Origin: Lysobacter alkalisoli
Lineage (GTDB): Bacteria > Pseudomonadota > Gammaproteobacteria > Xanthomonadales > Xanthomonadaceae
Assembly: GCF_006547045.1 (NCBI RefSeq)
Contig: NZ_CP041242.1
Location: forward strand, 1,808,001-1,872,000
Length of the DNA stretch: 64,000 nucleotides
Reading direction: 5' to 3'
The position numbers were made by a program, and so were the translations under genes. The notes beneath the pieces are model-generated. The model ran no database searches. It saw only the letters and a list, made by a program, of their open reading frames with translations, and was not told the DNA's origin. Numbering within the stretch: the stretch's first letter is position 1; every line of letters starts with the position of its first letter. Of this stretch, positions 1-64,000 are shown in pieces.

Positions 1-1
1 C

Positions 2-166
2 GCCCTAAGCGGCGAGGTGATGCGCCTGCCGGACTGGCAGCTTGGGCGTGAGTGGCGGAGGCGCTACGAGGAAATGGGCCAGCAATTGGGGCAGGGGCGC
101 GAACTGCTCGAAGCGCGCAAGCGGAAAGCGGATAGGCGTGATGGCGCGCACCCTGACAAGTCCTGA
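2..166 (+). CDS. 3' end of a gene entering from the left, possibly rpfC
   Basis: An open frame runs from the window edge to a TGA at 164-166 and gives the last 54 residues of a protein (ends DGAHPDKS). The segment is helical, charged and rich in Arg, Glu and Gln, with no motif I can name. It converges on rpfF. In Xanthomonas the sensor kinase gene rpfC lies convergent to rpfF and ends in an Hpt domain, which would suit a helical tail, so rpfC is the positional guess. That identity rests on synteny alone. Confidence 0.45.
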   Translation, partial: ALSGEVMRLPDWQLGREWRRRYEEMGQQLGQGRELLEARKRKADRRDGAHPDKS

Positions 167-208
167 AATCCTGTCGTCGGCGCCATGGCAAAGCCGGGCA
201 GGGCGAAC

Positions 209-230
209 GGCCCGGTAACAGTACCGGGCC
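209..230. terminator. Hairpin between two convergent genes
   Basis: A perfect 9-bp stem (GGCCCGGTA, loop ACAG, TACCGGGCC) lies between the stop of the left-edge gene and the stop of rpfF. Neither strand has a T-run after it, so it is at best a weak or factor-assisted bidirectional terminator. Confidence 0.4.
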
Positions 231-259
231 TGATCCCCTGCCGACGCCAGCGGCGCCGA

Positions 260-1135
260 TCAGGCCGCCGCCTTGCCCCGCCGGACTTGTGCCCGGACCA
301 GCCGGTCCATGGTCCGCAACGACTTGTCGCCAAGTTGAAGCGCGGTATCCACCCAGGTTTCGGTGATGCGCATCAGCTCGTCCAGCGTTACCGGCTGGGC
401 AAGTTGTCGGACCCGATGCATCGCCGCGCGGGCGTGCGAGATGCGACGATTGGCGCGGATCACGTCCTCTACCGCCGCCACGCCTTCGCCACGAGGTACC
501 AGCACGTCGACCAGCCCCATCTGGTGCATCTGCTGGCTGGTGTACACATTGCCTTCAAGCATGAGCTTCTCGGCCTGATGCGGCGGGATCCGCTTGCACA
601 GGAACGAATAGGCTCCCATGCCCGGGAACAGGTCGAAGAGCACTTCCGGCAGCCCCATCAGCGCATCTTCCTCGGCGACGATGGTGTGGCAGCTCAGCGC
701 CGCCTCGAATCCACCGCCCAGTGCGTCGCCCTGGACCAGGGCAATGCTGTGCGCGCCGGCGTTCAGGCCGACATGGAAGGCATATACGCCGCGCACGCAC
801 TGGCTGGCGTAATTCAACAGCCCCTGGCGGTCACGTGCGCGGATCAACCGACAGAACAGCTCCAGGTCGCCACCGAGGTTGAAGGCATGGCTGTCGGACG
901 CCAGAACGACATGCGGCAGGCTCGTGTTGCCGTGGGTACGGGCCGCTTGCAGTTTCAGCCCGAGGCTGCGCTGATAGTCGAGGATGTCGTCCACCAGTGC
1001 AGGCGTGAAGCAGGCGCGATGGCCCGGCAGGGTATCGGCGTGCATGAAGCACCAGTGCACATCGCGCTGGGGTTCCTCGATTACACGCAGGGTCGGACCG
1101 GCATTGGGCCGGGAGAAGGGGTGGACAGCAGACAT
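260..1135 (-). CDS. rpfF: DSF (diffusible signal factor) synthase RpfF
   Basis: RpfF is a crotonase-fold enzyme that makes cis-2-unsaturated fatty acid quorum signals from acyl-ACP by hydrolysis and dehydration. The 291-residue product starts MSAVHPF, as known RpfF proteins do; the longer frame upstream is discarded. A GGAGG ribosome-binding site lies about 8 bases before this ATG. The oxyanion-hole region FNLGGDL is at about 85-91. The two glutamates that correspond to the catalytic pair are E144 (GGGFEAALS) and E164 (GLPEVLFDLF). Length and motifs match the family closely. Upstream on the same strand is rpfB, but a terminator lies between them, so rpfF probably has its own promoter in the 240-bp gap. 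Confidence 0.96.
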   Translation of the reverse strand: MSAVHPFSRPNAGPTLRVIEEPQRDVHWCFMHADTLPGHRACFTPALVDDILDYQRSLGLKLQAARTHGNTSLPHVVLASDSHAFNLGGDLELFCRLIRARDRQGLLNYASQCVRGVYAFHVGLNAGAHSIALVQGDALGGGFEAALSCHTIVAEEDALMGLPEVLFDLFPGMGAYSFLCKRIPPHQAEKLMLEGNVYTSQQMHQMGLVDVLVPRGEGVAAVEDVIRANRRISHARAAMHRVRQLAQPVTLDELMRITETWVDTALQLGDKSLRTMDRLVRAQVRRGKAAA

Positions 1136-1314
1136 GGCGGAACCTCCGTGCAGGAGCCGTCCCGGCCGGTCGCGTTGAACAGGACGGCAGAAGGTGATGG
1201 AGAAATGCGTCCGACGGGTCGATTCTATGCCTGTAATCGGGCGCGCGTGCCAGTGGGGCACCGGTTCTGCTGAATAGGCACCCGGACGGCAGATGGCCTG
1301 CCGGGCAGGGAAAT

Positions 1315-1345
1315 GAAAAAAGCCCGCATGAGAAGCCATGCGGGC
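1315..1345 (-). terminator. Rho-independent terminator of rpfB
   Basis: A perfect 9-bp stem (GCCCGCATG, 6-base loop, CATGCGGGC; 1322-1345) is followed on the minus strand by six T residues (AAAAAA at 1316-1321 on the plus strand). It sits 34 bp past the rpfB stop and before rpfF, so it should separate the two transcripts. Confidence 0.85.
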
Positions 1346-1378
1346 GCAGATGAAGGGACAGGATGGGCTTTGGCCGGA

Positions 1379-3058
1379 TCAGGCGCGAGGAACCTCGTCG
1401 CGCAGCTCCCGGCGCAGGATCTTGCCCACGTTGGTCTTGGGAAGTTCGGTCCGGAACTCGACGATGCGCGGGTGCTTGTAGCCGGTCAGATGCTCGCGGG
1501 CGTGGGCCTTGACCTGGTCCTCGGTGAGATCGGGGTCCTTCTTCACGATCACGACCTTGACGATCTCACCGGACTTCTCGTCCGGCACGCCGACCGCGGC
1601 GACTTCCAGTACGCCCGGCATCATCGCGATCACGTCCTCGACCTCGTTCGGGTATACGTTGAAGCCGGACACCAGGATCATGTCCTTCTTGCGGTCGACG
1701 ATATAGAAATAGCCCTGCTCGTCCATCCGCGCCATGTCGCCAGTGTGCAGCCAGCCGTCGGCATCGATGGCCGCGGCGGTTTCTTCCGGGCGCTGCCAGT
1801 AGCCCTTCATCACCTGCGGACCCTTGATGCACAGTTCGCCGACCTCGCCGACCGGGAGGATCCGGCCGTCCTCGTCCTTGATGCAGGCATCGGTGGACGG
1901 GATCGGCAGGCCGATCGCGCCGTTGTAATCCTTCAGGTCCATTGGATTGATGCAGGCCGCAGGCGAGGTCTCGGTCAGGCCATAGGCCTCGACCAGGGTG
2001 CAGCCGGTGGCCTGCTTCCAGCGGTCGGCAACGGAGCGCTGCACGGCCATGCCGCCACCCAGGGTCAGGTGCAGGGCCGAGAAGTCGATCTCATCGAAGC
2101 CGGGTGTGTTGAGCAGGCCGTTGAACAGGGTGTTGACGCCGGTGATCGCGGTGAAGCGCACGCTCTTCAGCTCCTTGACGAAGCCGGGCATGTCGCGCGG
2201 ATTGGTGATCAGATGGTTGAGACCGCCGAACTTCATGAATACCAGACCGTTCGCCGTCAATGCGAAGATGTGGTACAGCGGCAGCGCGGTGATGATGACT
2301 TCCTCGCCGGGCTTGACCCCGGTACCGACCCAGGTCGCCGCCTGCTGCATGTTGGCGACCATGTTGCGGTGGGTCAGCATCGCACCCTTGGCCACGCCGG
2401 TGGTGCCGCCGGTGTACTGCAGAAAGGCGATGTCGTCGGGGGTAATGCTGCTCTCGGGCAAGGCGTGTTTCGCGCCCAGCGACAAAGTAGCCTTGAAGCG
2501 GATCGCGCCCGGGATGTTGTAGTCGGGCACCATCTTCTTGATGTACTTGAGCACGAAGTTGACGATCGCCCCCTTCGGGAAGCCGAGCATGTCGCCCAGA
2601 CCGGTGGTGACGACCTGCTGGACCTGGGTGTCGGGGAGCACTTCCTGCACGGTATGGGCGAAGTTGTCGAGCACCAGGATCGCTTTCGCGCCCGAGTCCG
2701 TCAGTTGGTGCCGCAGCTCGCGGGCGGTGTACATCGGGTTGGTGTTGACCACGGTCAGGCCGGCGCGCAGCACGCCGAAGGTCGCGATCGGATACTGCAG
2801 GCAGTTGGGCAGCATGATCGCCACCCGGTCGCCCTTCTTGAGCTTGAGCTCGCCCAGCAGGTAGGCGGCAAAATGGCGGCTGGCCTCGTCGATCTCGGCA
2901 TAGGTCATGCTCTTGCCGAGATTGGAAAACGCCGGGCGCTGGCTGAAATGACTGATCGCGTTCTCGAGGACGGAAACGACGGAGGGAAACTCGTCGACGT
3001 CGATCGTCGCCGGGACGCCTTCTGGATACTGTTTCAGCCACGGACGCTCTGCAGTCAT
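1379..3058 (-). CDS. rpfB: Long-chain fatty acyl-CoA ligase RpfB (FadD type)
   Basis: This adenylate-forming enzyme joins fatty acids to CoA with ATP; in xanthomonads RpfB is linked to DSF turnover and fatty acid recycling. The 559-residue product starts MTAERPWLKQYPEG, with a G-rich ribosome-binding site upstream; a 32-residue upstream extension is unlikely. It carries the AMP-binding P-loop YTGGTTGVAKG, the EAYGLTETSP motif, GWLHTGDMA and the C-terminal catalytic Lys context NVGKILRRELR. It lies upstream of rpfF on the same strand, as in the Xanthomonas rpf cluster. Confidence 0.94.
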   Translation of the reverse strand: MTAERPWLKQYPEGVPATIDVDEFPSVVSVLENAISHFSQRPAFSNLGKSMTYAEIDEASRHFAAYLLGELKLKKGDRVAIMLPNCLQYPIATFGVLRAGLTVVNTNPMYTARELRHQLTDSGAKAILVLDNFAHTVQEVLPDTQVQQVVTTGLGDMLGFPKGAIVNFVLKYIKKMVPDYNIPGAIRFKATLSLGAKHALPESSITPDDIAFLQYTGGTTGVAKGAMLTHRNMVANMQQAATWVGTGVKPGEEVIITALPLYHIFALTANGLVFMKFGGLNHLITNPRDMPGFVKELKSVRFTAITGVNTLFNGLLNTPGFDEIDFSALHLTLGGGMAVQRSVADRWKQATGCTLVEAYGLTETSPAACINPMDLKDYNGAIGLPIPSTDACIKDEDGRILPVGEVGELCIKGPQVMKGYWQRPEETAAAIDADGWLHTGDMARMDEQGYFYIVDRKKDMILVSGFNVYPNEVEDVIAMMPGVLEVAAVGVPDEKSGEIVKVVIVKKDPDLTEDQVKAHAREHLTGYKHPRIVEFRTELPKTNVGKILRRELRDEVPRA

Positions 3059-3265
3059 ACAACCCCCCGGGTTCTTGGTCATGGAGCCTTGCGTCGCAGG
3101 CGGCTTGGCGTGCGTGCGTAGGCGTACGGTGTCAGGATTGGAGCATAGGCCCAAAGGGGTGGCAAGGTTGAGTGCAGCATTTGATCGCTGTCGCAGAGCA
3201 TGGCGTGCTTGCTGCGTATTCGCGTCCGGATCGAATAGCCTGAGCCGCCGCCGGGAGCTCCTGGA

Positions 3266-3712
3266 ATGATCGGAAATCGACTGTGGTTCTGGTTCGCAGG
3301 CGGTCTGCTATGTCTCACCCTGGCACTGCCGGGCTGCTCGCGGCAGCCTCCCGAACAGGCACTGCGTGCCGCCATCGACGAGCTTCGGCAGGCGATCGAG
3401 TCGCGCGACGCGAGGAGTCTCGACAACCGGCTTGCCGATGATTTCATCGGTCCGGATGGCATGGACGGCGAGGGCGCCGCGCGGACGGCCCGGCTGATGT
3501 TCCTGCGCTACAGGAATGTCGGAGTCACCCTCGGTCCTGCCGATGTGTCGATCAACGACCGGCACGCGACCGTCCGCGTGGAAGCGATGCTGACCGGCGG
3601 GCAAGGGCGCGTGCTGCCGGATGCGGTGCGGGTCTACGAGGTCGAAAGTGGCTGGCGGCTGGATGGCGACAAGTGGGTGCTGACCAGCATTCGCTGGGAA
3701 GACGGGCGGTAG
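3266..3712 (+). CDS. Conserved lipoprotein, NTF2-like fold suspected
   Basis: The 148-residue product has a lipoprotein signal: a basic N-terminus, a hydrophobic stretch (WFWFAGGLLCLTLAL) and lipobox LPGC, with the lipidated Cys near residue 24. A helical start (QALRAAIDELRQAIESRD) leads into strands of the DDFIGPDG and RVYEVESGWRLDGDKWVLTS kind, which recall small NTF2/SnoaL-like proteins. It is transcribed divergently from rpfB and converges on acnA. Its function is unknown, and the fold is my inference. Confidence 0.75.
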   Translation: MIGNRLWFWFAGGLLCLTLALPGCSRQPPEQALRAAIDELRQAIESRDARSLDNRLADDFIGPDGMDGEGAARTARLMFLRYRNVGVTLGPADVSINDRHATVRVEAMLTGGQGRVLPDAVRVYEVESGWRLDGDKWVLTSIRWEDGR

Positions 3713-3760
3713 CCACCCTGCTGAAATGGACCGATGAAGGTGCTGGCTTGTCCATCGCCG

Positions 3761-3782
3761 GCCCTTCCCCTCGGGAAAGGGC
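3761..3782. other. Imperfect hairpin between lipoprotein gene and acnA
   Basis: GCCCTTCCC and GGGAAAGGGC form an imperfect stem around CTC between the two convergent genes. There is no T-run on either side. It may be a weak transcription stop or a decayed repeat. Confidence 0.3.
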
Positions 3783-3802
3783 TCACAGGAAGCGGGGCGC
3801 GC

Positions 3803-6577
<2,775 letters not shown>

Positions 6578-6709
6578 GGGGGACTCCGTTGGCGTGTGGC
6601 TGGCGGACTTCGTACATCAGTCCGGGCAATTATCCGGGCTGCCCGTTAAGATCGCGCGCCCGGCGGGATTCCTGCAGGGAAGCGCGTGCAACGGGACCAG
6701 TATGACGGA

Positions 6710-6744
6710 TTGAGTATGCATGGAAAAGTATGTATTATTCATGC
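6710..6744 (+). promoter_or_regulatory. Sigma-70 promoter with overlapping palindrome, upstream of vapBC
   Basis: A -35 box TTGAGT (6710-6715) and a -10 box TATTAT (6733-6738) are separated by exactly 17 bp. An inverted repeat, GCATG (6718-6722) and CATGC (6740-6744), extendable to TAnGCATGnA half-sites, overlies the spacer and -10. This suits autorepression by the AbrB-type antitoxin encoded 22 bp downstream. The promoter is clear from sequence; the operator role is inferred. Confidence 0.7.
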
Positions 6745-6766
6745 CTACCGACCGAGAGCGAAAAAG

Positions 6767-7012
6767 ATGGAAGCCACTGTTGCCGAACGCGGGCAGATCA
6801 CCCTGCCCAAGGCCGTGCGCGACGCCCTGGGGCTGACCAAGGGCACCACGCTGAAGGTCGAGCTCGATGGCAGCCGCATCATCCTGCGCAAGAATGTCGA
6901 TGACGCGATCTCGCGTGCCCGCGGGCGCTTCAAGCTGCCCGCCGGCGTCAGTACCGATGATGTGATGCGCGAGCTGCGCGGGCGAGCCCCCGGCGATCCG
7001 ACGGATGCCTGA
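6767..7012 (+). CDS. vapB: VapB-type antitoxin, AbrB/SpoVT DNA-binding fold
   Basis: The 81-residue product starts MEATVAERGQITLPKAVRDAL, the standard swapped-hairpin AbrB/MazE beginning, which fixes the start over a longer frame. The first 45 residues form the DNA-binding part; the C-terminal tail (FKLPAGVSTDDVMRELRG) would wrap and neutralise the toxin. It precedes a PIN-domain toxin gene, is expected to repress its own promoter, and to be degraded by proteases such as Lon or Clp. Confidence 0.88.
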   Translation: MEATVAERGQITLPKAVRDALGLTKGTTLKVELDGSRIILRKNVDDAISRARGRFKLPAGVSTDDVMRELRGRAPGDPTDA

Positions 7013-7028
7013 TGCGGATCCGCCGCCC

Positions 7029-7454
7029 ATGATCGCCATCGACACTTCGGTGCTCATCGACCTGCTGGGCGACGACGAGGCCATGGCCGACGCCGCCGAG
7101 GGCTGCGTGCGCGAGGCTCTGGCCCGCGGTCCCGTGGTGCTCTGCGACGTGGTCGTCAGCGAGATCACCGCCGGCCTGGGCCACGGTGCCGACATCATGG
7201 ACGTGGTCGAGGAAATGGGCATGAGTTTTCTGCCGGTGGAGCGTCGTTCCGCGATCCGTGCCGGCGAGATGCAGCGGCGCTACAACGAGCGTCGTCGCAA
7301 GCGCGGCCTGGCGGTCGCGTCGCCGCGCACGGTGCCTGACTTCATCGTCGGCGCGCACGCGATGCTCCAATGCAGCGCCCTGATCACCCGCGACTCCGGC
7401 TTTTTCCGCGATTACTTCAAGGGACTGAAGGTGATCGTGCCTGCCGTTTCCTGA
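7029..7454 (+). CDS. vapC: VapC-type toxin, PIN-domain ribonuclease
   Basis: PIN-domain toxins are Mg-dependent RNases that cut tRNA or rRNA. From MIAIDTSVLIDLL the product has 141 residues. Acidic metal ligands are visible: D5 in the first motif, the Glu in VVSEITAG, the Asp in VPDFIVGAHA and the Asp in TRDSGFF. An alternative ATG at 7005 would overlap vapB by 8 bp and add eight residues (MPDADPPP). I prefer the inner start because the fold begins there, but coupling with vapB is possible. The pair sits between acnA and acnB. Confidence 0.87.
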   Translation: MIAIDTSVLIDLLGDDEAMADAAEGCVREALARGPVVLCDVVVSEITAGLGHGADIMDVVEEMGMSFLPVERRSAIRAGEMQRRYNERRRKRGLAVASPRTVPDFIVGAHAMLQCSALITRDSGFFRDYFKGLKVIVPAVS

Positions 7455-7515
7455 TTTCACCGATTCGAACCCCTCGATCCGAACTGCCTCCCTCTGAACT
7501 TCCCCGGAGAACCCC

Positions 7516-10122
7516 ATGCTGGAAGCCTACCGCCACCACGCCGACGAACGCGCCGCCCTCGGCATTCCCCCGCTGCCGCTGACCGCGGAGCAGACTGCCG
7601 AGCTCATCGAGCTTCTCAAGAACCCGCCGACCGGTGAGGGCGCGGCTTCCGAAAGCGAGTTCCTGCTCGATCTGCTGGTCAACCGCGTCCCGGCCGGCGT
7701 CGACGATGCGGCCAAGGTCAAGGCCTCCTACCTGGCCGCGGTCGCCCATGGCAGCGAGCAGAACGCGCTGATCAGCCGCGCACGTGCGACCGAACTGCTC
7801 GGCACCATGCTGGGCGGCTACAACATCCTCCCGCTGGTCGAACTGCTTGATGACGCCGAGCTCGGCGCGATCGCCGCCGAGGCGTTGAAGAAGACCCTGC
7901 TGGTGTTCGACGCATTCCACGACGTGAAGGAGAAGGCGGACAAGGGCAATGCGAACGCGAAGGCCGTGCTGCAGAGCTGGGCCGACGCGGAGTGGTTCAC
8001 CAGCCGTCCCGAAGTGCCGGAGAGCCTGACCATCACCGTGTTCAAGGTGCCGGGCGAGACCAACACCGACGACCTGTCGCCGGCCCCGGACGCGACCACC
8101 CGCCCCGACATCCCGATGCACGCGCTGGCGATGCTGAAGAACAGGCGCGACGGCGCTCCGTTCGAGCCGGAGGAGGACGGCAAGCGTGGCCCGATCCAGG
8201 CCATCGCCGACCTCAAGGCCAAGGGCCACCTGGTCGCCTACGTCGGCGACGTGGTCGGTACCGGTTCGAGCCGCAAGTCGGCGACCAACTCGGTGCTGTG
8301 GTGGACCGGGGAGGACATCCCGTTCGTCCCGAACAAGCGCTTCGGCGGTGTTTGCCTGGGCAGCAAGATCGCGCCGATCTTCTACAACACCATGGAAGAC
8401 GCCGGCGCGTTGCCGATCGAACTCGACGTGTCGAAGATGGAAATGGGCGACGTCATCGAGCTGCGCCCGTACGAGGGCAAGGCGCTGAAGGACGGCGAGG
8501 TGATCGCCGAGTTCGCGCTCAAGTCCGAAGTGCTGCTGGACGAGGTCCGCGCCGGCGGCCGTATCCCGCTGATCGTCGGCCGCGGCCTGACCGCCAGGGC
8601 GCGCGAGGCGCTGGGGCTGGAGCCATCGACCCTGTTCCGCCTGCCGGTCAACCCGGAAGACAGCGGCAAGGGCTTCACCCTGGCGCAGAAGATGGTCGGC
8701 CGCGCCTGTGGACTTCCGGAGGGGCAGGGCATCCGCCCGGGCACCTACTGCGAGCCGCGCATGACCTCAGTCGGTTCGCAGGACACCACCGGCCCGATGA
8801 CCCGCGACGAGCTCAAGGACCTGGCCTGCCTCGGCTTCTCTGCCGACCTTGTCATGCAGTCGTTCTGCCACACCGCGGCCTACCCCAAGCCGGTCGACGT
8901 CAAGACCCACCACACCCTGCCGGAGTTCATCTCCAACCGCGGCGGCATCTCGCTGCGTCCGGGCGACGGCATCATCCACAGCTGGCTCAACCGCATGCTG
9001 CTGCCCGACACCGTCGGCACCGGCGGCGACAGTCATACCCGCTTCCCGATCGGCATCTCGTTCCCGGCCGGTTCGGGCCTGGTCGCGTTCGCCGCCGCTA
9101 CTGGCGTGATGCCGCTGGACATGCCTGAGTCGGTGCTGGTGCGTTTCAAGGGCAAGTTGCAACCGGGCGTCACCCTGCGTGACCTGGTGCATGCGATCCC
9201 GCTGTACGCGATCAGGCAGGGCTTGCTGACGGTCGAGAAGCAGGGCAAGAAGAACATCTTCTCCGGTCGCATTCTCGAGATCGAGGGCCTGCCGGATCTC
9301 AAGATCGAGCAGGCTTTCGAGCTGGCCGATGCCTCGGCCGAGCGCTCGGCCGCCGGTTGCACGGTCAAGCTCGACAAGGCCCCGATCATCGAATACCTCA
9401 ACAGCAACATCGCGCTGTTGAAGTGGATGATCGCCGAGGGCTACAAGGACGCCCGCTCGCTGCAGCGCCGGATCGAGAAGATGGAAGCCTGGCTGGCCGA
9501 CCCACAGTTGCTGGAGCCGGACGCCGACGCCGAGTACGCCGCGACCATCGAGATCGACCTCGACCAGATCGTCGAGCCGATCGTGTGCTGCCCGAACGAC
9601 CCGGACGACGCCAAGACCCTGTCCGATGTCGCCGGAGACAAGATCGACGAGGTCTTCATCGGCTCGTGCATGACCAACATCGGTCACTTCCGTGCTGCGG
9701 CCAAACTGCTGGAAGGCAAGCGCGACATCCCGACCCGCCTGTGGGTCGCGCCGCCGACCAAGATGGACGCGGCCGAACTGACCAAGGAAGGCCACTACGG
9801 CACCTTCGGCGCAGCCGGTGCGCGCATGGAGATGCCGGGCTGTTCGCTGTGCATGGGCAACCAGGCCCAGGTTCGCGAGGGCGCCACGGTGATGTCCACC
9901 AGCACCCGCAACTTCCCCAATCGCCTCGGCCGAGGTGCCAACGTCTATCTCGGTTCGGCCGAGCTGGCCGCGATCTGCTCGCGTCTTGGCCGCATTCCGA
10001 CCCGTGAGGAGTACCTGGCCGACATCGGCGTGATCAACGACAAGGGTGACGAGATCTACCGCTACATGAACTTCGACCAGATCGAGGAGTACAGGGACGT
10101 GGCCGACACCGTCGGCGCCTGA
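7516..10122 (+). CDS. acnB: Aconitate hydratase B
   Basis: This is the bifunctional aconitase / 2-methylisocitrate dehydratase of the TCA and methylcitrate cycles. The 868-residue protein starts [16 protein letters not shown], as AcnB does, with a GGAG site before it. The helical N-terminal domain is followed by the swivel domain ([16 protein letters not shown]) and the [4Fe-4S] region ([12 protein letters not shown] and [12 protein letters not shown]). The order of domains is that of AcnB, distinct from AcnA. A strong terminator follows. Confidence 0.96.
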
Positions 10123-10150
10123 TCCGCTCCAGCTCCCTCGCCGCTATAGA

Positions 10151-10184
10151 ACCAAGCCCGGCCCCGGCCGGGCTTGGTTTTTTT
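10151..10184 (+). terminator. Rho-independent terminator of acnB
   Basis: The stem ACCAAGCCCGGCC / GGCCGGGCTTGGT closes on a minimal loop and is followed by a run of T residues, 28 bp after the acnB stop. It is a textbook intrinsic terminator and ends the rpf/aconitase block. Confidence 0.93.
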
Positions 10185-10361
10185 ATGGTTCTTCTCCCAA
10201 GTGAGGGGAGCGCGCCTTCAGCGAAGGCGTGGACGCTGCCGCTTGCGTTCGATCGCCGGTTCTCGCCGCTGTCTGGCTGTCCCGACGCGACCTGCCGGCC
10301 TTGACGACGAATGTCCTCCCTGGGATTTCGCTTCTGGAACCACCGGTCATGTCCGAACGCC

Positions 10362-10452
10362 GGGGGCGAAGGCCCTTGGGTATGAATGTCCCCCGGCGCC
10401 GGCCTTGGCCGGCACCTCCTCCTTGATTTCACACCCAAGGGCCTTCGCCCCC
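10362..10452. repeat. Nested palindromic element, 20-bp perfect arms
   Basis: A perfect 20-bp inverted repeat (10362-10381 and 10433-10452, arm GGGGGCGAAGGCCCTTGGGT) encloses a second, smaller palindrome (GCCGGCCTTGGCCGGC, 10398-10413). It lies in the gap after acnB. No copy of the arms was recognised elsewhere in the window. Confidence 0.75.
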
Positions 10453-10537
10453 AGCGCTCCAGTCATCCAACAGATCCGGCGCTTGCCCCGATCAGGAGAA
10501 CAATCTTTTTTGGCTCTAGTGCGGGAACGCCTGCGCG

Positions 10538-10643
10538 GAAGCCGGTGGCTCTGCCTTTGCGGGACACGCGTGAATCCATCCATGGAGCTCTTCCGCGACA
10601 TCCATGTCGCGGACGGTCCCGCAAAGGCAGAGCCACCGGCTTC
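10538..10643. repeat. Dispersed nested palindromic repeat, copy 1
   Basis: A perfect 28-bp inverted repeat (10538-10565 / 10616-10643) encloses a 50-bp centre that begins ACGCGTGAATCCATCCATGG and contains an inner hairpin (TCCGCGACAT-CC-ATGTCGCGGA). The same plan, with the same centre but unrelated arms, recurs at 27545-27652. This is typical of intergenic mobile palindromes rather than a terminator. Confidence 0.85.
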
Positions 10644-10894
10644 TGGACACGTGGCCGGCGCTTGGGGAAAAGCCACCCGAAGCCGCCATCCCCGAGGGGG
10701 GAGAAGAACTCTCTTTGCGGGGTCTCCTGAGCTGGACACGGATGGCGTTGGGTGTGCGATGGAACCACTTTTTGTCCGTTTTCTGCCGGCGCCAGCGTTG
10801 AACAACGCGTGGGAACGGGGGATGGCGCCGGCGCAGCCGGGCACTCCCGTGTCGAGGACTCGAGGAGCACGACCAGTAACGGGAGCATCGCAAC

Positions 10895-11929
10895 TTGGCG
10901 CAGATACGTATCGAAGGATTCCACGTGGCCGGGGTGAGTACCTGCCTGCCGGAGCTTCGCATCGACAACCTTGGCGAAGCCGACCGTTTCGGTGGCGATG
11001 AAGTTCGAAAGGTGGTTTCGATGGCGGGCGTGCGATACCGCCACGTGGTCGAGCCGGGTGTGACCGCATCGGACCTGTGCCTGCATGCCGCCGAAAGGCT
11101 GCTGTCGGAACTGGGATGGGCGCCGGAGAGCGTGACCGGACTGATTTTCGTCACGCAATCGCCCGATTACTTCCTGCCGTCCACGGCCTGCCTGCTGCAT
11201 GAACGCTTGATGCTGCCGGACGACTGCGTGGCCTTCGACGTGGGCATGGGATGTTCCGGCTACCCCTATGGCCTGTACATCGCCGCCGCGATGCTGAAGG
11301 CCGGCGGGCATCGCCGCATCCTGATGCTGCATGGAGAGACGCCAAGCCGATTCGCCGATCCGGACGACCATGCCACCCGCCTGCTGTTCGGCGACGCCGG
11401 CTCCGCGACCGCGCTGGAAACCAGCGACGCGGGCGAAGCCAGCTTCTGCCTGCATACCGATGGCGGAGGATACGAAGGATTGATCATCCGCGGCGGCGGC
11501 TTCCGCGACCGGACGCCACACGATGCGCGCCACCTGCATCTGGAGATGGACGGAGCGGCGATCTTCAACTTCACGATCAAGCGCGTGCCGCCACTGATCC
11601 GGGAAGCGCTGGACTTTGCCGGTCGGCAGGCCGACGAAATCGACCAGTACGTTTTCCACCAGTCCAACCGTTTCATCGTGAAACACCTGGCCAGGAAATG
11701 CGGCCTGCCCGAGGAGCGGGTGCCAATGACCATCGAGGACTGCGCGAACTGCGGCGGCCCTTCGGTGGCGGTCACGCTGACGCGGCATGCGCCGCGCAAG
11801 GCCGCGGCACGCACGGTGATGCTGGTGGGTTACGGCGTGGGGCTGTCGTGGGGGAGTGCCGTGCTGACACTGCCCGCCGACATCGTCCTGCTTCACGGAC
11901 ATTACCCGGCGCTGGAGGCGGCGGCATGA
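10895..11929 (+). CDS. 3-oxoacyl-ACP synthase III-like condensing enzyme
   Basis: The 344-residue thiolase-fold protein resembles FabH/KAS III, which condense an acyl-CoA with malonyl-ACP or transfer acyl groups. The catalytic triad is complete: C120 (VGMGCSGYPYG), H255 (YVFHQSNRF) and N285 (CANCGGPS). The probable start is TTG at 10895, with GGGAG 9 bases upstream. A housekeeping fabH would normally sit in a fatty acid gene cluster; here it opens an operon with two carrier proteins, so it is probably a pathway-specific starter enzyme. Its stop overlaps the next gene in an ATGA. Confidence 0.88.
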   Translation: MAQIRIEGFHVAGVSTCLPELRIDNLGEADRFGGDEVRKVVSMAGVRYRHVVEPGVTASDLCLHAAERLLSELGWAPESVTGLIFVTQSPDYFLPSTACLLHERLMLPDDCVAFDVGMGCSGYPYGLYIAAAMLKAGGHRRILMLHGETPSRFADPDDHATRLLFGDAGSATALETSDAGEASFCLHTDGGGYEGLIIRGGGFRDRTPHDARHLHLEMDGAAIFNFTIKRVPPLIREALDFAGRQADEIDQYVFHQSNRFIVKHLARKCGLPEERVPMTIEDCANCGGPSVAVTLTRHAPRKAAARTVMLVGYGVGLSWGSAVLTLPADIVLLHGHYPALEAAA

Positions 11930-12177
11930 ACGCGATCCGCCTGTCGACCGACGAAGCCCTGCAGATGCTGGCCGATGCCTTCGCGGAGCCCGTCCCACTG
12001 GCGCCGGACATGCCGCGCGACGACGTGGGTGGCTGGGATTCGATGGGTTCCCTGATGCTGATGGCCGAGCTGGACGAACGCTTCGGCCTGCAGCTGACGG
12101 CCAACGAGTCGCGCTCGATGCGCCATGTCCGTGATGTGCTGGATTACCTGCGTGCCAACGGTGTGCTGGATGGATAG
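11926..12177 (+). CDS. Acyl carrier protein (first of two in the operon)
   Basis: The 83-residue product has the carrier-protein core VGGWDSMGSLMLMAELDERFGL; S39 in WDSM is the expected phosphopantetheine attachment site. An ATGA overlap links it to the condensing enzyme, and its stop overlaps the next gene by 8 bp. The partner is most likely the KAS III-like enzyme. The divergence from housekeeping AcpP (no DSLD) suggests a dedicated carrier. Confidence 0.85.
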   Translation: MNAIRLSTDEALQMLADAFAEPVPLAPDMPRDDVGGWDSMGSLMLMAELDERFGLQLTANESRSMRHVRDVLDYLRANGVLDG

Positions 12178-13311
12178 CATCGCTCTGCCCCGGGCGCCGG
12201 CGTTCGAGGTAACGACCCGATTGTTCGCACGTGCGTTGGGCTGTTCGTCGGAAGAGCTGCTGCAGGCCTTCCGGCCGGCGCGTGTCGAGGATATGCCGGC
12301 GGTGCTGGCATTCCGCCAGCGCCGGGGCTGGGACGACGCGGCCTACGTGCGCTGGCGTTACGGTCTGGATGCACAGTCGCATCCGCACGGCCGGTTGTGG
12401 ATCCTGCGCATGGACGCCGGGCCGGTGCTGGCCGGGATCGGCACCGAAGTGCAACCGATCCGCTATGGGGCAAGCTGCATCGCGGACAATTGCTGATGGA
12501 CCTGCAATTGGCGCCCGGTCTGGAAGGAGCTGGCGGTGGGGCATGGATGAACCAGGCAATGTTCCGCCAGGCCCCCGTCACTCTCGCGGTGGGGGCCAAT
12601 GCGCAGTCGATCGGACTGGTCAGGCGGCTGTTCGCGCCACTGCCGCCCCGGAGCTACTGTGTCCTGCCGCTGGATGCAGGCATGTTCCTGCGCCGGCGCG
12701 GTTTCCCGATGCAGGCGTCGGCGGTGGCAGGCATGGCGGTGAATGCCGGCTGGAAGCTGCGCAACAGCGTGTTCGCCCCGCGTGCGCCGGTCGGCATCCA
12801 GGTGGAGGAGGCGGCTTCGGTCGATTCCGGTTGGCTTGAGCCCTTGCATGCCGCGCTGCCCGATCGCATGGCCTGCGTCGTGCCATCGGCAGAGCAATTG
12901 CAGTGGCGGCTGTTCGGGAACCCGCGCGCACGCTACCGGCTGTACCTGGCACACCAGGACGACAGGTGCATCGGCTATCTTGCGGCGCGGCGCACGCAAA
13001 GCGGCAGCAACGCGGGCGATGCACTGCACATCATCGACTGGAAACTGGCTGCGGGTTCCGAGACGGCCGCGCTGACCGCCTTGCTTCGACATGTGGTCAA
13101 CGCGGCGCAGCGGCAGGGTTGCAGCAAGGTCTATACCACCGCACTCGCACCACGTTCCGCCACGGTGTTCAAGAGCCAGGGCTTCCTGCGCGGGAGGGCG
13201 GATGCGCGTCTTCTGATGGGGCTGCTCGCAACATTGCCCTTGCCGGGCATGGAACAGGCCAGTGCCTGGCACCTCACCGACCTGAGCTTCGACAGCGATG
13301 GATACTTCTGA
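12170..13311 (+). pseudogene. Frameshifted GNAT-like acyltransferase
   Basis: Two frames together make one protein of about 380 residues. The first (from ATG 12170) reads FRPARVEDMPAVLAFRQRRG and ends TEVQPIRYGASCIADNC at 12496. The second continues from about 12472 as KLHRGQLLMDLQLAPGLEG and ends at 13311. The switch is at a G4 run (12467-12470); one extra G would restore YGGKLHRGQLL. The fold is GNAT-like, with an acceptor possibly bound to the adjacent carrier. Either the gene is truly broken or one base is missing from the assembly. Its start overlaps the carrier-protein stop. Confidence 0.75.
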
Positions 13312-13347
13312 GCGCAACGGTGGCGAGCGTATCGGGAGCGCATGGCC

Positions 13348-15348
13348 ATGTGCGGGATAGCCGGCCTGATCGCAGCGCCCGGTGAACGCCCACCGATGGA
13401 ACCGGAATTGGCCGCGATGATCGCGACCTTGCGGCACCGGGGACCAGACGGCAACCGCATGCGGGTGGACGGGCAGGTGGGGTTGGCGCACGCCCGGCTG
13501 TCCATCATCGACCCCGACGGCGGCTGGCAGCCGATCCACAACCCCGATCGCAGCGTTTGGGTAGTCCTCAACGGCGAGATCTTCAATCACGTCGAGCTGC
13601 GGACGTCGCTGCAGCGCCTGGGCCACCGCTTCTACACCCGTTCGGACACCGAGGTGATCGTGCACCTGTACGATCGCTACGGAGACGATTTCGTCGATCA
13701 CCTCAACGGCCAGTTCGCCATCGCGCTGCACGACATGCGTCGCAGGCGAGTGGTGCTGGCGCGCGACCGGGTCGGCATCCGCCCGCTGTATTACCACCAT
13801 TCCGCCAGGGGTCTGGCGTTCGCATCCGAGGCCAAGGCGCTGTTCGCATGCCCCCATGTGCAGCGCGGCCTGGACCTGCAGGCGCTGGGAGAGATCTTCA
13901 GTTTCTGGGGCACGCTCGGCGCACGTACGGTATTTGGCGGCATCCAACAACTGCCTCCGGGACACCGGCTCAGCATCGACCTGCGTGATTCCGCGCTGAC
14001 GCCCGTCATGCAGCGCTACTGGCAATGGCAGCCGCTGCCGGACCTGTCGCTGCGCAGCGAAGACGAGTGCGCCGAGGAGCTGCACGCGCTGCTGGTGGAC
14101 GCCGTGCGCCTGCAACTCCGCGCCGACGTGCCGGTGGGTGCCTACCTGAGCGGCGGTCTGGATTCGGCATGCATCGCGGCCCTGGTCAAAGGCCATACCG
14201 ACACGCCGTTGCGTACTTTCTCGTTGGGGTTCTCAAATGGGGAGGCTGCCGACGCCGAGTTTGACGAACGCCCGCACCAGCAGCAGATGGTCCGGGCGCT
14301 TGGCACCGAGCACAGCGAAGTGCAGGTGTCGCATGACGACATCGCGACGGCGTTCGCGCGCACGGTCTGGCACGCCGAATCGCCGCTGGTGCGTACCGCG
14401 CCGGTTCCATTGATGCTGCTGGCCGGGCATGTGCACCAGTCCGGTTACAGAGTGGCCCTGACCGGCGAAGGGGCCGACGAGGTGTTCGCCGGCTACGACC
14501 TGTTCAAGGAAGCCAGGTTGCGCCGCTTCATGTCCGTCCGTCCCGACAGCCGCTGGCGCGGCCGCTTGCTGGAGCGGCTGTATCCCTGGCTCGAGCATTC
14601 GCCGGTGCGATCTCCCGACTTTGCCCGGCGGTTCTTCCAGGAAGGGCACGACCAGCGCCACCAGCCCTGGTTCGCGCACCTGACCCGCGTGCGCAGCACC
14701 CAGCGCGTGTTGCGCTTCCTGCATCCGGACCTGCGCGAGCAATTGCGGGCCTGGAATCCTCTGCATACCCTGGCGTCGGGGCTCCCGGACGACATCGAGT
14801 CATGGAAGCCCCTGGCACGCGACCAGTACGTGGAAGCGGCGACGCTGCTGCCCGGCTACCTGTTGTCCTCACAGGGCGACCGCATGAGCATGGCGCATTC
14901 GGTGGAGGGGCGGTACCCGTTCCTGGATCACCGCGTCATCGAGTTCGCCAACCGGCTGCCGGCCCGCTACAAGCTGCATGGCCTGCGCGAAAAGCACCTG
15001 TTGCGGCACGCAATGCGGCACGAGCTGCCCCGCGCCGTGCTCGAGCGTCACAAGCAGCCCTATCGGGCCCCGGACAGCGCGTGCTTCTTCTCCGGCGGCC
15101 AGCCATTGCGATGGGTGGCCGAGGCGTTGCGGCCCGAACGGCTGGCGGCCAGCGGGCTGTTCGACGTGGCGGCGGTCGGACATCTGCTGGAGAAGTGTCG
15201 CCGCGGCCGCGCGATCGGCTTTCCTGACAACATGGCCTTCGTCGGCATCCTGTCCACGCTGCTGCTGCACGAACAATTCATGGGGGCCGGGTTTGCGGAG
15301 GCCGGACTCGTGCAGGCCGGGTTCGTGCAGGCGGGACGCGCGCCATGA
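13348..15348 (+). CDS. Class B amidotransferase, asparagine synthase (glutamine-hydrolysing) type
   Basis: The 666-residue product begins MCGIAGL, so C2 is the N-terminal glutaminase nucleophile; this decides the start over ATG 13342. The Ntn glutaminase half carries RHRGPDG and LNGEIFNH. The synthetase half has the PP-loop YLSGGLDSACIAAL near residue 264 and a later GEGADEVFAGYD. The enzyme would adenylate a carboxylate and amidate it with ammonia from glutamine. It resembles amidotransferases found in polysaccharide and exosortase-associated clusters more than plain AsnB. The next gene overlaps by ATGA. Confidence 0.9.
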   Translation: MCGIAGLIAAPGERPPMEPELAAMIATLRHRGPDGNRMRVDGQVGLAHARLSIIDPDGGWQPIHNPDRSVWVVLNGEIFNHVELRTSLQRLGHRFYTRSDTEVIVHLYDRYGDDFVDHLNGQFAIALHDMRRRRVVLARDRVGIRPLYYHHSARGLAFASEAKALFACPHVQRGLDLQALGEIFSFWGTLGARTVFGGIQQLPPGHRLSIDLRDSALTPVMQRYWQWQPLPDLSLRSEDECAEELHALLVDAVRLQLRADVPVGAYLSGGLDSACIAALVKGHTDTPLRTFSLGFSNGEAADAEFDERPHQQQMVRALGTEHSEVQVSHDDIATAFARTVWHAESPLVRTAPVPLMLLAGHVHQSGYRVALTGEGADEVFAGYDLFKEARLRRFMSVRPDSRWRGRLLERLYPWLEHSPVRSPDFARRFFQEGHDQRHQPWFAHLTRVRSTQRVLRFLHPDLREQLRAWNPLHTLASGLPDDIESWKPLARDQYVEAATLLPGYLLSSQGDRMSMAHSVEGRYPFLDHRVIEFANRLPARYKLHGLREKHLLRHAMRHELPRAVLERHKQPYRAPDSACFFSGGQPLRWVAEALRPERLAASGLFDVAAVGHLLEKCRRGRAIGFPDNMAFVGILSTLLLHEQFMGAGFAEAGLVQAGFVQAGRAP

Positions 15349-16898
15349 ACGGGCTGCACGAACGCTTCGACGCCACTGCGTCCCGCCACCCCGGCAGGAC
15401 GGCCCTGGTCAGCAACGGACGGCGTCTGGACTTCGCCACCCTGTCCGCGCACAGCCGGCGGCTGGCGGCCAGATTGCGCGAAGCCGGGGTCGCGCCGGGG
15501 CAGCGCGTCGCGCTGTATCTCGACAACGGGGTGGAGATGGTGACGGCGTTGTGGGCGTTGCTGCGGCTGGGAGCCGTCTGTATGCCGGTCAACCCGCAGA
15601 CAAGGGCGGACAAGCTGGGCTTTGTTCTGGCGCGCACCGGCGCCGCGATGCTGCTGACCCAAGCCTCGCTGTCGGCGGCGTGGCGCCCCGCGTGCGAGGC
15701 CTCAGGCGTGCGGCACGTGTGGGTGCACGGGGATCGCGGGTACCCGGGCCCTGTCGGCGAACATGCCGTCGAGCATGCCGTCGAGACCGCGTGGCCGGAT
15801 GTCGGCAGCGAGCCGACGTCGTCGCTGCCCGACCATCCCGTCGGCCCCGACGACCTGGCCTTCATCAGCCACACCTCCGGCACCACCGGCCAGCCGAAGG
15901 GCGTGATGCTGAGCCATCGCAACCTGTCCGTCGCGACCGATTGCATCGCCGGTTACCTGGGCATCGGCCACGACGACGTAATCTTCAGTGCGCTGCCGCT
16001 GAGCTTCAACTACGGGCTGACCCAGCTCCTGCTGGCGTTGACCACCGGAGCGACCCTGGTGCTGGAGCGGTCGTTCGCGTTCCCGGCCCAGGCATTGGCG
16101 ACGATGGCACGCGAACGGGCCACGGTATTCCCCGCGGTGCCGACCATGTTCGCGATACTGATGGAGATGCGCGATCTTGCGTATCCGGACCTGTCGGCGC
16201 TGCGGCTGATGACCTGTGCATCGTCGCCGATGCCGCTGCCACTGCTGCGGCAGGTCCGGCAGTGCCTGCCGCAGGCGCGGCTGTACCTGATGTACGGCCA
16301 GACCGAATGCACGCGGATCAGCTACCTGCCTCCGGAGGAGCTGGACCGCCGCCCGGACAGCGTGGGCCGTGGCATTCCCGGCCAGGCCTGTTGGCTGGTT
16401 GATGCCGAGGGCAGGCGGCTGCCGTGGGGCGCGACCGGCGAGCTGGTGGTGCAGGGCGCGCACCTGATGCAGGGCTACTGGGACGACCCGCAACGCACCG
16501 CCGGGAAGCTTTTCGTCGATCCCGAAAGCGGAAGACCTGCCATGTGCACCGGCGACCTGTTCCGCAGCGACGCCGACGGCTGGCTGTACTTCCTCTCGCG
16601 CCAGGACGACATCATCAAGACCCGCGGAGAGAAAGTCAGCCCGCTGGAGGTCGAGCGGGCCATCGTGTGCATACCCGGCGTGCGCGAATGCCTGGTGGAC
16701 GGCGTTGCGGACCCGCTGCTGGGGCAGGCGATCAAGGCCTGGGTGGTGGCCGAGCCCGGCGCGGGCCTGAAGGAGCGCGACATCATCCGTCACTGCCTGG
16801 CCCGCCTGGAGAGCTACATGGCACCCAAGCACGTGGCCTTTGTGGACGGCTTGCCACGTACTGCTAACGGGAAGCCCACTCGACAGGACCTCAGATGA
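15345..16898 (+). CDS. AMP-forming acyl-CoA/acyl-ACP ligase
   Basis: The 517-residue ANL-superfamily enzyme has the P-loop SHTSGTTGQPKGVML near 173, YGQTECTR, GDLFRSDADG, and the C-terminal ANGKPTRQDL lysine motif. It would activate a carboxylic acid with ATP and load it onto CoA or, more likely here, onto the carrier protein encoded next (ATGA overlap). It resembles acyl ligases found in exosortase A-type clusters, but no exosortase gene is seen in the window. Confidence 0.9.
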   Translation: MNGLHERFDATASRHPGRTALVSNGRRLDFATLSAHSRRLAARLREAGVAPGQRVALYLDNGVEMVTALWALLRLGAVCMPVNPQTRADKLGFVLARTGAAMLLTQASLSAAWRPACEASGVRHVWVHGDRGYPGPVGEHAVEHAVETAWPDVGSEPTSSLPDHPVGPDDLAFISHTSGTTGQPKGVMLSHRNLSVATDCIAGYLGIGHDDVIFSALPLSFNYGLTQLLLALTTGATLVLERSFAFPAQALATMARERATVFPAVPTMFAILMEMRDLAYPDLSALRLMTCASSPMPLPLLRQVRQCLPQARLYLMYGQTECTRISYLPPEELDRRPDSVGRGIPGQACWLVDAEGRRLPWGATGELVVQGAHLMQGYWDDPQRTAGKLFVDPESGRPAMCTGDLFRSDADGWLYFLSRQDDIIKTRGEKVSPLEVERAIVCIPGVRECLVDGVADPLLGQAIKAWVVAEPGAGLKERDIIRHCLARLESYMAPKHVAFVDGLPRTANGKPTRQDLR

Positions 16899-17176
16899 AC
16901 CTTACCGCCGTTTCCATGGACAACCCCGTGCAGGACATCAGGGCCACCGTGCGCCAGTACATCCTGGACAACTTCCTGATGGGCAACGAGGAGGCCTATG
17001 CCGACGACGCTTCCTTCATGGACGCCCAGCTGCTGGATTCCACCGGCTTCCTGGAACTGGTCCAGTTCCTGGAGGAGACCTACGGCATCAAGGTGGAAGA
17101 CATGGAGATGATGCCGGACAACCTGGATTCCCTCGTGGCCGTCGAGCAGTTCGTGCTTCGCAAGCTGGCCGCATGA
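16895..17176 (+). CDS. Acyl carrier protein (second)
   Basis: The 93-residue product has the carrier motif LLDSTGFLELVQFLEETYGI, with S49 as the predicted phosphopantetheine site. It is sandwiched by ATGA overlaps between the acyl ligase and the NAD-synthetase-like gene, which implies matched translation and a shared pathway. The sequence differs from the first carrier of the operon, so the two probably serve different steps. Confidence 0.88.
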   Translation: MNLTAVSMDNPVQDIRATVRQYILDNFLMGNEEAYADDASFMDAQLLDSTGFLELVQFLEETYGIKVEDMEMMPDNLDSLVAVEQFVLRKLAA

Positions 17177-18264
17177 GCATGCCGGGGCCGAACATGTCGA
17201 GGTCGCGCGCGCCAGGGTCGAACATCCTGGGGCCGCACGTCCTCGAGCTGGACCTGGCCGCGGAAGCCGGGCGCATCGCCGGGTGGATGCAAAGGAGCCT
17301 GCGTGGCATGCGCCGCCGGGGCCTGGTCGTGGCGATGTCCGGCGGCATCGACAGTTCGGTCTGCGCGGCCCTGGCGGTCGAGGCCGTCGGCGCGGAGCGC
17401 GTGCTGGGCCTGCTGCTGCCCGAGCGCGACTCCAGCGGCGAGTCGACCCGCCTGGGGCGGCAACTGGCCGCGCACCTCGGCATCGACTGGCGGCTGCACG
17501 ACATCGCGCCGGCGCTGGAGGCGTTGGGCTGCTATGCCGAGCGCGACGCGGCCATCCGCGAAGTCTTTCCCGACTACGGACAGGACTGGAAGAGCAAGAT
17601 CGTCCTGCACGGCGGCCTCGAGGGCGGCATCAACTTCTACCGCCTGGTGGTGCAGTCGCCCGATGGCGAGATGCGCGAGGCGCGCCTGCCGTTGCAGGCC
17701 TACCTGCGGATCGTCGCGGCCACCAACCACAAGCAGCGTGTGCGCAAGACGCTGGAATACCACCATGCCGACCGCATGAACCATGCCGTGGTCGGCACGC
17801 CCAACCGGCTGGAATACGACCAGGGCTTCTTCGTCAAGAACGGCGATGGCTCGGCCGACCTCAAGCCGATCGCGCACCTGTACAAGACCCAGGTGTACGC
17901 GATGGCGCGCCACCTGGGCCTGCCGGGGGAAATCTGCGCCGCCGTGCCGACCACCGACACCTACAGCCTGCCGCAGGGGCAGGACGAGTTCTACTTCGCA
18001 TTACCGTACGCACAAATGGACCTGGCGCTATGGGCGCATGATCACCAATGCTCCGCCGAAGAGCTGGCGACGGCACTGGACATCACGCCCGAACGGGCCC
18101 GGGCCGTGTATGCCGATATTCGCGCCAAGCGTCGCGCGGCAGCCTACCTGCATGCCGCGCCGGCGCGATTGGAGGGAAGCGGTGTCGAGACGGACGGGAA
18201 CCCGGATGCGCCGGGCCTCAGCGCAACAGCCCGTTCGCCGCGTCCAGCATCGCCTTGCGGCTAA
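17173..18264 (+). CDS. NAD(+) synthetase-like ATP pyrophosphatase
   Basis: The 363-residue NadE-family protein has the ATP-pyrophosphatase loop [12 protein letters not shown] (56-62 core), [22 protein letters not shown] and [16 protein letters not shown]. True NAD synthetase adenylates deamido-NAD and adds ammonia. Here the enzyme is translationally coupled to a carrier protein and may amidate a pathway intermediate instead. There is no glutaminase domain, so ammonia must come from elsewhere, perhaps the operon's AsnB-type enzyme. The C-terminal tail overlaps the end of convergent hflD by 47 bp. A role in NAD synthesis cannot be excluded. Confidence 0.85.
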
Positions 18265-18841
18265 ACGCGAAGTCCCAGAAGCTGCCACCGAGCTGGCGCC
18301 ACAGCACCGCCGAACGGACCGCGGCCAGCAACACCGCGCGGACCTCGGCGACCACCGTGGCCTGGCCGAGGTAGTGCGGATTGCCCTGGACCAGTACGCG
18401 CGGGCGCAGATGGCTCAGGGTCTCGGCGTAGAGGTCGCCGAGGGCAATCATGACGTCGGGATGGGTGCTGCCCTGGTCGCGGGCGGCGCCGGCGTGGGCG
18501 AGGATGCCTTCGTGGACCCGGCCCGCCATCGCCTCGTCCTGGACGAAGCGGCGTTCGAGCTGCAGCACCGCCAGTGCCAGCCGCGGCAACTGCGGGTCTG
18601 GCAGGCGGTTGGCGAAATAGTCGCGCAACAGCGTCAGTCCCGGCCGCAACGCCGATGCCCCGCCATAGACATCGGAGGGCGAGGCCGCATCGATCCGGAA
18701 CACCGAGTCCAGCGAGGTGGTCAGGATTTCGGCATTGGCCTGGCCGGTGTCGGCGATTCGCCGCACCTGCGCAAGTGCCTGCAGCAGGCCGGCCAGGGCC
18801 AGGACACGGTCGGATATCGAGTTGGATCGGGTTTCGGTCAT
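18218..18841 (-). CDS. hflD: HflD, high-frequency lysogenisation protein homologue
   Basis: The 207-residue helical protein ([30 protein letters not shown], later [14 protein letters not shown]) matches the HflD/DUF489 family. In E. coli HflD is a peripheral membrane protein that affects lambda CII stability and DNA binding; its normal cell role is unclear. It follows mnmA by 38 bp on the same strand, the same order as in E. coli (nudJ-mnmA-hflD). Confidence 0.92.
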
Positions 18842-18879
18842 GGATTGGAAGATTTCAATGAGGCGTTGATTCAGGCGAA

Positions 18880-19998
18880 TCAGGCCGCGTCGGCACGGGC
18901 CCGCTGTTCAAGTGGCGCATCGGTCGTGGCGATCACCGCACCGCCGAGGCATTCGTCGCCATCGTAAAGGACCAGCGACTGGCCGGGGGTGACCGCCCGC
19001 TGCGGCCCGGCGAACGACACGGCGAGACTGCCATCGTCCTGCACCTCGACCGCGCAGGCCTGATCGGCCTGTCGGTAGCGGACCTGTGCGGTACAGCTGA
19101 AACGGGTGGCGGGTGGTGCGCCGGCGATCCAGTGCGCGGTCTCGGTCCACAAACGCGTCGAGCGCAGCCAAGGCGTATCCGCCCCCTGATCGACGTAGAG
19201 AACGTTGCCGGCCACGTCCTTGCCGACCACGTACCACGGCGCCGGTTCGAAGCCGCGCACGCCCCCGATGTTCAGGCCTTCGCGCTGGCCCAGGGTGAAA
19301 TAGAACACGCCCGGGTGCTCGCCGACATGGCGGCCGTCCGGGGTGGTGATCTCGCCGGGGCGGGCCGGCAGGTAGCGCGACAGGAACTCGCGGAAATCGC
19401 GCTCGCCGATGAAGCAGATGCCGGTGGAATCCTTCTTGGCGTGGGTAGGCAGGTCGGCATCGCGGGCGATCGTGCGCACCTCCGCCTTGGGCAGGTCGCC
19501 GAGCGGAAACAGGGTGGCCGCGAGCTGCTTCTGGCCGAGCTGGTGCAGGAAGTAACTCTGGTCCTTGCCGCGGTCGACACCGCGCAGCAGGCGGTGGCGG
19601 CCATCTTCATATACGACTCGGGCATAGTGGCCGGTGGCGATCTTCTCCGCGCCCAGTTCGTGGGCAGCGTCGAGGAAATGCTTGAACTTGATCTCGCGAT
19701 TGCAAAGCACGTCCGGATTCGGCGTGCGGCCGGCCGCGTACTCGGCGAGGAAATGCTCGAACACCCCGGCCCAGTATTCGCCGGAAAAGTCGCGGAAATG
19801 GATCGGGATGCCAAGCCGGCCGCAGACCGCGACCGCATCGCGACGGTCGTCTTCGGCCCTGCAGTCGCTGCTGCCGTCGTCGGCCCAGTTCTGCATGAAC
19901 AGCCCGGCGATGGACTCACCGGCGTTGCGCAGGCGCAGCGCCGCGACGGAAGAGTCCACTCCTCCGGACATGCCGACGATGATGCGTGCCGGGCTCAT
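18880..19998 (-). CDS. mnmA: tRNA-specific 2-thiouridylase MnmA
   Basis: MnmA puts sulfur on U34 of tRNA-Lys, Glu and Gln, using ATP and a persulfide relay. The 372-residue protein has the PP-loop [13 protein letters not shown] near residue 10, the catalytic Cys contexts [10 protein letters not shown] and [12 protein letters not shown], and the family's usual length. The start MSPARIIVG is entered through a chain of overlapping ATGA codons downstream of nudJ (see the tandem repeat at 20001-20042). hflD follows. Confidence 0.96.
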
Positions 19999-20000
19999 AC

Positions 20001-20042
20001 CGATGTGCTCATCTCGATGTGCTCATGCCGATGGACTCATGC
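20001..20042 (-). repeat. Three 14-bp tandem repeats forming chained five-codon mini-ORFs
   Basis: Between nudJ and mnmA the minus strand carries three near-identical 14-mers (ATGAGTCCATCGGC, ATGAGCACATCGAG, ATGAGCACATCGGT), and the true mnmA start ATGAGCCCGG follows. Each unit reads as ATG plus four codons whose TGA overlaps the next ATG: MSPSA, MSTSR, MSTSV, then MSPAR of MnmA. The first ATG overlaps the nudJ stop. The result is four successive ATGA stop/start junctions. Confidence 0.9.
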
Positions 20043-20516
20043 CAGTGCCTGGGTCAGCTCCAGCGGGTGCCGGCGACCGGCCAGGAAGTCGGCCACAGCC
20101 TGCCAGACCAGCGGACTGCGGTGTTGCGCCTGGCGCGCCTGCAGCTCGGCCGGGGACAGCCAGAGCGGCTGGATGATGCCTTCGTCGAGCTGCCGCGCCG
20201 GATCGTGCCGCAGCGGCTCGGCAGCGAACGCGAAGCGCAGGTAATGACGCCCGCCACGACCATCGCCGGTAGGTGGCGACTTCCACTGGTAGGCACCGAC
20301 AAAGGCAGTCAGACGGACGTCCCAGCCGGTTTCCTCGAGGGTTTCGCGCAGGGCGGCTTCCAGCAGGGTCTCGTCGGGCTCGAGATGCCCGGCAGGCTGG
20401 TTCAGCACCCGCTTTCCGGCCACCATCTCCTCGACCATGAGCAGACGCCCGCCATCGGCCACCACGGTGGCGACGGTCACGTCGGGTTGCCAGAATCGGC
20501 CTTCGCGATAAGTCAT
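20037..20516 (-). CDS. nudJ: NUDIX hydrolase, phosphatase NudJ
   Basis: The 159-residue protein has a complete Nudix box, GHLEPDETLLEAALRETLEETGW (G-x5-E-x7-REx2EE). NudJ in E. coli hydrolyses thiamine pyrimidine pyrophosphates and some nucleotides. It lies directly upstream of mnmA, the conserved neighbour, and its stop overlaps the first of the mini-ORFs that bridge to mnmA. Confidence 0.9.
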   Translation of the reverse strand: MTYREGRFWQPDVTVATVVADGGRLLMVEEMVAGKRVLNQPAGHLEPDETLLEAALRETLEETGWDVRLTAFVGAYQWKSPPTGDGRGGRHYLRFAFAAEPLRHDPARQLDEGIIQPLWLSPAELQARQAQHRSPLVWQAVADFLAGRRHPLELTQALA

Positions 20517-20559
20517 TCGACACCTTCAGGCATGCGTCGCGGGGAACTCACGGAGACGG

Positions 20560-21021
20560 TCAGAACTCGTCCTCACCGTCGCTGAGGGCGGCCTCCATGC
20601 GATCGGCCACGTTGGCGGCGTATTCCATCGCGTCACTGAGTTGCGCGCTGGAGGCCCCGGCCGGGAGCTTGACCACATACACAGCCAGCCCGTCCTGTTT
20701 GACCCAGGCGCCGAGCTTGTTCTCATGGCTGGCCGCCAGCAGCCGGTTGGCCACCTCGACCGGGAAGCCGTCATCCACGGCGCGGTAGGCGGGCGCCCAG
20801 ACCTCTCGGACCTCATGGCTGCCGTATGTCTCGGTGCCGGAAAGCACGAACACCAGCTGGGTGCGCTGCTCGTCAACCTCGAATACCAGCCGGTAATCGC
20901 CGTCGTCGTCGACTTCATACTCGTATCCGAGCGCGTCGAGCTGGCCGGCGACCGTGGTCTCTTCGGCCACGGCCGGGCCGCAGAACAGCAACATTCCCAT
21001 CAACGCCAGCATTCCTCGCAT
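20560..21021 (-). CDS. Exported protein of unknown function, YbjN-like appearance
   Basis: From [13 protein letters not shown] the product has 153 residues, with a signal peptide probably cleaved at AVA-EE. Upstream in-frame ATGs would add up to 11 residues. The mature part ([32 protein letters not shown], then a helical half) recalls YbjN-domain proteins, but I would not rely on that. It lies upstream of nudJ on the same strand and divergent from clpS. Confidence 0.7.
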
Positions 21022-21100
21022 CGCATGCACCTTGTTCCAACAGGAAAACCGCATTGTGCCGATTGCGGCCCGTCAGCGTCCATCGTCGATGTCGTCGGCG

Positions 21101-21128
21101 TTCATCGCCACGGGGAGGCACTTATAAT
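21101..21128 (+). promoter_or_regulatory. clpS promoter, predicted leaderless start
   Basis: A perfect -10 box TATAAT (21123-21128) with a TTCATC -35 (21101-21106; 16-bp spacer) ends six bases before the clpS ATG. Transcription would be expected to begin at or next to the A of the ATG, and no Shine-Dalgarno sequence is present. Confidence 0.65.
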
Positions 21129-21134
21129 CCGGAC

Positions 21135-21455
21135 ATGGCCAAACAGACCGACCACGAACACAGCCACGGCGCCCTGGTGGAAGCCGACAAGCCCGCCGTG
21201 GCGCGACCGCCACTGTATTCGGTGCTGCTTCTGAACGACGACTACACGCCGATGGACTTCGTGGTCGAGGTGCTGATGCGCTTTTTCCCGATGAACATCG
21301 AGAAGGCCACCCAGATCATGCTCCACGTCCACACGCGGGGCAGGGGGGTGTGCGGGGTGTTCACCCGCGAAGTGGCAGAGTCGAAGGTGGCGCAGGTGAA
21401 CGAGTACTCGCGGCTCAACCAGCACCCCTTGCTGTGCACCATGGAAAAGGCCTAA
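21135..21455 (+). CDS. clpS: ClpS, ClpAP adaptor of the N-degron pathway
   Basis: The 106-residue adaptor delivers proteins with N-terminal Leu, Phe, Trp or Tyr to ClpAP. The conserved core is complete: [20 protein letters not shown] with the N-degron pocket residues, and ending [10 protein letters not shown] as in E. coli. The flexible N-terminal tail ([12 protein letters not shown]) is typical. clpA follows after 269 bp. The translation start lies immediately behind a -10 box. Confidence 0.97.
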
Positions 21456-21724
21456 AAGATGTGTCAAACACGTCTTGTCTGGTAGGGAGGGAAGGAAGCG
21501 CAGGCCGTCTGAACCGAGTCCATCGCGTGCATTGAACCCAGCACGGCTGGCCCGGTCCAAGGGCAAGGATCAGGTTAGTCTTGTCCAGGAGGACCACCGA
21601 GGGGATGCAGCGTTCCGGATAGGCAACGATCCGACCGATGCTGATCCGGTGGAAACCTTGTACGGGCGCCCCCATACAGGAGCGCAGTCCGCCGTACAGC
21701 AGTAGTTTTCAGGAGATCACCCAC

Positions 21725-24010
21725 ATGTTCAGCAAGGATCTCGAGTACAGCATCGGCCAGTGCTACAAGCGCGCCCGCGAGGCGCGGCACGAGTACATGA
21801 CGGTCGAACACCTGTTGCTCGCCCTGCTCGACAACCCGTCGGCAGAGGGCGTGCTCAAGGCCTGTGGGACCGACTTCCATCGCCTGCGCGGCGACCTGGA
21901 ACAGGCCATCTCGACCTCGGTCTCGGTCCTCCCCGACGACATCGACCGCGATACCCAGCCCACCCTCGGCTTCCAGCGCGTACTCCAGCGCGCCGTCTAC
22001 CACGTGCAGTCGTCCGGCAAGAAGGAGGTTACCGGCGCCAACGTGCTGGTGGCGATCTTCGGCGAGAAGGACTCGCACGCGGTCTACTACCTCGGCCAGC
22101 AGGACATTTCCCGGCTCGACGTCGTCAACTACATCTCCCACGGCATCGCCCGCCACGAGACCGGCGAGGGCGAAGGAGAGGGCGCCGCCGAGGGTGAGAT
22201 CCGCCCGGCCGAAGGCGAGGCGGAGGGCAAGTCCGACCCGCTGGAGGAATTCGCCTCCAATCTCAACCGGATGGCCGGGGAAGGCCGGATCGATCCACTG
22301 GTGGGTCGCGCCGAGGAGGTCGAGCGGACCATCCAGGTGCTGTGCCGCCGACGCAAGAACAACCCGCTCTATGTCGGCGAGGCCGGCGTGGGCAAGACCG
22401 CGATCGCCGAAGGCCTGGCCCTGCGCATCCACGAGGGCCAGGTGCCCGAGGTGCTGGCCGACGCGGTGATCTATGCGCTGGACCTGGGCGCGCTGGTCGC
22501 CGGGACCAAGTACCGCGGCGATTTCGAGAAGCGGCTGAAGGCGGTGCTGGCGCAGGTCCGCAAGCTGCCCAACGCGATCCTCTTCATCGATGAGATCCAC
22601 ACCATCATCGGCGCCGGCTCGGCCAGCGGCGGCACCATGGATGCGAGCAACCTGATCAAGCCTGCACTCGCCTCGGGCGAGTTGCGCTGCATCGGTTCGA
22701 CCACGTTCCAGGAGTACCGCGGCATCTTCGAGAAGGACCGGGCGCTGGCACGGCGCTTCCAGAAGATCGACATTGTCGAGCCGACCATCGGCGAGGCGTT
22801 CGAGATTCTCAAGGGCCTGCGCAACCGCTATCAGGAACACCACGACGTGCGTTATACGGACGACGCCCTGCAAGCGGCAGTGGAGCTGTCGGTCAAGCAC
22901 ATCGGCGACCGCCTGCTGCCGGACAAGGCCATCGACGTGATCGACGAGGCCGGCGCCCGCCAGCGGCTGCTGCCGGAAAACGAGCGGCACGAACTGATCG
23001 ACGTCGACGACATCGAGCTGATCGTCGCCAAGATGGCGCGCATCCCGGCCAAACAGGTCAGTGCGACCGACAAGGACGTGCTCAGGAACCTCGAGCGCAA
23101 CCTGAAGATGGTGATCTTCGGCCAGGGCCCGGCTATCGACACCCTGACATCGGCGATCAAGCTGGCCCGCTCGGGCCTGGGCAACCCGGACAAGCCGATC
23201 GGCAACTTCCTGTTCGCCGGCCCGACCGGTGTCGGCAAGACCGAGGTGACCCGCCAGCTGGCCCTGCAACTGGGCATCGAACTGGTCCGCTTCGACATGT
23301 CCGAGTACATGGAGCCGCATTCGGTCAGTCGCCTGATCGGCGCACCGCCGGGCTATGTCGGCTTCGACCAGGGCGGCCTGCTGACCGAGAAGATCGTCAA
23401 GACGCCGCACTGCGTGCTGCTGCTCGACGAAATCGAAAAGGCGCACCCGGACATCTTCAACATCCTGCTGCAGGTCATGGACCGCGGGGTGCTGACCGAC
23501 ACCAACGGCCGCGAGGCGAACTTCCGCAACGTGATCGTGGTGATGACGACCAATGCCGGTGCCGCCCAGGCGGCGCGGCGCAGCATCGGCTTCACCCACC
23601 AGGACCACTCGACCGACGCGATGGAGGTCATCCGCAAGAGCTTCAGCCCGGAATTCCGCAACCGGCTCGATGCGGTGGTGCAGTTCCAGCCGCTGGCGAT
23701 GGAGCACATCCTGCGGGTGGTCGACAAGTTCCTGATCGAGCTGGAAACCCAGTTGCACGAAAAGCAGGTCAGCCTGACCACCACGCCAACCGCGCGCGAC
23801 TGGCTGGCCCAGCACGGTTTCGACCCGCTGATGGGAGCGCGGCCGATGACCCGGGTGATCCAGGACCGGATCAAGCGCCCACTGGCCGACGAATTGCTGT
23901 TCGGCAAGCTGATCGGCGGTGGCCGGGTCATGATCGACGTCAAGGACGGCGAGCTGGTCATCGACGTCCAGCCCGAACCGGAAAAGCTCCTGCCGGCCTC
24001 GGTCACCTGA
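21725..24010 (+). CDS. clpA: ClpA, AAA+ unfoldase of ClpAP
   Basis: The 761-residue product has an N-terminal Clp domain (MFSKDLEYSIGQCYKRAREA...), two AAA+ modules with Walker A GEAGVGKTAIAEG and GPTGVGKTEVTRQL, and Walker B ILFIDEIHT and LLLDEIEKAHP. A GGAG site precedes the ATG. It unfolds substrates for ClpP. It is convergent with infA across a shared terminator. The 269-bp gap after clpS has no gene or clear promoter. Confidence 0.97.
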   Translation: MFSKDLEYSIGQCYKRAREARHEYMTVEHLLLALLDNPSAEGVLKACGTDFHRLRGDLEQAISTSVSVLPDDIDRDTQPTLGFQRVLQRAVYHVQSSGKKEVTGANVLVAIFGEKDSHAVYYLGQQDISRLDVVNYISHGIARHETGEGEGEGAAEGEIRPAEGEAEGKSDPLEEFASNLNRMAGEGRIDPLVGRAEEVERTIQVLCRRRKNNPLYVGEAGVGKTAIAEGLALRIHEGQVPEVLADAVIYALDLGALVAGTKYRGDFEKRLKAVLAQVRKLPNAILFIDEIHTIIGAGSASGGTMDASNLIKPALASGELRCIGSTTFQEYRGIFEKDRALARRFQKIDIVEPTIGEAFEILKGLRNRYQEHHDVRYTDDALQAAVELSVKHIGDRLLPDKAIDVIDEAGARQRLLPENERHELIDVDDIELIVAKMARIPAKQVSATDKDVLRNLERNLKMVIFGQGPAIDTLTSAIKLARSGLGNPDKPIGNFLFAGPTGVGKTEVTRQLALQLGIELVRFDMSEYMEPHSVSRLIGAPPGYVGFDQGGLLTEKIVKTPHCVLLLDEIEKAHPDIFNILLQVMDRGVLTDTNGREANFRNVIVVMTTNAGAAQAARRSIGFTHQDHSTDAMEVIRKSFSPEFRNRLDAVVQFQPLAMEHILRVVDKFLIELETQLHEKQVSLTTTPTARDWLAQHGFDPLMGARPMTRVIQDRIKRPLADELLFGKLIGGGRVMIDVKDGELVIDVQPEPEKLLPASVT

Positions 24011-24031
24011 GTCCGAGATCACGCGGACACG

Positions 24032-24058
24032 AAAAAGGCGGCCAATGGCCGCCTTTTT
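24032..24058. terminator. Bidirectional terminator between clpA and infA
   Basis: A 12-bp stem starting AAAAAGGCGGCC and ending GGCCGCCTTTTT with loop AAT gives a T-run on either strand, so it can end both convergent transcripts. Confidence 0.93.
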
Positions 24059-24077
24059 CATCAATAAGTTACATGCT

Positions 24078-24296
24078 TTACTTCATGCGATAGGTGATGC
24101 GGCCCTTGGTCAGGTCGTAGGGCGTCATTTCCACCTTCACGCGGTCGCCGGTCAGGATGCGGATGTAGTGCTTGCGCATGCGGCCGGAGATGTGGGCAAT
24201 GATCTCGTGCCCGTTTTCGAGGCGCACGCGGAACATGGTGTTCGGAAGGGTTTCCGATACCGTGCCCTCGAACTCGATCACGTCGTCTTTGGCCAT
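24078..24296 (-). CDS. infA: Translation initiation factor IF-1
   Basis: The 72-residue S1-like protein ([11 protein letters not shown] ... KGRITYRMK) matches IF-1 along its entire length. It binds the ribosomal A site during initiation. As in E. coli it lies between clpA and aat, but the serine tRNA gene that E. coli has beside infA was not found in the 184-bp gap to aat. Confidence 0.98.
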
Positions 24297-24480
24297 GTGC
24301 TCTCTAGTAGTTGCAGGTAGTGGGATGTGTCGCGAAAGGCCGAAGCCCAAAGCGACTGACAAGCCGGGCATTTTGCCACGGCAATGGCTTTTACGCAAAG
24401 AAAGTGTTAATCGCAGCTGCGGAGCCGCCCGAAGGGCTGGGGCTGTGGGCCATACGTGGAGACTTTGAACAAACCCTGGA

Positions 24481-25245
24481 TCAGCCGGACGGCCGTACGT
24501 CGGCCAGGGTGCTTGCCGGCAAGGTGCCGAATCGCTCGCGCCAATGGCCGGCCGGGGAGTCGAGGTCGACAAGGACGGCGATTGCCGACAGGAATTCGGG
24601 GCGGGACAGCAGCACCGCGCCGAGGCTGAGCAGGTGATCGTTTTCGACCTGTGCATCGAACAGGGGCCAGCCCCAGTCGTGCAACCGGTGGGCGAGGGCG
24701 GCGAGAGCGACCTTGGAGCCGCCGGACTCGGCACTGAACATGCTCTCGCCGAAGAACATCCGCCCGATCGCCACGCCGTAGAGCCCGCCGACCAGGCGGC
24801 CTCCATCGGCCATGCTGTCATCCACGACCTCGATCGAATGGGCATGGCCGTGGCGGTGCAGCTCGAGGTAGGCCTCGACCATCGCATCGGTGATCCAGGT
24901 GCCTTGTTGGCCTTCACGAGGAATGTGGGCGCAGGTACGGATGACCGCCTCGAAATCATGGTCGGCGCGCACGGTCCACCCGGACTTCCGTAAGGTGCGC
25001 CGGAACCGCGACGGTAGCCTCACGCCGTCGGTGCGGAACACGGTGCGCGGGTCGGGCGACCACCACAGGATCGGCTGGCCGCCGGAGTACCACGGGAAAA
25101 TGCCGTGGCGATAGGCGTTGAGCAGGCGCGGCAGGGACAGGTCGCCGCCGATCGCGAGCAAACCGTCCGGCTGGCGCAGGGCCCGCTCTGCTGGCGGGAA
25201 CGGCGCGCCTGGATCGGCCGGCAGCAGGAACGGATGCTGACTCAT
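24481..25245 (-). CDS. aat: Leucyl/phenylalanyl-tRNA-protein transferase
   Basis: Aat adds Leu or Phe to N-terminal Lys or Arg and so creates ClpS/ClpAP substrates. The product (254 residues from [18 protein letters not shown]) has family motifs [18 protein letters not shown] and FGESMFS. Two ATGs compete: 25251 (MGMSQ) and 25245 (MSQ). The inner one is preferred because the -10 box TACAAT ends six bases upstream of it, the same leaderless layout as clpS. The gene is in an operon-like run with the FemAB-like gene and trxB. Confidence 0.94.
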
Positions 25246-25251
25246 TCCCAT

Positions 25252-25257
25252 ATTGTA
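25252..25257 (-). promoter_or_regulatory. -10 box directly before aat
   Basis: TACAAT on the minus strand followed by six bases and then ATGAGT. No good -35 at 16-18 bp was found, so the promoter assignment is tentative. Confidence 0.4.
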
Positions 25258-25288
25258 GGAGCCGGCGCGTGCAGGAGCTGGCAACACT

Positions 25289-26488
25289 TCACTGAGGCCT
25301 GAGCGGCTCCTGCGGATATTCGCGGAACGGCGAACGGCCGGACAGGGTGCGGGCGTAACGGCGCACGGCGTCGGCTTCGGTCCGGCACCAGTCGCGCAGC
25401 GCGTCGCGGAACTGCGGATGCGCAACCCAGTGCCGGCTGTGGACGAAGCTGGGCAGGAAACCGCGCGCCAGCTTGTGCTCGCCCTGGGCGCCGGGTTCGA
25501 AGCGGGTCAGCCCTTCGCGTAGACAGTATTCGATGCCCTGGTAGTAGCAGGTCTCGAAGTGTAGGCCCGACAGCCGGCTCCCATCAGGCATGCCATAGCT
25601 TCCCCAGTAGCGCCCGTACAAGGTGTCTCCACCACGCAGATACAGCGCACCGGCGATGCAGCAGCCGTCCAGCTCGGCAAACACCAGCACCAGCTGGCGT
25701 GGCATGGCCTTCGCGAGGTGCTGCAGGAAGGGCAGAGTCAGGGCCGGGTGGTTGCCGTATTCGGCGAAGGTCTGCAGGTAGAAGCCATGGATCGTCGCGA
25801 GGTCGGTCGCGCTGGCCTCATCGCCATGCACGGTACGGAAGGTCACACCGGCACGGGCGACCTTGCTGCGCTCCTGGCGGATGTTCTTGCGGTGTTTGTG
25901 GTCGAAGGCGCCGAGGAAGTCGTCGAAGTCGCGCCAGCCGGCGTCATTGCGCCAGTGGTACTGCACGTCCAGGCGCGCCAGCCAGTCACCGCCAAAAACC
26001 GCCAATTCCGCCTCGGGCATGAAGTTGACGTGGGCCGAAGACAGGCCGTCGGCGGCTGCAAGTTCCACCATTGCCGAGACCAGGGCCTGGCGTCCAGCGT
26101 CATCCGAGGCCAGCAGCCGCGGCCCGGTTACCGGCGAGTAGGGCACCGCGCACAACCATTTCGGGTAATAGCCTGTGGTGGCGGAATGTCCGAGGCCCTC
26201 CCGCCGATCGAGCCCATACCGGTCCCAGGCATGAGCCCAGGCATGGTCGAACACGAATTCGCCGTGCGAGTTGTGCTTGAGATAGCCTGGAGCGGCGGCG
26301 ACCAGGGTGCGGCCGTCCCACAGGGTCAGATGCCGCGGCGTCCAGCCCCATTCCCCGCGCAGGCAGCCATGCCGCTCGAGCCCGGCGAGGAAGGCATGGC
26401 TGACGAAAGGGTTGCGGCCATCGTGCAACGCATCCCATTGCCCGGCTTCGACCAGCGCCAGTGAATCTAGGATGCGTGCGGTGGGCAT
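25289..26488 (-). CDS. FemAB/GNAT-type protein of the COG3146 family
   Basis: The 399-residue product starts MPTARILDSLALV; an upstream extension is composition noise. It matches the peptidogalycan biosynthesis/GNAT-like family: NPFVSHAFLAGLERHG, FDHAWAHAWDRYGLDRR, HKHRKNIRQERSKVARAG, YYQGIEYCLREGLTRFEPGAQGEHK. Family members are predicted N-acyltransferases with no settled substrate. It is 13 bp after trxB and about 40 bp before aat on the same strand, so probably cotranscribed. Confidence 0.88.
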   Translation of the reverse strand: MPTARILDSLALVEAGQWDALHDGRNPFVSHAFLAGLERHGCLRGEWGWTPRHLTLWDGRTLVAAAPGYLKHNSHGEFVFDHAWAHAWDRYGLDRREGLGHSATTGYYPKWLCAVPYSPVTGPRLLASDDAGRQALVSAMVELAAADGLSSAHVNFMPEAELAVFGGDWLARLDVQYHWRNDAGWRDFDDFLGAFDHKHRKNIRQERSKVARAGVTFRTVHGDEASATDLATIHGFYLQTFAEYGNHPALTLPFLQHLAKAMPRQLVLVFAELDGCCIAGALYLRGGDTLYGRYWGSYGMPDGSRLSGLHFETCYYQGIEYCLREGLTRFEPGAQGEHKLARGFLPSFVHSRHWVAHPQFRDALRDWCRTEADAVRRYARTLSGRSPFREYPQEPLRPQ

Positions 26489-26501
26489 TGCCTCGCCGCG
26501 G

Positions 26502-27821
<1,320 letters not shown>

Positions 27822-30179
27822 GTGGCGTCCACAGCGAAAGCAAGCCGCAAGAAGATCAGGCCCGACAATGCGGGTCGCGAGCCGTCGCCGCGCCGGCAAA
27901 GGCTGATGCGCGACATCGCGCTGATCCTGATTGCGCCATTCCTGCTCTACCTGCTGGTCAGTCTGTTCACTTATTCGCCCGAGGATCCCGGCTGGTCGCA
28001 GTCCGGCAGCGTTACCGCGCCGTTGCACAATTCGGGCGGGCAGGTCGGGGCGTGGATCGCCGACGTGCTGCTGTACCTGACCGGCTACGTGGCGTTCCTG
28101 TTGCCGCTGATGCTGGGTGCGATCGCATGGATCGCGCTGTTCGGCATGGACAGCGATGGCGACGGACAAGCCGACCTCGGCCCGGCGCTGAGGCTGGTTG
28201 GCATCGTCGGTTTCCTGGTGTCCTCGACAGGCTTCCTGCACCTGCGAATGGGCGTCGTGCCGGAGTTCTCGGCTGGCGCAGGCGGCATCCTCGGCCGGCT
28301 GGTCGGCAATTCGCTGCTCAGTGGCTTTGGCGCAGTCGGCGGCAATCTGTTCCTGCTCGCGTTGGTGCTGGTGTCGGTGACGCTCGCCACCGGAATCTCG
28401 TGGCTGGCGGTGATGGATCGGATCGGACAGTGGGTGCTGGCGCTGGGCCCGACGCTGTCGCAGTTGTTCCGCCGCGGCAGCCAGCAGGCCAGCCAATGGC
28501 AGCAGACCCGGGCCCTGCGCGAGGAACGCGAGGAAGTCCGCAAGGTCGACACCGAACTGCGTGCCAGGCGCGCACCGGTGAAGATCGAGCCGCCACCGGC
28601 GCCGGTGGTGGAGAAGAGCGATCGCGCCAAGCGCGAACAGCAGATCCCGCTGTTCCATGTCGGCGATGGCTCCGGCATCCCGCCGCTGGCCCTGCTGGAC
28701 GATCCGAAGCCGCAACCGAAGGGCTACGACGAACAGACCCTGGAGACGCTGTCGCGGCAGATCGAGTTCAAGCTCAAGGACTTCCGCATCGACACCCAGG
28801 TGGTCGGTGCCTACCCGGGGCCGGTGATCACCCGTTTCGAGATCGAGCCGGCGCCGGGCGTGAAGGTCAGCCAGATCAGTTCGCTGGACAAGGACATCGC
28901 CCGCGGCCTGTCGGTCAAGTCGGTGCGCGTGGTCGACGTGATTCCGGGCAAGTCGGTGATCGGCCTGGAGATCCCGAACACCTCGCGCGAGATGATCTTC
29001 CTGTCCGAGCTGCTGCGCTCGAAGGAATACGACAAGGCCGCCAGTCCGCTGACCCTCGCACTGGGCAAGGACATCGCCGGTCGGCCGACGGTGGCCGACC
29101 TGGCGCGCATGCCGCACCTGCTGGTTGCCGGCACCACCGGCTCGGGCAAGTCGGTCGCGGTCAACGCAATGGTGTTGAGCCTGCTCTACAAGGCATCTTC
29201 GAAGGACCTGAAGATGCTGATGATCGACCCGAAGATGCTCGAATTGAGTGTCTACGAGGGCATTCCGCACCTGCTGGCGCCGGTGGTCACCGACATGAAG
29301 GAGGCCGCCAACGGCCTGCGCTGGTGCGTGGCCGAGATGGAGCGTCGCTACAAGCTCATGTCGGCGGTCGGCGTACGCAACCTGGCCGGCTTCAACAAGA
29401 AGGTCCGCGACGCACAGGACGCGGGGCAGCCGTTGATGGACCCGCTGTTCAAACCGAACCCGGAGATCGAGGAAGCCCCGCCGGCGCTGGAGCCGCTGCC
29501 GTACATCGTCGTCTTCATCGACGAATTCGCCGACATGATGATGATCGTCGGCAAGAAGGTCGAGGAGCTGATCGCGCGACTGGCGCAGAAGGCGCGCGCC
29601 GCCGGCATCCACCTGATCCTCGCCACCCAGCGCCCGTCGGTGGATGTCATCACCGGCCTGATCAAGGCCAACATCCCGACCCGGATCGCGTTCCAGGTGT
29701 CGAGCAAGATCGACTCGCGCACCATCCTCGACCAGTCCGGCGCCGAAACCCTGCTCGGCAACGGCGACATGCTGTACCTGCCACCGGGCACGGCGATGCC
29801 CGAACGTGTGCATGGCGCGTTCGTGTCGGACGATGAGGTGCACCGCGTGGTCGAACACCTCAAGCAGTCCGGCGGTGGCCCGGACTACATCGAGGGCGTG
29901 CTCGACGAAGTCCAGACGATGGGCGACGGCGTACTGGTCGGTGCGACCGGCCTGCCGGAATCGGGGGGCGGCGGTGATGAATCCGACCCGCTCTACGACC
30001 AGGCCGTGCAGATCGTCACCGAGACCCGCCGGGCCTCGATCTCGGGCGTACAGCGGCGGTTGAAGATCGGCTACAACCGCGCCGCCCGGTTGATAGAGGC
30101 AATGGAAGCCGCCGGCGTCGTCACCCCGCCCGAACACAACGGCGACCGCCAGGTGTTGGCGCCACCGCCGCCCAAATGA
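27822..30179 (+). CDS. ftsK: DNA translocase FtsK
   Basis: FtsK couples division with chromosome dimer resolution. From GTG at 27822 (read [14 protein letters not shown]) the product has 785 residues, the usual xanthomonad length. It has four to five N-terminal membrane segments, a short linker, and the motor domain with Walker [16 protein letters not shown], Walker [15 protein letters not shown] and the C-terminal gamma DNA-reading domain ([24 protein letters not shown]). A longer frame upstream would run through the repeat and is unlikely. Confidence 0.94.
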
Positions 30180-30268
30180 CAGTGAAGAACTGTCGACTCG
30201 CTTCGTGTTCATCCGGCCTGCGGCACACTTCGAACATCGCGATACGCATCCTCCGGTAGAGGTACCCC

Positions 30269-30889
30269 ATGCGCCTGACCCATCTCTTCGCACTGGCGGC
30301 CGTCATGTTCGCCTCCACGGCCATAGCCGGTGCCCGTGACGACTTCAAGAGCTTCACCGCGGGCCTGAAAGGCCTGGACGGCGAATTCACCCAGAAGGTC
30401 TTCGATGCCAACGGCAGGCTGAAGGAAACCTCCAGCGGTACCGTGGCGGTGTCGGCACCGCGCCAGTTCCGCTGGGAGTACCTGACCCCGTACCCGCAGT
30501 TGATCGTGGCCGACGGCAAGACGGTGTGGATCCATGACCCCGACCTCGAACAGGTGACCCGCAAGCCGCAGGGTGTCGAGGAGCAGAACAATCCGCTGGC
30601 TGCACTGATCGACCCTGCGCGCCTGGATGCCCAGTACAACGTCGTCGAGGAGGGCGAGGCCGACGGCCTGTCATGGCTGACCCTGGCCCCGAAGACCGAA
30701 GGCGATGCCAGCTTCAGCTCGGCTCGTCTCGGCTTCCGCAGTGGCGCGCTGGCGAAGATGGACGTGGTCGATGCGCTCGGCCAGCGCACCGAGATCGAGT
30801 TCAGTCCGTGGATCCGCAACCCGAGTTTCGCCAGGGGCACTTTCAGCTTCACCCCGCCGCCGGGGACCGATGTCATCGGCGAGGGCTGA
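30269..30889 (+). CDS. lolA: Outer-membrane lipoprotein carrier LolA
   Basis: The 206-residue periplasmic chaperone ferries lipoproteins from LolCDE to LolB. It has a signal peptide ending TAIA-GARDDF and the LolA body: FTQKVFDANGRLKETSSG, PRQFRWEYLTPYPQLIVADG, VWIHDPDLEQVT. It follows ftsK by 89 bp, the conserved order. Its usual next neighbour rarA is displaced here by an inserted gene on the other strand. Confidence 0.95.
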   Translation: MRLTHLFALAAVMFASTAIAGARDDFKSFTAGLKGLDGEFTQKVFDANGRLKETSSGTVAVSAPRQFRWEYLTPYPQLIVADGKTVWIHDPDLEQVTRKPQGVEEQNNPLAALIDPARLDAQYNVVEEGEADGLSWLTLAPKTEGDASFSSARLGFRSGALAKMDVVDALGQRTEIEFSPWIRNPSFARGTFSFTPPPGTDVIGEG

Positions 30890-30915
30890 ACCGGCCGCGC
30901 ACAACCCGCCTCGAT

Positions 30916-30943
30916 GATCGGCCCGGGCATGCCCGGGCCGATC
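30916..30943. terminator. 28-bp perfect palindrome after lolA
   Basis: GATCGGCCCGGGCA and its exact complement meet without a loop, between the convergent ends of lolA and the secreted-protein gene. No T-run follows, so termination activity is plausible but not certain. Confidence 0.55.
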
Positions 30944-30966
30944 CGTTTGCAGGGCAGGGGAGCGGC

Positions 30967-32004
30967 TCAGAAGTAGCCGCAGGTGTCGGTCAGCGACCCA
31001 CCCTGGCCGTCGACGCCGCCATTGGTATCCCACGCGAGATAGATGCCCGAACCCGTTCCCTTGACGGTAACCTCGGCTTTTGCCGAACCAGTGAGCTTGT
31101 GCGCGCACTTGGTCTCGGAAACCGCCTTGCCTTTGCGTCCGCTCGTACCGGTTGCGTGCTTCCTGCCGCAGTTGACGCTGTAACCGAGGTTGCCGTAGCC
31201 GCTTGAGGCGTTGCTGTAACCGTACATCGCCGGATAGCAGCTCGAATTGCAGGTGATACCGACCTGCTGGCCACCGAGCGTTTTCTGGACCATGGTCATG
31301 CCGTAGACGTTCTTGTACGTGACCGTGCGCGAACTCCAGGTCAGGGAACGACCGATGATGTTCCTGTTGCTGGCCAGGCGGCACACCGCCTGTATGCCGA
31401 CCCCGTCACCGGCCGCCACTGGCTGTTCATGGACCGGCTGCTCATGGATTCGCGGGCCGTACCCCTCGGCCTTGGCCTGACGGTAGTTGTTGACGACCGA
31501 ATCCAGGAATTCGATCTGCGGGTCGTAGACCACGCAGTGACCCAGCGAGTTCCAGCAGAACTCCAGGGCCCGGTGCTCATTGGACTGTCCGTTCGCAGTG
31601 ACCCGCACCGAAAGCAGACGATAGCTGGCCTTGTCGACTGGAAGCCCGACCACGTCGAAGCCTTCAACTCCTCCGTCCAGCTCGGTCCGGTCGACGGGCC
31701 CGGAAAGCGGTGCCAGGGTCGGAGCAACGATATTGCTGGAACGGGTCTCCTCGAATTCCAGACGGTAGTGCGGCTCGCCGATCAGGTCGGCGAACGGCAG
31801 GCCTTCCAGCTTCTTCGCCGGCCCTCTGGCCAGCGTCCTGGTTTCGAATACCACCTCATGGTCCGAGGCCAGGGCGAAGTCGGAATAAATGCCTTCCGCG
31901 TACTGGTTCCTGTCATTGCCGGGTGATGCGGAAAGGGCGCCAGCGGAACAGATGGCGGCGAGAATGGCGACTGCGAGAGCGGAAGACTTGACGATCGATT
32001 TCAT
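30967..32004 (-). CDS. Secreted cysteine-rich protein of unknown function
   Basis: The 345-residue product has a clear signal peptide (MKSIVKSSALAVAILAAICSAGALSAS) and a good ribosome-binding site (AAGGAG). The mature part has eight cysteines spread from FCWNSLGHCVVY to DTCGYF, enough for four disulfides, and a Gly/Tyr/Ser-rich C-terminal third (YPAMYGYSNASSGYGNLGYS). I do not recognise a family. It lies on the minus strand between lolA and rarA, which are usually neighbours, so it looks like an insertion. Confidence 0.8.
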   Translation of the reverse strand: MKSIVKSSALAVAILAAICSAGALSASPGNDRNQYAEGIYSDFALASDHEVVFETRTLARGPAKKLEGLPFADLIGEPHYRLEFEETRSSNIVAPTLAPLSGPVDRTELDGGVEGFDVVGLPVDKASYRLLSVRVTANGQSNEHRALEFCWNSLGHCVVYDPQIEFLDSVVNNYRQAKAEGYGPRIHEQPVHEQPVAAGDGVGIQAVCRLASNRNIIGRSLTWSSRTVTYKNVYGMTMVQKTLGGQQVGITCNSSCYPAMYGYSNASSGYGNLGYSVNCGRKHATGTSGRKGKAVSETKCAHKLTGSAKAEVTVKGTGSGIYLAWDTNGGVDGQGGSLTDTCGYF

Positions 32005-32412
32005 GAGGAACACTCCTTGTGTCGTGGAACGTCTATGTCCGCGGCATCGGCCTTTCCGATACCGGATGGACCTGGCATGGCCCCCCTTGATCCAGCACTC
32101 CCACCACTGGATCGCCTGTACTGCGCGACTGATTCCCGGATTGGCAGCAGCGGCGACGGCCCACTGCGGACAGGCACGCCCGTCATGTTCGAAAGCCGAT
32201 GCGTCAACCGTTCGCGGATTCACCCATGGCAACCCCGGGGGTGAACGTGATGGAAATCGCAGAACCCTTTCAGGACCATGGCAGCCAATGCGGGAAAGCG
32301 ACCGCCGTTCCAGTCCGGCGGCGCGGACTCGTGCGTCCTGCCAGACCGTTGGTGCAGGGGCGTCTCACCCGATGCGAGGCCGGCTTGGTATCGTGGTGCC
32401 CGGTCCCGCTTG
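32005..32412. other. 408-bp gap between divergent secreted-protein gene and rarA
   Basis: It should hold both promoters. No -35/-10 pair stands out, and no repeat or RNA gene was recognised. rarA could extend upstream in frame into this gap, but the added residues look unlike the family. Confidence 0.5.
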
Positions 32413-33807
32413 ATGAATCGCCGATTTGGTCCGCCGCGCTTCCGTACCCCCTACCGACACCCCGACCTGCTTGATGTCAACCGCGACGCCATGCGCCCGC
32501 TGGCCGAGCGCATGCGTCCGGTGACTTTCGATGAGATGGTCGGTCAACGCCGGCTGCTGGCCGAAGGCAGCGCGCTGCGGCGGGCGGTCGAGGGCGGTCA
32601 CGTGCACTCGATGGTGCTGTGGGGCCCGCCGGGCTGCGGAAAGACCACGCTCGCGCTGTTGCTGGCCAGGTACGCCGATGCCGAATTCCGGGCGATCTCG
32701 GCGGTGCTGTCGGGCTTGCCCGAGGTGCGCCAGGTGCTGGCCGAAGCCGCGCACCGCTTCGCCGAAGGCCGCCGCACGGTGTTGTTCGTCGACGAGGTCC
32801 ATCGATTCAACAAGACCCAGCAGGATGCATTCCTGCCGCATATCGAACGCGGCACCATCGTGTTCGTCGGCGCGACGACCGAGAATCCATCGTTCGAACT
32901 GAACTCCGCGCTGCTGTCGCGCTGCCGCGTGCATGTACTGGAAGCAGTGGCGCCAGATGACATCATCGTCACCCTGCGGCATGCGCTGGCCGACGAGTCG
33001 CGCGGCCTGGGCGGGCAGGGGGAGGGCGGATCGAAGGTCAGCATCAGCGACGAGTGCCTGGCCGAGATTGCCCGTGCCGCCGATGGCGACGTGCGCCGCG
33101 CCCTGACCCTGCTCGAGATTGCCGCCGAACTGGCCGCCGACGAGGGCGGCGAGATCACCGAGCAGACCCTGCTGCAGGTGCTGGCCGATCGCACCCGCCG
33201 TTTCGACAAGGGTGGCGAGCAGTTCTACGACCAGATCTCGGCCCTGCACAAATCCGTACGCAGCTCCAACCCCGATGCCGCGCTGTACTGGCTGGCACGC
33301 ATGCTCGACGGCGGCTGCGACCCGATCTACCTCGCGCGCCGGCTGACCCGGATGGCGGTGGAGGACATCGGCCTGGCCGATCCCCGCGCTCTTCAGATGG
33401 CGACCGATGCCTGGGATGCCTACGACCGTCTCGGCAGCCCGGAGGGGGAACTGGCGCTGGCGCAGCTGGTGATCTATCTGGCCAGCACGGCCAAGTCGAA
33501 TGCGGCCTATGCCGCCTACAAGGCGGCACGCAGGGATGTAGCGGAGTACGGCACCCAGGAGGTGCCCATGCACCTGCGCAACGCGCCGACGAAACTGATG
33601 AAGTCGCTGGGTTACGCCAAGGGCTACCAGTACGACCACGATGCCGAAGGCGGCGTCGCCCTGGACCAGACCGGTTTCCCGAATGCGATGGGCGAGCGCG
33701 TCTATTACCAGCCGGTGGAGCGGGGCATGGAGATCAAACTGAAGGCGAAGCTGGACCGGTTACGGCAGGTGAGGACGGACGCGCGGCGGAAGCCTGGTGG
33801 GGAATGA
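32413..33807 (+). CDS. rarA: Replication-associated recombination protein A (RarA/MgsA)
   Basis: This AAA+ ATPase of the clamp-loader/WRNIP1 family acts at stalled forks. The 464-residue protein (from MNRRFGPPRF) has MRPVTFDEMVGQ, Walker A LWGPPGCGKTTLALLL, Walker B VLFVDEVHRFNKTQQD, sensor GATTENPSFE and the C-terminal tetramer domain ending in the MEIKLKAKLDRLR helix. A start at the inner MRPLAERMRP is also possible. crcB follows. Confidence 0.95.
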   Translation: MNRRFGPPRFRTPYRHPDLLDVNRDAMRPLAERMRPVTFDEMVGQRRLLAEGSALRRAVEGGHVHSMVLWGPPGCGKTTLALLLARYADAEFRAISAVLSGLPEVRQVLAEAAHRFAEGRRTVLFVDEVHRFNKTQQDAFLPHIERGTIVFVGATTENPSFELNSALLSRCRVHVLEAVAPDDIIVTLRHALADESRGLGGQGEGGSKVSISDECLAEIARAADGDVRRALTLLEIAAELAADEGGEITEQTLLQVLADRTRRFDKGGEQFYDQISALHKSVRSSNPDAALYWLARMLDGGCDPIYLARRLTRMAVEDIGLADPRALQMATDAWDAYDRLGSPEGELALAQLVIYLASTAKSNAAYAAYKAARRDVAEYGTQEVPMHLRNAPTKLMKSLGYAKGYQYDHDAEGGVALDQTGFPNAMGERVYYQPVERGMEIKLKAKLDRLRQVRTDARRKPGGE

Positions 33808-33878
33808 GGGCAAGCAGAGGATGCTCATGTAATCTCTCTATTTGTCCATCATGCTATTGAATTAAAAAGGAATGCGCA

Positions 33879-34277
33879 ATGCACCCTTCTATCTGGTGGT
33901 ATCAGCTGCTGCTGGTGATGTGCGGCGGCGCGCTGGGCGCAGCCGGACGCTACTGGCTGGGCGGTGTACTGCTTCGCCAGCTTGGCAGTGGCTTCCCGTG
34001 GGGGACGTTCGCGGTCAACCTGATCGGCTCGTTCGCGGCCGGCTTCCTTGCCATCTGGCTGGAGGATCGCGGCCCGGCGGGCCTGTACTGGAAGGCCTTC
34101 CTGATCGTCGGCCTCATGGGCGGACTGACCACGTATTCGGCATTGATGCTCGAGTGCCTGCTGTTCGCTCGTTCCGATCGCACGCCGCTGTTGCTGCTCT
34201 ACCTCGGCCTGACCCTGGCCTGCGGGCTACTGCTGGTCTGGGGCGGGGCGCGCGTCGCCATGCTGTTGAGGGGTTGA
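33879..34277 (+). CDS. crcB: Fluoride exporter CrcB/Fluc
   Basis: The 132-residue protein has four membrane helices and the Fluc signatures GGALGAAGRYWLG, PWGTFAVNLIGSF and GLMGGLTTYSALMLE. It forms dual-topology dimers that leak fluoride out of the cell. The 71-bp leader is A+T-rich near the ATG. I looked for a fluoride riboswitch there and found none. Confidence 0.95.
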   Translation: MHPSIWWYQLLLVMCGGALGAAGRYWLGGVLLRQLGSGFPWGTFAVNLIGSFAAGFLAIWLEDRGPAGLYWKAFLIVGLMGGLTTYSALMLECLLFARSDRTPLLLLYLGLTLACGLLLVWGGARVAMLLRG

Positions 34278-34301
34278 GCTGTTGAGGGGCTGAAGGAGGC
34301 C

Positions 34302-34685
34302 TCAGCAGGTTCCGAGTTCCTGCCACTCGTTGCCCTGCTTGCCGTACAGGACCCCTTCGATGCATTTTGCGCCGGCCGGGGCTTTCCGTTCGCGTTCGCG
34401 CTCGAATGCTTCGCGCTGGGCCCGTTCGGCCTCCGCGGCAGCCGCGCTCTTGCGGCGGATCTCGTTGAGCGCCGCCTCGCGTTCGGCCCGGGTCAATTCC
34501 TGCGGTTGAGCCGACGCTGCCTCCACTTGCCCGATGGATGCCGGATCCACCTGCGTAGCTTCGGCCTCGACAACGGGCATGGACCCGGGTTCCGGGGTCG
34601 TCGCCGAACAACCGGCCACTCCCGCCAGCAGGACAACGGCCCCGGCCAGGGCAAACTTCTTCAATGAAATGCAGCGTGGCTCCAT
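34302..34685 (-). CDS. Lipoprotein with C-terminal KC..G...W..L..C motif
   Basis: The 127-residue product has a lipoprotein signal (MEPRCISLKKFALAGAVVLLAGVAGC), an Ala/Glu-rich helical middle (REAALNEIRRKSAAAAEAERAQREAFERERER, likely coiled coil) and a tail GAKCIEGVLYGKQGNEWQELGTC. The same tail design ends the membrane protein at 60537-60917. Function is unknown. It is convergent with crcB. Confidence 0.75.
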   Translation of the reverse strand: MEPRCISLKKFALAGAVVLLAGVAGCSATTPEPGSMPVVEAEATQVDPASIGQVEAASAQPQELTRAEREAALNEIRRKSAAAAEAERAQREAFERERERKAPAGAKCIEGVLYGKQGNEWQELGTC

Positions 34686-34879
34686 GGCTCCCCAACCCGA
34701 CATGCGCTTACGCGCCAATCCGCAATACTAGCCGGAACACGCTCGGGGACGGGGCGACCGGTGCCGCGATTTTCTGAAGTTGCCCAGCTGCGGTGGCATC
34801 GACACCTTCATGACCTGGCGCATGCTAGCGTCGCCTCGTGAGTGCGGTGGTCCAGTAACCATTCCCCGGGGAGTACGTG

Positions 34880-35050
34880 ATGGGCGAGCCAGCCGACGCG
34901 ATAAGCGAGGCCAGCAAAGCACGGGAGCGCACGGTGTTCCTGTTGCTGACCGTAGTGTTGTTCCCGCTGCTGGCGGTGCTGTTCGTGGCCGGATACGGTT
35001 TCCTGGTCTGGATCTGGCAGATCTTCAATGGACCACCGACGGGACATTGA
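34880..35050 (+). CDS. napE: NapE, small membrane protein of periplasmic nitrate reductase
   Basis: The 56-residue product (MGEPADAISEASKARE, then one long hydrophobic helix FLLLTVVLFPLLAVLFVAGY, ending FNGPPTGH) matches the NapE/TorE type in size, topology and position as first gene of the operon. Its exact role is unknown. No FNR-like site was found in the 194 bp upstream. Confidence 0.85.
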   Translation: MGEPADAISEASKARERTVFLLLTVVLFPLLAVLFVAGYGFLVWIWQIFNGPPTGH

Positions 35051-35053
35051 ACG

Positions 35054-35554
35054 ATGCCGGCCGCACACGATCCTGCCCGCAGGCGTCTTCTGCTCGGCCG
35101 TCCAGGCGAACCAGCGCCGCTGCGTCCGCCATGGGCACTGGGCGAGACGGCCTTCATCGATACCTGCACCGGCTGCAATGCCTGCGTGGAGCGTTGCCCG
35201 CAGCAGGTACTGGTGCGAGCGGATGGCGGGTATCCGGCATTCGATCCTCATCGGGGCGAATGTACCTTCTGCGGTGAGTGCGTCGACAGTTGCAGGACCG
35301 GTGCGATTGCCCGGCATGCCGGTGCGCCGGCATGGTCGCTTCGTGCGCATGTCGACGCCGGATGTCTGGCCCGGCAGGGTGTGGTCTGCGCCAGCTGCGC
35401 CGACGCCTGTCCGGAGCGGGCGATCGCTTTTCGACCCGCGCTTCCGGTATCCACGCCGGCCGTCGATACCGCCCGTTGCACCGGCTGCGGGGCCTGCGTG
35501 AACAGCTGTCCTGTGGACGCCATGGAACTGCTGCCAGAGGCGGGGAGGGCTTGA
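35054..35554 (+). CDS. napF: NapF ferredoxin-type protein
   Basis: The 166-residue protein has iron-sulfur motifs [22 protein letters not shown], a short CASCADAC and [11 protein letters not shown]. NapF is cytoplasmic and helps mature NapA before export. It lies 3 bp after napE; its TGA overlaps the napD start. Confidence 0.93.
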
Positions 35555-35895
35555 TGAGAAATGCGCAAACCATAGCCGACACAGCGGCGCCAGGGGACGA
35601 ATGGCATGTCGCCAGTTTCATCGTCCAGCACCGGGCCGATGCGAGCGGGGAACTGGATGCCGGCATTGCCCGGCTCCCGGGGCTCGAGCGCTTCGACGGC
35701 GACGCGACCCGCAGCATCGTGTTGTGCGAATCATCCCATTCACGCGCCCTGATGGACGGCATCGAAGCCCTGCGCGCGATCTCCGGTGTCATCAACGTAT
35801 CCCTCGTCTATCACCATGTCGAACCGCGTGCGGATCTCGACGCACGCATCCAGGAATACCCATCGCCTGCGCCTGTCGGAGGAACGGAGCCATGA
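35554..35895 (+). CDS. napD: NapD, NapA signal-peptide chaperone
   Basis: The 113-residue ferredoxin-fold protein ([37 protein letters not shown]) matches NapD, which binds the Tat signal of NapA and prevents premature export. It overlaps napF by one base and napA by ATGA. Confidence 0.92.
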
Positions 35896-38384
35896 CCACC
35901 CGCCGCGAGTTCATCCGCAATACGGCGATCGCCACGGCCGCCGCCGCGGCTGGCCTGCCGGCCACGACCGGCGCCCAGAACGTGTTGCTGGAAGGCGACC
36001 AGGTCAAGCTCAAGTGGGACAAGGCGCCATGCCGCTTCTGCGGCACCGGCTGTGGCGTCAATGTCGCAGTGAAGGATGGCCGTGTGGTCGCCACCCACGG
36101 CGACGTGCATGCCGAGGTCAATCGAGGCATCAACTGCATCAAGGGCTACTTCCTGTCCAAGATCATGTACGGCGCCGACCGCCTGACCCGGCCAATGCTG
36201 CGCAAGAAGGACGGCGCCTACGCGAAGGACGGAGAGTTCACCCCGGTGTCGTGGGACGAGGCCTTCGATGTGATGGCCCAACAGTTCAAGCGCACGCTGA
36301 AGGAAAAGGGGCCGACGGCGGTCGGCATGTTCGGCTCCGGCCAGTGGACGATCTGGGAGGGTTACGCGGCCAACAAGCTGATGAAGGCCGGATTCCGCAG
36401 CAACAACCTCGACCCGAATGCACGGCATTGCATGGCCTCGGCAGCGGTCGGCTTCATGCGCACCTTCGGCATGGACGAGCCAATGGGCTGCTACGACGAC
36501 ATCGAGGCGGCCGATGCCTTCGTGCTGTGGGGCTCGAACATGGCCGAGATGCACCCGATCCTGTGGACCCGGGTCACCGACCGCCGGCTGTCGCACCCGC
36601 ACGTGAAGGTTGCGGTGCTGTCGACCTTCGAGCATCGCAGCTTCGAGCTGGCCGATATCCCGATCGTGTTCAAGCCGCAAAGCGATCTGGTCATCCTCAA
36701 CTACATCGCCAATCACATCATCAGGAGCGGGCGCGTCGACCGGGACTTCGTCGACAAGCACGCCAGTTTCAAGCGCGGCAACGACGATATCGGCTACGGC
36801 CTGCGCCCGGATCATCCGCTGGAGACCGGGGCGAAGAACGCCAGCGATCCTGGAGGCGGCACGCCCATCACCTTCGACGAGTTCGCGGCGTTTGTCGCGC
36901 CGTACACGCTGGAACGCGCGGTGGAAATGACCGGAGTGGAGCGCGGCTGGCTGCAGAAACTGGCCGAGCTGTATGCCGATCCGGACATCAAGGTCACTTC
37001 GTTCTGGACCATGGGCTTCAACCAGCACACGCGCGGAGTGTGGTGCAACAACATGGTCTACAACATCCATCTGCTGACCGGGAAGATATCGACCCCGGGC
37101 AACAGCCCGTTCTCGCTGACCGGCCAGCCCTCGGCCTGTGGCACCGCACGCGAGGTGGGAACGTTCTCGCACCGGCTGCCGGCCGACATGGAAGTGACCA
37201 ATCCGGAACACCGCAGGCATGCCGAGGAGATCTGGAAGGTTCCACACGGGATCATCCAGAACAAACCGGGCCTGCATGCGGTGGCGCAGAACCGTGCGCT
37301 GCGCGACGGCACGCTCAACGCATACTGGGTGATGGTCAACAACAACATGCAGGCCGCGGCCAACCTGCGCGAGGAAACCTGGCCCGGCTATCGCAACCCG
37401 GACAACTTCATCGTCGTCTCCGATGCCTACCCGACGGTTACCGCCCAGGCCGCCGACCTGATCCTGCCGGCGGCGATGTGGGTGGAGAAGGAAGGCGCCT
37501 ACGGAAATGCCGAACGTCGCACCCACTTCTGGCACCAGCTGGTCAAGGCACCCGGCGAGGCACGCTCGGACCTGTGGCAGTTGATGGAGTTCTCCAGGCG
37601 TTTCACCACCGACGAGACTTGGCCGGAGGAGATTCTTGCCGCGAACCCCGAGTTCCGTGGCAGGAGCCTGTTCGATGTTCTGTTCCGCAACGGCAAGGTC
37701 GACGCGTTCCCGGTCGAAGACATCGCCGAGGGCTATGCCAACGACGAGGCCGGGCTGTTCGGTTTCTATCCACAGAAGGGCCTGTTCGAGGAGTACGCGG
37801 AGTTCGGACGCGGACACGCTCATGACCTCGCGCCGTTCGACATGTACCACGCGACGCGCGGCCTGCGCTGGCCGGTGGTCGATGGCAAGGAAACCCTGTG
37901 GCGCTACCGCGAGGGCGCCGATCCATACGTGGAGAAGGGCACCGGCTTCCAGTTCTACGGCAACAAGGACGGCCGCGCGGTGATCTGGGCGCTGCCCTAC
38001 GAGCCACCGGCCGAATCGCCGGACGAGGAGTACGACATGTGGCTGGTCACCGGCCGGGTGCTGGAACACTGGCACTCCGGCTCTATGACCATGCGGGTGC
38101 CCGAGCTCTACAGTTCGTTTCCCGCGGCGGTGGCGTTCATGCACCCGGACGATGCTCGCGAACGCGGGCTCAAGCGTGGCGACGAGGTGCGCGTCGTCTC
38201 CCGCCGTGGCGACATGCGTACCCGCGTCGAGACCCGCGGCCGCAACCGGATGCCGCGCGGGATGGTGTTCGTGCCGTGGTTCGATGCCGGCCAGCTGATC
38301 AACAAGGTCACCCTGGATGCGACCGATCCGATCTCGAAGCAGACCGACTACAAGAAATGCGCGGTCAAGGTGGTGGCGGCATGA
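35892..38384 (+). CDS. napA: NapA, catalytic subunit of periplasmic nitrate reductase
   Basis: NapA reduces nitrate to nitrite in the periplasm with a bis-MGD molybdenum centre. The 830-residue protein has a Tat signal ([19 protein letters not shown]), [4Fe-4S] cysteines C47, C50, C54 and C82, and the predicted Mo-ligand C180 (NARHCMASA). Length and motifs are complete. It accepts electrons from NapB, encoded next. Confidence 0.97.
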
Positions 38385-39001
38385 ACGCAGGCTCGCCGAT
38401 GAACATCAGGGGCATAGGTCGAAGGGCAGGGCAGCGGGGCGCGGTCGACAGCCGGACCCTGGTCGTGATCCTCGGTGGAGCGGTGGCGGTACTGCTCGGC
38501 ATCGTGATCGTTCTGCTGTTCCGGTCAGAAAGGCAGGCGCCTCGGCCCCATGCAGGCATCCCGGCCGCGGAGCCCGTCCACACGTTGCCGCAGACCGGTC
38601 AGATCGACGCGATCCGACGTGGCATACCGGTGGACGAGGAGGGCATCCCGCCGCCGATGGCGCGGGTACAGAACGTCGACATCAAGCGCGAACGTGCCTA
38701 TCCGATGCAGCCGCCGACCATCCCGCATGCGATCGACAACTACCAGGTCACCGTCAATACCAACCGTTGCATGCTGTGCCACGCGCGTTCCAACGCGGCC
38801 GACTTCCAGGCTCCGCCGGTCAGCGTGACCCACTACATGGACCGCGACGACCAGTTCCTCGCGACCATTTCGCCGCGACGCTACTTCTGCAGCCAGTGCC
38901 ACGTGGTGCAGACAGATGCCAGACCGCTGGTGGCGAACGGCTTCCGTGACATCGACACAGTGCTGGCCGACGAACAGGCCAGACGCGGACAGGCGAACTG
39001 A
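38381..39001 (+). CDS. napB: NapB, diheme cytochrome c subunit
   Basis: The 206-residue protein has an N-terminal membrane anchor/signal ([24 protein letters not shown]) and two heme sites, CMLCH and CSQCH. It passes electrons from NapC to NapA. The uncleaved-looking anchor makes it longer than many NapB proteins. It overlaps napA by ATGA. Confidence 0.95.
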
Positions 39002-39002
39002 C

Positions 39003-39602
39003 ATGTGGACGCGGGCAAAGCACAGGTTTCTCGAACTCTGGAAGACCCTGCGCAAACCGAGCCGGCACTACAGCCTCGGTTTCCTGACCCTGGGCGGGTT
39101 CATCGCCGGGATCATCTTCTGGGGTGGATTCAACACGGCGCTGGAAGCGACCAACACCGAAAGCTTCTGTACCGGTTGCCATGAAATGCGCGACAACGTC
39201 TTCGAGGAGTTGAAGACCACCATCCACTACAACAACCGTTCCGGTGTGCGCGCGACCTGCCCGGATTGCCACGTTCCGCACGACTGGACCGACAAGATTG
39301 CGCGCAAGATGCAGGCTTCGAAAGAGGTCTGGGGGAAGGTGTTCGGCACCATCAATACTCGCGAGAAGTTCCTCGATGAGCGCCTGGTCCTCGCCAGTCA
39401 CGAATGGGCACGGCTGAAAGCCAACGATTCGCTGGAATGCCGAAACTGTCACGACTACGATTCGATGGACCTGACCCGGCAGGCGCCGCGGTCGGCACAG
39501 ATCCACCAGCGCTGGCTCGGCAGCGGCGAGAAAACCTGCATCGACTGCCACAAGGGCGTCGCTCACCAGTTGCCTGACATGCGGGACATCCCTCAGGGGT
39601 AA
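39003..39602 (+). CDS. napC: NapC, membrane-anchored tetraheme quinol dehydrogenase
   Basis: The 199-residue NapC/NirT-family protein has one N-terminal helix ([18 protein letters not shown]) and four CxxCH sites: CTGCH, CPDCH, CRNCH and CIDCH. It oxidises menaquinol or ubiquinol and feeds NapB. The family also includes CymA, which feeds MtrA in Shewanella, so it may serve the decaheme conduit encoded 7 kb downstream. Confidence 0.95.
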
Positions 39603-39675
39603 TGCTTCCAAGGCGTCGTCGATCGTTTATGACAGACGCAGGGCAGAAGGCTGCAACCGACAGATTCAGTATTAA

Positions 39676-39689
39676 TTGACACAGGTCAA
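39676..39689. promoter_or_regulatory. FNR/ANR-like site before the universal stress gene
   Basis: TTGAC-ACAG-GTCAA is a perfect 5-4-5 palindrome matching the FNR/ANR/DNR consensus (TTGAY-N4-RTCAA). It is centred 60 bp upstream of the stress-protein ATG. Confidence 0.7.
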
Positions 39690-39742
39690 CAGGCGTCTGT
39701 GGTAATGGTGCGTAATGGGCATTACAGCCATCACCGGATGCC

Positions 39743-40597
39743 ATGGACATGATCAAGGATCTGGTACTTCCCCTCACCGACACGCCCGGTGACGCCAACG
39801 CGTTGGATGCGGCGCTGATCCTGGCCGACTACACACAGGCGCATCTCACCGTGGTGGGGACAATCTATCTTCCGTCTCCGGCATACGGAGCCTGGGGAAT
39901 GACCCTGGACGCTTCGTCGATGCAGCGGGTCCACACCGAGGCACGTGCCATGGCGGAAGCCCAGGCTGCGCAGTTGCGCGAGCGTCTCAACCGGGAAGCG
40001 GTCTCATCGGAGTTGCGCCTGGTGGAGACACTGGTACCCAATTCGCAGCGTAAAGCGTTACTGCACGCACGCTATGCCGATCTCGTCGTGATGACGTCTG
40101 CCGAGGATGGAACTGGCGGGAGCCCCTCCGTCCACGCCTTCTTCAGCACGATGCTGCTTGAATCAGGACGGCCGGTGCTGGTTGTTCCGCCCAGCTGTCG
40201 CCTGAAGATGCCACCACGGCATATCGTGGTGGCATGGCGACCCACACGGGAAGCGACGAATGCCCTGCATGCGGCGATGCCGCTGTTGCGCACCGCTCAA
40301 ACGGTGGATGTGCTGGAGATAGAGAGCGGGCCGGAGGAACGTAGCGAGGATGGAGAGCAGCCAGGTGCGGATATTGCAACGCACCTGGCCCGGCATGACC
40401 TCAAGGTGCGTGTTGTGGTCAAACAGCAGCACGGTGATCCAGTGGCTACGGCACTGCTGCGACACTGCAATGAATCCGATGCCGAGCTGTTGGTTGCAGG
40501 CGGATATGGTGGTTCGCGTTTCCGTGAATGGATGCTCGGTGGAACGACCCGTCAGCTGCTGCAGTTCGCGCATCTTCCGGTGTTCTTCTCGCATTGA
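39743..40597 (+). CDS. Universal stress protein, two UspA domains
   Basis: The 284-residue protein has two Usp folds: residues about 5-150 (DLVLPLTDTPGDANALDAAL ... GRPVLVVPPS) and 160-284 (HIVVAWRPTREATNAL ... LLVAGGYGGSRFREWMLGGTTRQLLQ). The second half keeps the ATP-binding-like GGYG...R...GG pattern. Tandem Usp proteins under FNR-type control are common in facultative denitrifiers. The upstream palindrome supports anaerobic induction. Confidence 0.9.
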   Translation: MDMIKDLVLPLTDTPGDANALDAALILADYTQAHLTVVGTIYLPSPAYGAWGMTLDASSMQRVHTEARAMAEAQAAQLRERLNREAVSSELRLVETLVPNSQRKALLHARYADLVVMTSAEDGTGGSPSVHAFFSTMLLESGRPVLVVPPSCRLKMPPRHIVVAWRPTREATNALHAAMPLLRTAQTVDVLEIESGPEERSEDGEQPGADIATHLARHDLKVRVVVKQQHGDPVATALLRHCNESDAELLVAGGYGGSRFREWMLGGTTRQLLQFAHLPVFFSH

Positions 40598-40734
40598 GGT
40601 TCGGTCCTCTTCGGGTCAGGAAGGCCCATCCCGCTCGGGTTGGAGTGTCAAGGACCAATGGAATGACGGCTTCGTCCGACTTCAGGTGATGACAGGTACC
40701 GGAGAAAGCCGAGCCTCGAACGGGAGATACACTC

Positions 40735-41040
40735 ATGCATCAACTAAATACCAATCGCATGCGCCGCGACCTGCGCAAAATCGTCGACGATGTCGAGCGA
40801 ACCGTGCAGAACATGGCCGGCGCTGGCGGAGAGCAGTTCGACGAGCTGAAACTGAGTACAGGTCGCCGGCTGCGAAAAGTCAGCTCACAACTGGCTGAAC
40901 TCGAGCACGGTGCGATCGACCGCGCACGGGCTGCGGGAAAGCACACGCGAGATTACGTGCACAACCACCCGTGGGTTGTGGTTGGAAGCCTGGCGGCTCT
41001 GGTGATCGCACTAGGTGTACTGACTCGAAGGCGGCGTTGA
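40735..41040 (+). CDS. ElaB/YqjD/DUF883 membrane-anchored protein
   Basis: The 101-residue product has a long amphipathic helix (RRDLRKIVDDVERTVQNMAGAGGEQFDELK), a C-terminal membrane helix (PWVVVGSLAALVIALGVL) and an RRRR end, the layout of the DUF883 family; E. coli members tether ribosomes to the membrane in stationary phase. It is 137 bp after the stress gene and may be cotranscribed. Confidence 0.85.
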   Translation: MHQLNTNRMRRDLRKIVDDVERTVQNMAGAGGEQFDELKLSTGRRLRKVSSQLAELEHGAIDRARAAGKHTRDYVHNHPWVVVGSLAALVIALGVLTRRRR

Positions 41041-41255
41041 AACGTTTCATGGCCATCCCGTGGACCGCGGCCGCCAGGCAGGATCTGAGCGTGGCTGCAG
41101 GCCGCTGAAGTACATCGATGGGAGCCTTCCATAGGCTCCCTGTTCGCCTTCTCCCATTGCTTGCGGGCATCGTCGCGTCATTCGCGCCTTATAGCCTTTT
41201 CGCGATGGAATTTTGTCGCGTGTCAGGCACCGCGACGCCCGATGCGGGCTCCTGT

Positions 41256-41639
41256 CTATCGATGCCCTTCATCGTCATGCTCTTCATCGACCGCTTCAGT
41301 CTGAGCCGGTTGCATGTTCTTCCGTACTTTGGACGCAGGGTGCTCGCCCATGCCGTCCATACCACGATGACGCATCTCCATCCCTGATTCCATCATTGGA
41401 TTCTGGCCAATGAGGTGCGCCGGATAGGCGCGATCGAAATCGCCCTGTTGCATGTACTTGACCATGTAATAGCCGGAACAAAGAGCGGTCCCGATTCCAA
41501 CCACCAATGCAAGCACGCCTGCCGACAGGACCAGCGAGCTCGACTCGGTACGCCCGCGTCGGATAAGTAGCAAGCCCCACACAGCCAATGTGATGGAAGC
41601 GAGTACAGTCAGATCGCCGAGAAACTCAGCCATTGTCAT
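41256..41639 (-). CDS. Small membrane protein with Met/His-rich tail
   Basis: The 127-residue product has two membrane helices (LGDLTVLASITLAVWGLLLI and LVLSAGVLALVVGIGTALCSGYYM) followed by a tail with many Met, His, Asp and Glu residues (MMESGMEMRHRGMDGMGEH ... DEEHDDEGH). Such tails often bind copper or other soft metals. It is divergent from a copper-type ATPase, with FNR-like sites between. I do not recognise the family. Confidence 0.75.
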   Translation of the reverse strand: MTMAEFLGDLTVLASITLAVWGLLLIRRGRTESSSLVLSAGVLALVVGIGTALCSGYYMVKYMQQGDFDRAYPAHLIGQNPMMESGMEMRHRGMDGMGEHPASKVRKNMQPAQTEAVDEEHDDEGHR

Positions 41640-41690
41640 GCTCCTCGAAGAGTTGTGCCAACCAGCGTGATCGATCGATCAATCGCCGTA

Positions 41691-41704
41691 TTGATCTGGA
41701 TCAG
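41691..41704. promoter_or_regulatory. FNR/ANR-like site before the Met/His-rich membrane protein
   Basis: TTGAT-CTGG-ATCAG, one base off a perfect palindrome, centred 58 bp upstream of the minus-strand gene. Confidence 0.6.
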
Positions 41705-41769
41705 CAAAGCCACATTCAGGCAAGGGAAGCGGCCTCAGCCACTCATCGGCAATTTCGACTCGATGGAGC

Positions 41770-41783
41770 TTGACGCAGGTCAA
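41770..41783. promoter_or_regulatory. FNR/ANR-like site before the P1B ATPase
   Basis: TTGAC-GCAG-GTCAA, a perfect palindrome nearly identical to the one at 39676-39689. It is about 180 bp upstream of the chosen ATPase start. Confidence 0.65.
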
Positions 41784-41955
41784 GTCGCTACCAGGGTTTG
41801 CGTCCAACATGATCGCCGACCCCAGCGTAAGACGACCGGTCTTTTCAGGCTCCCAAGCCAGACAGGTCTTCGACGCGACCCATCAAGGATCGGCGCTTGA
41901 CGACACAGGCTCCCCAGAGCGGCCGCCAGGCACCAAGCAAGCTGAGGCAACTGCA

Positions 41956-44262
41956 ATGGACAAGCCGGAAGACACCCTGCCATCGCACCCCATCGATCCA
42001 TCCGGGGAGCGTCGATCCCTGCAATTGCTGGTGCCTGGAATGGGCAGCGACCATTGTGCCGGGCTGATTGCCACCTCCGTTGAGCGGCTACCGGGCATCT
42101 TCAGCCTCAACACCAATGTCGCCAACCACCACGTCACGGTTGAGTTCGATTCGGGCCGGCTTGGTGATGGCGACATCCGGAATGCCATCGAGCGGGCAGG
42201 CTACGAAGTGGCCAGAGTCGGCGAATACCCGGCGCACGCCGGCACGGACGGGGATGAAGCCGTAGAAGAACGCTATCTCGACCAGGCCTGGCAGCGCCTG
42301 TGGTTTGCCGCCATACCCACCACCCTGATCATGGCGCTGATGATGGTGCACATGTTCTGGGTGCCGGTGCCGGGGTACCTGGCCCTGGTGGCCCTGCTCG
42401 CATTTCCCGTGGTGTTCATGCGGGGTGGTTGGGCCACCCACCGCTCGTCCTGGCGATCCCTTGCCAACCGTACCGCCAACATGGATGTGCTCATCTCCAT
42501 GGGCAGCCTGCCTCCCTACCTGATCGGGTTGGCGGGCTTCGTCTACCCCATGACCTCGTTCATCGAAATGGCCGCCACCATCATGAGCTTCCACATGCTG
42601 GGGCGTTATCTGGAGACCCGGGCCAAGGGCCGCGCATCGCAGGCGATCAAGAAGCTGCTCAAACTGGGCGCAAAGACCGCATCCGTGTTGCGGGACGGGC
42701 GGGAAACCGAAGTGCCGGTCGCACAACTTCAAGTGGACGACATCATGGTGGTGCGCCCTGGCGCCAAGGTGCCCACCGATGGCGAAATCGTCGCGGGCAG
42801 CAGTCACCTGGATGAATCCATCGCCACGGGCGAGTCCGTGCCGGTGGAGAAAGGTCCGGGCGATGCGGTGATCGGCGCCACCATCAACAAGGAAGGCATG
42901 CTGCAAGTGCGCGCCACCCGGGTGGGCGCCGACACTTTCCTGTCCCAGGTTGTCCGGCTGGTGGAACAGGCCCAAGGCTCAAAGGTGCCGATCCAGGAAT
43001 TCGCGGACAAGGTGACTGCCAGGTTCGTTCCGGCGGTGATCCTGATCAGTTTGGCAAGCCTGGTTACATGGCTGCTGTTTGCCGATTCGCTGAGGCCGGT
43101 TCTCTACTGGGGCGCCGGCTTTCTGCCATGGGTGGACCCGGAGTTGTCGCCGTTGATGCTGGGCCTCCTGTCCGCCGTAGCGGTGCTGGTGATCGCCTGT
43201 CCGTGCGCCCTTGGGCTCGCCACGCCGACCGCCATCATGGTGGGATCGGGGCTGGGCGCCGAGACCGGGGTGCTGATCCGCTCGGGTGAAGCGATTCAGT
43301 CCCTGAAAGACATAAAGGTCGTGGTGTTGGACAAGACCGGCACCATCACCAGGGGAGAGCCCTCCCTTACCGACGTCATCGCCGTCGGCGGGTTCGCCGA
43401 GGACGACGTCCTGATGTACGCGGCTTCGGTGGAAGTCGGCTCGGAACACCCGCTGGGACAGGCCATCGTCAATGGCGCCCGGCAGAGAGAGCTGGACATA
43501 CCCACCGTCAGCCATTTCAAGGCGGTTACCGCCCGCGGCGTGGAAGGCCGCGTGAATAGCAGACTTGTCCACGTCGGCAGTCGCCGCCTCCTCGATGAAG
43601 AGGGAATCGAACTGGAGGAGCTTGAAGACGCTCTGGTCAGACTGGAGAACGAAGGCAAGACCGCGATGCTCGTCGCTGCCGACGGTCGTGCCGCCGGTAT
43701 CGTCGCTGTCGCCGACACCATCAAGGACGAGTCGAAAGCCGCCATCGCCGCCCTTCATGAGTTGGATATTCACACGATCATGATCACCGGCGACAACGAG
43801 CGCACGGCACGCCATGTCGCCAATCAGGTAGGTATCGATGAGGTGCTGGCGGGGGTCCTGCCGGAAGGCAAGGTCGAAGCCATCAGGAAGCTGCAGGAAA
43901 TGCATGGCCAGCAGGTGGCCATGGTAGGCGACGGCATCAACGACGCGCCGGCCCTGAAACAGGCCAACGTCGGCATCGCCATCGGCGCCGGAGCCGATGT
44001 CGCCATCGAGGCGGCTGACGTCACCCTGGTGGGGGGTGAGTTGACCAAGGTGGTCGAAGCTATCCGCCTGTCCCGTGGCACCTTCCGCAAGATCGTGGAA
44101 AACCTGTTCTGGGCCTGGTTCTACAACGTGGCCGCCATTCCCATCGCTGCCGCTGGCCTGCTGCATCCCATGATCGGTGTGATCGCCATGACTGCCAGTT
44201 CCCTGTCCGTGATCGGCAACTCCCTCCGTCTCAAACGGCTGAAGCTGAACGTGGACAAATGA
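41956..44262 (+). CDS. copA: Copper-type P1B ATPase (CopA family)
   Basis: The 768-residue protein has one N-terminal heavy-metal domain, eight membrane helices, CPC (IACPCALGLATP, about 415), DKTGTIT (about 458), GSEHPLGQAI, GDGIND, and the helix 8 motif MTASSLSVIGNSLRLKRL typical of Cu(I) pumps. The metal domain reads GMGSDHC where GMxCxxC is expected, so the first Cys is replaced by Ser. The start MDKPEDTLPSH has GAGG 9 bases upstream. FNR-like sites suggest a role in cuproenzyme assembly or anaerobic copper stress rather than simple resistance. Confidence 0.9.
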   Translation: MDKPEDTLPSHPIDPSGERRSLQLLVPGMGSDHCAGLIATSVERLPGIFSLNTNVANHHVTVEFDSGRLGDGDIRNAIERAGYEVARVGEYPAHAGTDGDEAVEERYLDQAWQRLWFAAIPTTLIMALMMVHMFWVPVPGYLALVALLAFPVVFMRGGWATHRSSWRSLANRTANMDVLISMGSLPPYLIGLAGFVYPMTSFIEMAATIMSFHMLGRYLETRAKGRASQAIKKLLKLGAKTASVLRDGRETEVPVAQLQVDDIMVVRPGAKVPTDGEIVAGSSHLDESIATGESVPVEKGPGDAVIGATINKEGMLQVRATRVGADTFLSQVVRLVEQAQGSKVPIQEFADKVTARFVPAVILISLASLVTWLLFADSLRPVLYWGAGFLPWVDPELSPLMLGLLSAVAVLVIACPCALGLATPTAIMVGSGLGAETGVLIRSGEAIQSLKDIKVVVLDKTGTITRGEPSLTDVIAVGGFAEDDVLMYAASVEVGSEHPLGQAIVNGARQRELDIPTVSHFKAVTARGVEGRVNSRLVHVGSRRLLDEEGIELEELEDALVRLENEGKTAMLVAADGRAAGIVAVADTIKDESKAAIAALHELDIHTIMITGDNERTARHVANQVGIDEVLAGVLPEGKVEAIRKLQEMHGQQVAMVGDGINDAPALKQANVGIAIGAGADVAIEAADVTLVGGELTKVVEAIRLSRGTFRKIVENLFWAWFYNVAAIPIAAAGLLHPMIGVIAMTASSLSVIGNSLRLKRLKLNVDK

Positions 44263-44314
44263 TCTGTTTCGACTCGATAACGCTGCCGCGGCAGCCGGCA
44301 CAGGAGAAACCCAC

Positions 44315-44587
44315 ATGGCCACCAAGCCCGGATACTGGACAAGCCTTCACGGCCTGGCAACGCTCATACTCATTGGCGCGGCGCTCTATTTTCTCTTTGT
44401 GGAGCACGCTGCTCACGTCCTCCCGTATCTCCCCGTCCTGATCATCCTGCTGTGCCCGCTGATGCATCTCTTCATGCACAAGGGCCATGGCGGGCACAGC
44501 CAAGGCGGAGAGCAGCACCATGATGCGGAAGAGGCTTATCGGCGCGGCCTGGAAGAGGGACGAAAAGAGACGGGCAAACGCTTGTGA
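44315..44587 (+). CDS. DUF2933-like small membrane protein
   Basis: The 90-residue protein has two membrane helices (GLATLILIGAALYFLFVEHAAHVLPYLPVLIILLCPLMHLFMH) and a His/Gly-rich tail (HKGHGGHSQGGEQHHDAEE), matching the DUF2933 family that often accompanies copper ATPases. It follows the ATPase by 52 bp and may bind metal at the membrane. Confidence 0.83.
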   Translation: MATKPGYWTSLHGLATLILIGAALYFLFVEHAAHVLPYLPVLIILLCPLMHLFMHKGHGGHSQGGEQHHDAEEAYRRGLEEGRKETGKRL

Positions 44588-44649
44588 CTTCTTGCGAAGG
44601 AACGGTCGTATGCAACGCCCTGCAGCAGGCGTAGCTTCTCAGCGTTGCG

Positions 44650-45054
44650 TTAGAGGCTCTGCAGGTAGACGATCAGGGCGTCGATATCCTCCGGCGGCAA
44701 TGAGCGGTAGACGCGTTTTGCGTTCAGGGCAGACGGCGACAGTCCGTCGCGGACGGCATCGGTGCCGAGAATCCAGTCTCGCATCTCTGCGGCGTCCATG
44801 TGCCTGGCGATGTCATCCAGGGGACTGCGGCGACCGCCCACGCCACCGATCGAATGGCAGCGTACGCAATCTTCCTCGCGGAACAGTTCGCGCCCGCGGG
44901 CGATCTGTGCCTGTTTACCGGCGCCCGCCGCGGTCGGGGCGCCCCCGGCATCGTCGCCGACGGATGGATTCATCACGGCCGCGAAGGTGGCCGACAGGAC
45001 TACAACCATGATGCCCGAGAGCACGGCGAGGGTTCTTGCCAGACGTTTACGCAT
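44650..45054 (-). CDS. Exported monoheme cytochrome c
   Basis: The 134-residue protein has an N-terminal signal/anchor (LAVLSGIMVVVLSATFAAVM) and a single heme site CVRCH (REDCVRCHSIGGVGG), with a distal helix (RVYRSLPPEDIDALIVYLQSL) of class I cytochromes. It is 12 bp after the ferric-reductase-like gene in the same operon, so it is a likely electron partner of that flavoprotein or of the decaheme cytochrome. Confidence 0.88.
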   Translation of the reverse strand: MRKRLARTLAVLSGIMVVVLSATFAAVMNPSVGDDAGGAPTAAGAGKQAQIARGRELFREEDCVRCHSIGGVGGRRSPLDDIARHMDAAEMRDWILGTDAVRDGLSPSALNAKRVYRSLPPEDIDALIVYLQSL

Positions 45055-45066
45055 GATGATTCTCCT

Positions 45067-46443
45067 TCAAGCCAGGTCGAATATTTCCGAGTGCATCCGC
45101 GTAGCCGGAACATCCAGCGAACGCAGGCTGCGTTCGGCAAGCTGGATCATCGGTTTCGGCCCACAGATGAAGTAATGGAACCCGTGCCGTCCGGCCGGAA
45201 GATGGCGTGCCAGGACCTCGCGGGTGATGAAGCCGCGCTCTCCGGTCCATCCATCCGGCGGTTCGCCCAGCACGTGCACGACATGCAGGTCCAGGTGTCC
45301 GGCCATAACATCGAGTTCTTCCCGGAACACGATGCGCTCCCAGCGACGGTTGCCGTAGAACAGCCATAGTGGGCGGGTATCTCCGCGGTCGGCGAGTGCC
45401 CGCAACATGCTGACGATCGGCGCGATGCCCACACCGCCGGCGATGAACACGTGCCCGGTCGCGTCCGGATGTCTGTCGACTCCGAAGGCGCCATAGGGAC
45501 CGTCCACCCACGCGGCCATACCGGGCTGGAGGTCGCCGATGGTCGCGGTGAAGTCGCCCAGCGCCTTGATGGTGAACTCGAGGCGCCCCGGCCGGGTAGG
45601 GCTGGAGGAGAACGAAAAAGGATGCTCGCGCATTGCCAACGGTGAGGCACGCAGGCTCAGCCAGGAAAATTGCCCCGGCTCGTAATGGAAAGCCGCTGCA
45701 TGCTGCGGTTCGACAGCCACGGTCCAACTGCGTCCCCGCTCCTGACGGATCTCGGTGACCCGCCAGGGGTGCCGCTGCAGCCACCACGGACGGATCACGC
45801 GGACATGGACGACCAGGGCGATGGCGGACAGCGCCAGCGTAATCCATAGCCCGCGTTTGAACGGCGTCAGCAGGTAGCTGGCCGAACCCAGGATGTGCAG
45901 CAGCGCGAATGCGATGCCCAGCACGGCCAGGACCGTGTGCATGCGGCGCCAGACGTCGTAGTCGATGCGGAGCTGCTTGCGCAGCAGTGAGGTAACCATG
46001 ATCGATACGAACGCAAGCATCGCGAGCCAGCCCAGGGTCATGTATGCCGGCGCCTCGCGCGGGTCGATGCTGCCGACAGCCTCCGGACGGATCGCAACCA
46101 GGAGGGCCGCATGCAACAGGAGCAGCATGAAGGCGATCACCGCCAGATAACGGTGGAAGTAGTAGATGATGTCGATGCCGAAGGGTGCGGTGGCGCGCTT
46201 GAAGCGGGCGGTCAGCGCGAACTGCACCGCCATCATGGCCAGGCCTGCGTAGCCAAGGGCGAGGGCGAAATCCCACCCGAACCCGCCGCCGCCGGGACGG
46301 TCCCCGAGCAGCAGGACGAGCAGGGGCAGGGCGATCAGGGCCAGGTACAGGGCGATCCAGGTGCCTGGCTGTATCCACCTGCCCAGCGGGCTGGCAGCGA
46401 TCGGTTTGATGGCGAGTCTCCGGCGACGATGTGTTCTGATCAT
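45067..46443 (-). CDS. Ferric-reductase-like membrane flavoprotein
   Basis: The 458-residue protein has six membrane helices of the ferric-reductase/NADPH-oxidase heme-b domain (His in IIYYFHRYLAVIAFMLLLLHAALL, VWRRMHTVLAVLGIAFALLHILG), then an FAD domain (REHPFSFSSSP) and an NAD(P)-binding domain (HVFIAGGVGIAPIVSMLRAL, YFICGPKPM). It would move electrons from NAD(P)H or a ferredoxin across the inner membrane to a periplasmic acceptor. It is divergent from the decaheme gene, with an FNR-like site between. Confidence 0.9.
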   Translation of the reverse strand: MIRTHRRRRLAIKPIAASPLGRWIQPGTWIALYLALIALPLLVLLLGDRPGGGGFGWDFALALGYAGLAMMAVQFALTARFKRATAPFGIDIIYYFHRYLAVIAFMLLLLHAALLVAIRPEAVGSIDPREAPAYMTLGWLAMLAFVSIMVTSLLRKQLRIDYDVWRRMHTVLAVLGIAFALLHILGSASYLLTPFKRGLWITLALSAIALVVHVRVIRPWWLQRHPWRVTEIRQERGRSWTVAVEPQHAAAFHYEPGQFSWLSLRASPLAMREHPFSFSSSPTRPGRLEFTIKALGDFTATIGDLQPGMAAWVDGPYGAFGVDRHPDATGHVFIAGGVGIAPIVSMLRALADRGDTRPLWLFYGNRRWERIVFREELDVMAGHLDLHVVHVLGEPPDGWTGERGFITREVLARHLPAGRHGFHYFICGPKPMIQLAERSLRSLDVPATRMHSEIFDLA

Positions 46444-46465
46444 CGGCTGGGCTGCGGAGACATTA

Positions 46466-46479
46466 TTGATCGAAGTCAA
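46466..46479. promoter_or_regulatory. FNR/ANR-like site between ferric-reductase-like and decaheme genes
   Basis: TTGAT-CGAA-GTCAA lies 30 bp from the minus-strand start and about 90 bp from the decaheme start, a position where one dimer could activate at least one of the two divergent promoters. Confidence 0.7.
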
Positions 46480-46561
46480 TGACTGTGCACGGACGGACCG
46501 ATAACGTCGGTGCCAGGAATCCCTGAGATGCGGAGTTCCTTTGGGGGGAGCAGAGGCCATC

Positions 46562-47524
46562 ATGCGGAAGACGAGACTGGATCTCATTACCCTCCTTGTC
46601 CTGGGCATCGCAGGAGTCCTTGGGGTCTCGACGCTGATGTCGCCCTCGGCGGGAGCCGCGTCCGAGGCGCAACCTGCCGCACTGCCGCCAGCTGCCGAGA
46701 CCTGCCTGTCCTGCCACGACGAGCCGGCGGTCACCCCCATCCTCGGCACGCCGCACGCGGTGGCGGCGGACCCCCACAGTGGATTTGCCGAACACGGCTG
46801 CGCCACCTGCCATGGGCCGAGCCTGGCGCATATGCAGCGACCCGAGCGCGGCAGCCGGCGGGCGCCCCCGGACAAGGTGTTCGGTGCGGCCTCGACAACG
46901 CCCGCCGAAGCGCAGAACGCGACCTGCCTGGATTGCCATCGCAGCGGTGCCGGCATGCATTGGCAGGGCAGTACGCACGACCATGAGGGGCTGGCCTGCG
47001 CGACCTGTCACCGCGCACACACCGGCACGGATCCGATGCAGGACGCAACCGCACAGTCGCAGACCTGCTATGGCTGCCACCGTTCGGTGCGGACCGAATC
47101 GCTGCGACCGTCCCATCACCCGCTGCACGATGAGCGCATGGCCTGCAGCGACTGCCATGCGGTGCATGGCTCCAGCGGTCCGTCCCTGCTCACCCGGGGC
47201 ACGGTCAACGAAACCTGCTACCAGTGCCACGCCGATCTGCGCGGGCCGTTCCTCTGGGAGCATCCACCGGTGCGCGAGGACTGCCTGCTCTGCCATCGTC
47301 CGCACGGCTCGGTGCAGGCCTCGCTGCTGCGCCAGCGCGGCCCGTGGCTGTGCCAGCAATGCCACATGGCGCAGTTCCACCCCAGCGCCGCGCTCAGCGG
47401 CACCGGCCTGCCCGGTGAGGCGCTGCCATCGGGGTCGAGTTCGATGCTCGGCCGCAACTGCATGAATTGCCACAGCCAGGTGCATGGGTCGAACCATCCA
47501 TCAGGCGCCGGCTTCACGCGCTGA
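46562..47524 (+). CDS. Decaheme cytochrome c of the MtrA/DmsE/PioA family
   Basis: The 320-residue protein has a signal peptide and exactly ten CxxCH sites (CLSCH, CATCH, CLDCH, CATCH, CYGCH, CSDCH, CYQCH, CLLCH, CQQCH, CMNCH). MtrA-type proteins form a heme wire plugged into an outer-membrane barrel; the barrel gene follows 24 bp downstream. The start MRKTRLDLITLLV has a strong G-rich site (GGGGGGAG). Candidate donors are the NapC-type protein, the monoheme cytochrome or the flavoprotein. The direction (Fe(II) uptake, metal or DMSO reduction) cannot be told from sequence. Confidence 0.94.
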   Translation: MRKTRLDLITLLVLGIAGVLGVSTLMSPSAGAASEAQPAALPPAAETCLSCHDEPAVTPILGTPHAVAADPHSGFAEHGCATCHGPSLAHMQRPERGSRRAPPDKVFGAASTTPAEAQNATCLDCHRSGAGMHWQGSTHDHEGLACATCHRAHTGTDPMQDATAQSQTCYGCHRSVRTESLRPSHHPLHDERMACSDCHAVHGSSGPSLLTRGTVNETCYQCHADLRGPFLWEHPPVREDCLLCHRPHGSVQASLLRQRGPWLCQQCHMAQFHPSAALSGTGLPGEALPSGSSSMLGRNCMNCHSQVHGSNHPSGAGFTR

Positions 47525-47548
47525 CCCATCGATGGGCGGACACGGGAC

Positions 47549-49783
47549 ATGGGCAGGATTCTCCGACTGAGGCGACGACCGCAACAATGGTTGCCGCTCG
47601 TCGCGTGTCCGTTCCTGCTGGCGACAGGCGCCATGGCGCAGGAGACGCCCACGGGCGGGGAAGCGTATTGCCATGAGACGGAGCTGATGTTCGGCCATCT
47701 CGGCAGCGACGATTTCAGGTTCGGACGCTATGCAGGGGAGGGCGGCGGCATGTTCGCGGCGCTCGACATCGATGCCTGTCGCCGACTTCATCCGGGTGCA
47801 GATGGCGCCGAGTACTGGTTCCTGCGCGGCAGAGATCTGGGATTGGCGACGCATACCCTGGCCGTCGGCGGAGGCGAGCAGGGGCGTTTCAATATCGAAG
47901 CGGAAGCGCGGCGCCTGGCTTCGCCCCGGGTCAGTGGCTGGACGCCGCTGTTGGAGCAGGGCAGCGACGGTGCTCGCCTGCCTCCGGACTGGGTGGCCGG
48001 AACCAGTACCGTCGACATGCCGGGGCTGCGCCTGCCCGAGCTGGGAGAGGTGGACCTCGAATCCATCCGCCGGCAGCGCATGGTGGGCCTGGCGTTCGCG
48101 ATGCCACGCAACTGGCGCATCGAAACCCGCTATCGGCATGAATCCCGCCAGGGCAGGCGCGGCTTCGGCGGCGTCATCGGCAGTACTGGCGGCAACGCCC
48201 GCGCCATCGTCCTGCCCGAGTCCATCGACCACCTGACGCGGCAGGCCGACACCACCCTGAGCTATGCCGGCGAACGCCTGCAGTTGCGCATCGGCCATCA
48301 TCTTTCGCAGTTCGACAACGGACACTCCACACTGCGATGGCAGAACCCGTTCGCCGGCGTCGCCGGCTGGGCGCCATCGGCAAGTCACCCAAGCGGTTTC
48401 GGACAGGCGCAGCCGGCGCCGGACAACCGCTTCCAGCAGTTCAGCCTGGCAGGCGCCTACAGTCGTTCGGCCGCGTTTCAGATCAATGCCGATCTCGCGT
48501 TCGGCCGCATGACCCAGGACCAACCATTCCTGCCGTACACGATCGACCCGGTGCTGGCAGCAGAGATCACCCAACCACTGCCGCGCGCCTCGCTGGATGG
48601 CAGGATCGACACCACCGTGGCGCACCTGCGCCTGTCGGGACGGCCACATCCGCACTGGCGATGGAGCGCGACGTATCGCCTCGACGACCGCGACAACAAG
48701 ACCGCCAGCGACGAGTACGTCGTCATCGGCGGCGATTCGCAGCAGCAGAACGCCACCCCGGCCAGCGGGCAACGCCGCTACAACCTGCCTTATGGCATCC
48801 GCGAGCAAACGCTGAGTGCCGACACGGGCTACCGTCCGACACGCCGGTTCGATCTTGGTCTGGGTTTCGAACACAGGCAGACCGACCGGACCTGGTCGTC
48901 ACGCGCGGACAGCGATGAAACCCGCCTCAAGTTTGCGCTGCGCAGCCACTTCGGCGAGATGTTCGCCGGCGGTGTCCGTGTCGACGGCAGCCGACGTTCG
49001 GGTTCGACCTATGTCGGCAACCGGGCCTTTCTCGCCAGCCACTCGCAGGCCTATGTCGAAACCGTGGCTGGAGGATTCGAGAATCTTCCAGCCCTGCGCC
49101 AGTACCACCTGGCCGACCGCGACCGCCGACAAGTCCAGCTGTTCGCCACGCTCACGCCCACCGCGGCACTGAGCATTGGCCTGGAGTACGGAAGTACCCA
49201 CGACGACTACCGACGCTCCGAGCTCGGCTTGCGGCGCAGCCGGATCGACAACGTCGGTCTTGGTGTCGACTACGCATCGATGTCGGGTTGGTCCCTGCAT
49301 GGCTATGCCGAACGCGCACGGTTCTCGTTCGACCAGGCGGGACACAGCTTCCGCGGCGGCGGCGCCCGGCTCGACGAGGCCGCCGATCCCGATCGCGACT
49401 GGTTCGCACAGCACCGCGACAGGGCCGACAGCATCGGCTTCGGCATCTCTCGTGAACTGTTCGAAGGTCGCCTGAAGCTGCGGGCCGACTACAGTCACGT
49501 CCGCAGCACGGGAGCAGCCGATGTCACTGCCGGCGCGGCACTGGAAGTGGGGCCGTTGCCGGAGACCGTCGCCCGCCTGCAGCGGCTCGATCTCCTCGCC
49601 GATATCCGTCTGCGCGACCATGTGAACCTGCGCCTGCGCTACGGCATGGAATCGTTCCGCAGCACCGACTGGGCATTCGATGGTGTCGGGCCGGATACCC
49701 TGGCCGGTGTGATCCTGTTGGGCGAACAGAGTCCGGACTATCGCGCCGACGCGGTGATGATGTCGATGCACTGGCGCTTCTGA
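47549..49783 (+). CDS. MtrB/PioB-family outer-membrane beta-barrel
   Basis: The 744-residue protein has a signal peptide ending GAMA-QETP, then FGRYAGEGGGMFAALDIDA and some two dozen amphipathic strands with aromatic ends, closing with F (MMSMHWRF), as barrels do. The family sheaths MtrA-type decaheme cytochromes. The CxxC pair near the N-terminus of Shewanella MtrB is not present: only YCHE and IDAC are seen. No MtrC/OmcA-type surface cytochrome gene follows, so the layout is that of two-part PioAB/MtoAB conduits or a DmsEF system lacking dmsAB. Confidence 0.9.
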   Translation: MGRILRLRRRPQQWLPLVACPFLLATGAMAQETPTGGEAYCHETELMFGHLGSDDFRFGRYAGEGGGMFAALDIDACRRLHPGADGAEYWFLRGRDLGLATHTLAVGGGEQGRFNIEAEARRLASPRVSGWTPLLEQGSDGARLPPDWVAGTSTVDMPGLRLPELGEVDLESIRRQRMVGLAFAMPRNWRIETRYRHESRQGRRGFGGVIGSTGGNARAIVLPESIDHLTRQADTTLSYAGERLQLRIGHHLSQFDNGHSTLRWQNPFAGVAGWAPSASHPSGFGQAQPAPDNRFQQFSLAGAYSRSAAFQINADLAFGRMTQDQPFLPYTIDPVLAAEITQPLPRASLDGRIDTTVAHLRLSGRPHPHWRWSATYRLDDRDNKTASDEYVVIGGDSQQQNATPASGQRRYNLPYGIREQTLSADTGYRPTRRFDLGLGFEHRQTDRTWSSRADSDETRLKFALRSHFGEMFAGGVRVDGSRRSGSTYVGNRAFLASHSQAYVETVAGGFENLPALRQYHLADRDRRQVQLFATLTPTAALSIGLEYGSTHDDYRRSELGLRRSRIDNVGLGVDYASMSGWSLHGYAERARFSFDQAGHSFRGGGARLDEAADPDRDWFAQHRDRADSIGFGISRELFEGRLKLRADYSHVRSTGAADVTAGAALEVGPLPETVARLQRLDLLADIRLRDHVNLRLRYGMESFRSTDWAFDGVGPDTLAGVILLGEQSPDYRADAVMMSMHWRF

Positions 49784-49881
49784 TCGGCAGCTGCCGTGGA
49801 CACCGCGGACAAATTACGCATGTGCGGTGTCGTAACGATGCCGCTACCGGACGGCCGATACGCTTTGTGGAGGGAACGCTG

Positions 49882-52371
49882 GTGCGGCATCCGCTGACTC
49901 CGGACAGACAGGACCTTCTGCGGGCCACCCCGGAAGGCCTGAGCGGAGCGCAGGCAGTCGAGCGGCTGCAACGCTTCGGTGCCAACGACATCCTCGGCGA
50001 AGTCGTCAGCGGATGGAGGGATTCGGTGCGCGACACCGTGCGCGATCCGATGATCTGGTTCCTGATCGCGGCGGCAATACTGTTCGCGGTACTGGGCGAT
50101 GGCCTGGAGGCGGCTGTACTTGGGCTGGCCCTGCTGCCGATCGCAGGAATGGACCTGTACCTGCATCGCCGCACCCGGGCCAGTCGCGAGGGCCTGGCCG
50201 GACGACTGACGACCCACGCCCGCGTGGTGCGCGACGGCGAGGTCTGCCAGGTCGCCAGCACGTCGCTGGTGCCGGGCGACCTGGTCGTACTCGACGAAGG
50301 TCAGCCGTTGCCGGCCGATGGCGTGATCGTACGGGCGGAGGCATTGCAACTCGACGAGTCCGCGCTGACGGGCGAATCGCTGCCGGCCTGCAAGCATGCC
50401 ATCGACCTGGCCGACCGTCATGGCGCGGTGGCCCATGCGCACTGGGGAGCGGCCGGTACGCGGGTGCTGGCCGGGCAGGGCCGGATGCTGGTCATGAACA
50501 CCGGCGCCGACACGCTGTACGGCGAGCTGGTCCGCTCGGCCCGAGCCGGAGCGCGCGAACGCACGCCGTTGCAGCGGGCAGTAGCGTCACTCGTGACCGT
50601 GCTGCTGGTGGCGGCAGTGGTGCTGTGCCTGGGGCTGGCGGCGACCCGCTACGCACAGGGACATGGCCTGCTCGACGCCCTGTTGAGTGCGGTCACCCTG
50701 GCGGTGGCGGCGTTGCCCGAGGAGTTTCCGGTGGCGCTGGCATTCTTCCTCGCGGTCGGCGTATATCGCCTTGCTCGGCGGCAGGCGCTGGTGCGGCGCG
50801 CGGTGGTGGTCGAGGACATCGGCCGGGTCACCTGCATCTGCACGGACAAGACCGGCACCCTGACCGAAGGCAATCTGCAACTCCGGCATGTGGAACCCGA
50901 TACATCCGTGTCCGCGGCGGAGTTGATGGCGACGGCCGCGCTCGCTTCGCGCCATGGCAGCAGCGACCCGATGGATCTGGAAATACTGGAGAAGACAAAG
51001 CCGCCACCGCGGGAGTTCATCGCAACGTTTCCGTTCACCGAGGATCGCCGCCGCGAAACCGCCATCGTGCGCGATGGGAGTGGTGCGCCGAACGCAGTCG
51101 TGAAGGGTGCCCCGGAAACCGTGCTCGACATATGTGCGATGCGTGCTGCGGATCGCGAGCGCTGGCTGGATCGGGCGCGGGAACTGGCCGGGACGGGCCA
51201 CAAGGTCATTGCGTGCGCGCGCCGCCGGCTCGACGCCTGGAACGGAGTCGAACCGGATCGGGACTTCGAGATGCTGGGCCTGCTCGCCTTTGAAGATCCC
51301 CTGCGTGCCGGTGTGGCCGATGCCGTCGCGGAAGCGCGCGATGCCGGCATCCAGGTGATCATGGTCACCGGCGACCATCCTGGTGCGGCCGCTGCGATCG
51401 CCGCCGAGGTCGGGCTGGGGGAGGGGAGGCCGCGCGTGATCGAAGGCGACGGACTCGATACGTGGTTGGCGAGTCCACCGGTGCAAGGGGCGGGTGTCCC
51501 GTTCGACGTGGTAGCGCGTTGCCTGCCGCTGCAGAAGCTGGCGCTGGTGACGGCGTTGCGACGGTCCGGCGAAGTGGTCGCGGTGACTGGCGACGGGGTC
51601 AACGACGTACCTGCACTGAAAGGGGCCGATATCGGCATAGCGATGGGCGAGCGGGGCACCCGTCCGGCCCGAGAGGCCGCCTCGATCGTACTTCTGGACG
51701 ACAACTTCCGCACCGTCGTTGCGGCAATAGCGGAGGGACGCCAGGTGTTCGCGAACCTGCGCCTGTGCTTCGCCTACCTGCTGCTCGTCCACATTCCGCT
51801 GGTACTGACAGCGGCGCTGCTGCCGTTCGCGGGCTATCCCTTGCCCTATCTGCCCACACATATCGTGTGGCTGGAGTTGGTGATCCACCCGACCGCAATG
51901 CTCGTGTTCCAGCAGGCGGCAGGTGGCGGCCGCCTGCGCCGGCAGCCGCCGCAGCCGCGGGTGCGGTTCTTCTCCGCTGCGGCCTGGTCCGTCATCGCTG
52001 CCACGGGAGCACTGACGACCGTCATGGCCGGGGCGGGTTTCGTCATGAGCCTGGGCAGCGATGCCGATGCGGTCGCTGCGCGCAGCCTGGCACTACCGAT
52101 GCTGCTGGCGGTTTCGGCCGGCGCGGCGCTGGGCCTGGGCGGCCTCCGTCATCGGCCGGGCTGGATCTCGCTCGCGCTTACCACGGCTTCCGCGGTGGTG
52201 CTGATGGAGGTACCGATGCTGGCCGGGCCGCTGCATCTCACTTCCCCCGGTGCGAGTGGATACGCACTGGCGACACTGGTCACGACCGTGGTCGGGGCGA
52301 TCTGCCTCGGATTGCGGCGACACTTCGGTGCAAGTGAAGCAGGTGGAGCAGGGGAGGCGACGCGCGACTGA
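49882..52371 (+). CDS. P2-type cation-transporting ATPase
   Basis: From GTG 49882 (GGAGGG about 8 bases upstream) the product has 829 residues: N-terminal cation-ATPase domain (LSGAQAVERLQRFGANDI), TGES (DESALTGESLPA), helix 4 motif ALPEEFPVAL (about 278), DKTGTLTEGN (about 322), TGDGVNDVPALKGADIGIAMG and C-terminal helices. PEEFP in place of PEGLP sets it apart from classic Ca pumps; the ion is unknown. It follows the mtrB-like gene by 98 bp, so it may export a divalent cation in the same physiological setting, but that is inference. Confidence 0.87.
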   Translation: MRHPLTPDRQDLLRATPEGLSGAQAVERLQRFGANDILGEVVSGWRDSVRDTVRDPMIWFLIAAAILFAVLGDGLEAAVLGLALLPIAGMDLYLHRRTRASREGLAGRLTTHARVVRDGEVCQVASTSLVPGDLVVLDEGQPLPADGVIVRAEALQLDESALTGESLPACKHAIDLADRHGAVAHAHWGAAGTRVLAGQGRMLVMNTGADTLYGELVRSARAGARERTPLQRAVASLVTVLLVAAVVLCLGLAATRYAQGHGLLDALLSAVTLAVAALPEEFPVALAFFLAVGVYRLARRQALVRRAVVVEDIGRVTCICTDKTGTLTEGNLQLRHVEPDTSVSAAELMATAALASRHGSSDPMDLEILEKTKPPPREFIATFPFTEDRRRETAIVRDGSGAPNAVVKGAPETVLDICAMRAADRERWLDRARELAGTGHKVIACARRRLDAWNGVEPDRDFEMLGLLAFEDPLRAGVADAVAEARDAGIQVIMVTGDHPGAAAAIAAEVGLGEGRPRVIEGDGLDTWLASPPVQGAGVPFDVVARCLPLQKLALVTALRRSGEVVAVTGDGVNDVPALKGADIGIAMGERGTRPAREAASIVLLDDNFRTVVAAIAEGRQVFANLRLCFAYLLLVHIPLVLTAALLPFAGYPLPYLPTHIVWLELVIHPTAMLVFQQAAGGGRLRRQPPQPRVRFFSAAAWSVIAATGALTTVMAGAGFVMSLGSDADAVAARSLALPMLLAVSAGAALGLGGLRHRPGWISLALTTASAVVLMEVPMLAGPLHLTSPGASGYALATLVTTVVGAICLGLRRHFGASEAGGAGEATRD

Positions 52372-52532
52372 ATGCCGGATCCCGGCAGGTGGGCGGGGGC
52401 TCAGATGGCCGGTCCTGGGGCCATGCTGGATGCTAGGAAATGCCTATCATTTCTACTTGACTTCCCGCGCCAGCACGGGGGATGCTTTATGGCTGGGAGG
52501 GGCGAGGAAGGCCACCAACAGGGAATGTGCCA

Positions 52533-54695
52533 ATGACAGGGGGAAGTGCGGCCCTTTCCGTGGTGGAAGGCGGTCCTGCTAATGGCCAGCCAGACTTGGC
52601 CCTGAAGGGACTGGTTCTGCTTGCGCAGTTCCATGGCGTATCTGCTGATGCTGCGCAGCTGGCGCATGAGTCCGGGCGCAACGGCGAGCCTTTCGACGAG
52701 ACTGCGTTGCTGTTGGCCGCCAAGAAGCTCGGCCTGAAGGCCAAGGTCGTCTCCCAGCCCGCATCCCGCATCGGGATGGCCAGCCTGCCAGCCATGGCCC
52801 TTGTGCCCGAGGGCGATGCCTTCATCGTTGCAAAGGTCAGTGGTGACCAGGTCGTGATCCACGATCTGGCAGAGAAGCGGCCGCGAGCCGTCTCGCTCGA
52901 TGAATTCGAGAGCCGCTATGCTGGCCGCCTATTGCAGATCGCTTCCCGTGCCTCGGTGCTTGGCGAACTGGCGAAGTTCGACTTCAGCTGGTTCATCCCG
53001 GCAGTGGTCAAGTACCGCAAGCTGCTGCTGGAAGTTTTCATCGTCTCTTTCTTCATCCAGCTGTTCGCGCTGGTCACGCCGTTGTTCTACCAGGTGGTCA
53101 TGGACAAGGTGCTGGTGCACCACGCCATGACGACGCTGCACGTCATCGCCATCGGCCTGATTTCGATGGCGGTGTTCGATGTCGTGATGACCGGGCTGCG
53201 CACCTACGTGTTCGCCCATACCACCAGCAAGATCGACGTGGAGTTGGGCGCACGCCTGTTCCGGCACGTGCTCGCGCTGCCACTGGCCTATTTCGAATCC
53301 CGCCGGGTGGGCGACACCATTGCCCGTGTCCGTGAGCTGGAGAACATCCGCAGCTTTCTCACCGGCCAAGCGCTGACTTCGGTGCTGGACCTGTTGTTCA
53401 CCGGGGTCTTTCTCGCGGTGATGTTCTGGTACAGCGGCTGGTTGACCCTGATCGTGGTGCTTTCGCTGCCAGTCTATGCGCTGATCTCGGCTGGCGTCAC
53501 GCCGGTCCTGCGCAAGCGTCTGAACGAGAAATTCGCCCGCGGTGCCGATAACCAAGCCTTCCTGGTCGAAACGGTCAGCGGCATCGGCACTGTCAAAGCC
53601 ATGGCGATGGATCCCCGGATGACCCGCACCTGGGACAACCAGTTGGCCGGGTACGTGAGCGCCGGCTTTGGCGTGACAAAGGTGGCGACCTTGGGGCAGC
53701 AGGGCGTGCAGTTGGTACAAAAGCTGGTCAGCGTGGCGATTCTGGTCTGGGGCGCACGCTTGGTCATCCAGGGCGAACTGTCGTTGGGCCAGTTGATTGC
53801 CTTCAACATGCTGGCTGGTCAGGTGGCGGCGCCGATTGTCCGTCTAGCCCAGCTTTGGCAGGACTTCCAGCAAGTTGGCATCTCCGTTGAGAGGTTAGGC
53901 GACATTCTCAACACCCGTACCGAGCAGCCTGGCAGCCGCTTGGCATTGCCGCCGATCCAGGGACAGGTGACCTTCGAGCGGGTTTCGTTCCGCTATCGCC
54001 CTGACACGGCCGAAGTCCTTTCCGACATCAACCTGGACATCCGTCCCGGTGAGGTCATCGGCATCGTCGGTCGCTCCGGATCTGGCAAGAGCACGCTGAC
54101 CAAACTGGTCCAGCGGCTCTACACCCCGGAGCGGGGCAGGGTCCTGATTGACGGCCATGACCTGGCTCTGGCCGATCCGGCCTGGCTTCGCCGCCAACTG
54201 GGCGTGGTGCTGCAGGAAAATTTCCTGTTCAACCGCAGCATCCGCGAGAACATCGCCCTGACCGATCCGGGCATGCCGCTGGAGCGGGTGATCCACGCCG
54301 CCAAACTGGCCGGTGCGCATGACTTCATCGTCGAGTTGCCCGAGGGCTACGACACACGGGTGGGCGAGCACGGTACCGGCCTGTCCGGCGGCCAGCGCCA
54401 GCGCATCGCCATTGCCCGCGCCCTGATCACCGACCCGCGCATCCTGATCTTCGACGAGGCCACCAGTGCGCTCGACTACGAGTCCGAACATGCCGTCATG
54501 GCCAACATGCGGGCGATCTGCCGTGGACGCACGGTGTTGATCATCGCCCACCGGCTGTCCACGGTCCGGCAGGCCAATCGCATCGTCGTTGTCGAGAAAG
54601 GGCGAATCGTCGAGTGCGGCACCCATGCCGAGCTGGTCGACCGGCCGGACGGCCACTATGCCCACCTCCATCGATTGCAGCAGGGGCCGGCATGA
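52533..54695 (+). CDS. Type I secretion ABC transporter (HlyB/LapB type)
   Basis: The 720-residue exporter has an N-terminal C39-like domain without the catalytic Cys ([17 protein letters not shown]), hence a docking, not protease, domain; six membrane helices; and an ATPase with Walker [10 protein letters not shown] (about 512), LSGGQRQR and [10 protein letters not shown]. This pattern is typical for RTX-type substrates carrying an uncleaved C-terminal signal. ATG 52533 with AGGGAA was chosen over a frame 17 codons longer. The fusion protein gene overlaps by ATGA. Confidence 0.93.
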
Positions 54696-56113
54696 AACAT
54701 GTCTTCCAGGGAGTGGGAGATTTCGTCTCCCGCTACGTCGGGGTGTTCAAGTCCGCCTGGTCGGTCCGCCACCAGCTGGAGCCCGTCAAGCGCACACCGG
54801 ATGAATTGGCCTTCCTGCCAGCCCATCTGGAGTTGATCGATACCCCGGTATCGCCTCTGCCGCGCTGGACGATGCGGGTCATTATCGCGTTCTTCTGCAC
54901 GGCCCTGCTGTGGGCGATCCTGGGCCATCTGGATATTGTGGCGGTAGCACCGGGCAAGACCGTGGTCAGTTCCAGGACCAAGGTGGTGCAGCCGGCCGAA
55001 ACCGCCGTGGTTCGCCGCATCCTCGTGCAGGACGGCGAAGCGGTGAAGCAGGGCCAGGTGCTGATCGAGCTCGACGCCACCGCCACCGGGGCCGAATACA
55101 CACAGGCCAGCGAGTCATTGATCAACGCACGGTTGGCGGCCCTGCGTCTGTCGGCATTTGCCGGTGCAATTGACGCCGGGCAGCCACCGGAATTGGCCGA
55201 TGCGCCGGACCTTCCGGCGACGCGGCAGGAAGCCGAACTGGCGCTCGTCACCAGCCAGTTCGAGGCCTACCAGGCCCGCAAGCAGGGGCTGAGCGCCGCA
55301 ATTGCCCAGCGCCGGGCCGAGTTACAGACCCTTCAAGCCACCCTTGCCCCATTGGACGAAACCGCCCGCATCGCCCGGACCCGAGCTGAGGACTATGCCC
55401 AGTTGCTGGAAGGCAAGTATGTGGGCCGCCATGAGTACCTCCTGCGCGAGCAAGAGCGGATCGCGGCCGAGCGCGATCTCGCCACCCAGCGCAACCGCAT
55501 GCAGGAAGTGCGTTCGGCCCTCAGCGCGGCGCAGGAAGAGTTGCGCCTCCTGATCACCGACACACGACAACAGGCCCTCGATGGCCTGCGCCAGGCCAAC
55601 GAGCAGGTGGCGCAACTGAGCCCGGAGGTCAGCAAAACCGGTCAGCGTGACCGTCTGATGGAACTGCGTGCCCCGGTGGACGGCACGGTGCAGCAACTGG
55701 TCGTGCATACAGTCGGCGGCGTGGTGACCCCGGCACAACCGCTGCTGGCCGTGGTACCCAGTGAGGAGGGGCTGGAAGTCGAGGCCACCATCCTTAACAA
55801 AGACATCGGCTTTGTCCGCCCGGGCCAGTCGGTGACCGTCAAAGTCGAGAGCTTTCCCTTCACCCGCTACGGCTATCTCGTCGGCACGGTCGAAAGCGTG
55901 TCGCACGATGCTGCGCAGGATGAGCACATGGGCTTGGTATTTCCGGCCCGGGTCAAGCTGGACAGCACGCAATTGACGATCAACGGCGTGCCGGTGCAAC
56001 TGACCGCAGGCATGAGCCTGAGCGTGGAGATCAAGACCGGCAAGCGGCGGGTTATCGACTACATCCTGAGCCCGCTGCGGCGGCATGCATCCGAAACCTT
56101 CCGGGAGCGCTGA
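54692..56113 (+). CDS. Type I secretion membrane-fusion protein (HlyD type)
   Basis: The 473-residue protein has one N-terminal membrane helix ([27 protein letters not shown]), a lipoyl half-motif ([30 protein letters not shown]), a long coiled coil (about 180-310) and the C-terminal beta-barrel part ([20 protein letters not shown]). It bridges the ABC exporter to a TolC-type channel, which is not encoded here. Confidence 0.94.
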
Positions 56114-56117
56114 TCCG

Positions 56118-57296
56118 ATGAGCGAATCGATACGATCGGACCAACAAGAGTCGGTACCTGCCGTAGCGAGCCCCGGAGGGCCTTGTCAGACGTCCGACTC
56201 CCGGCGCATGCCGCGTCCGGGAGAACCCGCCCCCTGGTTCAAGGCACGCTCGCCGGTCAATCCGAATTTCAGTTTTGACACTGCAGCCGGACGCAGGATC
56301 GTGTTGTTCTTCTTCGGCTCGGCCGCCGATATAGGGGCACATCGGGTACTTGAAACGTTACTGGCCTGCCGTGAGCGGTTTGATGACCGGGATTGCGCCT
56401 TCTTCGGTGTGAGCGTCGATCCGGAGGATGAGCGCTCGGGCCGGATCCAGGAGCATCTTCCGGGCTTCCACCTGTTCTGGGATTTCGACCAGGCTGTCAG
56501 TCGACTGTACGGTGTGACGGGCGGCACCGGATGCGGAAACCGCTATCGCCCGACCTGCTTCGTATTGGATGAACGCCTCCGGGTGGCGGCGGCCGTCCAG
56601 ATTGCCGGATCGCCCGAGCGCATGGTCGAACAAGTCATGCAGGCACTGGGCGCGCTGCCGCCGTTGCAGGCCGAGCAGTTGGTCGATGTGCCCGCTCCGG
56701 TGTTGATCGTACCGCGCATATTCGAGCCCGGGCTATGCCGGACGCTGATCCAATACTACGAGGAGCGGGGCGGCGAGCCGTCCGGGTTCATGCGGGATAT
56801 CGACGGCCAGACCGTGCTGGTGCACGACGCGCGCCACAAGCGTCGATGTGACCGGACGATCGAGGACGAGACCCTGCGCCAGGTGTGCATGCATCGCATC
56901 CATGACCGCTTGCTGCCGGAGATCGAGAAGGCTTTCCAGTACCGGGCCACACGGATCGAGCGCTACATCGTCGCCTGCTACGACGAGCAGAACAGCGGTC
57001 ACTTCCGTGCCCATCGCGACAACACCACGCGCGGCACGGCCCATCGGCGCTTTGCCGTATCGATCAATCTCAATGCGGGCGAATACGAGGGCGGGGTACT
57101 GCGTTTTCCCGAGTTCGGCTGGCAGATGTACCGACCACCAACGGGTGGGGCGCTGGCTTTCTCGTGCTCATTGCTACATGAGGCCACGCCGGTGACGCGC
57201 GGTAAGCGTTATGCCTTCTTGCCATTTTTGTATGACGAACAAGCCGCTGCGGTGCGAGCGAGCAATAGTCGAAGTATGCAGTTGGAGACCCCATGA
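56118..57296 (+). CDS. Fused redoxin / 2-oxoglutarate-Fe(II) dioxygenase
   Basis: The 392-residue protein has an N-terminal peroxiredoxin-like domain (PGEPAPWFKARSPVNPNFSFDTAAGRRIVLFFFGSA, then FFGVSVDPEDE) and a C-terminal prolyl-hydroxylase-like domain with Fe ligands H299, D301 (AHRDN) and H354 (LLHEATPV), then the Arg/Lys (RGKRYAF) that binds 2-oxoglutarate. The redoxin half lacks the usual peroxidatic TxxC and is probably not a peroxidase. It sits in the secretion operon 4 bp after hlyD, so it may hydroxylate the exported protein. Confidence 0.85.
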   Translation: MSESIRSDQQESVPAVASPGGPCQTSDSRRMPRPGEPAPWFKARSPVNPNFSFDTAAGRRIVLFFFGSAADIGAHRVLETLLACRERFDDRDCAFFGVSVDPEDERSGRIQEHLPGFHLFWDFDQAVSRLYGVTGGTGCGNRYRPTCFVLDERLRVAAAVQIAGSPERMVEQVMQALGALPPLQAEQLVDVPAPVLIVPRIFEPGLCRTLIQYYEERGGEPSGFMRDIDGQTVLVHDARHKRRCDRTIEDETLRQVCMHRIHDRLLPEIEKAFQYRATRIERYIVACYDEQNSGHFRAHRDNTTRGTAHRRFAVSINLNAGEYEGGVLRFPEFGWQMYRPPTGGALAFSCSLLHEATPVTRGKRYAFLPFLYDEQAAAVRASNSRSMQLETP

Positions 57297-57739
57297 GCGA
57301 CCCATACAACTCCTACGGATCGTCCCTGCCACCCGTGGCGCCAGCCGCCCCCAGAGCCGTTGCCATGCCGCAACCACACCTCGACAGAATCTCGGAACTG
57401 AATGTGTCCGATAGCTGGAAAAGAAAACTCAGGCTGATCGAGAAGGCCGGCGGTCCGGACTTTCCGAATCGCCGCAACCTAACCGCTCGTGAACGCCTTT
57501 CGGCTGGGTTCAACGTTCTCGCGTTTCTCTTCGGCCCGATTTATCTCGTCATCAAGGGGCTTTGGCGTCAGGCGATTGTGTATGTATTGCTTGTTATAGC
57601 CTTGGCTTTGCTGCTTGAAATGATGGGGCTTGGCAAACTCATGCGTGGTATTGGCTCCACCTTGAGCATCATTTTCTCGATGAGGGCGAATGCCGGTTAT
57701 TACGCAAAGGTCGTGCTGGGGAAAGCCTCTTGGGTGTAG
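57293..57739 (+). CDS. DUF2628-like membrane protein
   Basis: The 148-residue protein has a Pro/Ala-rich N-terminus, then NLTARERLSAGFNVLAFLFGPIYLVIKGLWRQAIVYVLLVIALALLLEM, typical of the DUF2628 family with two or three membrane helices. It overlaps the dioxygenase gene by ATGA and so belongs to the secretion operon. Function unknown. Confidence 0.8.
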   Translation: MSDPYNSYGSSLPPVAPAAPRAVAMPQPHLDRISELNVSDSWKRKLRLIEKAGGPDFPNRRNLTARERLSAGFNVLAFLFGPIYLVIKGLWRQAIVYVLLVIALALLLEMMGLGKLMRGIGSTLSIIFSMRANAGYYAKVVLGKASWV

Positions 57740-57775
57740 TGATTTTCCTTCTTTCTAGCTGCGTGGGCGATTTAA

Positions 57776-58327
57776 ATGATGAGTTCCAACGATAAAGACA
57801 TGGTGACTGCCTCCTTAAAGATCTATTTGGTCATGTGTTTAACTTTGTCTGTGCTAGGGGTTGGGCCGGAAGCTGTTGCCGACATGGTCGCTCGTGTAAC
57901 GGAAGGTAAGACCATGAAGACGCTCGCGTTGATCAACGGAGACCTGTCATACCTGCCCGGCTATGTCGGAACTATTGCCTTGGCGTGCCCCGTCATATTT
58001 GCGATTTCTTTAGCTCACTTCATTCGAAAATCAAGAACAATTCCGATTAATGCAAATGAAAAGTGGCTCGTCGCCTTTTTTATTGTTGGCATTGCTATGG
58101 CCGCATGTGGAATCTACGTTCCAATCGAAGGAATTAACGATGCGACTCCGCACCCGCGCCTGATAAGGATGCGCATATTTATCGATGCAATCTCTATGAA
58201 TAGAGTGTCAGCAGGGATCTTTTATTTCGTATTTTTCTTCGGCGGCAGTGTGTTTGGAGCAATGTCCTGCCTGTGCATAGTGGAATTAAAGAGGCGCATA
58301 TGGAAAGAGGCGGCGGCGCGAGGATAG
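57776..58327 (+). CDS. Multi-pass membrane protein of unknown function
   Basis: The 183-residue product has four predicted helices (LKIYLVMCLTLSVLGVG, GTIALACPVIFAISLAHFI, LVAFFIVGIAMAACGIYV, GIFYFVFFFGGSVFGAMSCLCIV). Base composition falls clearly below that of the neighbours (many A/T third positions), a sign of transfer. No family recognised. It opens a lower-GC stretch of orphan genes. Confidence 0.65.
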   Translation: MMSSNDKDMVTASLKIYLVMCLTLSVLGVGPEAVADMVARVTEGKTMKTLALINGDLSYLPGYVGTIALACPVIFAISLAHFIRKSRTIPINANEKWLVAFFIVGIAMAACGIYVPIEGINDATPHPRLIRMRIFIDAISMNRVSAGIFYFVFFFGGSVFGAMSCLCIVELKRRIWKEAAARG

Positions 58328-58337
58328 ACGGCTCCAG

Positions 58338-58401
58338 AGACACTTTCTGAAAGCTGAGCGCGGGAATTCCTGACATAGGATGGGACAGCTCCCTAATGTC
58401 A
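58338..58401 (+). repeat. Duplicated intergenic segment, copy A
   Basis: It begins AGACACTTTCTGAAAGCTGA and ends GATGGGACAGCTCCCTAATG-TCA. A diverged copy is at 59367-59418. Copy A also contains an 8-bp inverted repeat (CCTGACAT ... ATGTCAGG). Both copies lie upstream of a gene that starts ATGATG after an ACAAAGGA-like site. Confidence 0.65.
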
Positions 58402-58455
58402 GGGAGTGGTCGATATTCAATGCTCGATAAGCGTCAGAGACAAAAGGATTGAGAA

Positions 58456-58665
58456 ATGATGCAAGACAGTGCCACATGGATCGAGCGCCACATCATGCAG
58501 GCAGCCTTGGGCGCTACAAACACGCCGCAATCACACCCTGTGCAACTGCAGTTCGGCCTGGGCGCGGACCGTTTCCGTGCTAAAATGGAAGCCAAACGGA
58601 AAAGGTTCGCGGATGTACATCCTGCGCCTCGGCCGCGTAAGCAGACCAGGGAGAGTGTGCGATGA
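58456..58665 (+). CDS. Small hypothetical protein, uncertain
   Basis: A 69-residue frame (MMQDSATWIERHIMQAALGATN ... RFRAKMEAKRKRFADVHPAP) follows an AAAAGGA site and overlaps the next lipoprotein start by ATGA. The basic, helical C-terminus gives no family. It could be a leftover of a longer gene. The coupling is the main reason to list it. Confidence 0.45.
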   Translation: MMQDSATWIERHIMQAALGATNTPQSHPVQLQFGLGADRFRAKMEAKRKRFADVHPAPRPRKQTRESVR

Positions 58666-59308
58666 GACGATTCACGAAAGTGTCTCTGGCACCGTTTTCT
58701 TGTCCTGGCGTTTGGTTGACCCTGATTGTCGGAGTCGTATGGCTTGCTGGCTGCGCAAAGCACGGAAATCCTGAGCCTCCGGAATACGAAATAAATCCAG
58801 CGCCGACGGAAGAATACAAGATTACTGTTGAGGCTAGCGAGGCGATCTTGCATGGAGCGATAGTTGAAGCGCAGTACGTCATATCCAATAACAGGGAATG
58901 CGCCCCATAGATCGTGGAGCGGCCGTCGGCGGCCTCAGGGTTCAACATCGAGCGCGTCTTGAAACTAATTCTCTTGTAGGCCCCTCTGGAAAATCGATAC
59001 ACCTGCGGATATTCAGCGATAAGATCACGCCATCTGATTACTGGGGGCTTGGCGTGTGTAGTTGGAAGCTATTAGCACTTCAGGTTAACAGTAGAGATGG
59101 CGCTGAGCATCTATTAAACATACCTGGCGATGATGTTATATATGAGCGCGGGGTCAAGTGGATTTGCCATCCTCGGACCCAGTCGCGCCCTACCTTCAAA
59201 TGTTTTATGCAAGGAGACGGGGCTGGCTCACGTGAATTATCTGACCCTTTCGGTAATAGAATTGACGGCATAGCGATCGTTTCAATATCAGAGAGAGTCC
59301 AGGAATGA
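58662..59308 (+). pseudogene. Frameshifted lipoprotein, candidate immunity protein
   Basis: The first frame gives a lipoprotein signal (VWLTLIVGVVWLAGC) and ITVEASEAILHGAIVEAQYVISNNRECAP before TAG at 58908. The next frame continues IDRGAAVGGLRVQHRARLE and later DYWGLGVCSWKLLALQVNS to 59308. One base added to the C4 run at 58903-58906 would join them. The joined protein (about 215 residues) recalls xanthomonad lipoproteins found beside secreted toxins, with a GVCxWxL core; this resemblance is from memory and not tested. Confidence 0.6.
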
Positions 59309-59366
59309 CTGTTTTACTGACGTTTAAGCAAGCTTTTCGAATGCGGCCTACGATTCAAGCCTAAAA

Positions 59367-59418
59367 AGACACTTTTGAAGGCAGAGCGCGGATGAGATGG
59401 GACTGCTCCCTGATGTCA
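59367..59418 (+). repeat. Duplicated intergenic segment, copy B
   Basis: AGACACTTTTGAAGGCAGAGCGCGG followed by GATGGGACTGCTCCCTGATG-TCA, matching copy A at 58338-58401 with small indels. After it a 48-codon frame (59414-59560) of ordinary GC runs to the next gene; no function is evident. Confidence 0.65.
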
Positions 59419-59596
59419 CAGTCGCAGGCGATGGAGAAAGCTGGTTGCATGCAAGCCCCGACCTTGCCGGCGTACTACAGCACGTGGTCCAGCAAAGATG
59501 TCCAGCTTCGAAGGGTCGATCTCACGGGACTCGGCTTGGCTGAACATGGCGCTAATTAGGATCGTCTATCAGTGCCGGGAACAAAGGAGTAGGTGA

Positions 59597-60370
59597 ATGA
59601 TGCGAGCCCGTGTTGGAATTTTCGAAGCTCCCAGGCCGGCAGGGCGGAGTAGGGGAATCAACTTAGTTCGCCTCCTTTCATGCTTCGTGGCCATTCCGAT
59701 TATCGTGACTGCCTGTGATGATGCGCGAGAACTCAAGAAAGCGAACAAGGAAATGGAAACATGCGTGATGTCACTCGGCCTTAAGAATCGCATTATAGAA
59801 AAAGGAATTCACTCCAAAGATGAGGTGGAGGCCGTTCTGTCCAGATATCGTTACGATGCCGATAGGGCGTGCTTTGCTCAGCGATGGTCTTTCCCTGAAG
59901 GGGTCTACGCCTCTGTAACAACAAGCAACTGGATGTCCGGGGAATCGCTCAGAGTATCTTTCATGAGGTTTGACCCGGCACTATCCATGCAGACTCGAGA
60001 CAGTGTGCTTATAAGGCCGGTCGGGGGGCATCTGGAATTTTCGAGTATATACGAGTTGGCCTTTCAGGAAAGGGCTGGGGAAAAGATCGCCGTCATCGGG
60101 GACGGAGTTGACGTGTATCAAAGCAAACTAAGCAATGCAAGCACATGGGTTCATATTGCTGTCGAACGAGAGCTTTATGCAACCGCAGTATTCGAGAAGG
60201 GTGAGGTTCTGAATTTTGCGTCCGCCAAAGGTTTGGCTCAGGTAGGTGCAGATTTTAAACCTGGCTACGAGATTCGATACAAAATACCAGCTAAGCATGC
60301 GCCATTCATCAGAGAGATAAACTCCAGCATCAAGGAGTCAATCGAGTCTTTCATGCTACCGAAAGAATGA
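59597..60370 (+). CDS. Orphan lipoprotein of unknown function
   Basis: The 257-residue product has a basic N-terminus, hydrophobic LVRLLSCFVAIPIIVTAC with a lipobox-like VTAC, and a mature part with EVEAVLSRYRYDADRACFAQRW and a beta-rich centre. Ribosome-binding site AAAGGAG precedes the ATG. Codon use is A/T-richer than the core genes. It is the second cassette of the island and shares its upstream segment with the previous one. Confidence 0.65.
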   Translation: MMRARVGIFEAPRPAGRSRGINLVRLLSCFVAIPIIVTACDDARELKKANKEMETCVMSLGLKNRIIEKGIHSKDEVEAVLSRYRYDADRACFAQRWSFPEGVYASVTTSNWMSGESLRVSFMRFDPALSMQTRDSVLIRPVGGHLEFSSIYELAFQERAGEKIAVIGDGVDVYQSKLSNASTWVHIAVERELYATAVFEKGEVLNFASAKGLAQVGADFKPGYEIRYKIPAKHAPFIREINSSIKESIESFMLPKE

Positions 60371-60388
60371 TCACGGAGGTCATACGGC

Positions 60389-60463
60389 ATGTCCCTTGGA
60401 ACCACGGAAACAACCATCAGCGCAGAGCAGTACGAAGAGCTTCATAAACTCATAGACAACTAA
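60389..60463 (+). CDS. 24-codon ORF, possible remnant of an effector gene
   Basis: MSLGTTETTISAEQYEELHKLIDN follows a CGGAGG site at good spacing, 18 bp after the lipoprotein stop, and ends at TAA TAG. It reads like the beginning of a larger protein cut off shortly after its start, and the sequence then returns to high-GC DNA. It may be a deletion scar; expression is not established. Confidence 0.35.
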   Translation: MSLGTTETTISAEQYEELHKLIDN

Positions 60464-60536
60464 TAGACAACAATGATGCGGCTACGGAGACCTGGGCATC
60501 GCCAACAAGCCCGTCCCGCCCCCTGATGACCCGCTT

Positions 60537-60917
60537 TTAGCAGGGCTCTTTCAGCTGCTCCCATCCATTTTCGAGGCGCTTCATTCGGCGACCCTGCATG
60601 CACTTTTCGCCGGGCCGTAGTGGGGCAGGTTTGGCACGGGCGGGGCGTTGGGGCACTGGTGCTGCGACTGGCAAGCTTTGACGCATCTGAGTCTCTATGC
60701 GTTGTGTTTCGGCCTGCAGTTCGGCTAACGCTCTGTTGGATTGAACGCGAAGGTACGCGCCGACCACAATCGAATGCAGCAGCATGCCGAGGAACACGCC
60801 CAGGGCGATTTGCCACCAGATGTGCGGGGTGCTCGTTGACGAGGTTGATTGGGTGACGCTACGACTTCGGAATTCCAGCCGTTCGGCTTCGGCTGGGTTA
60901 AAGGTTGGTTCTGGCAT
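60537..60917 (-). CDS. Membrane protein with C-terminal KC..G...W..L..C motif
   Basis: The 126-residue product has one internal helix (WWQIALGVFLGMLLHSIVVGAYL), a helical spacer (LAELQAETQRIETQMRQSL) and a Pro/Arg linker ending GEKCMQGRRMKRLENGWEQLKEPC. The tail matches that of the lipoprotein at 34302-34685. Probably a periplasmic or cell-envelope protein; function unknown. Confidence 0.65.
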   Translation of the reverse strand: MPEPTFNPAEAERLEFRSRSVTQSTSSTSTPHIWWQIALGVFLGMLLHSIVVGAYLRVQSNRALAELQAETQRIETQMRQSLPVAAPVPQRPARAKPAPLRPGEKCMQGRRMKRLENGWEQLKEPC

Positions 60918-61343
60918 GGTTCCCCCTGCGGCCTCCGTGGCCGCGATGAGGTTACCTCAGTCGGTGAACATGCGGCCATGCCGCCAGAGCCACCTATCGA
61001 GCAAGTGCGGCGGCACCCAGTCGCCATGGGGCGACACCAGCCGGGCGCGTGTGGTTGTTGTAGATCACGCGGCGATGCAGCTGCGCGGCACAGTGTTCGG
61101 CCCGGTGTCCAGCACGGCGGCCTTAGCAGTAGGTCATCCATGGAATCCGCCCCCTGAAACGGACCGGGGACCGTATCGGTCCCCAGTGCGTATTGCTGTT
61201 GGATCAGGCCGCAAGGGCGGGTCGGAAAATTCCTACCCACAGCATCCGCCACAATCGGCGAATACTTCGCATAATGCATATTATGTAAATTATGTAAAAT
61301 ATGTTCAGTCTCCGGCCATCAGGACCGCTTCCGGTCTCGGCGG
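60918..61343. other. 426-bp gap before the Wadjet operon
   Basis: It holds a hairpin GGGGACCG-TAT-CGGTCCCC (61166-61184) without T-run, and an A/T-rich spot at 61270-61302 with CATAAT-N4-ATTATG and the direct repeat ATTATGTAA-ATTATGTAA, likely the jetA promoter region. Remnants of high-GC coding-like DNA lie between but no gene can be supported. Confidence 0.5.
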
Positions 61344-62867
61344 ATGATCCCGCGCAAGGCTATCCTTCCCGCTTCCGCCGGGCATGTCCCGGCGAGTTCC
61401 TTCCCGGGTTCTCCGCAGGTCCGATTCTTGATCGAGAGCACTTCAACGCCACCGCTTTTCACCGTGTTGCCGGACGGTCTGTTCGGGCCACTGGCGTCTC
61501 CCAACCGTCATCACCACTGGCATCTGTTGTGCCGGCTGTTCGAGGAGTTCTTCGGGCCGGACGCGCCGATGCCGCCCAGCATCGGCCTGCAACGGCGTGA
61601 GATCACGTCCGCGATCGAGCGCTATCTGCTGACCGACGACCCGTGGGAAGACGAAGACGGCGTGACGCCGGATACGCCACTGGCCATGCGGGCGGCCAAC
61701 CTGTACGACCGGTTCCGCGATGCGGGCTGGCTGCGCCAGGAGCGGATCGGCGCGCGAGAGATGGTGTCGATGACACCAGTCGTATCACAGTTCATTGCGA
61801 CGCTGGTCGAGTTTACCGAGCGTGGACCGACCTTCCTGAGTGCGAAGATCCGTTCGATCGAATTGCAGTTGCTTCAGGTCGTCGAAGGCAAGGCCGGTGG
61901 CGACATGCTGGACGAGGCCGCGCTGCAGGCCCGCCAGCTGTTGTCCAACGTTGCCGCCATCAGCGTGCAGGTACGCGATCTGATGCCGGAGTTGAGCAGG
62001 GCCGAAAGTACGGCCTCCTTCGCCCGGCAGCTGTTCGAACGCTATGTCGGAAAGCTTTTCGTCGGCGACTATGCGGACCTGCACAAGGATGACCATCCCC
62101 TCGCCCGCCGCACTTCGATCCTGACGATGGCACGCGAGATCGAACACTCGTCGCTGCGCGGCAGCATGATCCAGTGGTACAGCGAACGCACCACGGGCGG
62201 CGACAGCGTGCGTGCCGAGCAACGCCTGCTGCGCAACCTACGCAGGCTGCAGGAGATCGACCGCATCGACGAGTATCTGCAGAGGCTCGACGATGACATC
62301 CGCCAGGCCAACCGCCGAGCACTGGCCTTCCTGGACTACCGTCTGCGCACTCCGGACCGGCTGGACAAGCTGCTGCGCCGGGCCTGCCGTGGCGTGCTGT
62401 CCGCGCCTGGGGAGGCGTTGCGCCTGCCGGTGGCACCGGGTCACTTGTTGGAAGAACGCCGCCTGCGGCCGCCTGTCCGGCGTCCGCAGCCGATTCCGCG
62501 CACGGCCAACAGCACCGCACCGCCAACGCCCGAACAGATCGCCCGGCTCAACCTGCTGCGACAGATGAAGCGGGTTCGGCTGGTGTTGCCCGAAGACCTG
62601 GTCCGCTATCTGGACCGGCATTGGGACAGTTCCGTCCGCCTCGACTCCCAGTCATTGCGGGTCGACAGCATCGAGGACTTCCGTGCCTACCAGACCCTGG
62701 TCACGCTGGCGCTGCGCAGCCATCGTGCCGGAGGATTGCGGCGCGACGATCCACTGCACCGGATGCTGTGCGGCTTCCGTATCGAACTGGTCGACGGTGA
62801 ACGCATCCGCAACGATCACCTGCACTCTCCCCGTTTCGTCCTGCACCGGACAAGGAAGGCCGCATGA
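61344..62867 (+). CDS. jetA: Wadjet system protein JetA (MksF/kleisin-like)
   Basis: The 507-residue protein matches JetA of Wadjet: FTVLPDGLFGPLASPNRHHHWHLLCRLFEEFFG near the start, winged-helix N-terminal part, helical centre (RDLMPELSRAESTASFARQLFERYVGKLF), and a C-terminal winged helix. In the complex the kleisin-like subunit bridges the SMC-like ATPase. The start is uncertain: a TTG at 61428 is closer to the conserved region. It overlaps jetB by ATGA. Confidence 0.82.
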   Translation: MIPRKAILPASAGHVPASSFPGSPQVRFLIESTSTPPLFTVLPDGLFGPLASPNRHHHWHLLCRLFEEFFGPDAPMPPSIGLQRREITSAIERYLLTDDPWEDEDGVTPDTPLAMRAANLYDRFRDAGWLRQERIGAREMVSMTPVVSQFIATLVEFTERGPTFLSAKIRSIELQLLQVVEGKAGGDMLDEAALQARQLLSNVAAISVQVRDLMPELSRAESTASFARQLFERYVGKLFVGDYADLHKDDHPLARRTSILTMAREIEHSSLRGSMIQWYSERTTGGDSVRAEQRLLRNLRRLQEIDRIDEYLQRLDDDIRQANRRALAFLDYRLRTPDRLDKLLRRACRGVLSAPGEALRLPVAPGHLLEERRLRPPVRRPQPIPRTANSTAPPTPEQIARLNLLRQMKRVRLVLPEDLVRYLDRHWDSSVRLDSQSLRVDSIEDFRAYQTLVTLALRSHRAGGLRRDDPLHRMLCGFRIELVDGERIRNDHLHSPRFVLHRTRKAA

Positions 62868-63526
62868 AACGCTCCTGGGCCACGTTGAGCCAGCTCACCA
62901 ATGGCGTCCACACCCCGCAGGATTTCGAACGCGCCGCCTACCGGCTGGTGACCGAGCAGGTCCTGTACAGCTCGGACCGGCGCTCGCGCACCGCCTACCA
63001 TCTTGTCGAGAGCTGGTACGACGATTTCAGCGCCGCGCTGGAGCCGCTCGGCATCCGTCTGGAGCGCAACGCGCATTACCGCTATGTCGTCGCCCTGCCC
63101 TCGCATGCCGAAGGCGTGGCAGTGACCCTGGACGAAACCCTGCTGGTGCTCGTGCTGCGCCAGCGCTACGACGAAGCGATGCGGCAGGGAATGGTGGAAG
63201 AGGATGGCGACGTGATCGTCGAACTGCCCGAACTGCAGGAAGCCTACCCGGTGCTGACCGGTCGGCAGATGCCCGAGATCGGTGCCCTGCGCATTCTGCT
63301 GCGTGCGCTCAGGCGCTGGTCGCTGTGCCGGACCGAAGACTGCGAGCCCGACGATCCGCAACCGTTCCGGATACTGGTGCGGCCGGCCATAGTCGAGATC
63401 ATCGGCGCGCAATGGCTGCAACGGCTCGACCAGCACAATCGCGACGATGATGGCGAGGACGCCGGCGATCCAGACCGGATGGAAGTCGAAGACGCCCAGC
63501 AGGAGGTCGGCGATGTACCAGCTTGA
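62864..63526 (+). CDS. jetB: Wadjet system protein JetB (MksE/DUF4194-like)
   Basis: The 220-residue protein (FERAAYRLVTEQVLYSSDRRSRTAYHLVESWYDDFSAALEPLGI, LDETLLVLVLRQRYDEAM) fits the DUF4194 KITE-like subunit that binds the kleisin. The acidic C-terminal tail is coded in the region that overlaps jetC by 14 bp. Order jetA-jetB-jetC matches known Wadjet operons. Confidence 0.87.
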   Translation: MKRSWATLSQLTNGVHTPQDFERAAYRLVTEQVLYSSDRRSRTAYHLVESWYDDFSAALEPLGIRLERNAHYRYVVALPSHAEGVAVTLDETLLVLVLRQRYDEAMRQGMVEEDGDVIVELPELQEAYPVLTGRQMPEIGALRILLRALRRWSLCRTEDCEPDDPQPFRILVRPAIVEIIGAQWLQRLDQHNRDDDGEDAGDPDRMEVEDAQQEVGDVPA

Positions 63527-64000
63527 ACGCGTCCATCTGGTCCAGTTCTTCCTGTTCCAGGCCGAAACGCTGGAGCTGGACCTGACCACCGCGGTCATCG
63601 CTCCGAACGGTGCAGGCAAGAGCGCGCTGCTCGATGCCCTGCAGATCGTGATGCTCGGCGGCGACCGCAACCAGATCCGTTTCAACGCCCAGGCCGGAGG
63701 CAGTCATCGCGCGCGTACCATCCGCGACTACTGCCTCGGTGTCTATCGCAGCGGAGACGATGGCCACGCAAGGCGCACGGCCACCACCTACATCAGTCTG
63801 GTATTCCGCAACAAGGACAGCGGCGATGAGCTGACGGCAGGCATTGCGCTCGGCGCCTCGCAGGCCGAACCGGACCATCGCGTGCATGGCCGTTATCTGC
63901 TGCCCCGGGTCGCGCTGACGCTGGAGGACCATCTCGAGGTCGTTGGCGGAGACCAGCTGCCTCTGGAATGGTCGCGCTTCCAGGCGCTGATCACGCAGCG
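63513..64000 (+). CDS. jetC: Wadjet SMC-like ATPase JetC, 5' part
   Basis: The first 162 residues show the SMC/Rad50 head: MYQLERVHLVQFFLFQAETLELD, Walker A APNGAGKSALLDALQIVMLG, and the start of the ATPase lobe. The gene leaves the window at the right edge; a full JetC/MksB protein exceeds 1,000 residues. Wadjet recognises and linearises small circular plasmids by loop extrusion followed by JetD cleavage. JetD should lie just beyond. Confidence 0.88.
   Translation, partial: MYQLERVHLVQFFLFQAETLELDLTTAVIAPNGAGKSALLDALQIVMLGGDRNQIRFNAQAGGSHRARTIRDYCLGVYRSGDDGHARRTATTYISLVFRNKDSGDELTAGIALGASQAEPDHRVHGRYLLPRVALTLEDHLEVVGGDQLPLEWSRFQALITQ

Follow-up and report, generated by a model that had tools for sequence, protein, structure and literature searches.

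The window analysed here, a 64-kb stretch of the Lysobacter alkalisoli genome, carries a four-gene locus at positions 44650-49783. Genes for a monoheme cytochrome c (cytc) and a flavocytochrome (FerRed) on the minus strand diverge from an MtrA-MtrB pair on the plus strand, an arrangement recognized in an earlier note on this DNA and confirmed here, as is its 24-bp spacing between MtrA and MtrB (47524 to 47549). The genome holds a single copy of each of these two genes, and the window contains no tRNA. The features of the locus are the following.

44650..45054, minus strand: cytc, monoheme cytochrome c, probably membrane-anchored (PF00034 above cut-off, alignments, structure model)
45067..46443, minus strand: FerRed, NOX/FRE-type flavocytochrome b with Ferric_reduct, FAD and NAD(P) domains (Pfam, invariant His pairs, relation to SpNOX)
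46466..46479, no strand: FNR/ANR-type box TTGATCGAAGTCAA in the divergent promoter (TTGA-N6-TCAA pattern)
46562..47524, plus strand: MtrA-type decaheme cytochrome c (ten CxxCH, TIGR03508, 6R2Q chain A, tree)
47549..49783, plus strand: MtrB/PioB-type outer-membrane barrel (PF11854, TIGR03509, 6R2Q chain B, tree)

Components of the locus

The MtrA protein consists of 320 residues with ten CxxCH motifs, scores 278.7 bits against TIGR03508 (cut-off 192.2) and aligns with chain A of 6R2Q over residues 41-316 (E 6e-69). Beyond the histidines of the CxxCH motifs, 12 are invariant in an alignment of eight rows, as bis-His ligation of the hemes requires. The adjacent MtrB (744 residues, no heme motif) reaches 418.2 bits for PF11854 (cut-off 23) and 367.7 bits for TIGR03509 (cut-off 240.05), which places a barrel beside the cytochrome, the arrangement of a porin-cytochrome conduit. 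It aligns with 6R2Q chain B over residues 49-743 (E 1e-46) and is expected to sheathe MtrA. The N-terminal CxxC is indeed missing from the barrel, whose cysteines lie only at positions 20, 41 and 77; Cys41 is kept in all seven aligned rows that reach it and Cys77 in all eight. None of 14 named control genomes is matched by the MtrB model.

FerRed (458 residues) combines Ferric_reduct (55.9 bits, cut-off 28), FAD_binding_8 (35.4, cut-off 22) and NAD_binding_1 (91.1, cut-off 22) in one chain, the complete NOX domain order of a NOX/FRE flavocytochrome b. Its HX13H pairs, H97/H111 and H169/H183, are invariant in eight aligned rows, and at least two such motifs, the pairs expected to ligate heme, are present in all 11 linked proteins. 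SpNOX is the best solved relative by sequence, over both parts of the protein. It also supplies the first three matches of the fold search, in which human NOX2 entries appear within the first 50; the structure model used is of middling confidence (pLDDT 68). FerRed likely passes NAD(P)H electrons through to the periplasmic side, the use of NAD(P)H being predicted from the domains only. Direct reduction of cytochrome c by SpNOX under argon is described in the work of Hajjar 2017, where partners other than oxygen are proposed for bacterial NOX proteins in the passages concerned (PMC5676040).

The cytc protein comprises 134 residues with one CxxCH and scores 32.5 bits for Cytochrom_C (PF00034, cut-off 21.3). 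Its structure model (pLDDT 85.7) begins with a helix at residues 2-28, and the protein is probably membrane-anchored. No axial Met is conserved in the alignment; Lys113 is invariant (13/13), and several diheme cytochromes aligned to the cytc profile carry a Met one residue before this position. The fold search for cytc returned no match below E 0.001, so that a position of Lys113 in the heme pocket is putative.

Conservation, phylogeny and promoter

Recurrence in other Xanthomonadales, suggested earlier as a check, is found: the same four-gene layout occurs in nine other genomes, and a tenth (L221) has the genes in collinear order. Over the 11-24 kb read per locus, the genes common to the ten divergent loci are only cytc, FerRed, MtrA and MtrB. 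The nap genes and the neighbouring P-type ATPases are not shared in these stretches and are rejected as parts of the unit. FerRed was searched in all 397 genomes of the order, and wide neighbourhoods were obtained from 39 of the 62 order genomes with MtrB above cut-off. All seven FerRed genes of at least 570 bits lie within a four-gene set. Weaker ones (248-481 bits) number 16 in the order, and the 13 loci returned all lack cytc and MtrA within a flank of about 1.5 kb or less. Within the family, 13 genomes have MtrB above cut-off; the module is present in six of the 12 that were read. An MtrB protein search of genome contigs found one locus, in Luteimonas salinisoli (Lysobacteraceae), the one named relative, which fits the earlier description of the DNA as xanthomonad-like.

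Beyond the order, none of six FerRed homologs (L140-L145, 263-606 bits, other class genomes) adjoins MtrAB. Two of them, L140 and L141, consist of the FerRed and cytc pair alone; G677 has an MtrA on a different contig from FerRed; and G681, whose FerRed at 606 bits exceeds the 577 of L221, has no MtrA at E 1e-30. The FerRed pair can therefore serve another acceptor, which counts against the export module proposed below. On plasmids, one record carries MtrA (Photobacterium sp., 40.5%), and 1121 records carry FerRed homologs, all below 60% identity (the best among the matches listed, 42.2%); no MtrAB is annotated in the one plasmid FerRed region that was read (Paracoccus marcusii). The association of flavoprotein and conduit, earlier called unusual, is genuine and kept across genomes; among the papers listed, none describes it.

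In the MtrA tree, the proteins of the ten divergent loci form one clade (support 99/99), and rows with a nearby four-heme NapC/CymA-like or ten-heme MtrC-like gene fall outside it. This tree holds 93 rows including the reference, drawn from ORFs with at least nine CxxCH and fewer than 560 residues, so that L215 and L207 are absent; its bootstrap had not settled. The MtrA of L221 sits on a long branch outside the clade, which counts against the export module proposed below. The FerRed proteins of the 11 loci form a single clade (95/97). In the MtrB tree, the set lies within a 24-row group (SH-aLRT 97) together with five CymA-linked rows. This tree was built from 78 rows by a quick method, excluding frames shorter than 550 residues or of at most 60 bits and leaving out L085, L086, L197, L219, L231, L232, L233 and L234 by name; many rows, some from the ten loci included, carry a composition flag. 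Row contexts (MtrC, CymA, DMS) were assigned from heme counts and BLAST hits.

The TTGA-N6-TCAA pattern is exact in the divergent promoter of six of the ten loci. It is absent at L095 and reduced to half-sites at L097-L099, which counts against FNR control throughout the set; the promoter alignment is uninformative taken whole. Two FNR-type regulators are encoded in the genome, both with an N-terminal CxxC-x5-C pattern. The four genes may therefore be under FNR-type control, and a box of this type speaks for low oxygen.

Direction of electron flow

The partner gene encodes a flavocytochrome of NAD(P)H-dehydrogenase type, which points to outward electron flow. We favour, with some reserve, a trans-envelope module that exports NAD(P)H electrons independently of quinones at low oxygen. 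The order of carriers, direction, acceptor and regulation that we infer would be as follows. Cytoplasmic NAD(P)H would reduce the FAD of FerRed, whose two b hemes would carry the electrons across the inner membrane to cytc, their acceptor on the periplasmic side. The ten hemes of MtrA within the MtrB barrel would then relay them from cytc to the surface of the cell. Candidate acceptors outside the cell are soluble Fe(III), humic quinones, flavins or some other shuttle. Such a module would bypass the quinone pool and dissipate energy rather than store it, acting as a redox-balancing or detoxifying outlet at low oxygen under FNR-type control. A more specific version is offered tentatively, as somewhat less than an even prospect: the NOX-type enzyme would power the MtrAB wire from NAD(P)H through a cytc with a putative His/Lys-ligated, low-potential heme, and FNR would switch the set on when oxygen falls. 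MtrAB-type wires are described as bidirectional (PMC10734462), which counts against export.

The best surviving alternative, which we consider unlikely, is a conduit of Mto/Pio type. MtrAB would import electrons from Fe(II) or minerals, cytc would hand them to the respiratory chain (an oxidase or Nap), and FerRed would dissipate the surplus or reduce NAD+. The grouping of MtrB with the five CymA-linked rows agrees with this, as do the short cytochrome c MtoD described in mto operons (PMC5566968, PMC10654088), a published tree that does not clearly separate MtoA from MtrA (PMC10734462), and the position of nap about 7 kb from the set. The set nevertheless has no CymA-like gene, and NapC is the only NapC/NirT protein of the genome. 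Flow through a NOX-type enzyme to NAD+ would also run uphill, and no coupling device is known for it. NapA scores 1573.7 bits in the window (cut-off 930.55), but within the stretches read Nap is not shared by the remaining loci. For this reason, and with the flavocytochrome pointing outward, the nitrate-linked Fe(II) oxidation raised in the earlier note is not well supported.

A NOX-like production of superoxide or peroxide, with oxygen receiving the electrons of FerRed and the conduit either on the periplasmic face or at the surface of the cell, is quite improbable. SpNOX is the closest fold, human NOX2 lies within the first 50 matches, and oxygen has been reported to act as a terminal acceptor in extracellular electron transfer (EET; PMC9765408); against this, the promoter box speaks for low oxygen, and oxygen reduction in the periplasm needs no ten-heme conduit. 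That the pair is of DmsEF type and works with an extracellular molybdenum reductase whose gene lies elsewhere is hardly credible: MtrA does pass the DmsE-family model TIGR03508, but none of the five molybdopterin proteins found in the genome reaches the DmsA cut-off, and the set stands apart in both trees from L202, their sole DMS-type row. Against the DmsA cut-off of 777.7 bits, three of the five score 107.7-122.2 and the remaining two are not listed for this model; NapA, NuoG and an FdhF/YdeP-type protein exceed some cut-off, and an assimilatory-nitrate-reductase/Fdh-like and a PhsA-like protein lie below all cut-offs shown. The placement within DmsEF alongside a genomic dmsAB, which the earlier note had named as decisive against its own proposal, is thus not found, and DmsEF membership is rejected as far as tested.

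If the favoured module does take electrons from NAD(P)H, the outer-membrane wire would also have a use outside respiration, bacterial NOX-like proteins would gain a testable job, and bioelectrochemical engineering a small four-gene part.

Relation to known systems

The MtrA and MtrB of the Shewanella MtrCAB complex (PDB 6R2Q, S. baltica) are alignable with the present pair over almost their full lengths. Unlike that complex, the locus has no adjoining MtrC gene, which agrees with the earlier view of an MtrAB-type conduit lacking MtrC at its side, and its linked inner-membrane gene is of NOX type instead of CymA. No surface decaheme MtrC/OmcA is present among the four genes, and across the genome PF22113 matches only NapC (above cut-off), MtrA and one nap-region frame (both below); membership in MtrCAB is accordingly rejected. 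The three inner-membrane EET families reviewed by Zhong and Shi 2018 are all multiheme, quinone-linked cytochromes (PMC6295460).

MtoAB(D) with CymA or MtoC (Sideroxydans, Gallionella, Dechloromonas) shares the mtrAB-like pair, a small cytochrome c and the lack of MtrC, and CymA-linked rows lie near the set in both the MtrA and MtrB trees; within the four-gene set, a flavocytochrome with an NAD(P) domain stands where Mto has the quinone-linked CymA or MtoC. PioABC of Rhodopseudomonas likewise pairs a decaheme cytochrome with a barrel, as described in part of PMC10654088. It differs in its HiPIP, which is not among the four genes, and in the long N-terminal extension of PioA, which the 320-residue MtrA lacks. 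In the passages on PCC3 and PCC4 by He et al. 2017 (PMC5566968), the inner-membrane proteins are ferric-reductase-domain-like with two HX13H motifs and proposed as quinone-active cytochromes b, with no flavin or NAD domain mentioned there, and the porins and cytochromes are described as not homologous to MtrAB. FerRed resembles SpNOX and the bacterial NOX/FRE family in domain order, heme His pairs and fold; what sets it apart from them is that its gene is linked to those of a monoheme cytochrome and of an outer-membrane conduit.

A conserved four-gene set around MtrAB

The genome that contains the window (G000:C1:1808001-1872000) is a single contig of 3.86 Mb, and the locus consists of two divergent gene pairs, identified by open reading frames (ORFs) and family profile matches:

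Within 44650-49783, minus strand: monoheme cytochrome c and ferric-reductase-like flavoprotein (FerRed)
Within 44650-49783, plus strand: decaheme cytochrome MtrA and outer-membrane barrel MtrB

The gene anatomy described in the earlier note, MtrA-MtrB divergent from a flavoprotein and a monoheme cytochrome, is correct. MtrA scores above the curated cut-off of TIGR03508, MtrB above those of TIGR03509 and PF11854, FerRed above those of the Ferric_reduct, FAD_binding_8 and NAD_binding_1 domains, and the monoheme cytochrome above that of Cytochrom_C. A profile search of the genome finds one MtrA and one MtrB; NapC is its only NapC/NirT protein. Near the N-terminus of the barrel (47549-49783), Cys41 and Cys77, 36 residues apart and kept in aligned relatives, could form a disulfide.

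The comparison of MtrAB neighbourhoods drew on genomes from the window's family, its order and its class. The arrangement, whose recurrence the earlier note had raised, is found at nine more divergent loci (L083, L084, L095-L099, L149 and L150; L095 is equated with L038, from Luteimonas salinisoli SJ-92) and at L221, where all four genes run in one direction, MtrA-MtrB-FerRed-cytochrome. Over the 11-24 kb compared per locus, these four genes are the only ORFs common to all ten divergent loci. FerRed at 570 bits or more occurs in 7 of 397 genomes of the order, in every case inside the four-gene set, and 16 further genes score 248-481 bits; at the 13 of these 16 loci available, neither MtrA nor the cytochrome stands beside FerRed within the flank examined. 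Six of the seven genomes are among the 62 with MtrB over cut-off, the L221 barrel scoring below it, and with L221 counted as a miss the co-occurrence gives a Fisher p of 7e-5, a guide only, the genomes being related. Within the order the set is spread patchily over four family groups (f1, f2, f3, f5), and none of the six other genomes listed from the window's genus has an MtrB match. The four-gene set is a real, conserved and new form of MtrAB conduit.

Ancestry of the conduit and of the FerRed-cytochrome pair

In the MtrA tree (93 rows), the ten divergent loci form one clade (99/99), nested in a 17-row set (99/94) with L221, L093, L094, L104, L106, L208 and L209. This set excludes the MtrC-linked rows as well as the 6R2Q reference and the sole DMSO-reductase-linked row (L202), so the tree placement proposed as a check separates this MtrA from the only DMSO-reductase-linked row. 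The MtrB tree (78 rows, quick method) unites the same ten loci in one clade (support 100); CymA-linked rows are close to it, and L093 groups with them. All 11 linked FerRed proteins form one clade (95/97), followed by L140-L143 (97/96). L221 is sister of the ten in the FerRed tree and lies outside them, on a long branch, in the MtrA tree; one or two events joining FerRed to MtrAB would fit. At L104, L105, L106, L208, L209, L217 and L146, MtrAB also has a flavoprotein nearby that belongs to the ferric-reductase superfamily but is only distantly related to FerRed (27-30% identity). Since those placed in the FerRed tree fall into a different group, this is a distinct, second association.

The class sample of 369 genomes has six others with FerRed, at 263-606 bits, and MtrAB adjoins it in none of them (L140-L145). 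L140 and L141 hold FerRed with the same cytochrome, L142 has a 4-heme ORF in its place, and L143-L145 have neither. In G681, whose FerRed is the strongest of the six (606 bits), a search at E 1e-30 finds no MtrA, and G677 has MtrA on a different contig from FerRed. As FerRed occurs elsewhere in the class without MtrAB, twice with the cytochrome alone, the two are a pair in their own right, and its union with MtrAB took place in this order. The L140 pair (6087-10434) lies near a gene that exceeds the cut-off of the MerA model for mercury(II) reductase, and about 7 kb from the L142 FerRed homolog is an 861-aa ORF with 35 CxxCH motifs (L142:13411-15996).

The cytochrome has one CxxCH and, in the predicted model, an N-terminal helix that may be a membrane anchor. 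Across 13 distinct FerRed-linked cytochromes (the window, L083, L084, L095-L099, L140, L141, L149, L150, L221), no Met after the heme motif is conserved, and Lys113 (window numbering) is invariant, presumably occupying, by its spacing to the last helix, the place of the axial Met of many small cytochromes. His/Lys ligation is therefore a hypothesis, since the position rests on spacing and several diheme cytochromes matched by profile have their Met one residue earlier. L140 and L141, which lack MtrAB, carry the same Lys, making it a feature of the FerRed-cytochrome pair.

The divergent promoter and its surroundings

The promoter between the two pairs contains a putative oxygen-responsive element:

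46466-46479, divergent promoter: FNR/ANR-type box TTGATCGAAGTCAA, pattern TTGA-N6-TCAA

The exact pattern is present in six of the ten divergent loci (window, L083, L084, L096, L149, L150), a count in which the close pairs L083/L149 and L084/L150 are not independent. L097-L099 have one good half-site only, and the L095 promoter has no such box. A minus-strand sequence resembling a sigma-70 site overlaps the putative box. Five Crp-family regulators of the genome exceed the cut-off, two with an N-terminal CxxC-x5-C and an ETVSR helix, which we take to be an FNR-type signature. The window holds five TTGA-N6-TCAA sites (39676, 41770, 46466, 53793, 60108) against 0.29 expected, two of them at genes, one for a universal stress protein at 39743-40597 and one for a copper-type ATPase at 41770-44262; on these grounds the region, together with nap, may be a low-oxygen island.

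Elsewhere in the window, 61344-62867 encodes JetA of the Wadjet defence system (PF18982, 170.3 bits). The genes at 52482-57296 resemble a cluster for peptide export: they encode a C39-peptidase ABC exporter, an HlyD-type protein and a third product in which an AhpC-TSA domain is combined with a 2OG-Fe(II) oxygenase domain.

Proposed electron route and known systems

FerRed (458 aa) contains two HX13H pairs, H97/H111 and H169/H183, invariant in 8 aligned rows. By sequence, SpNOX (8qt6, E 7e-19) is its best solved relative when the membrane part and the dehydrogenase part are both covered; for the dehydrogenase part alone, cytochrome b5 reductase is slightly better. SpNOX takes the first three places in the fold search, and human NOX2 entries appear within the top 50; the pLDDT of the predicted model is 68. 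The flavin domain presumably faces the cytosol, as in NOX/FRE enzymes.

In the most economical reading, NAD(P)H would reduce the FAD of FerRed, and the electrons would pass through its two b hemes to cytochrome c and then through MtrA inside MtrB to the cell exterior. Outward flow from NAD(P)H in NOX enzymes is downhill, along the membrane potential, and reverse flow through a NOX-type enzyme would be uphill, with no known coupling device; we infer an outward direction. On balance the evidence favours export driven by NAD(P)H over nitrate-linked iron oxidation, which the earlier note had offered as a testable idea with fair caution on function. MtrAB/MtoAB wires are described as reversible in the available part of one account (PMC10734462). 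By analogy with Shewanella MtrAB in that source, soluble Fe(III), electrodes and shuttles would be likelier acceptors than minerals because MtrC is absent.

Among the matches listed from the open-access literature (titles and abstract openings, subscription journals being mostly outside the search), no NOX-type partner of MtrAB is described. The available portion of Baker et al. 2022 (PMC8805035) has no occurrence of Xanthomonad-, ferric reductase, NADH, Luteimonas or Lysobacter, and one further text on known systems has none of 'NADH', 'NADPH' or 'ferric reductase'. According to the accessible sections of Hajjar et al. 2017 (PMC5676040), SpNOX is able to hand electrons directly to cytochrome c, and bacterial NOX proteins are suggested to feed acceptors besides oxygen. 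PCC3 and PCC4, which are conduits other than MtrAB, have inner-membrane proteins that carry ferric-reductase-like heme motifs, as stated in the accessible part of He et al. 2017 (PMC5566968).
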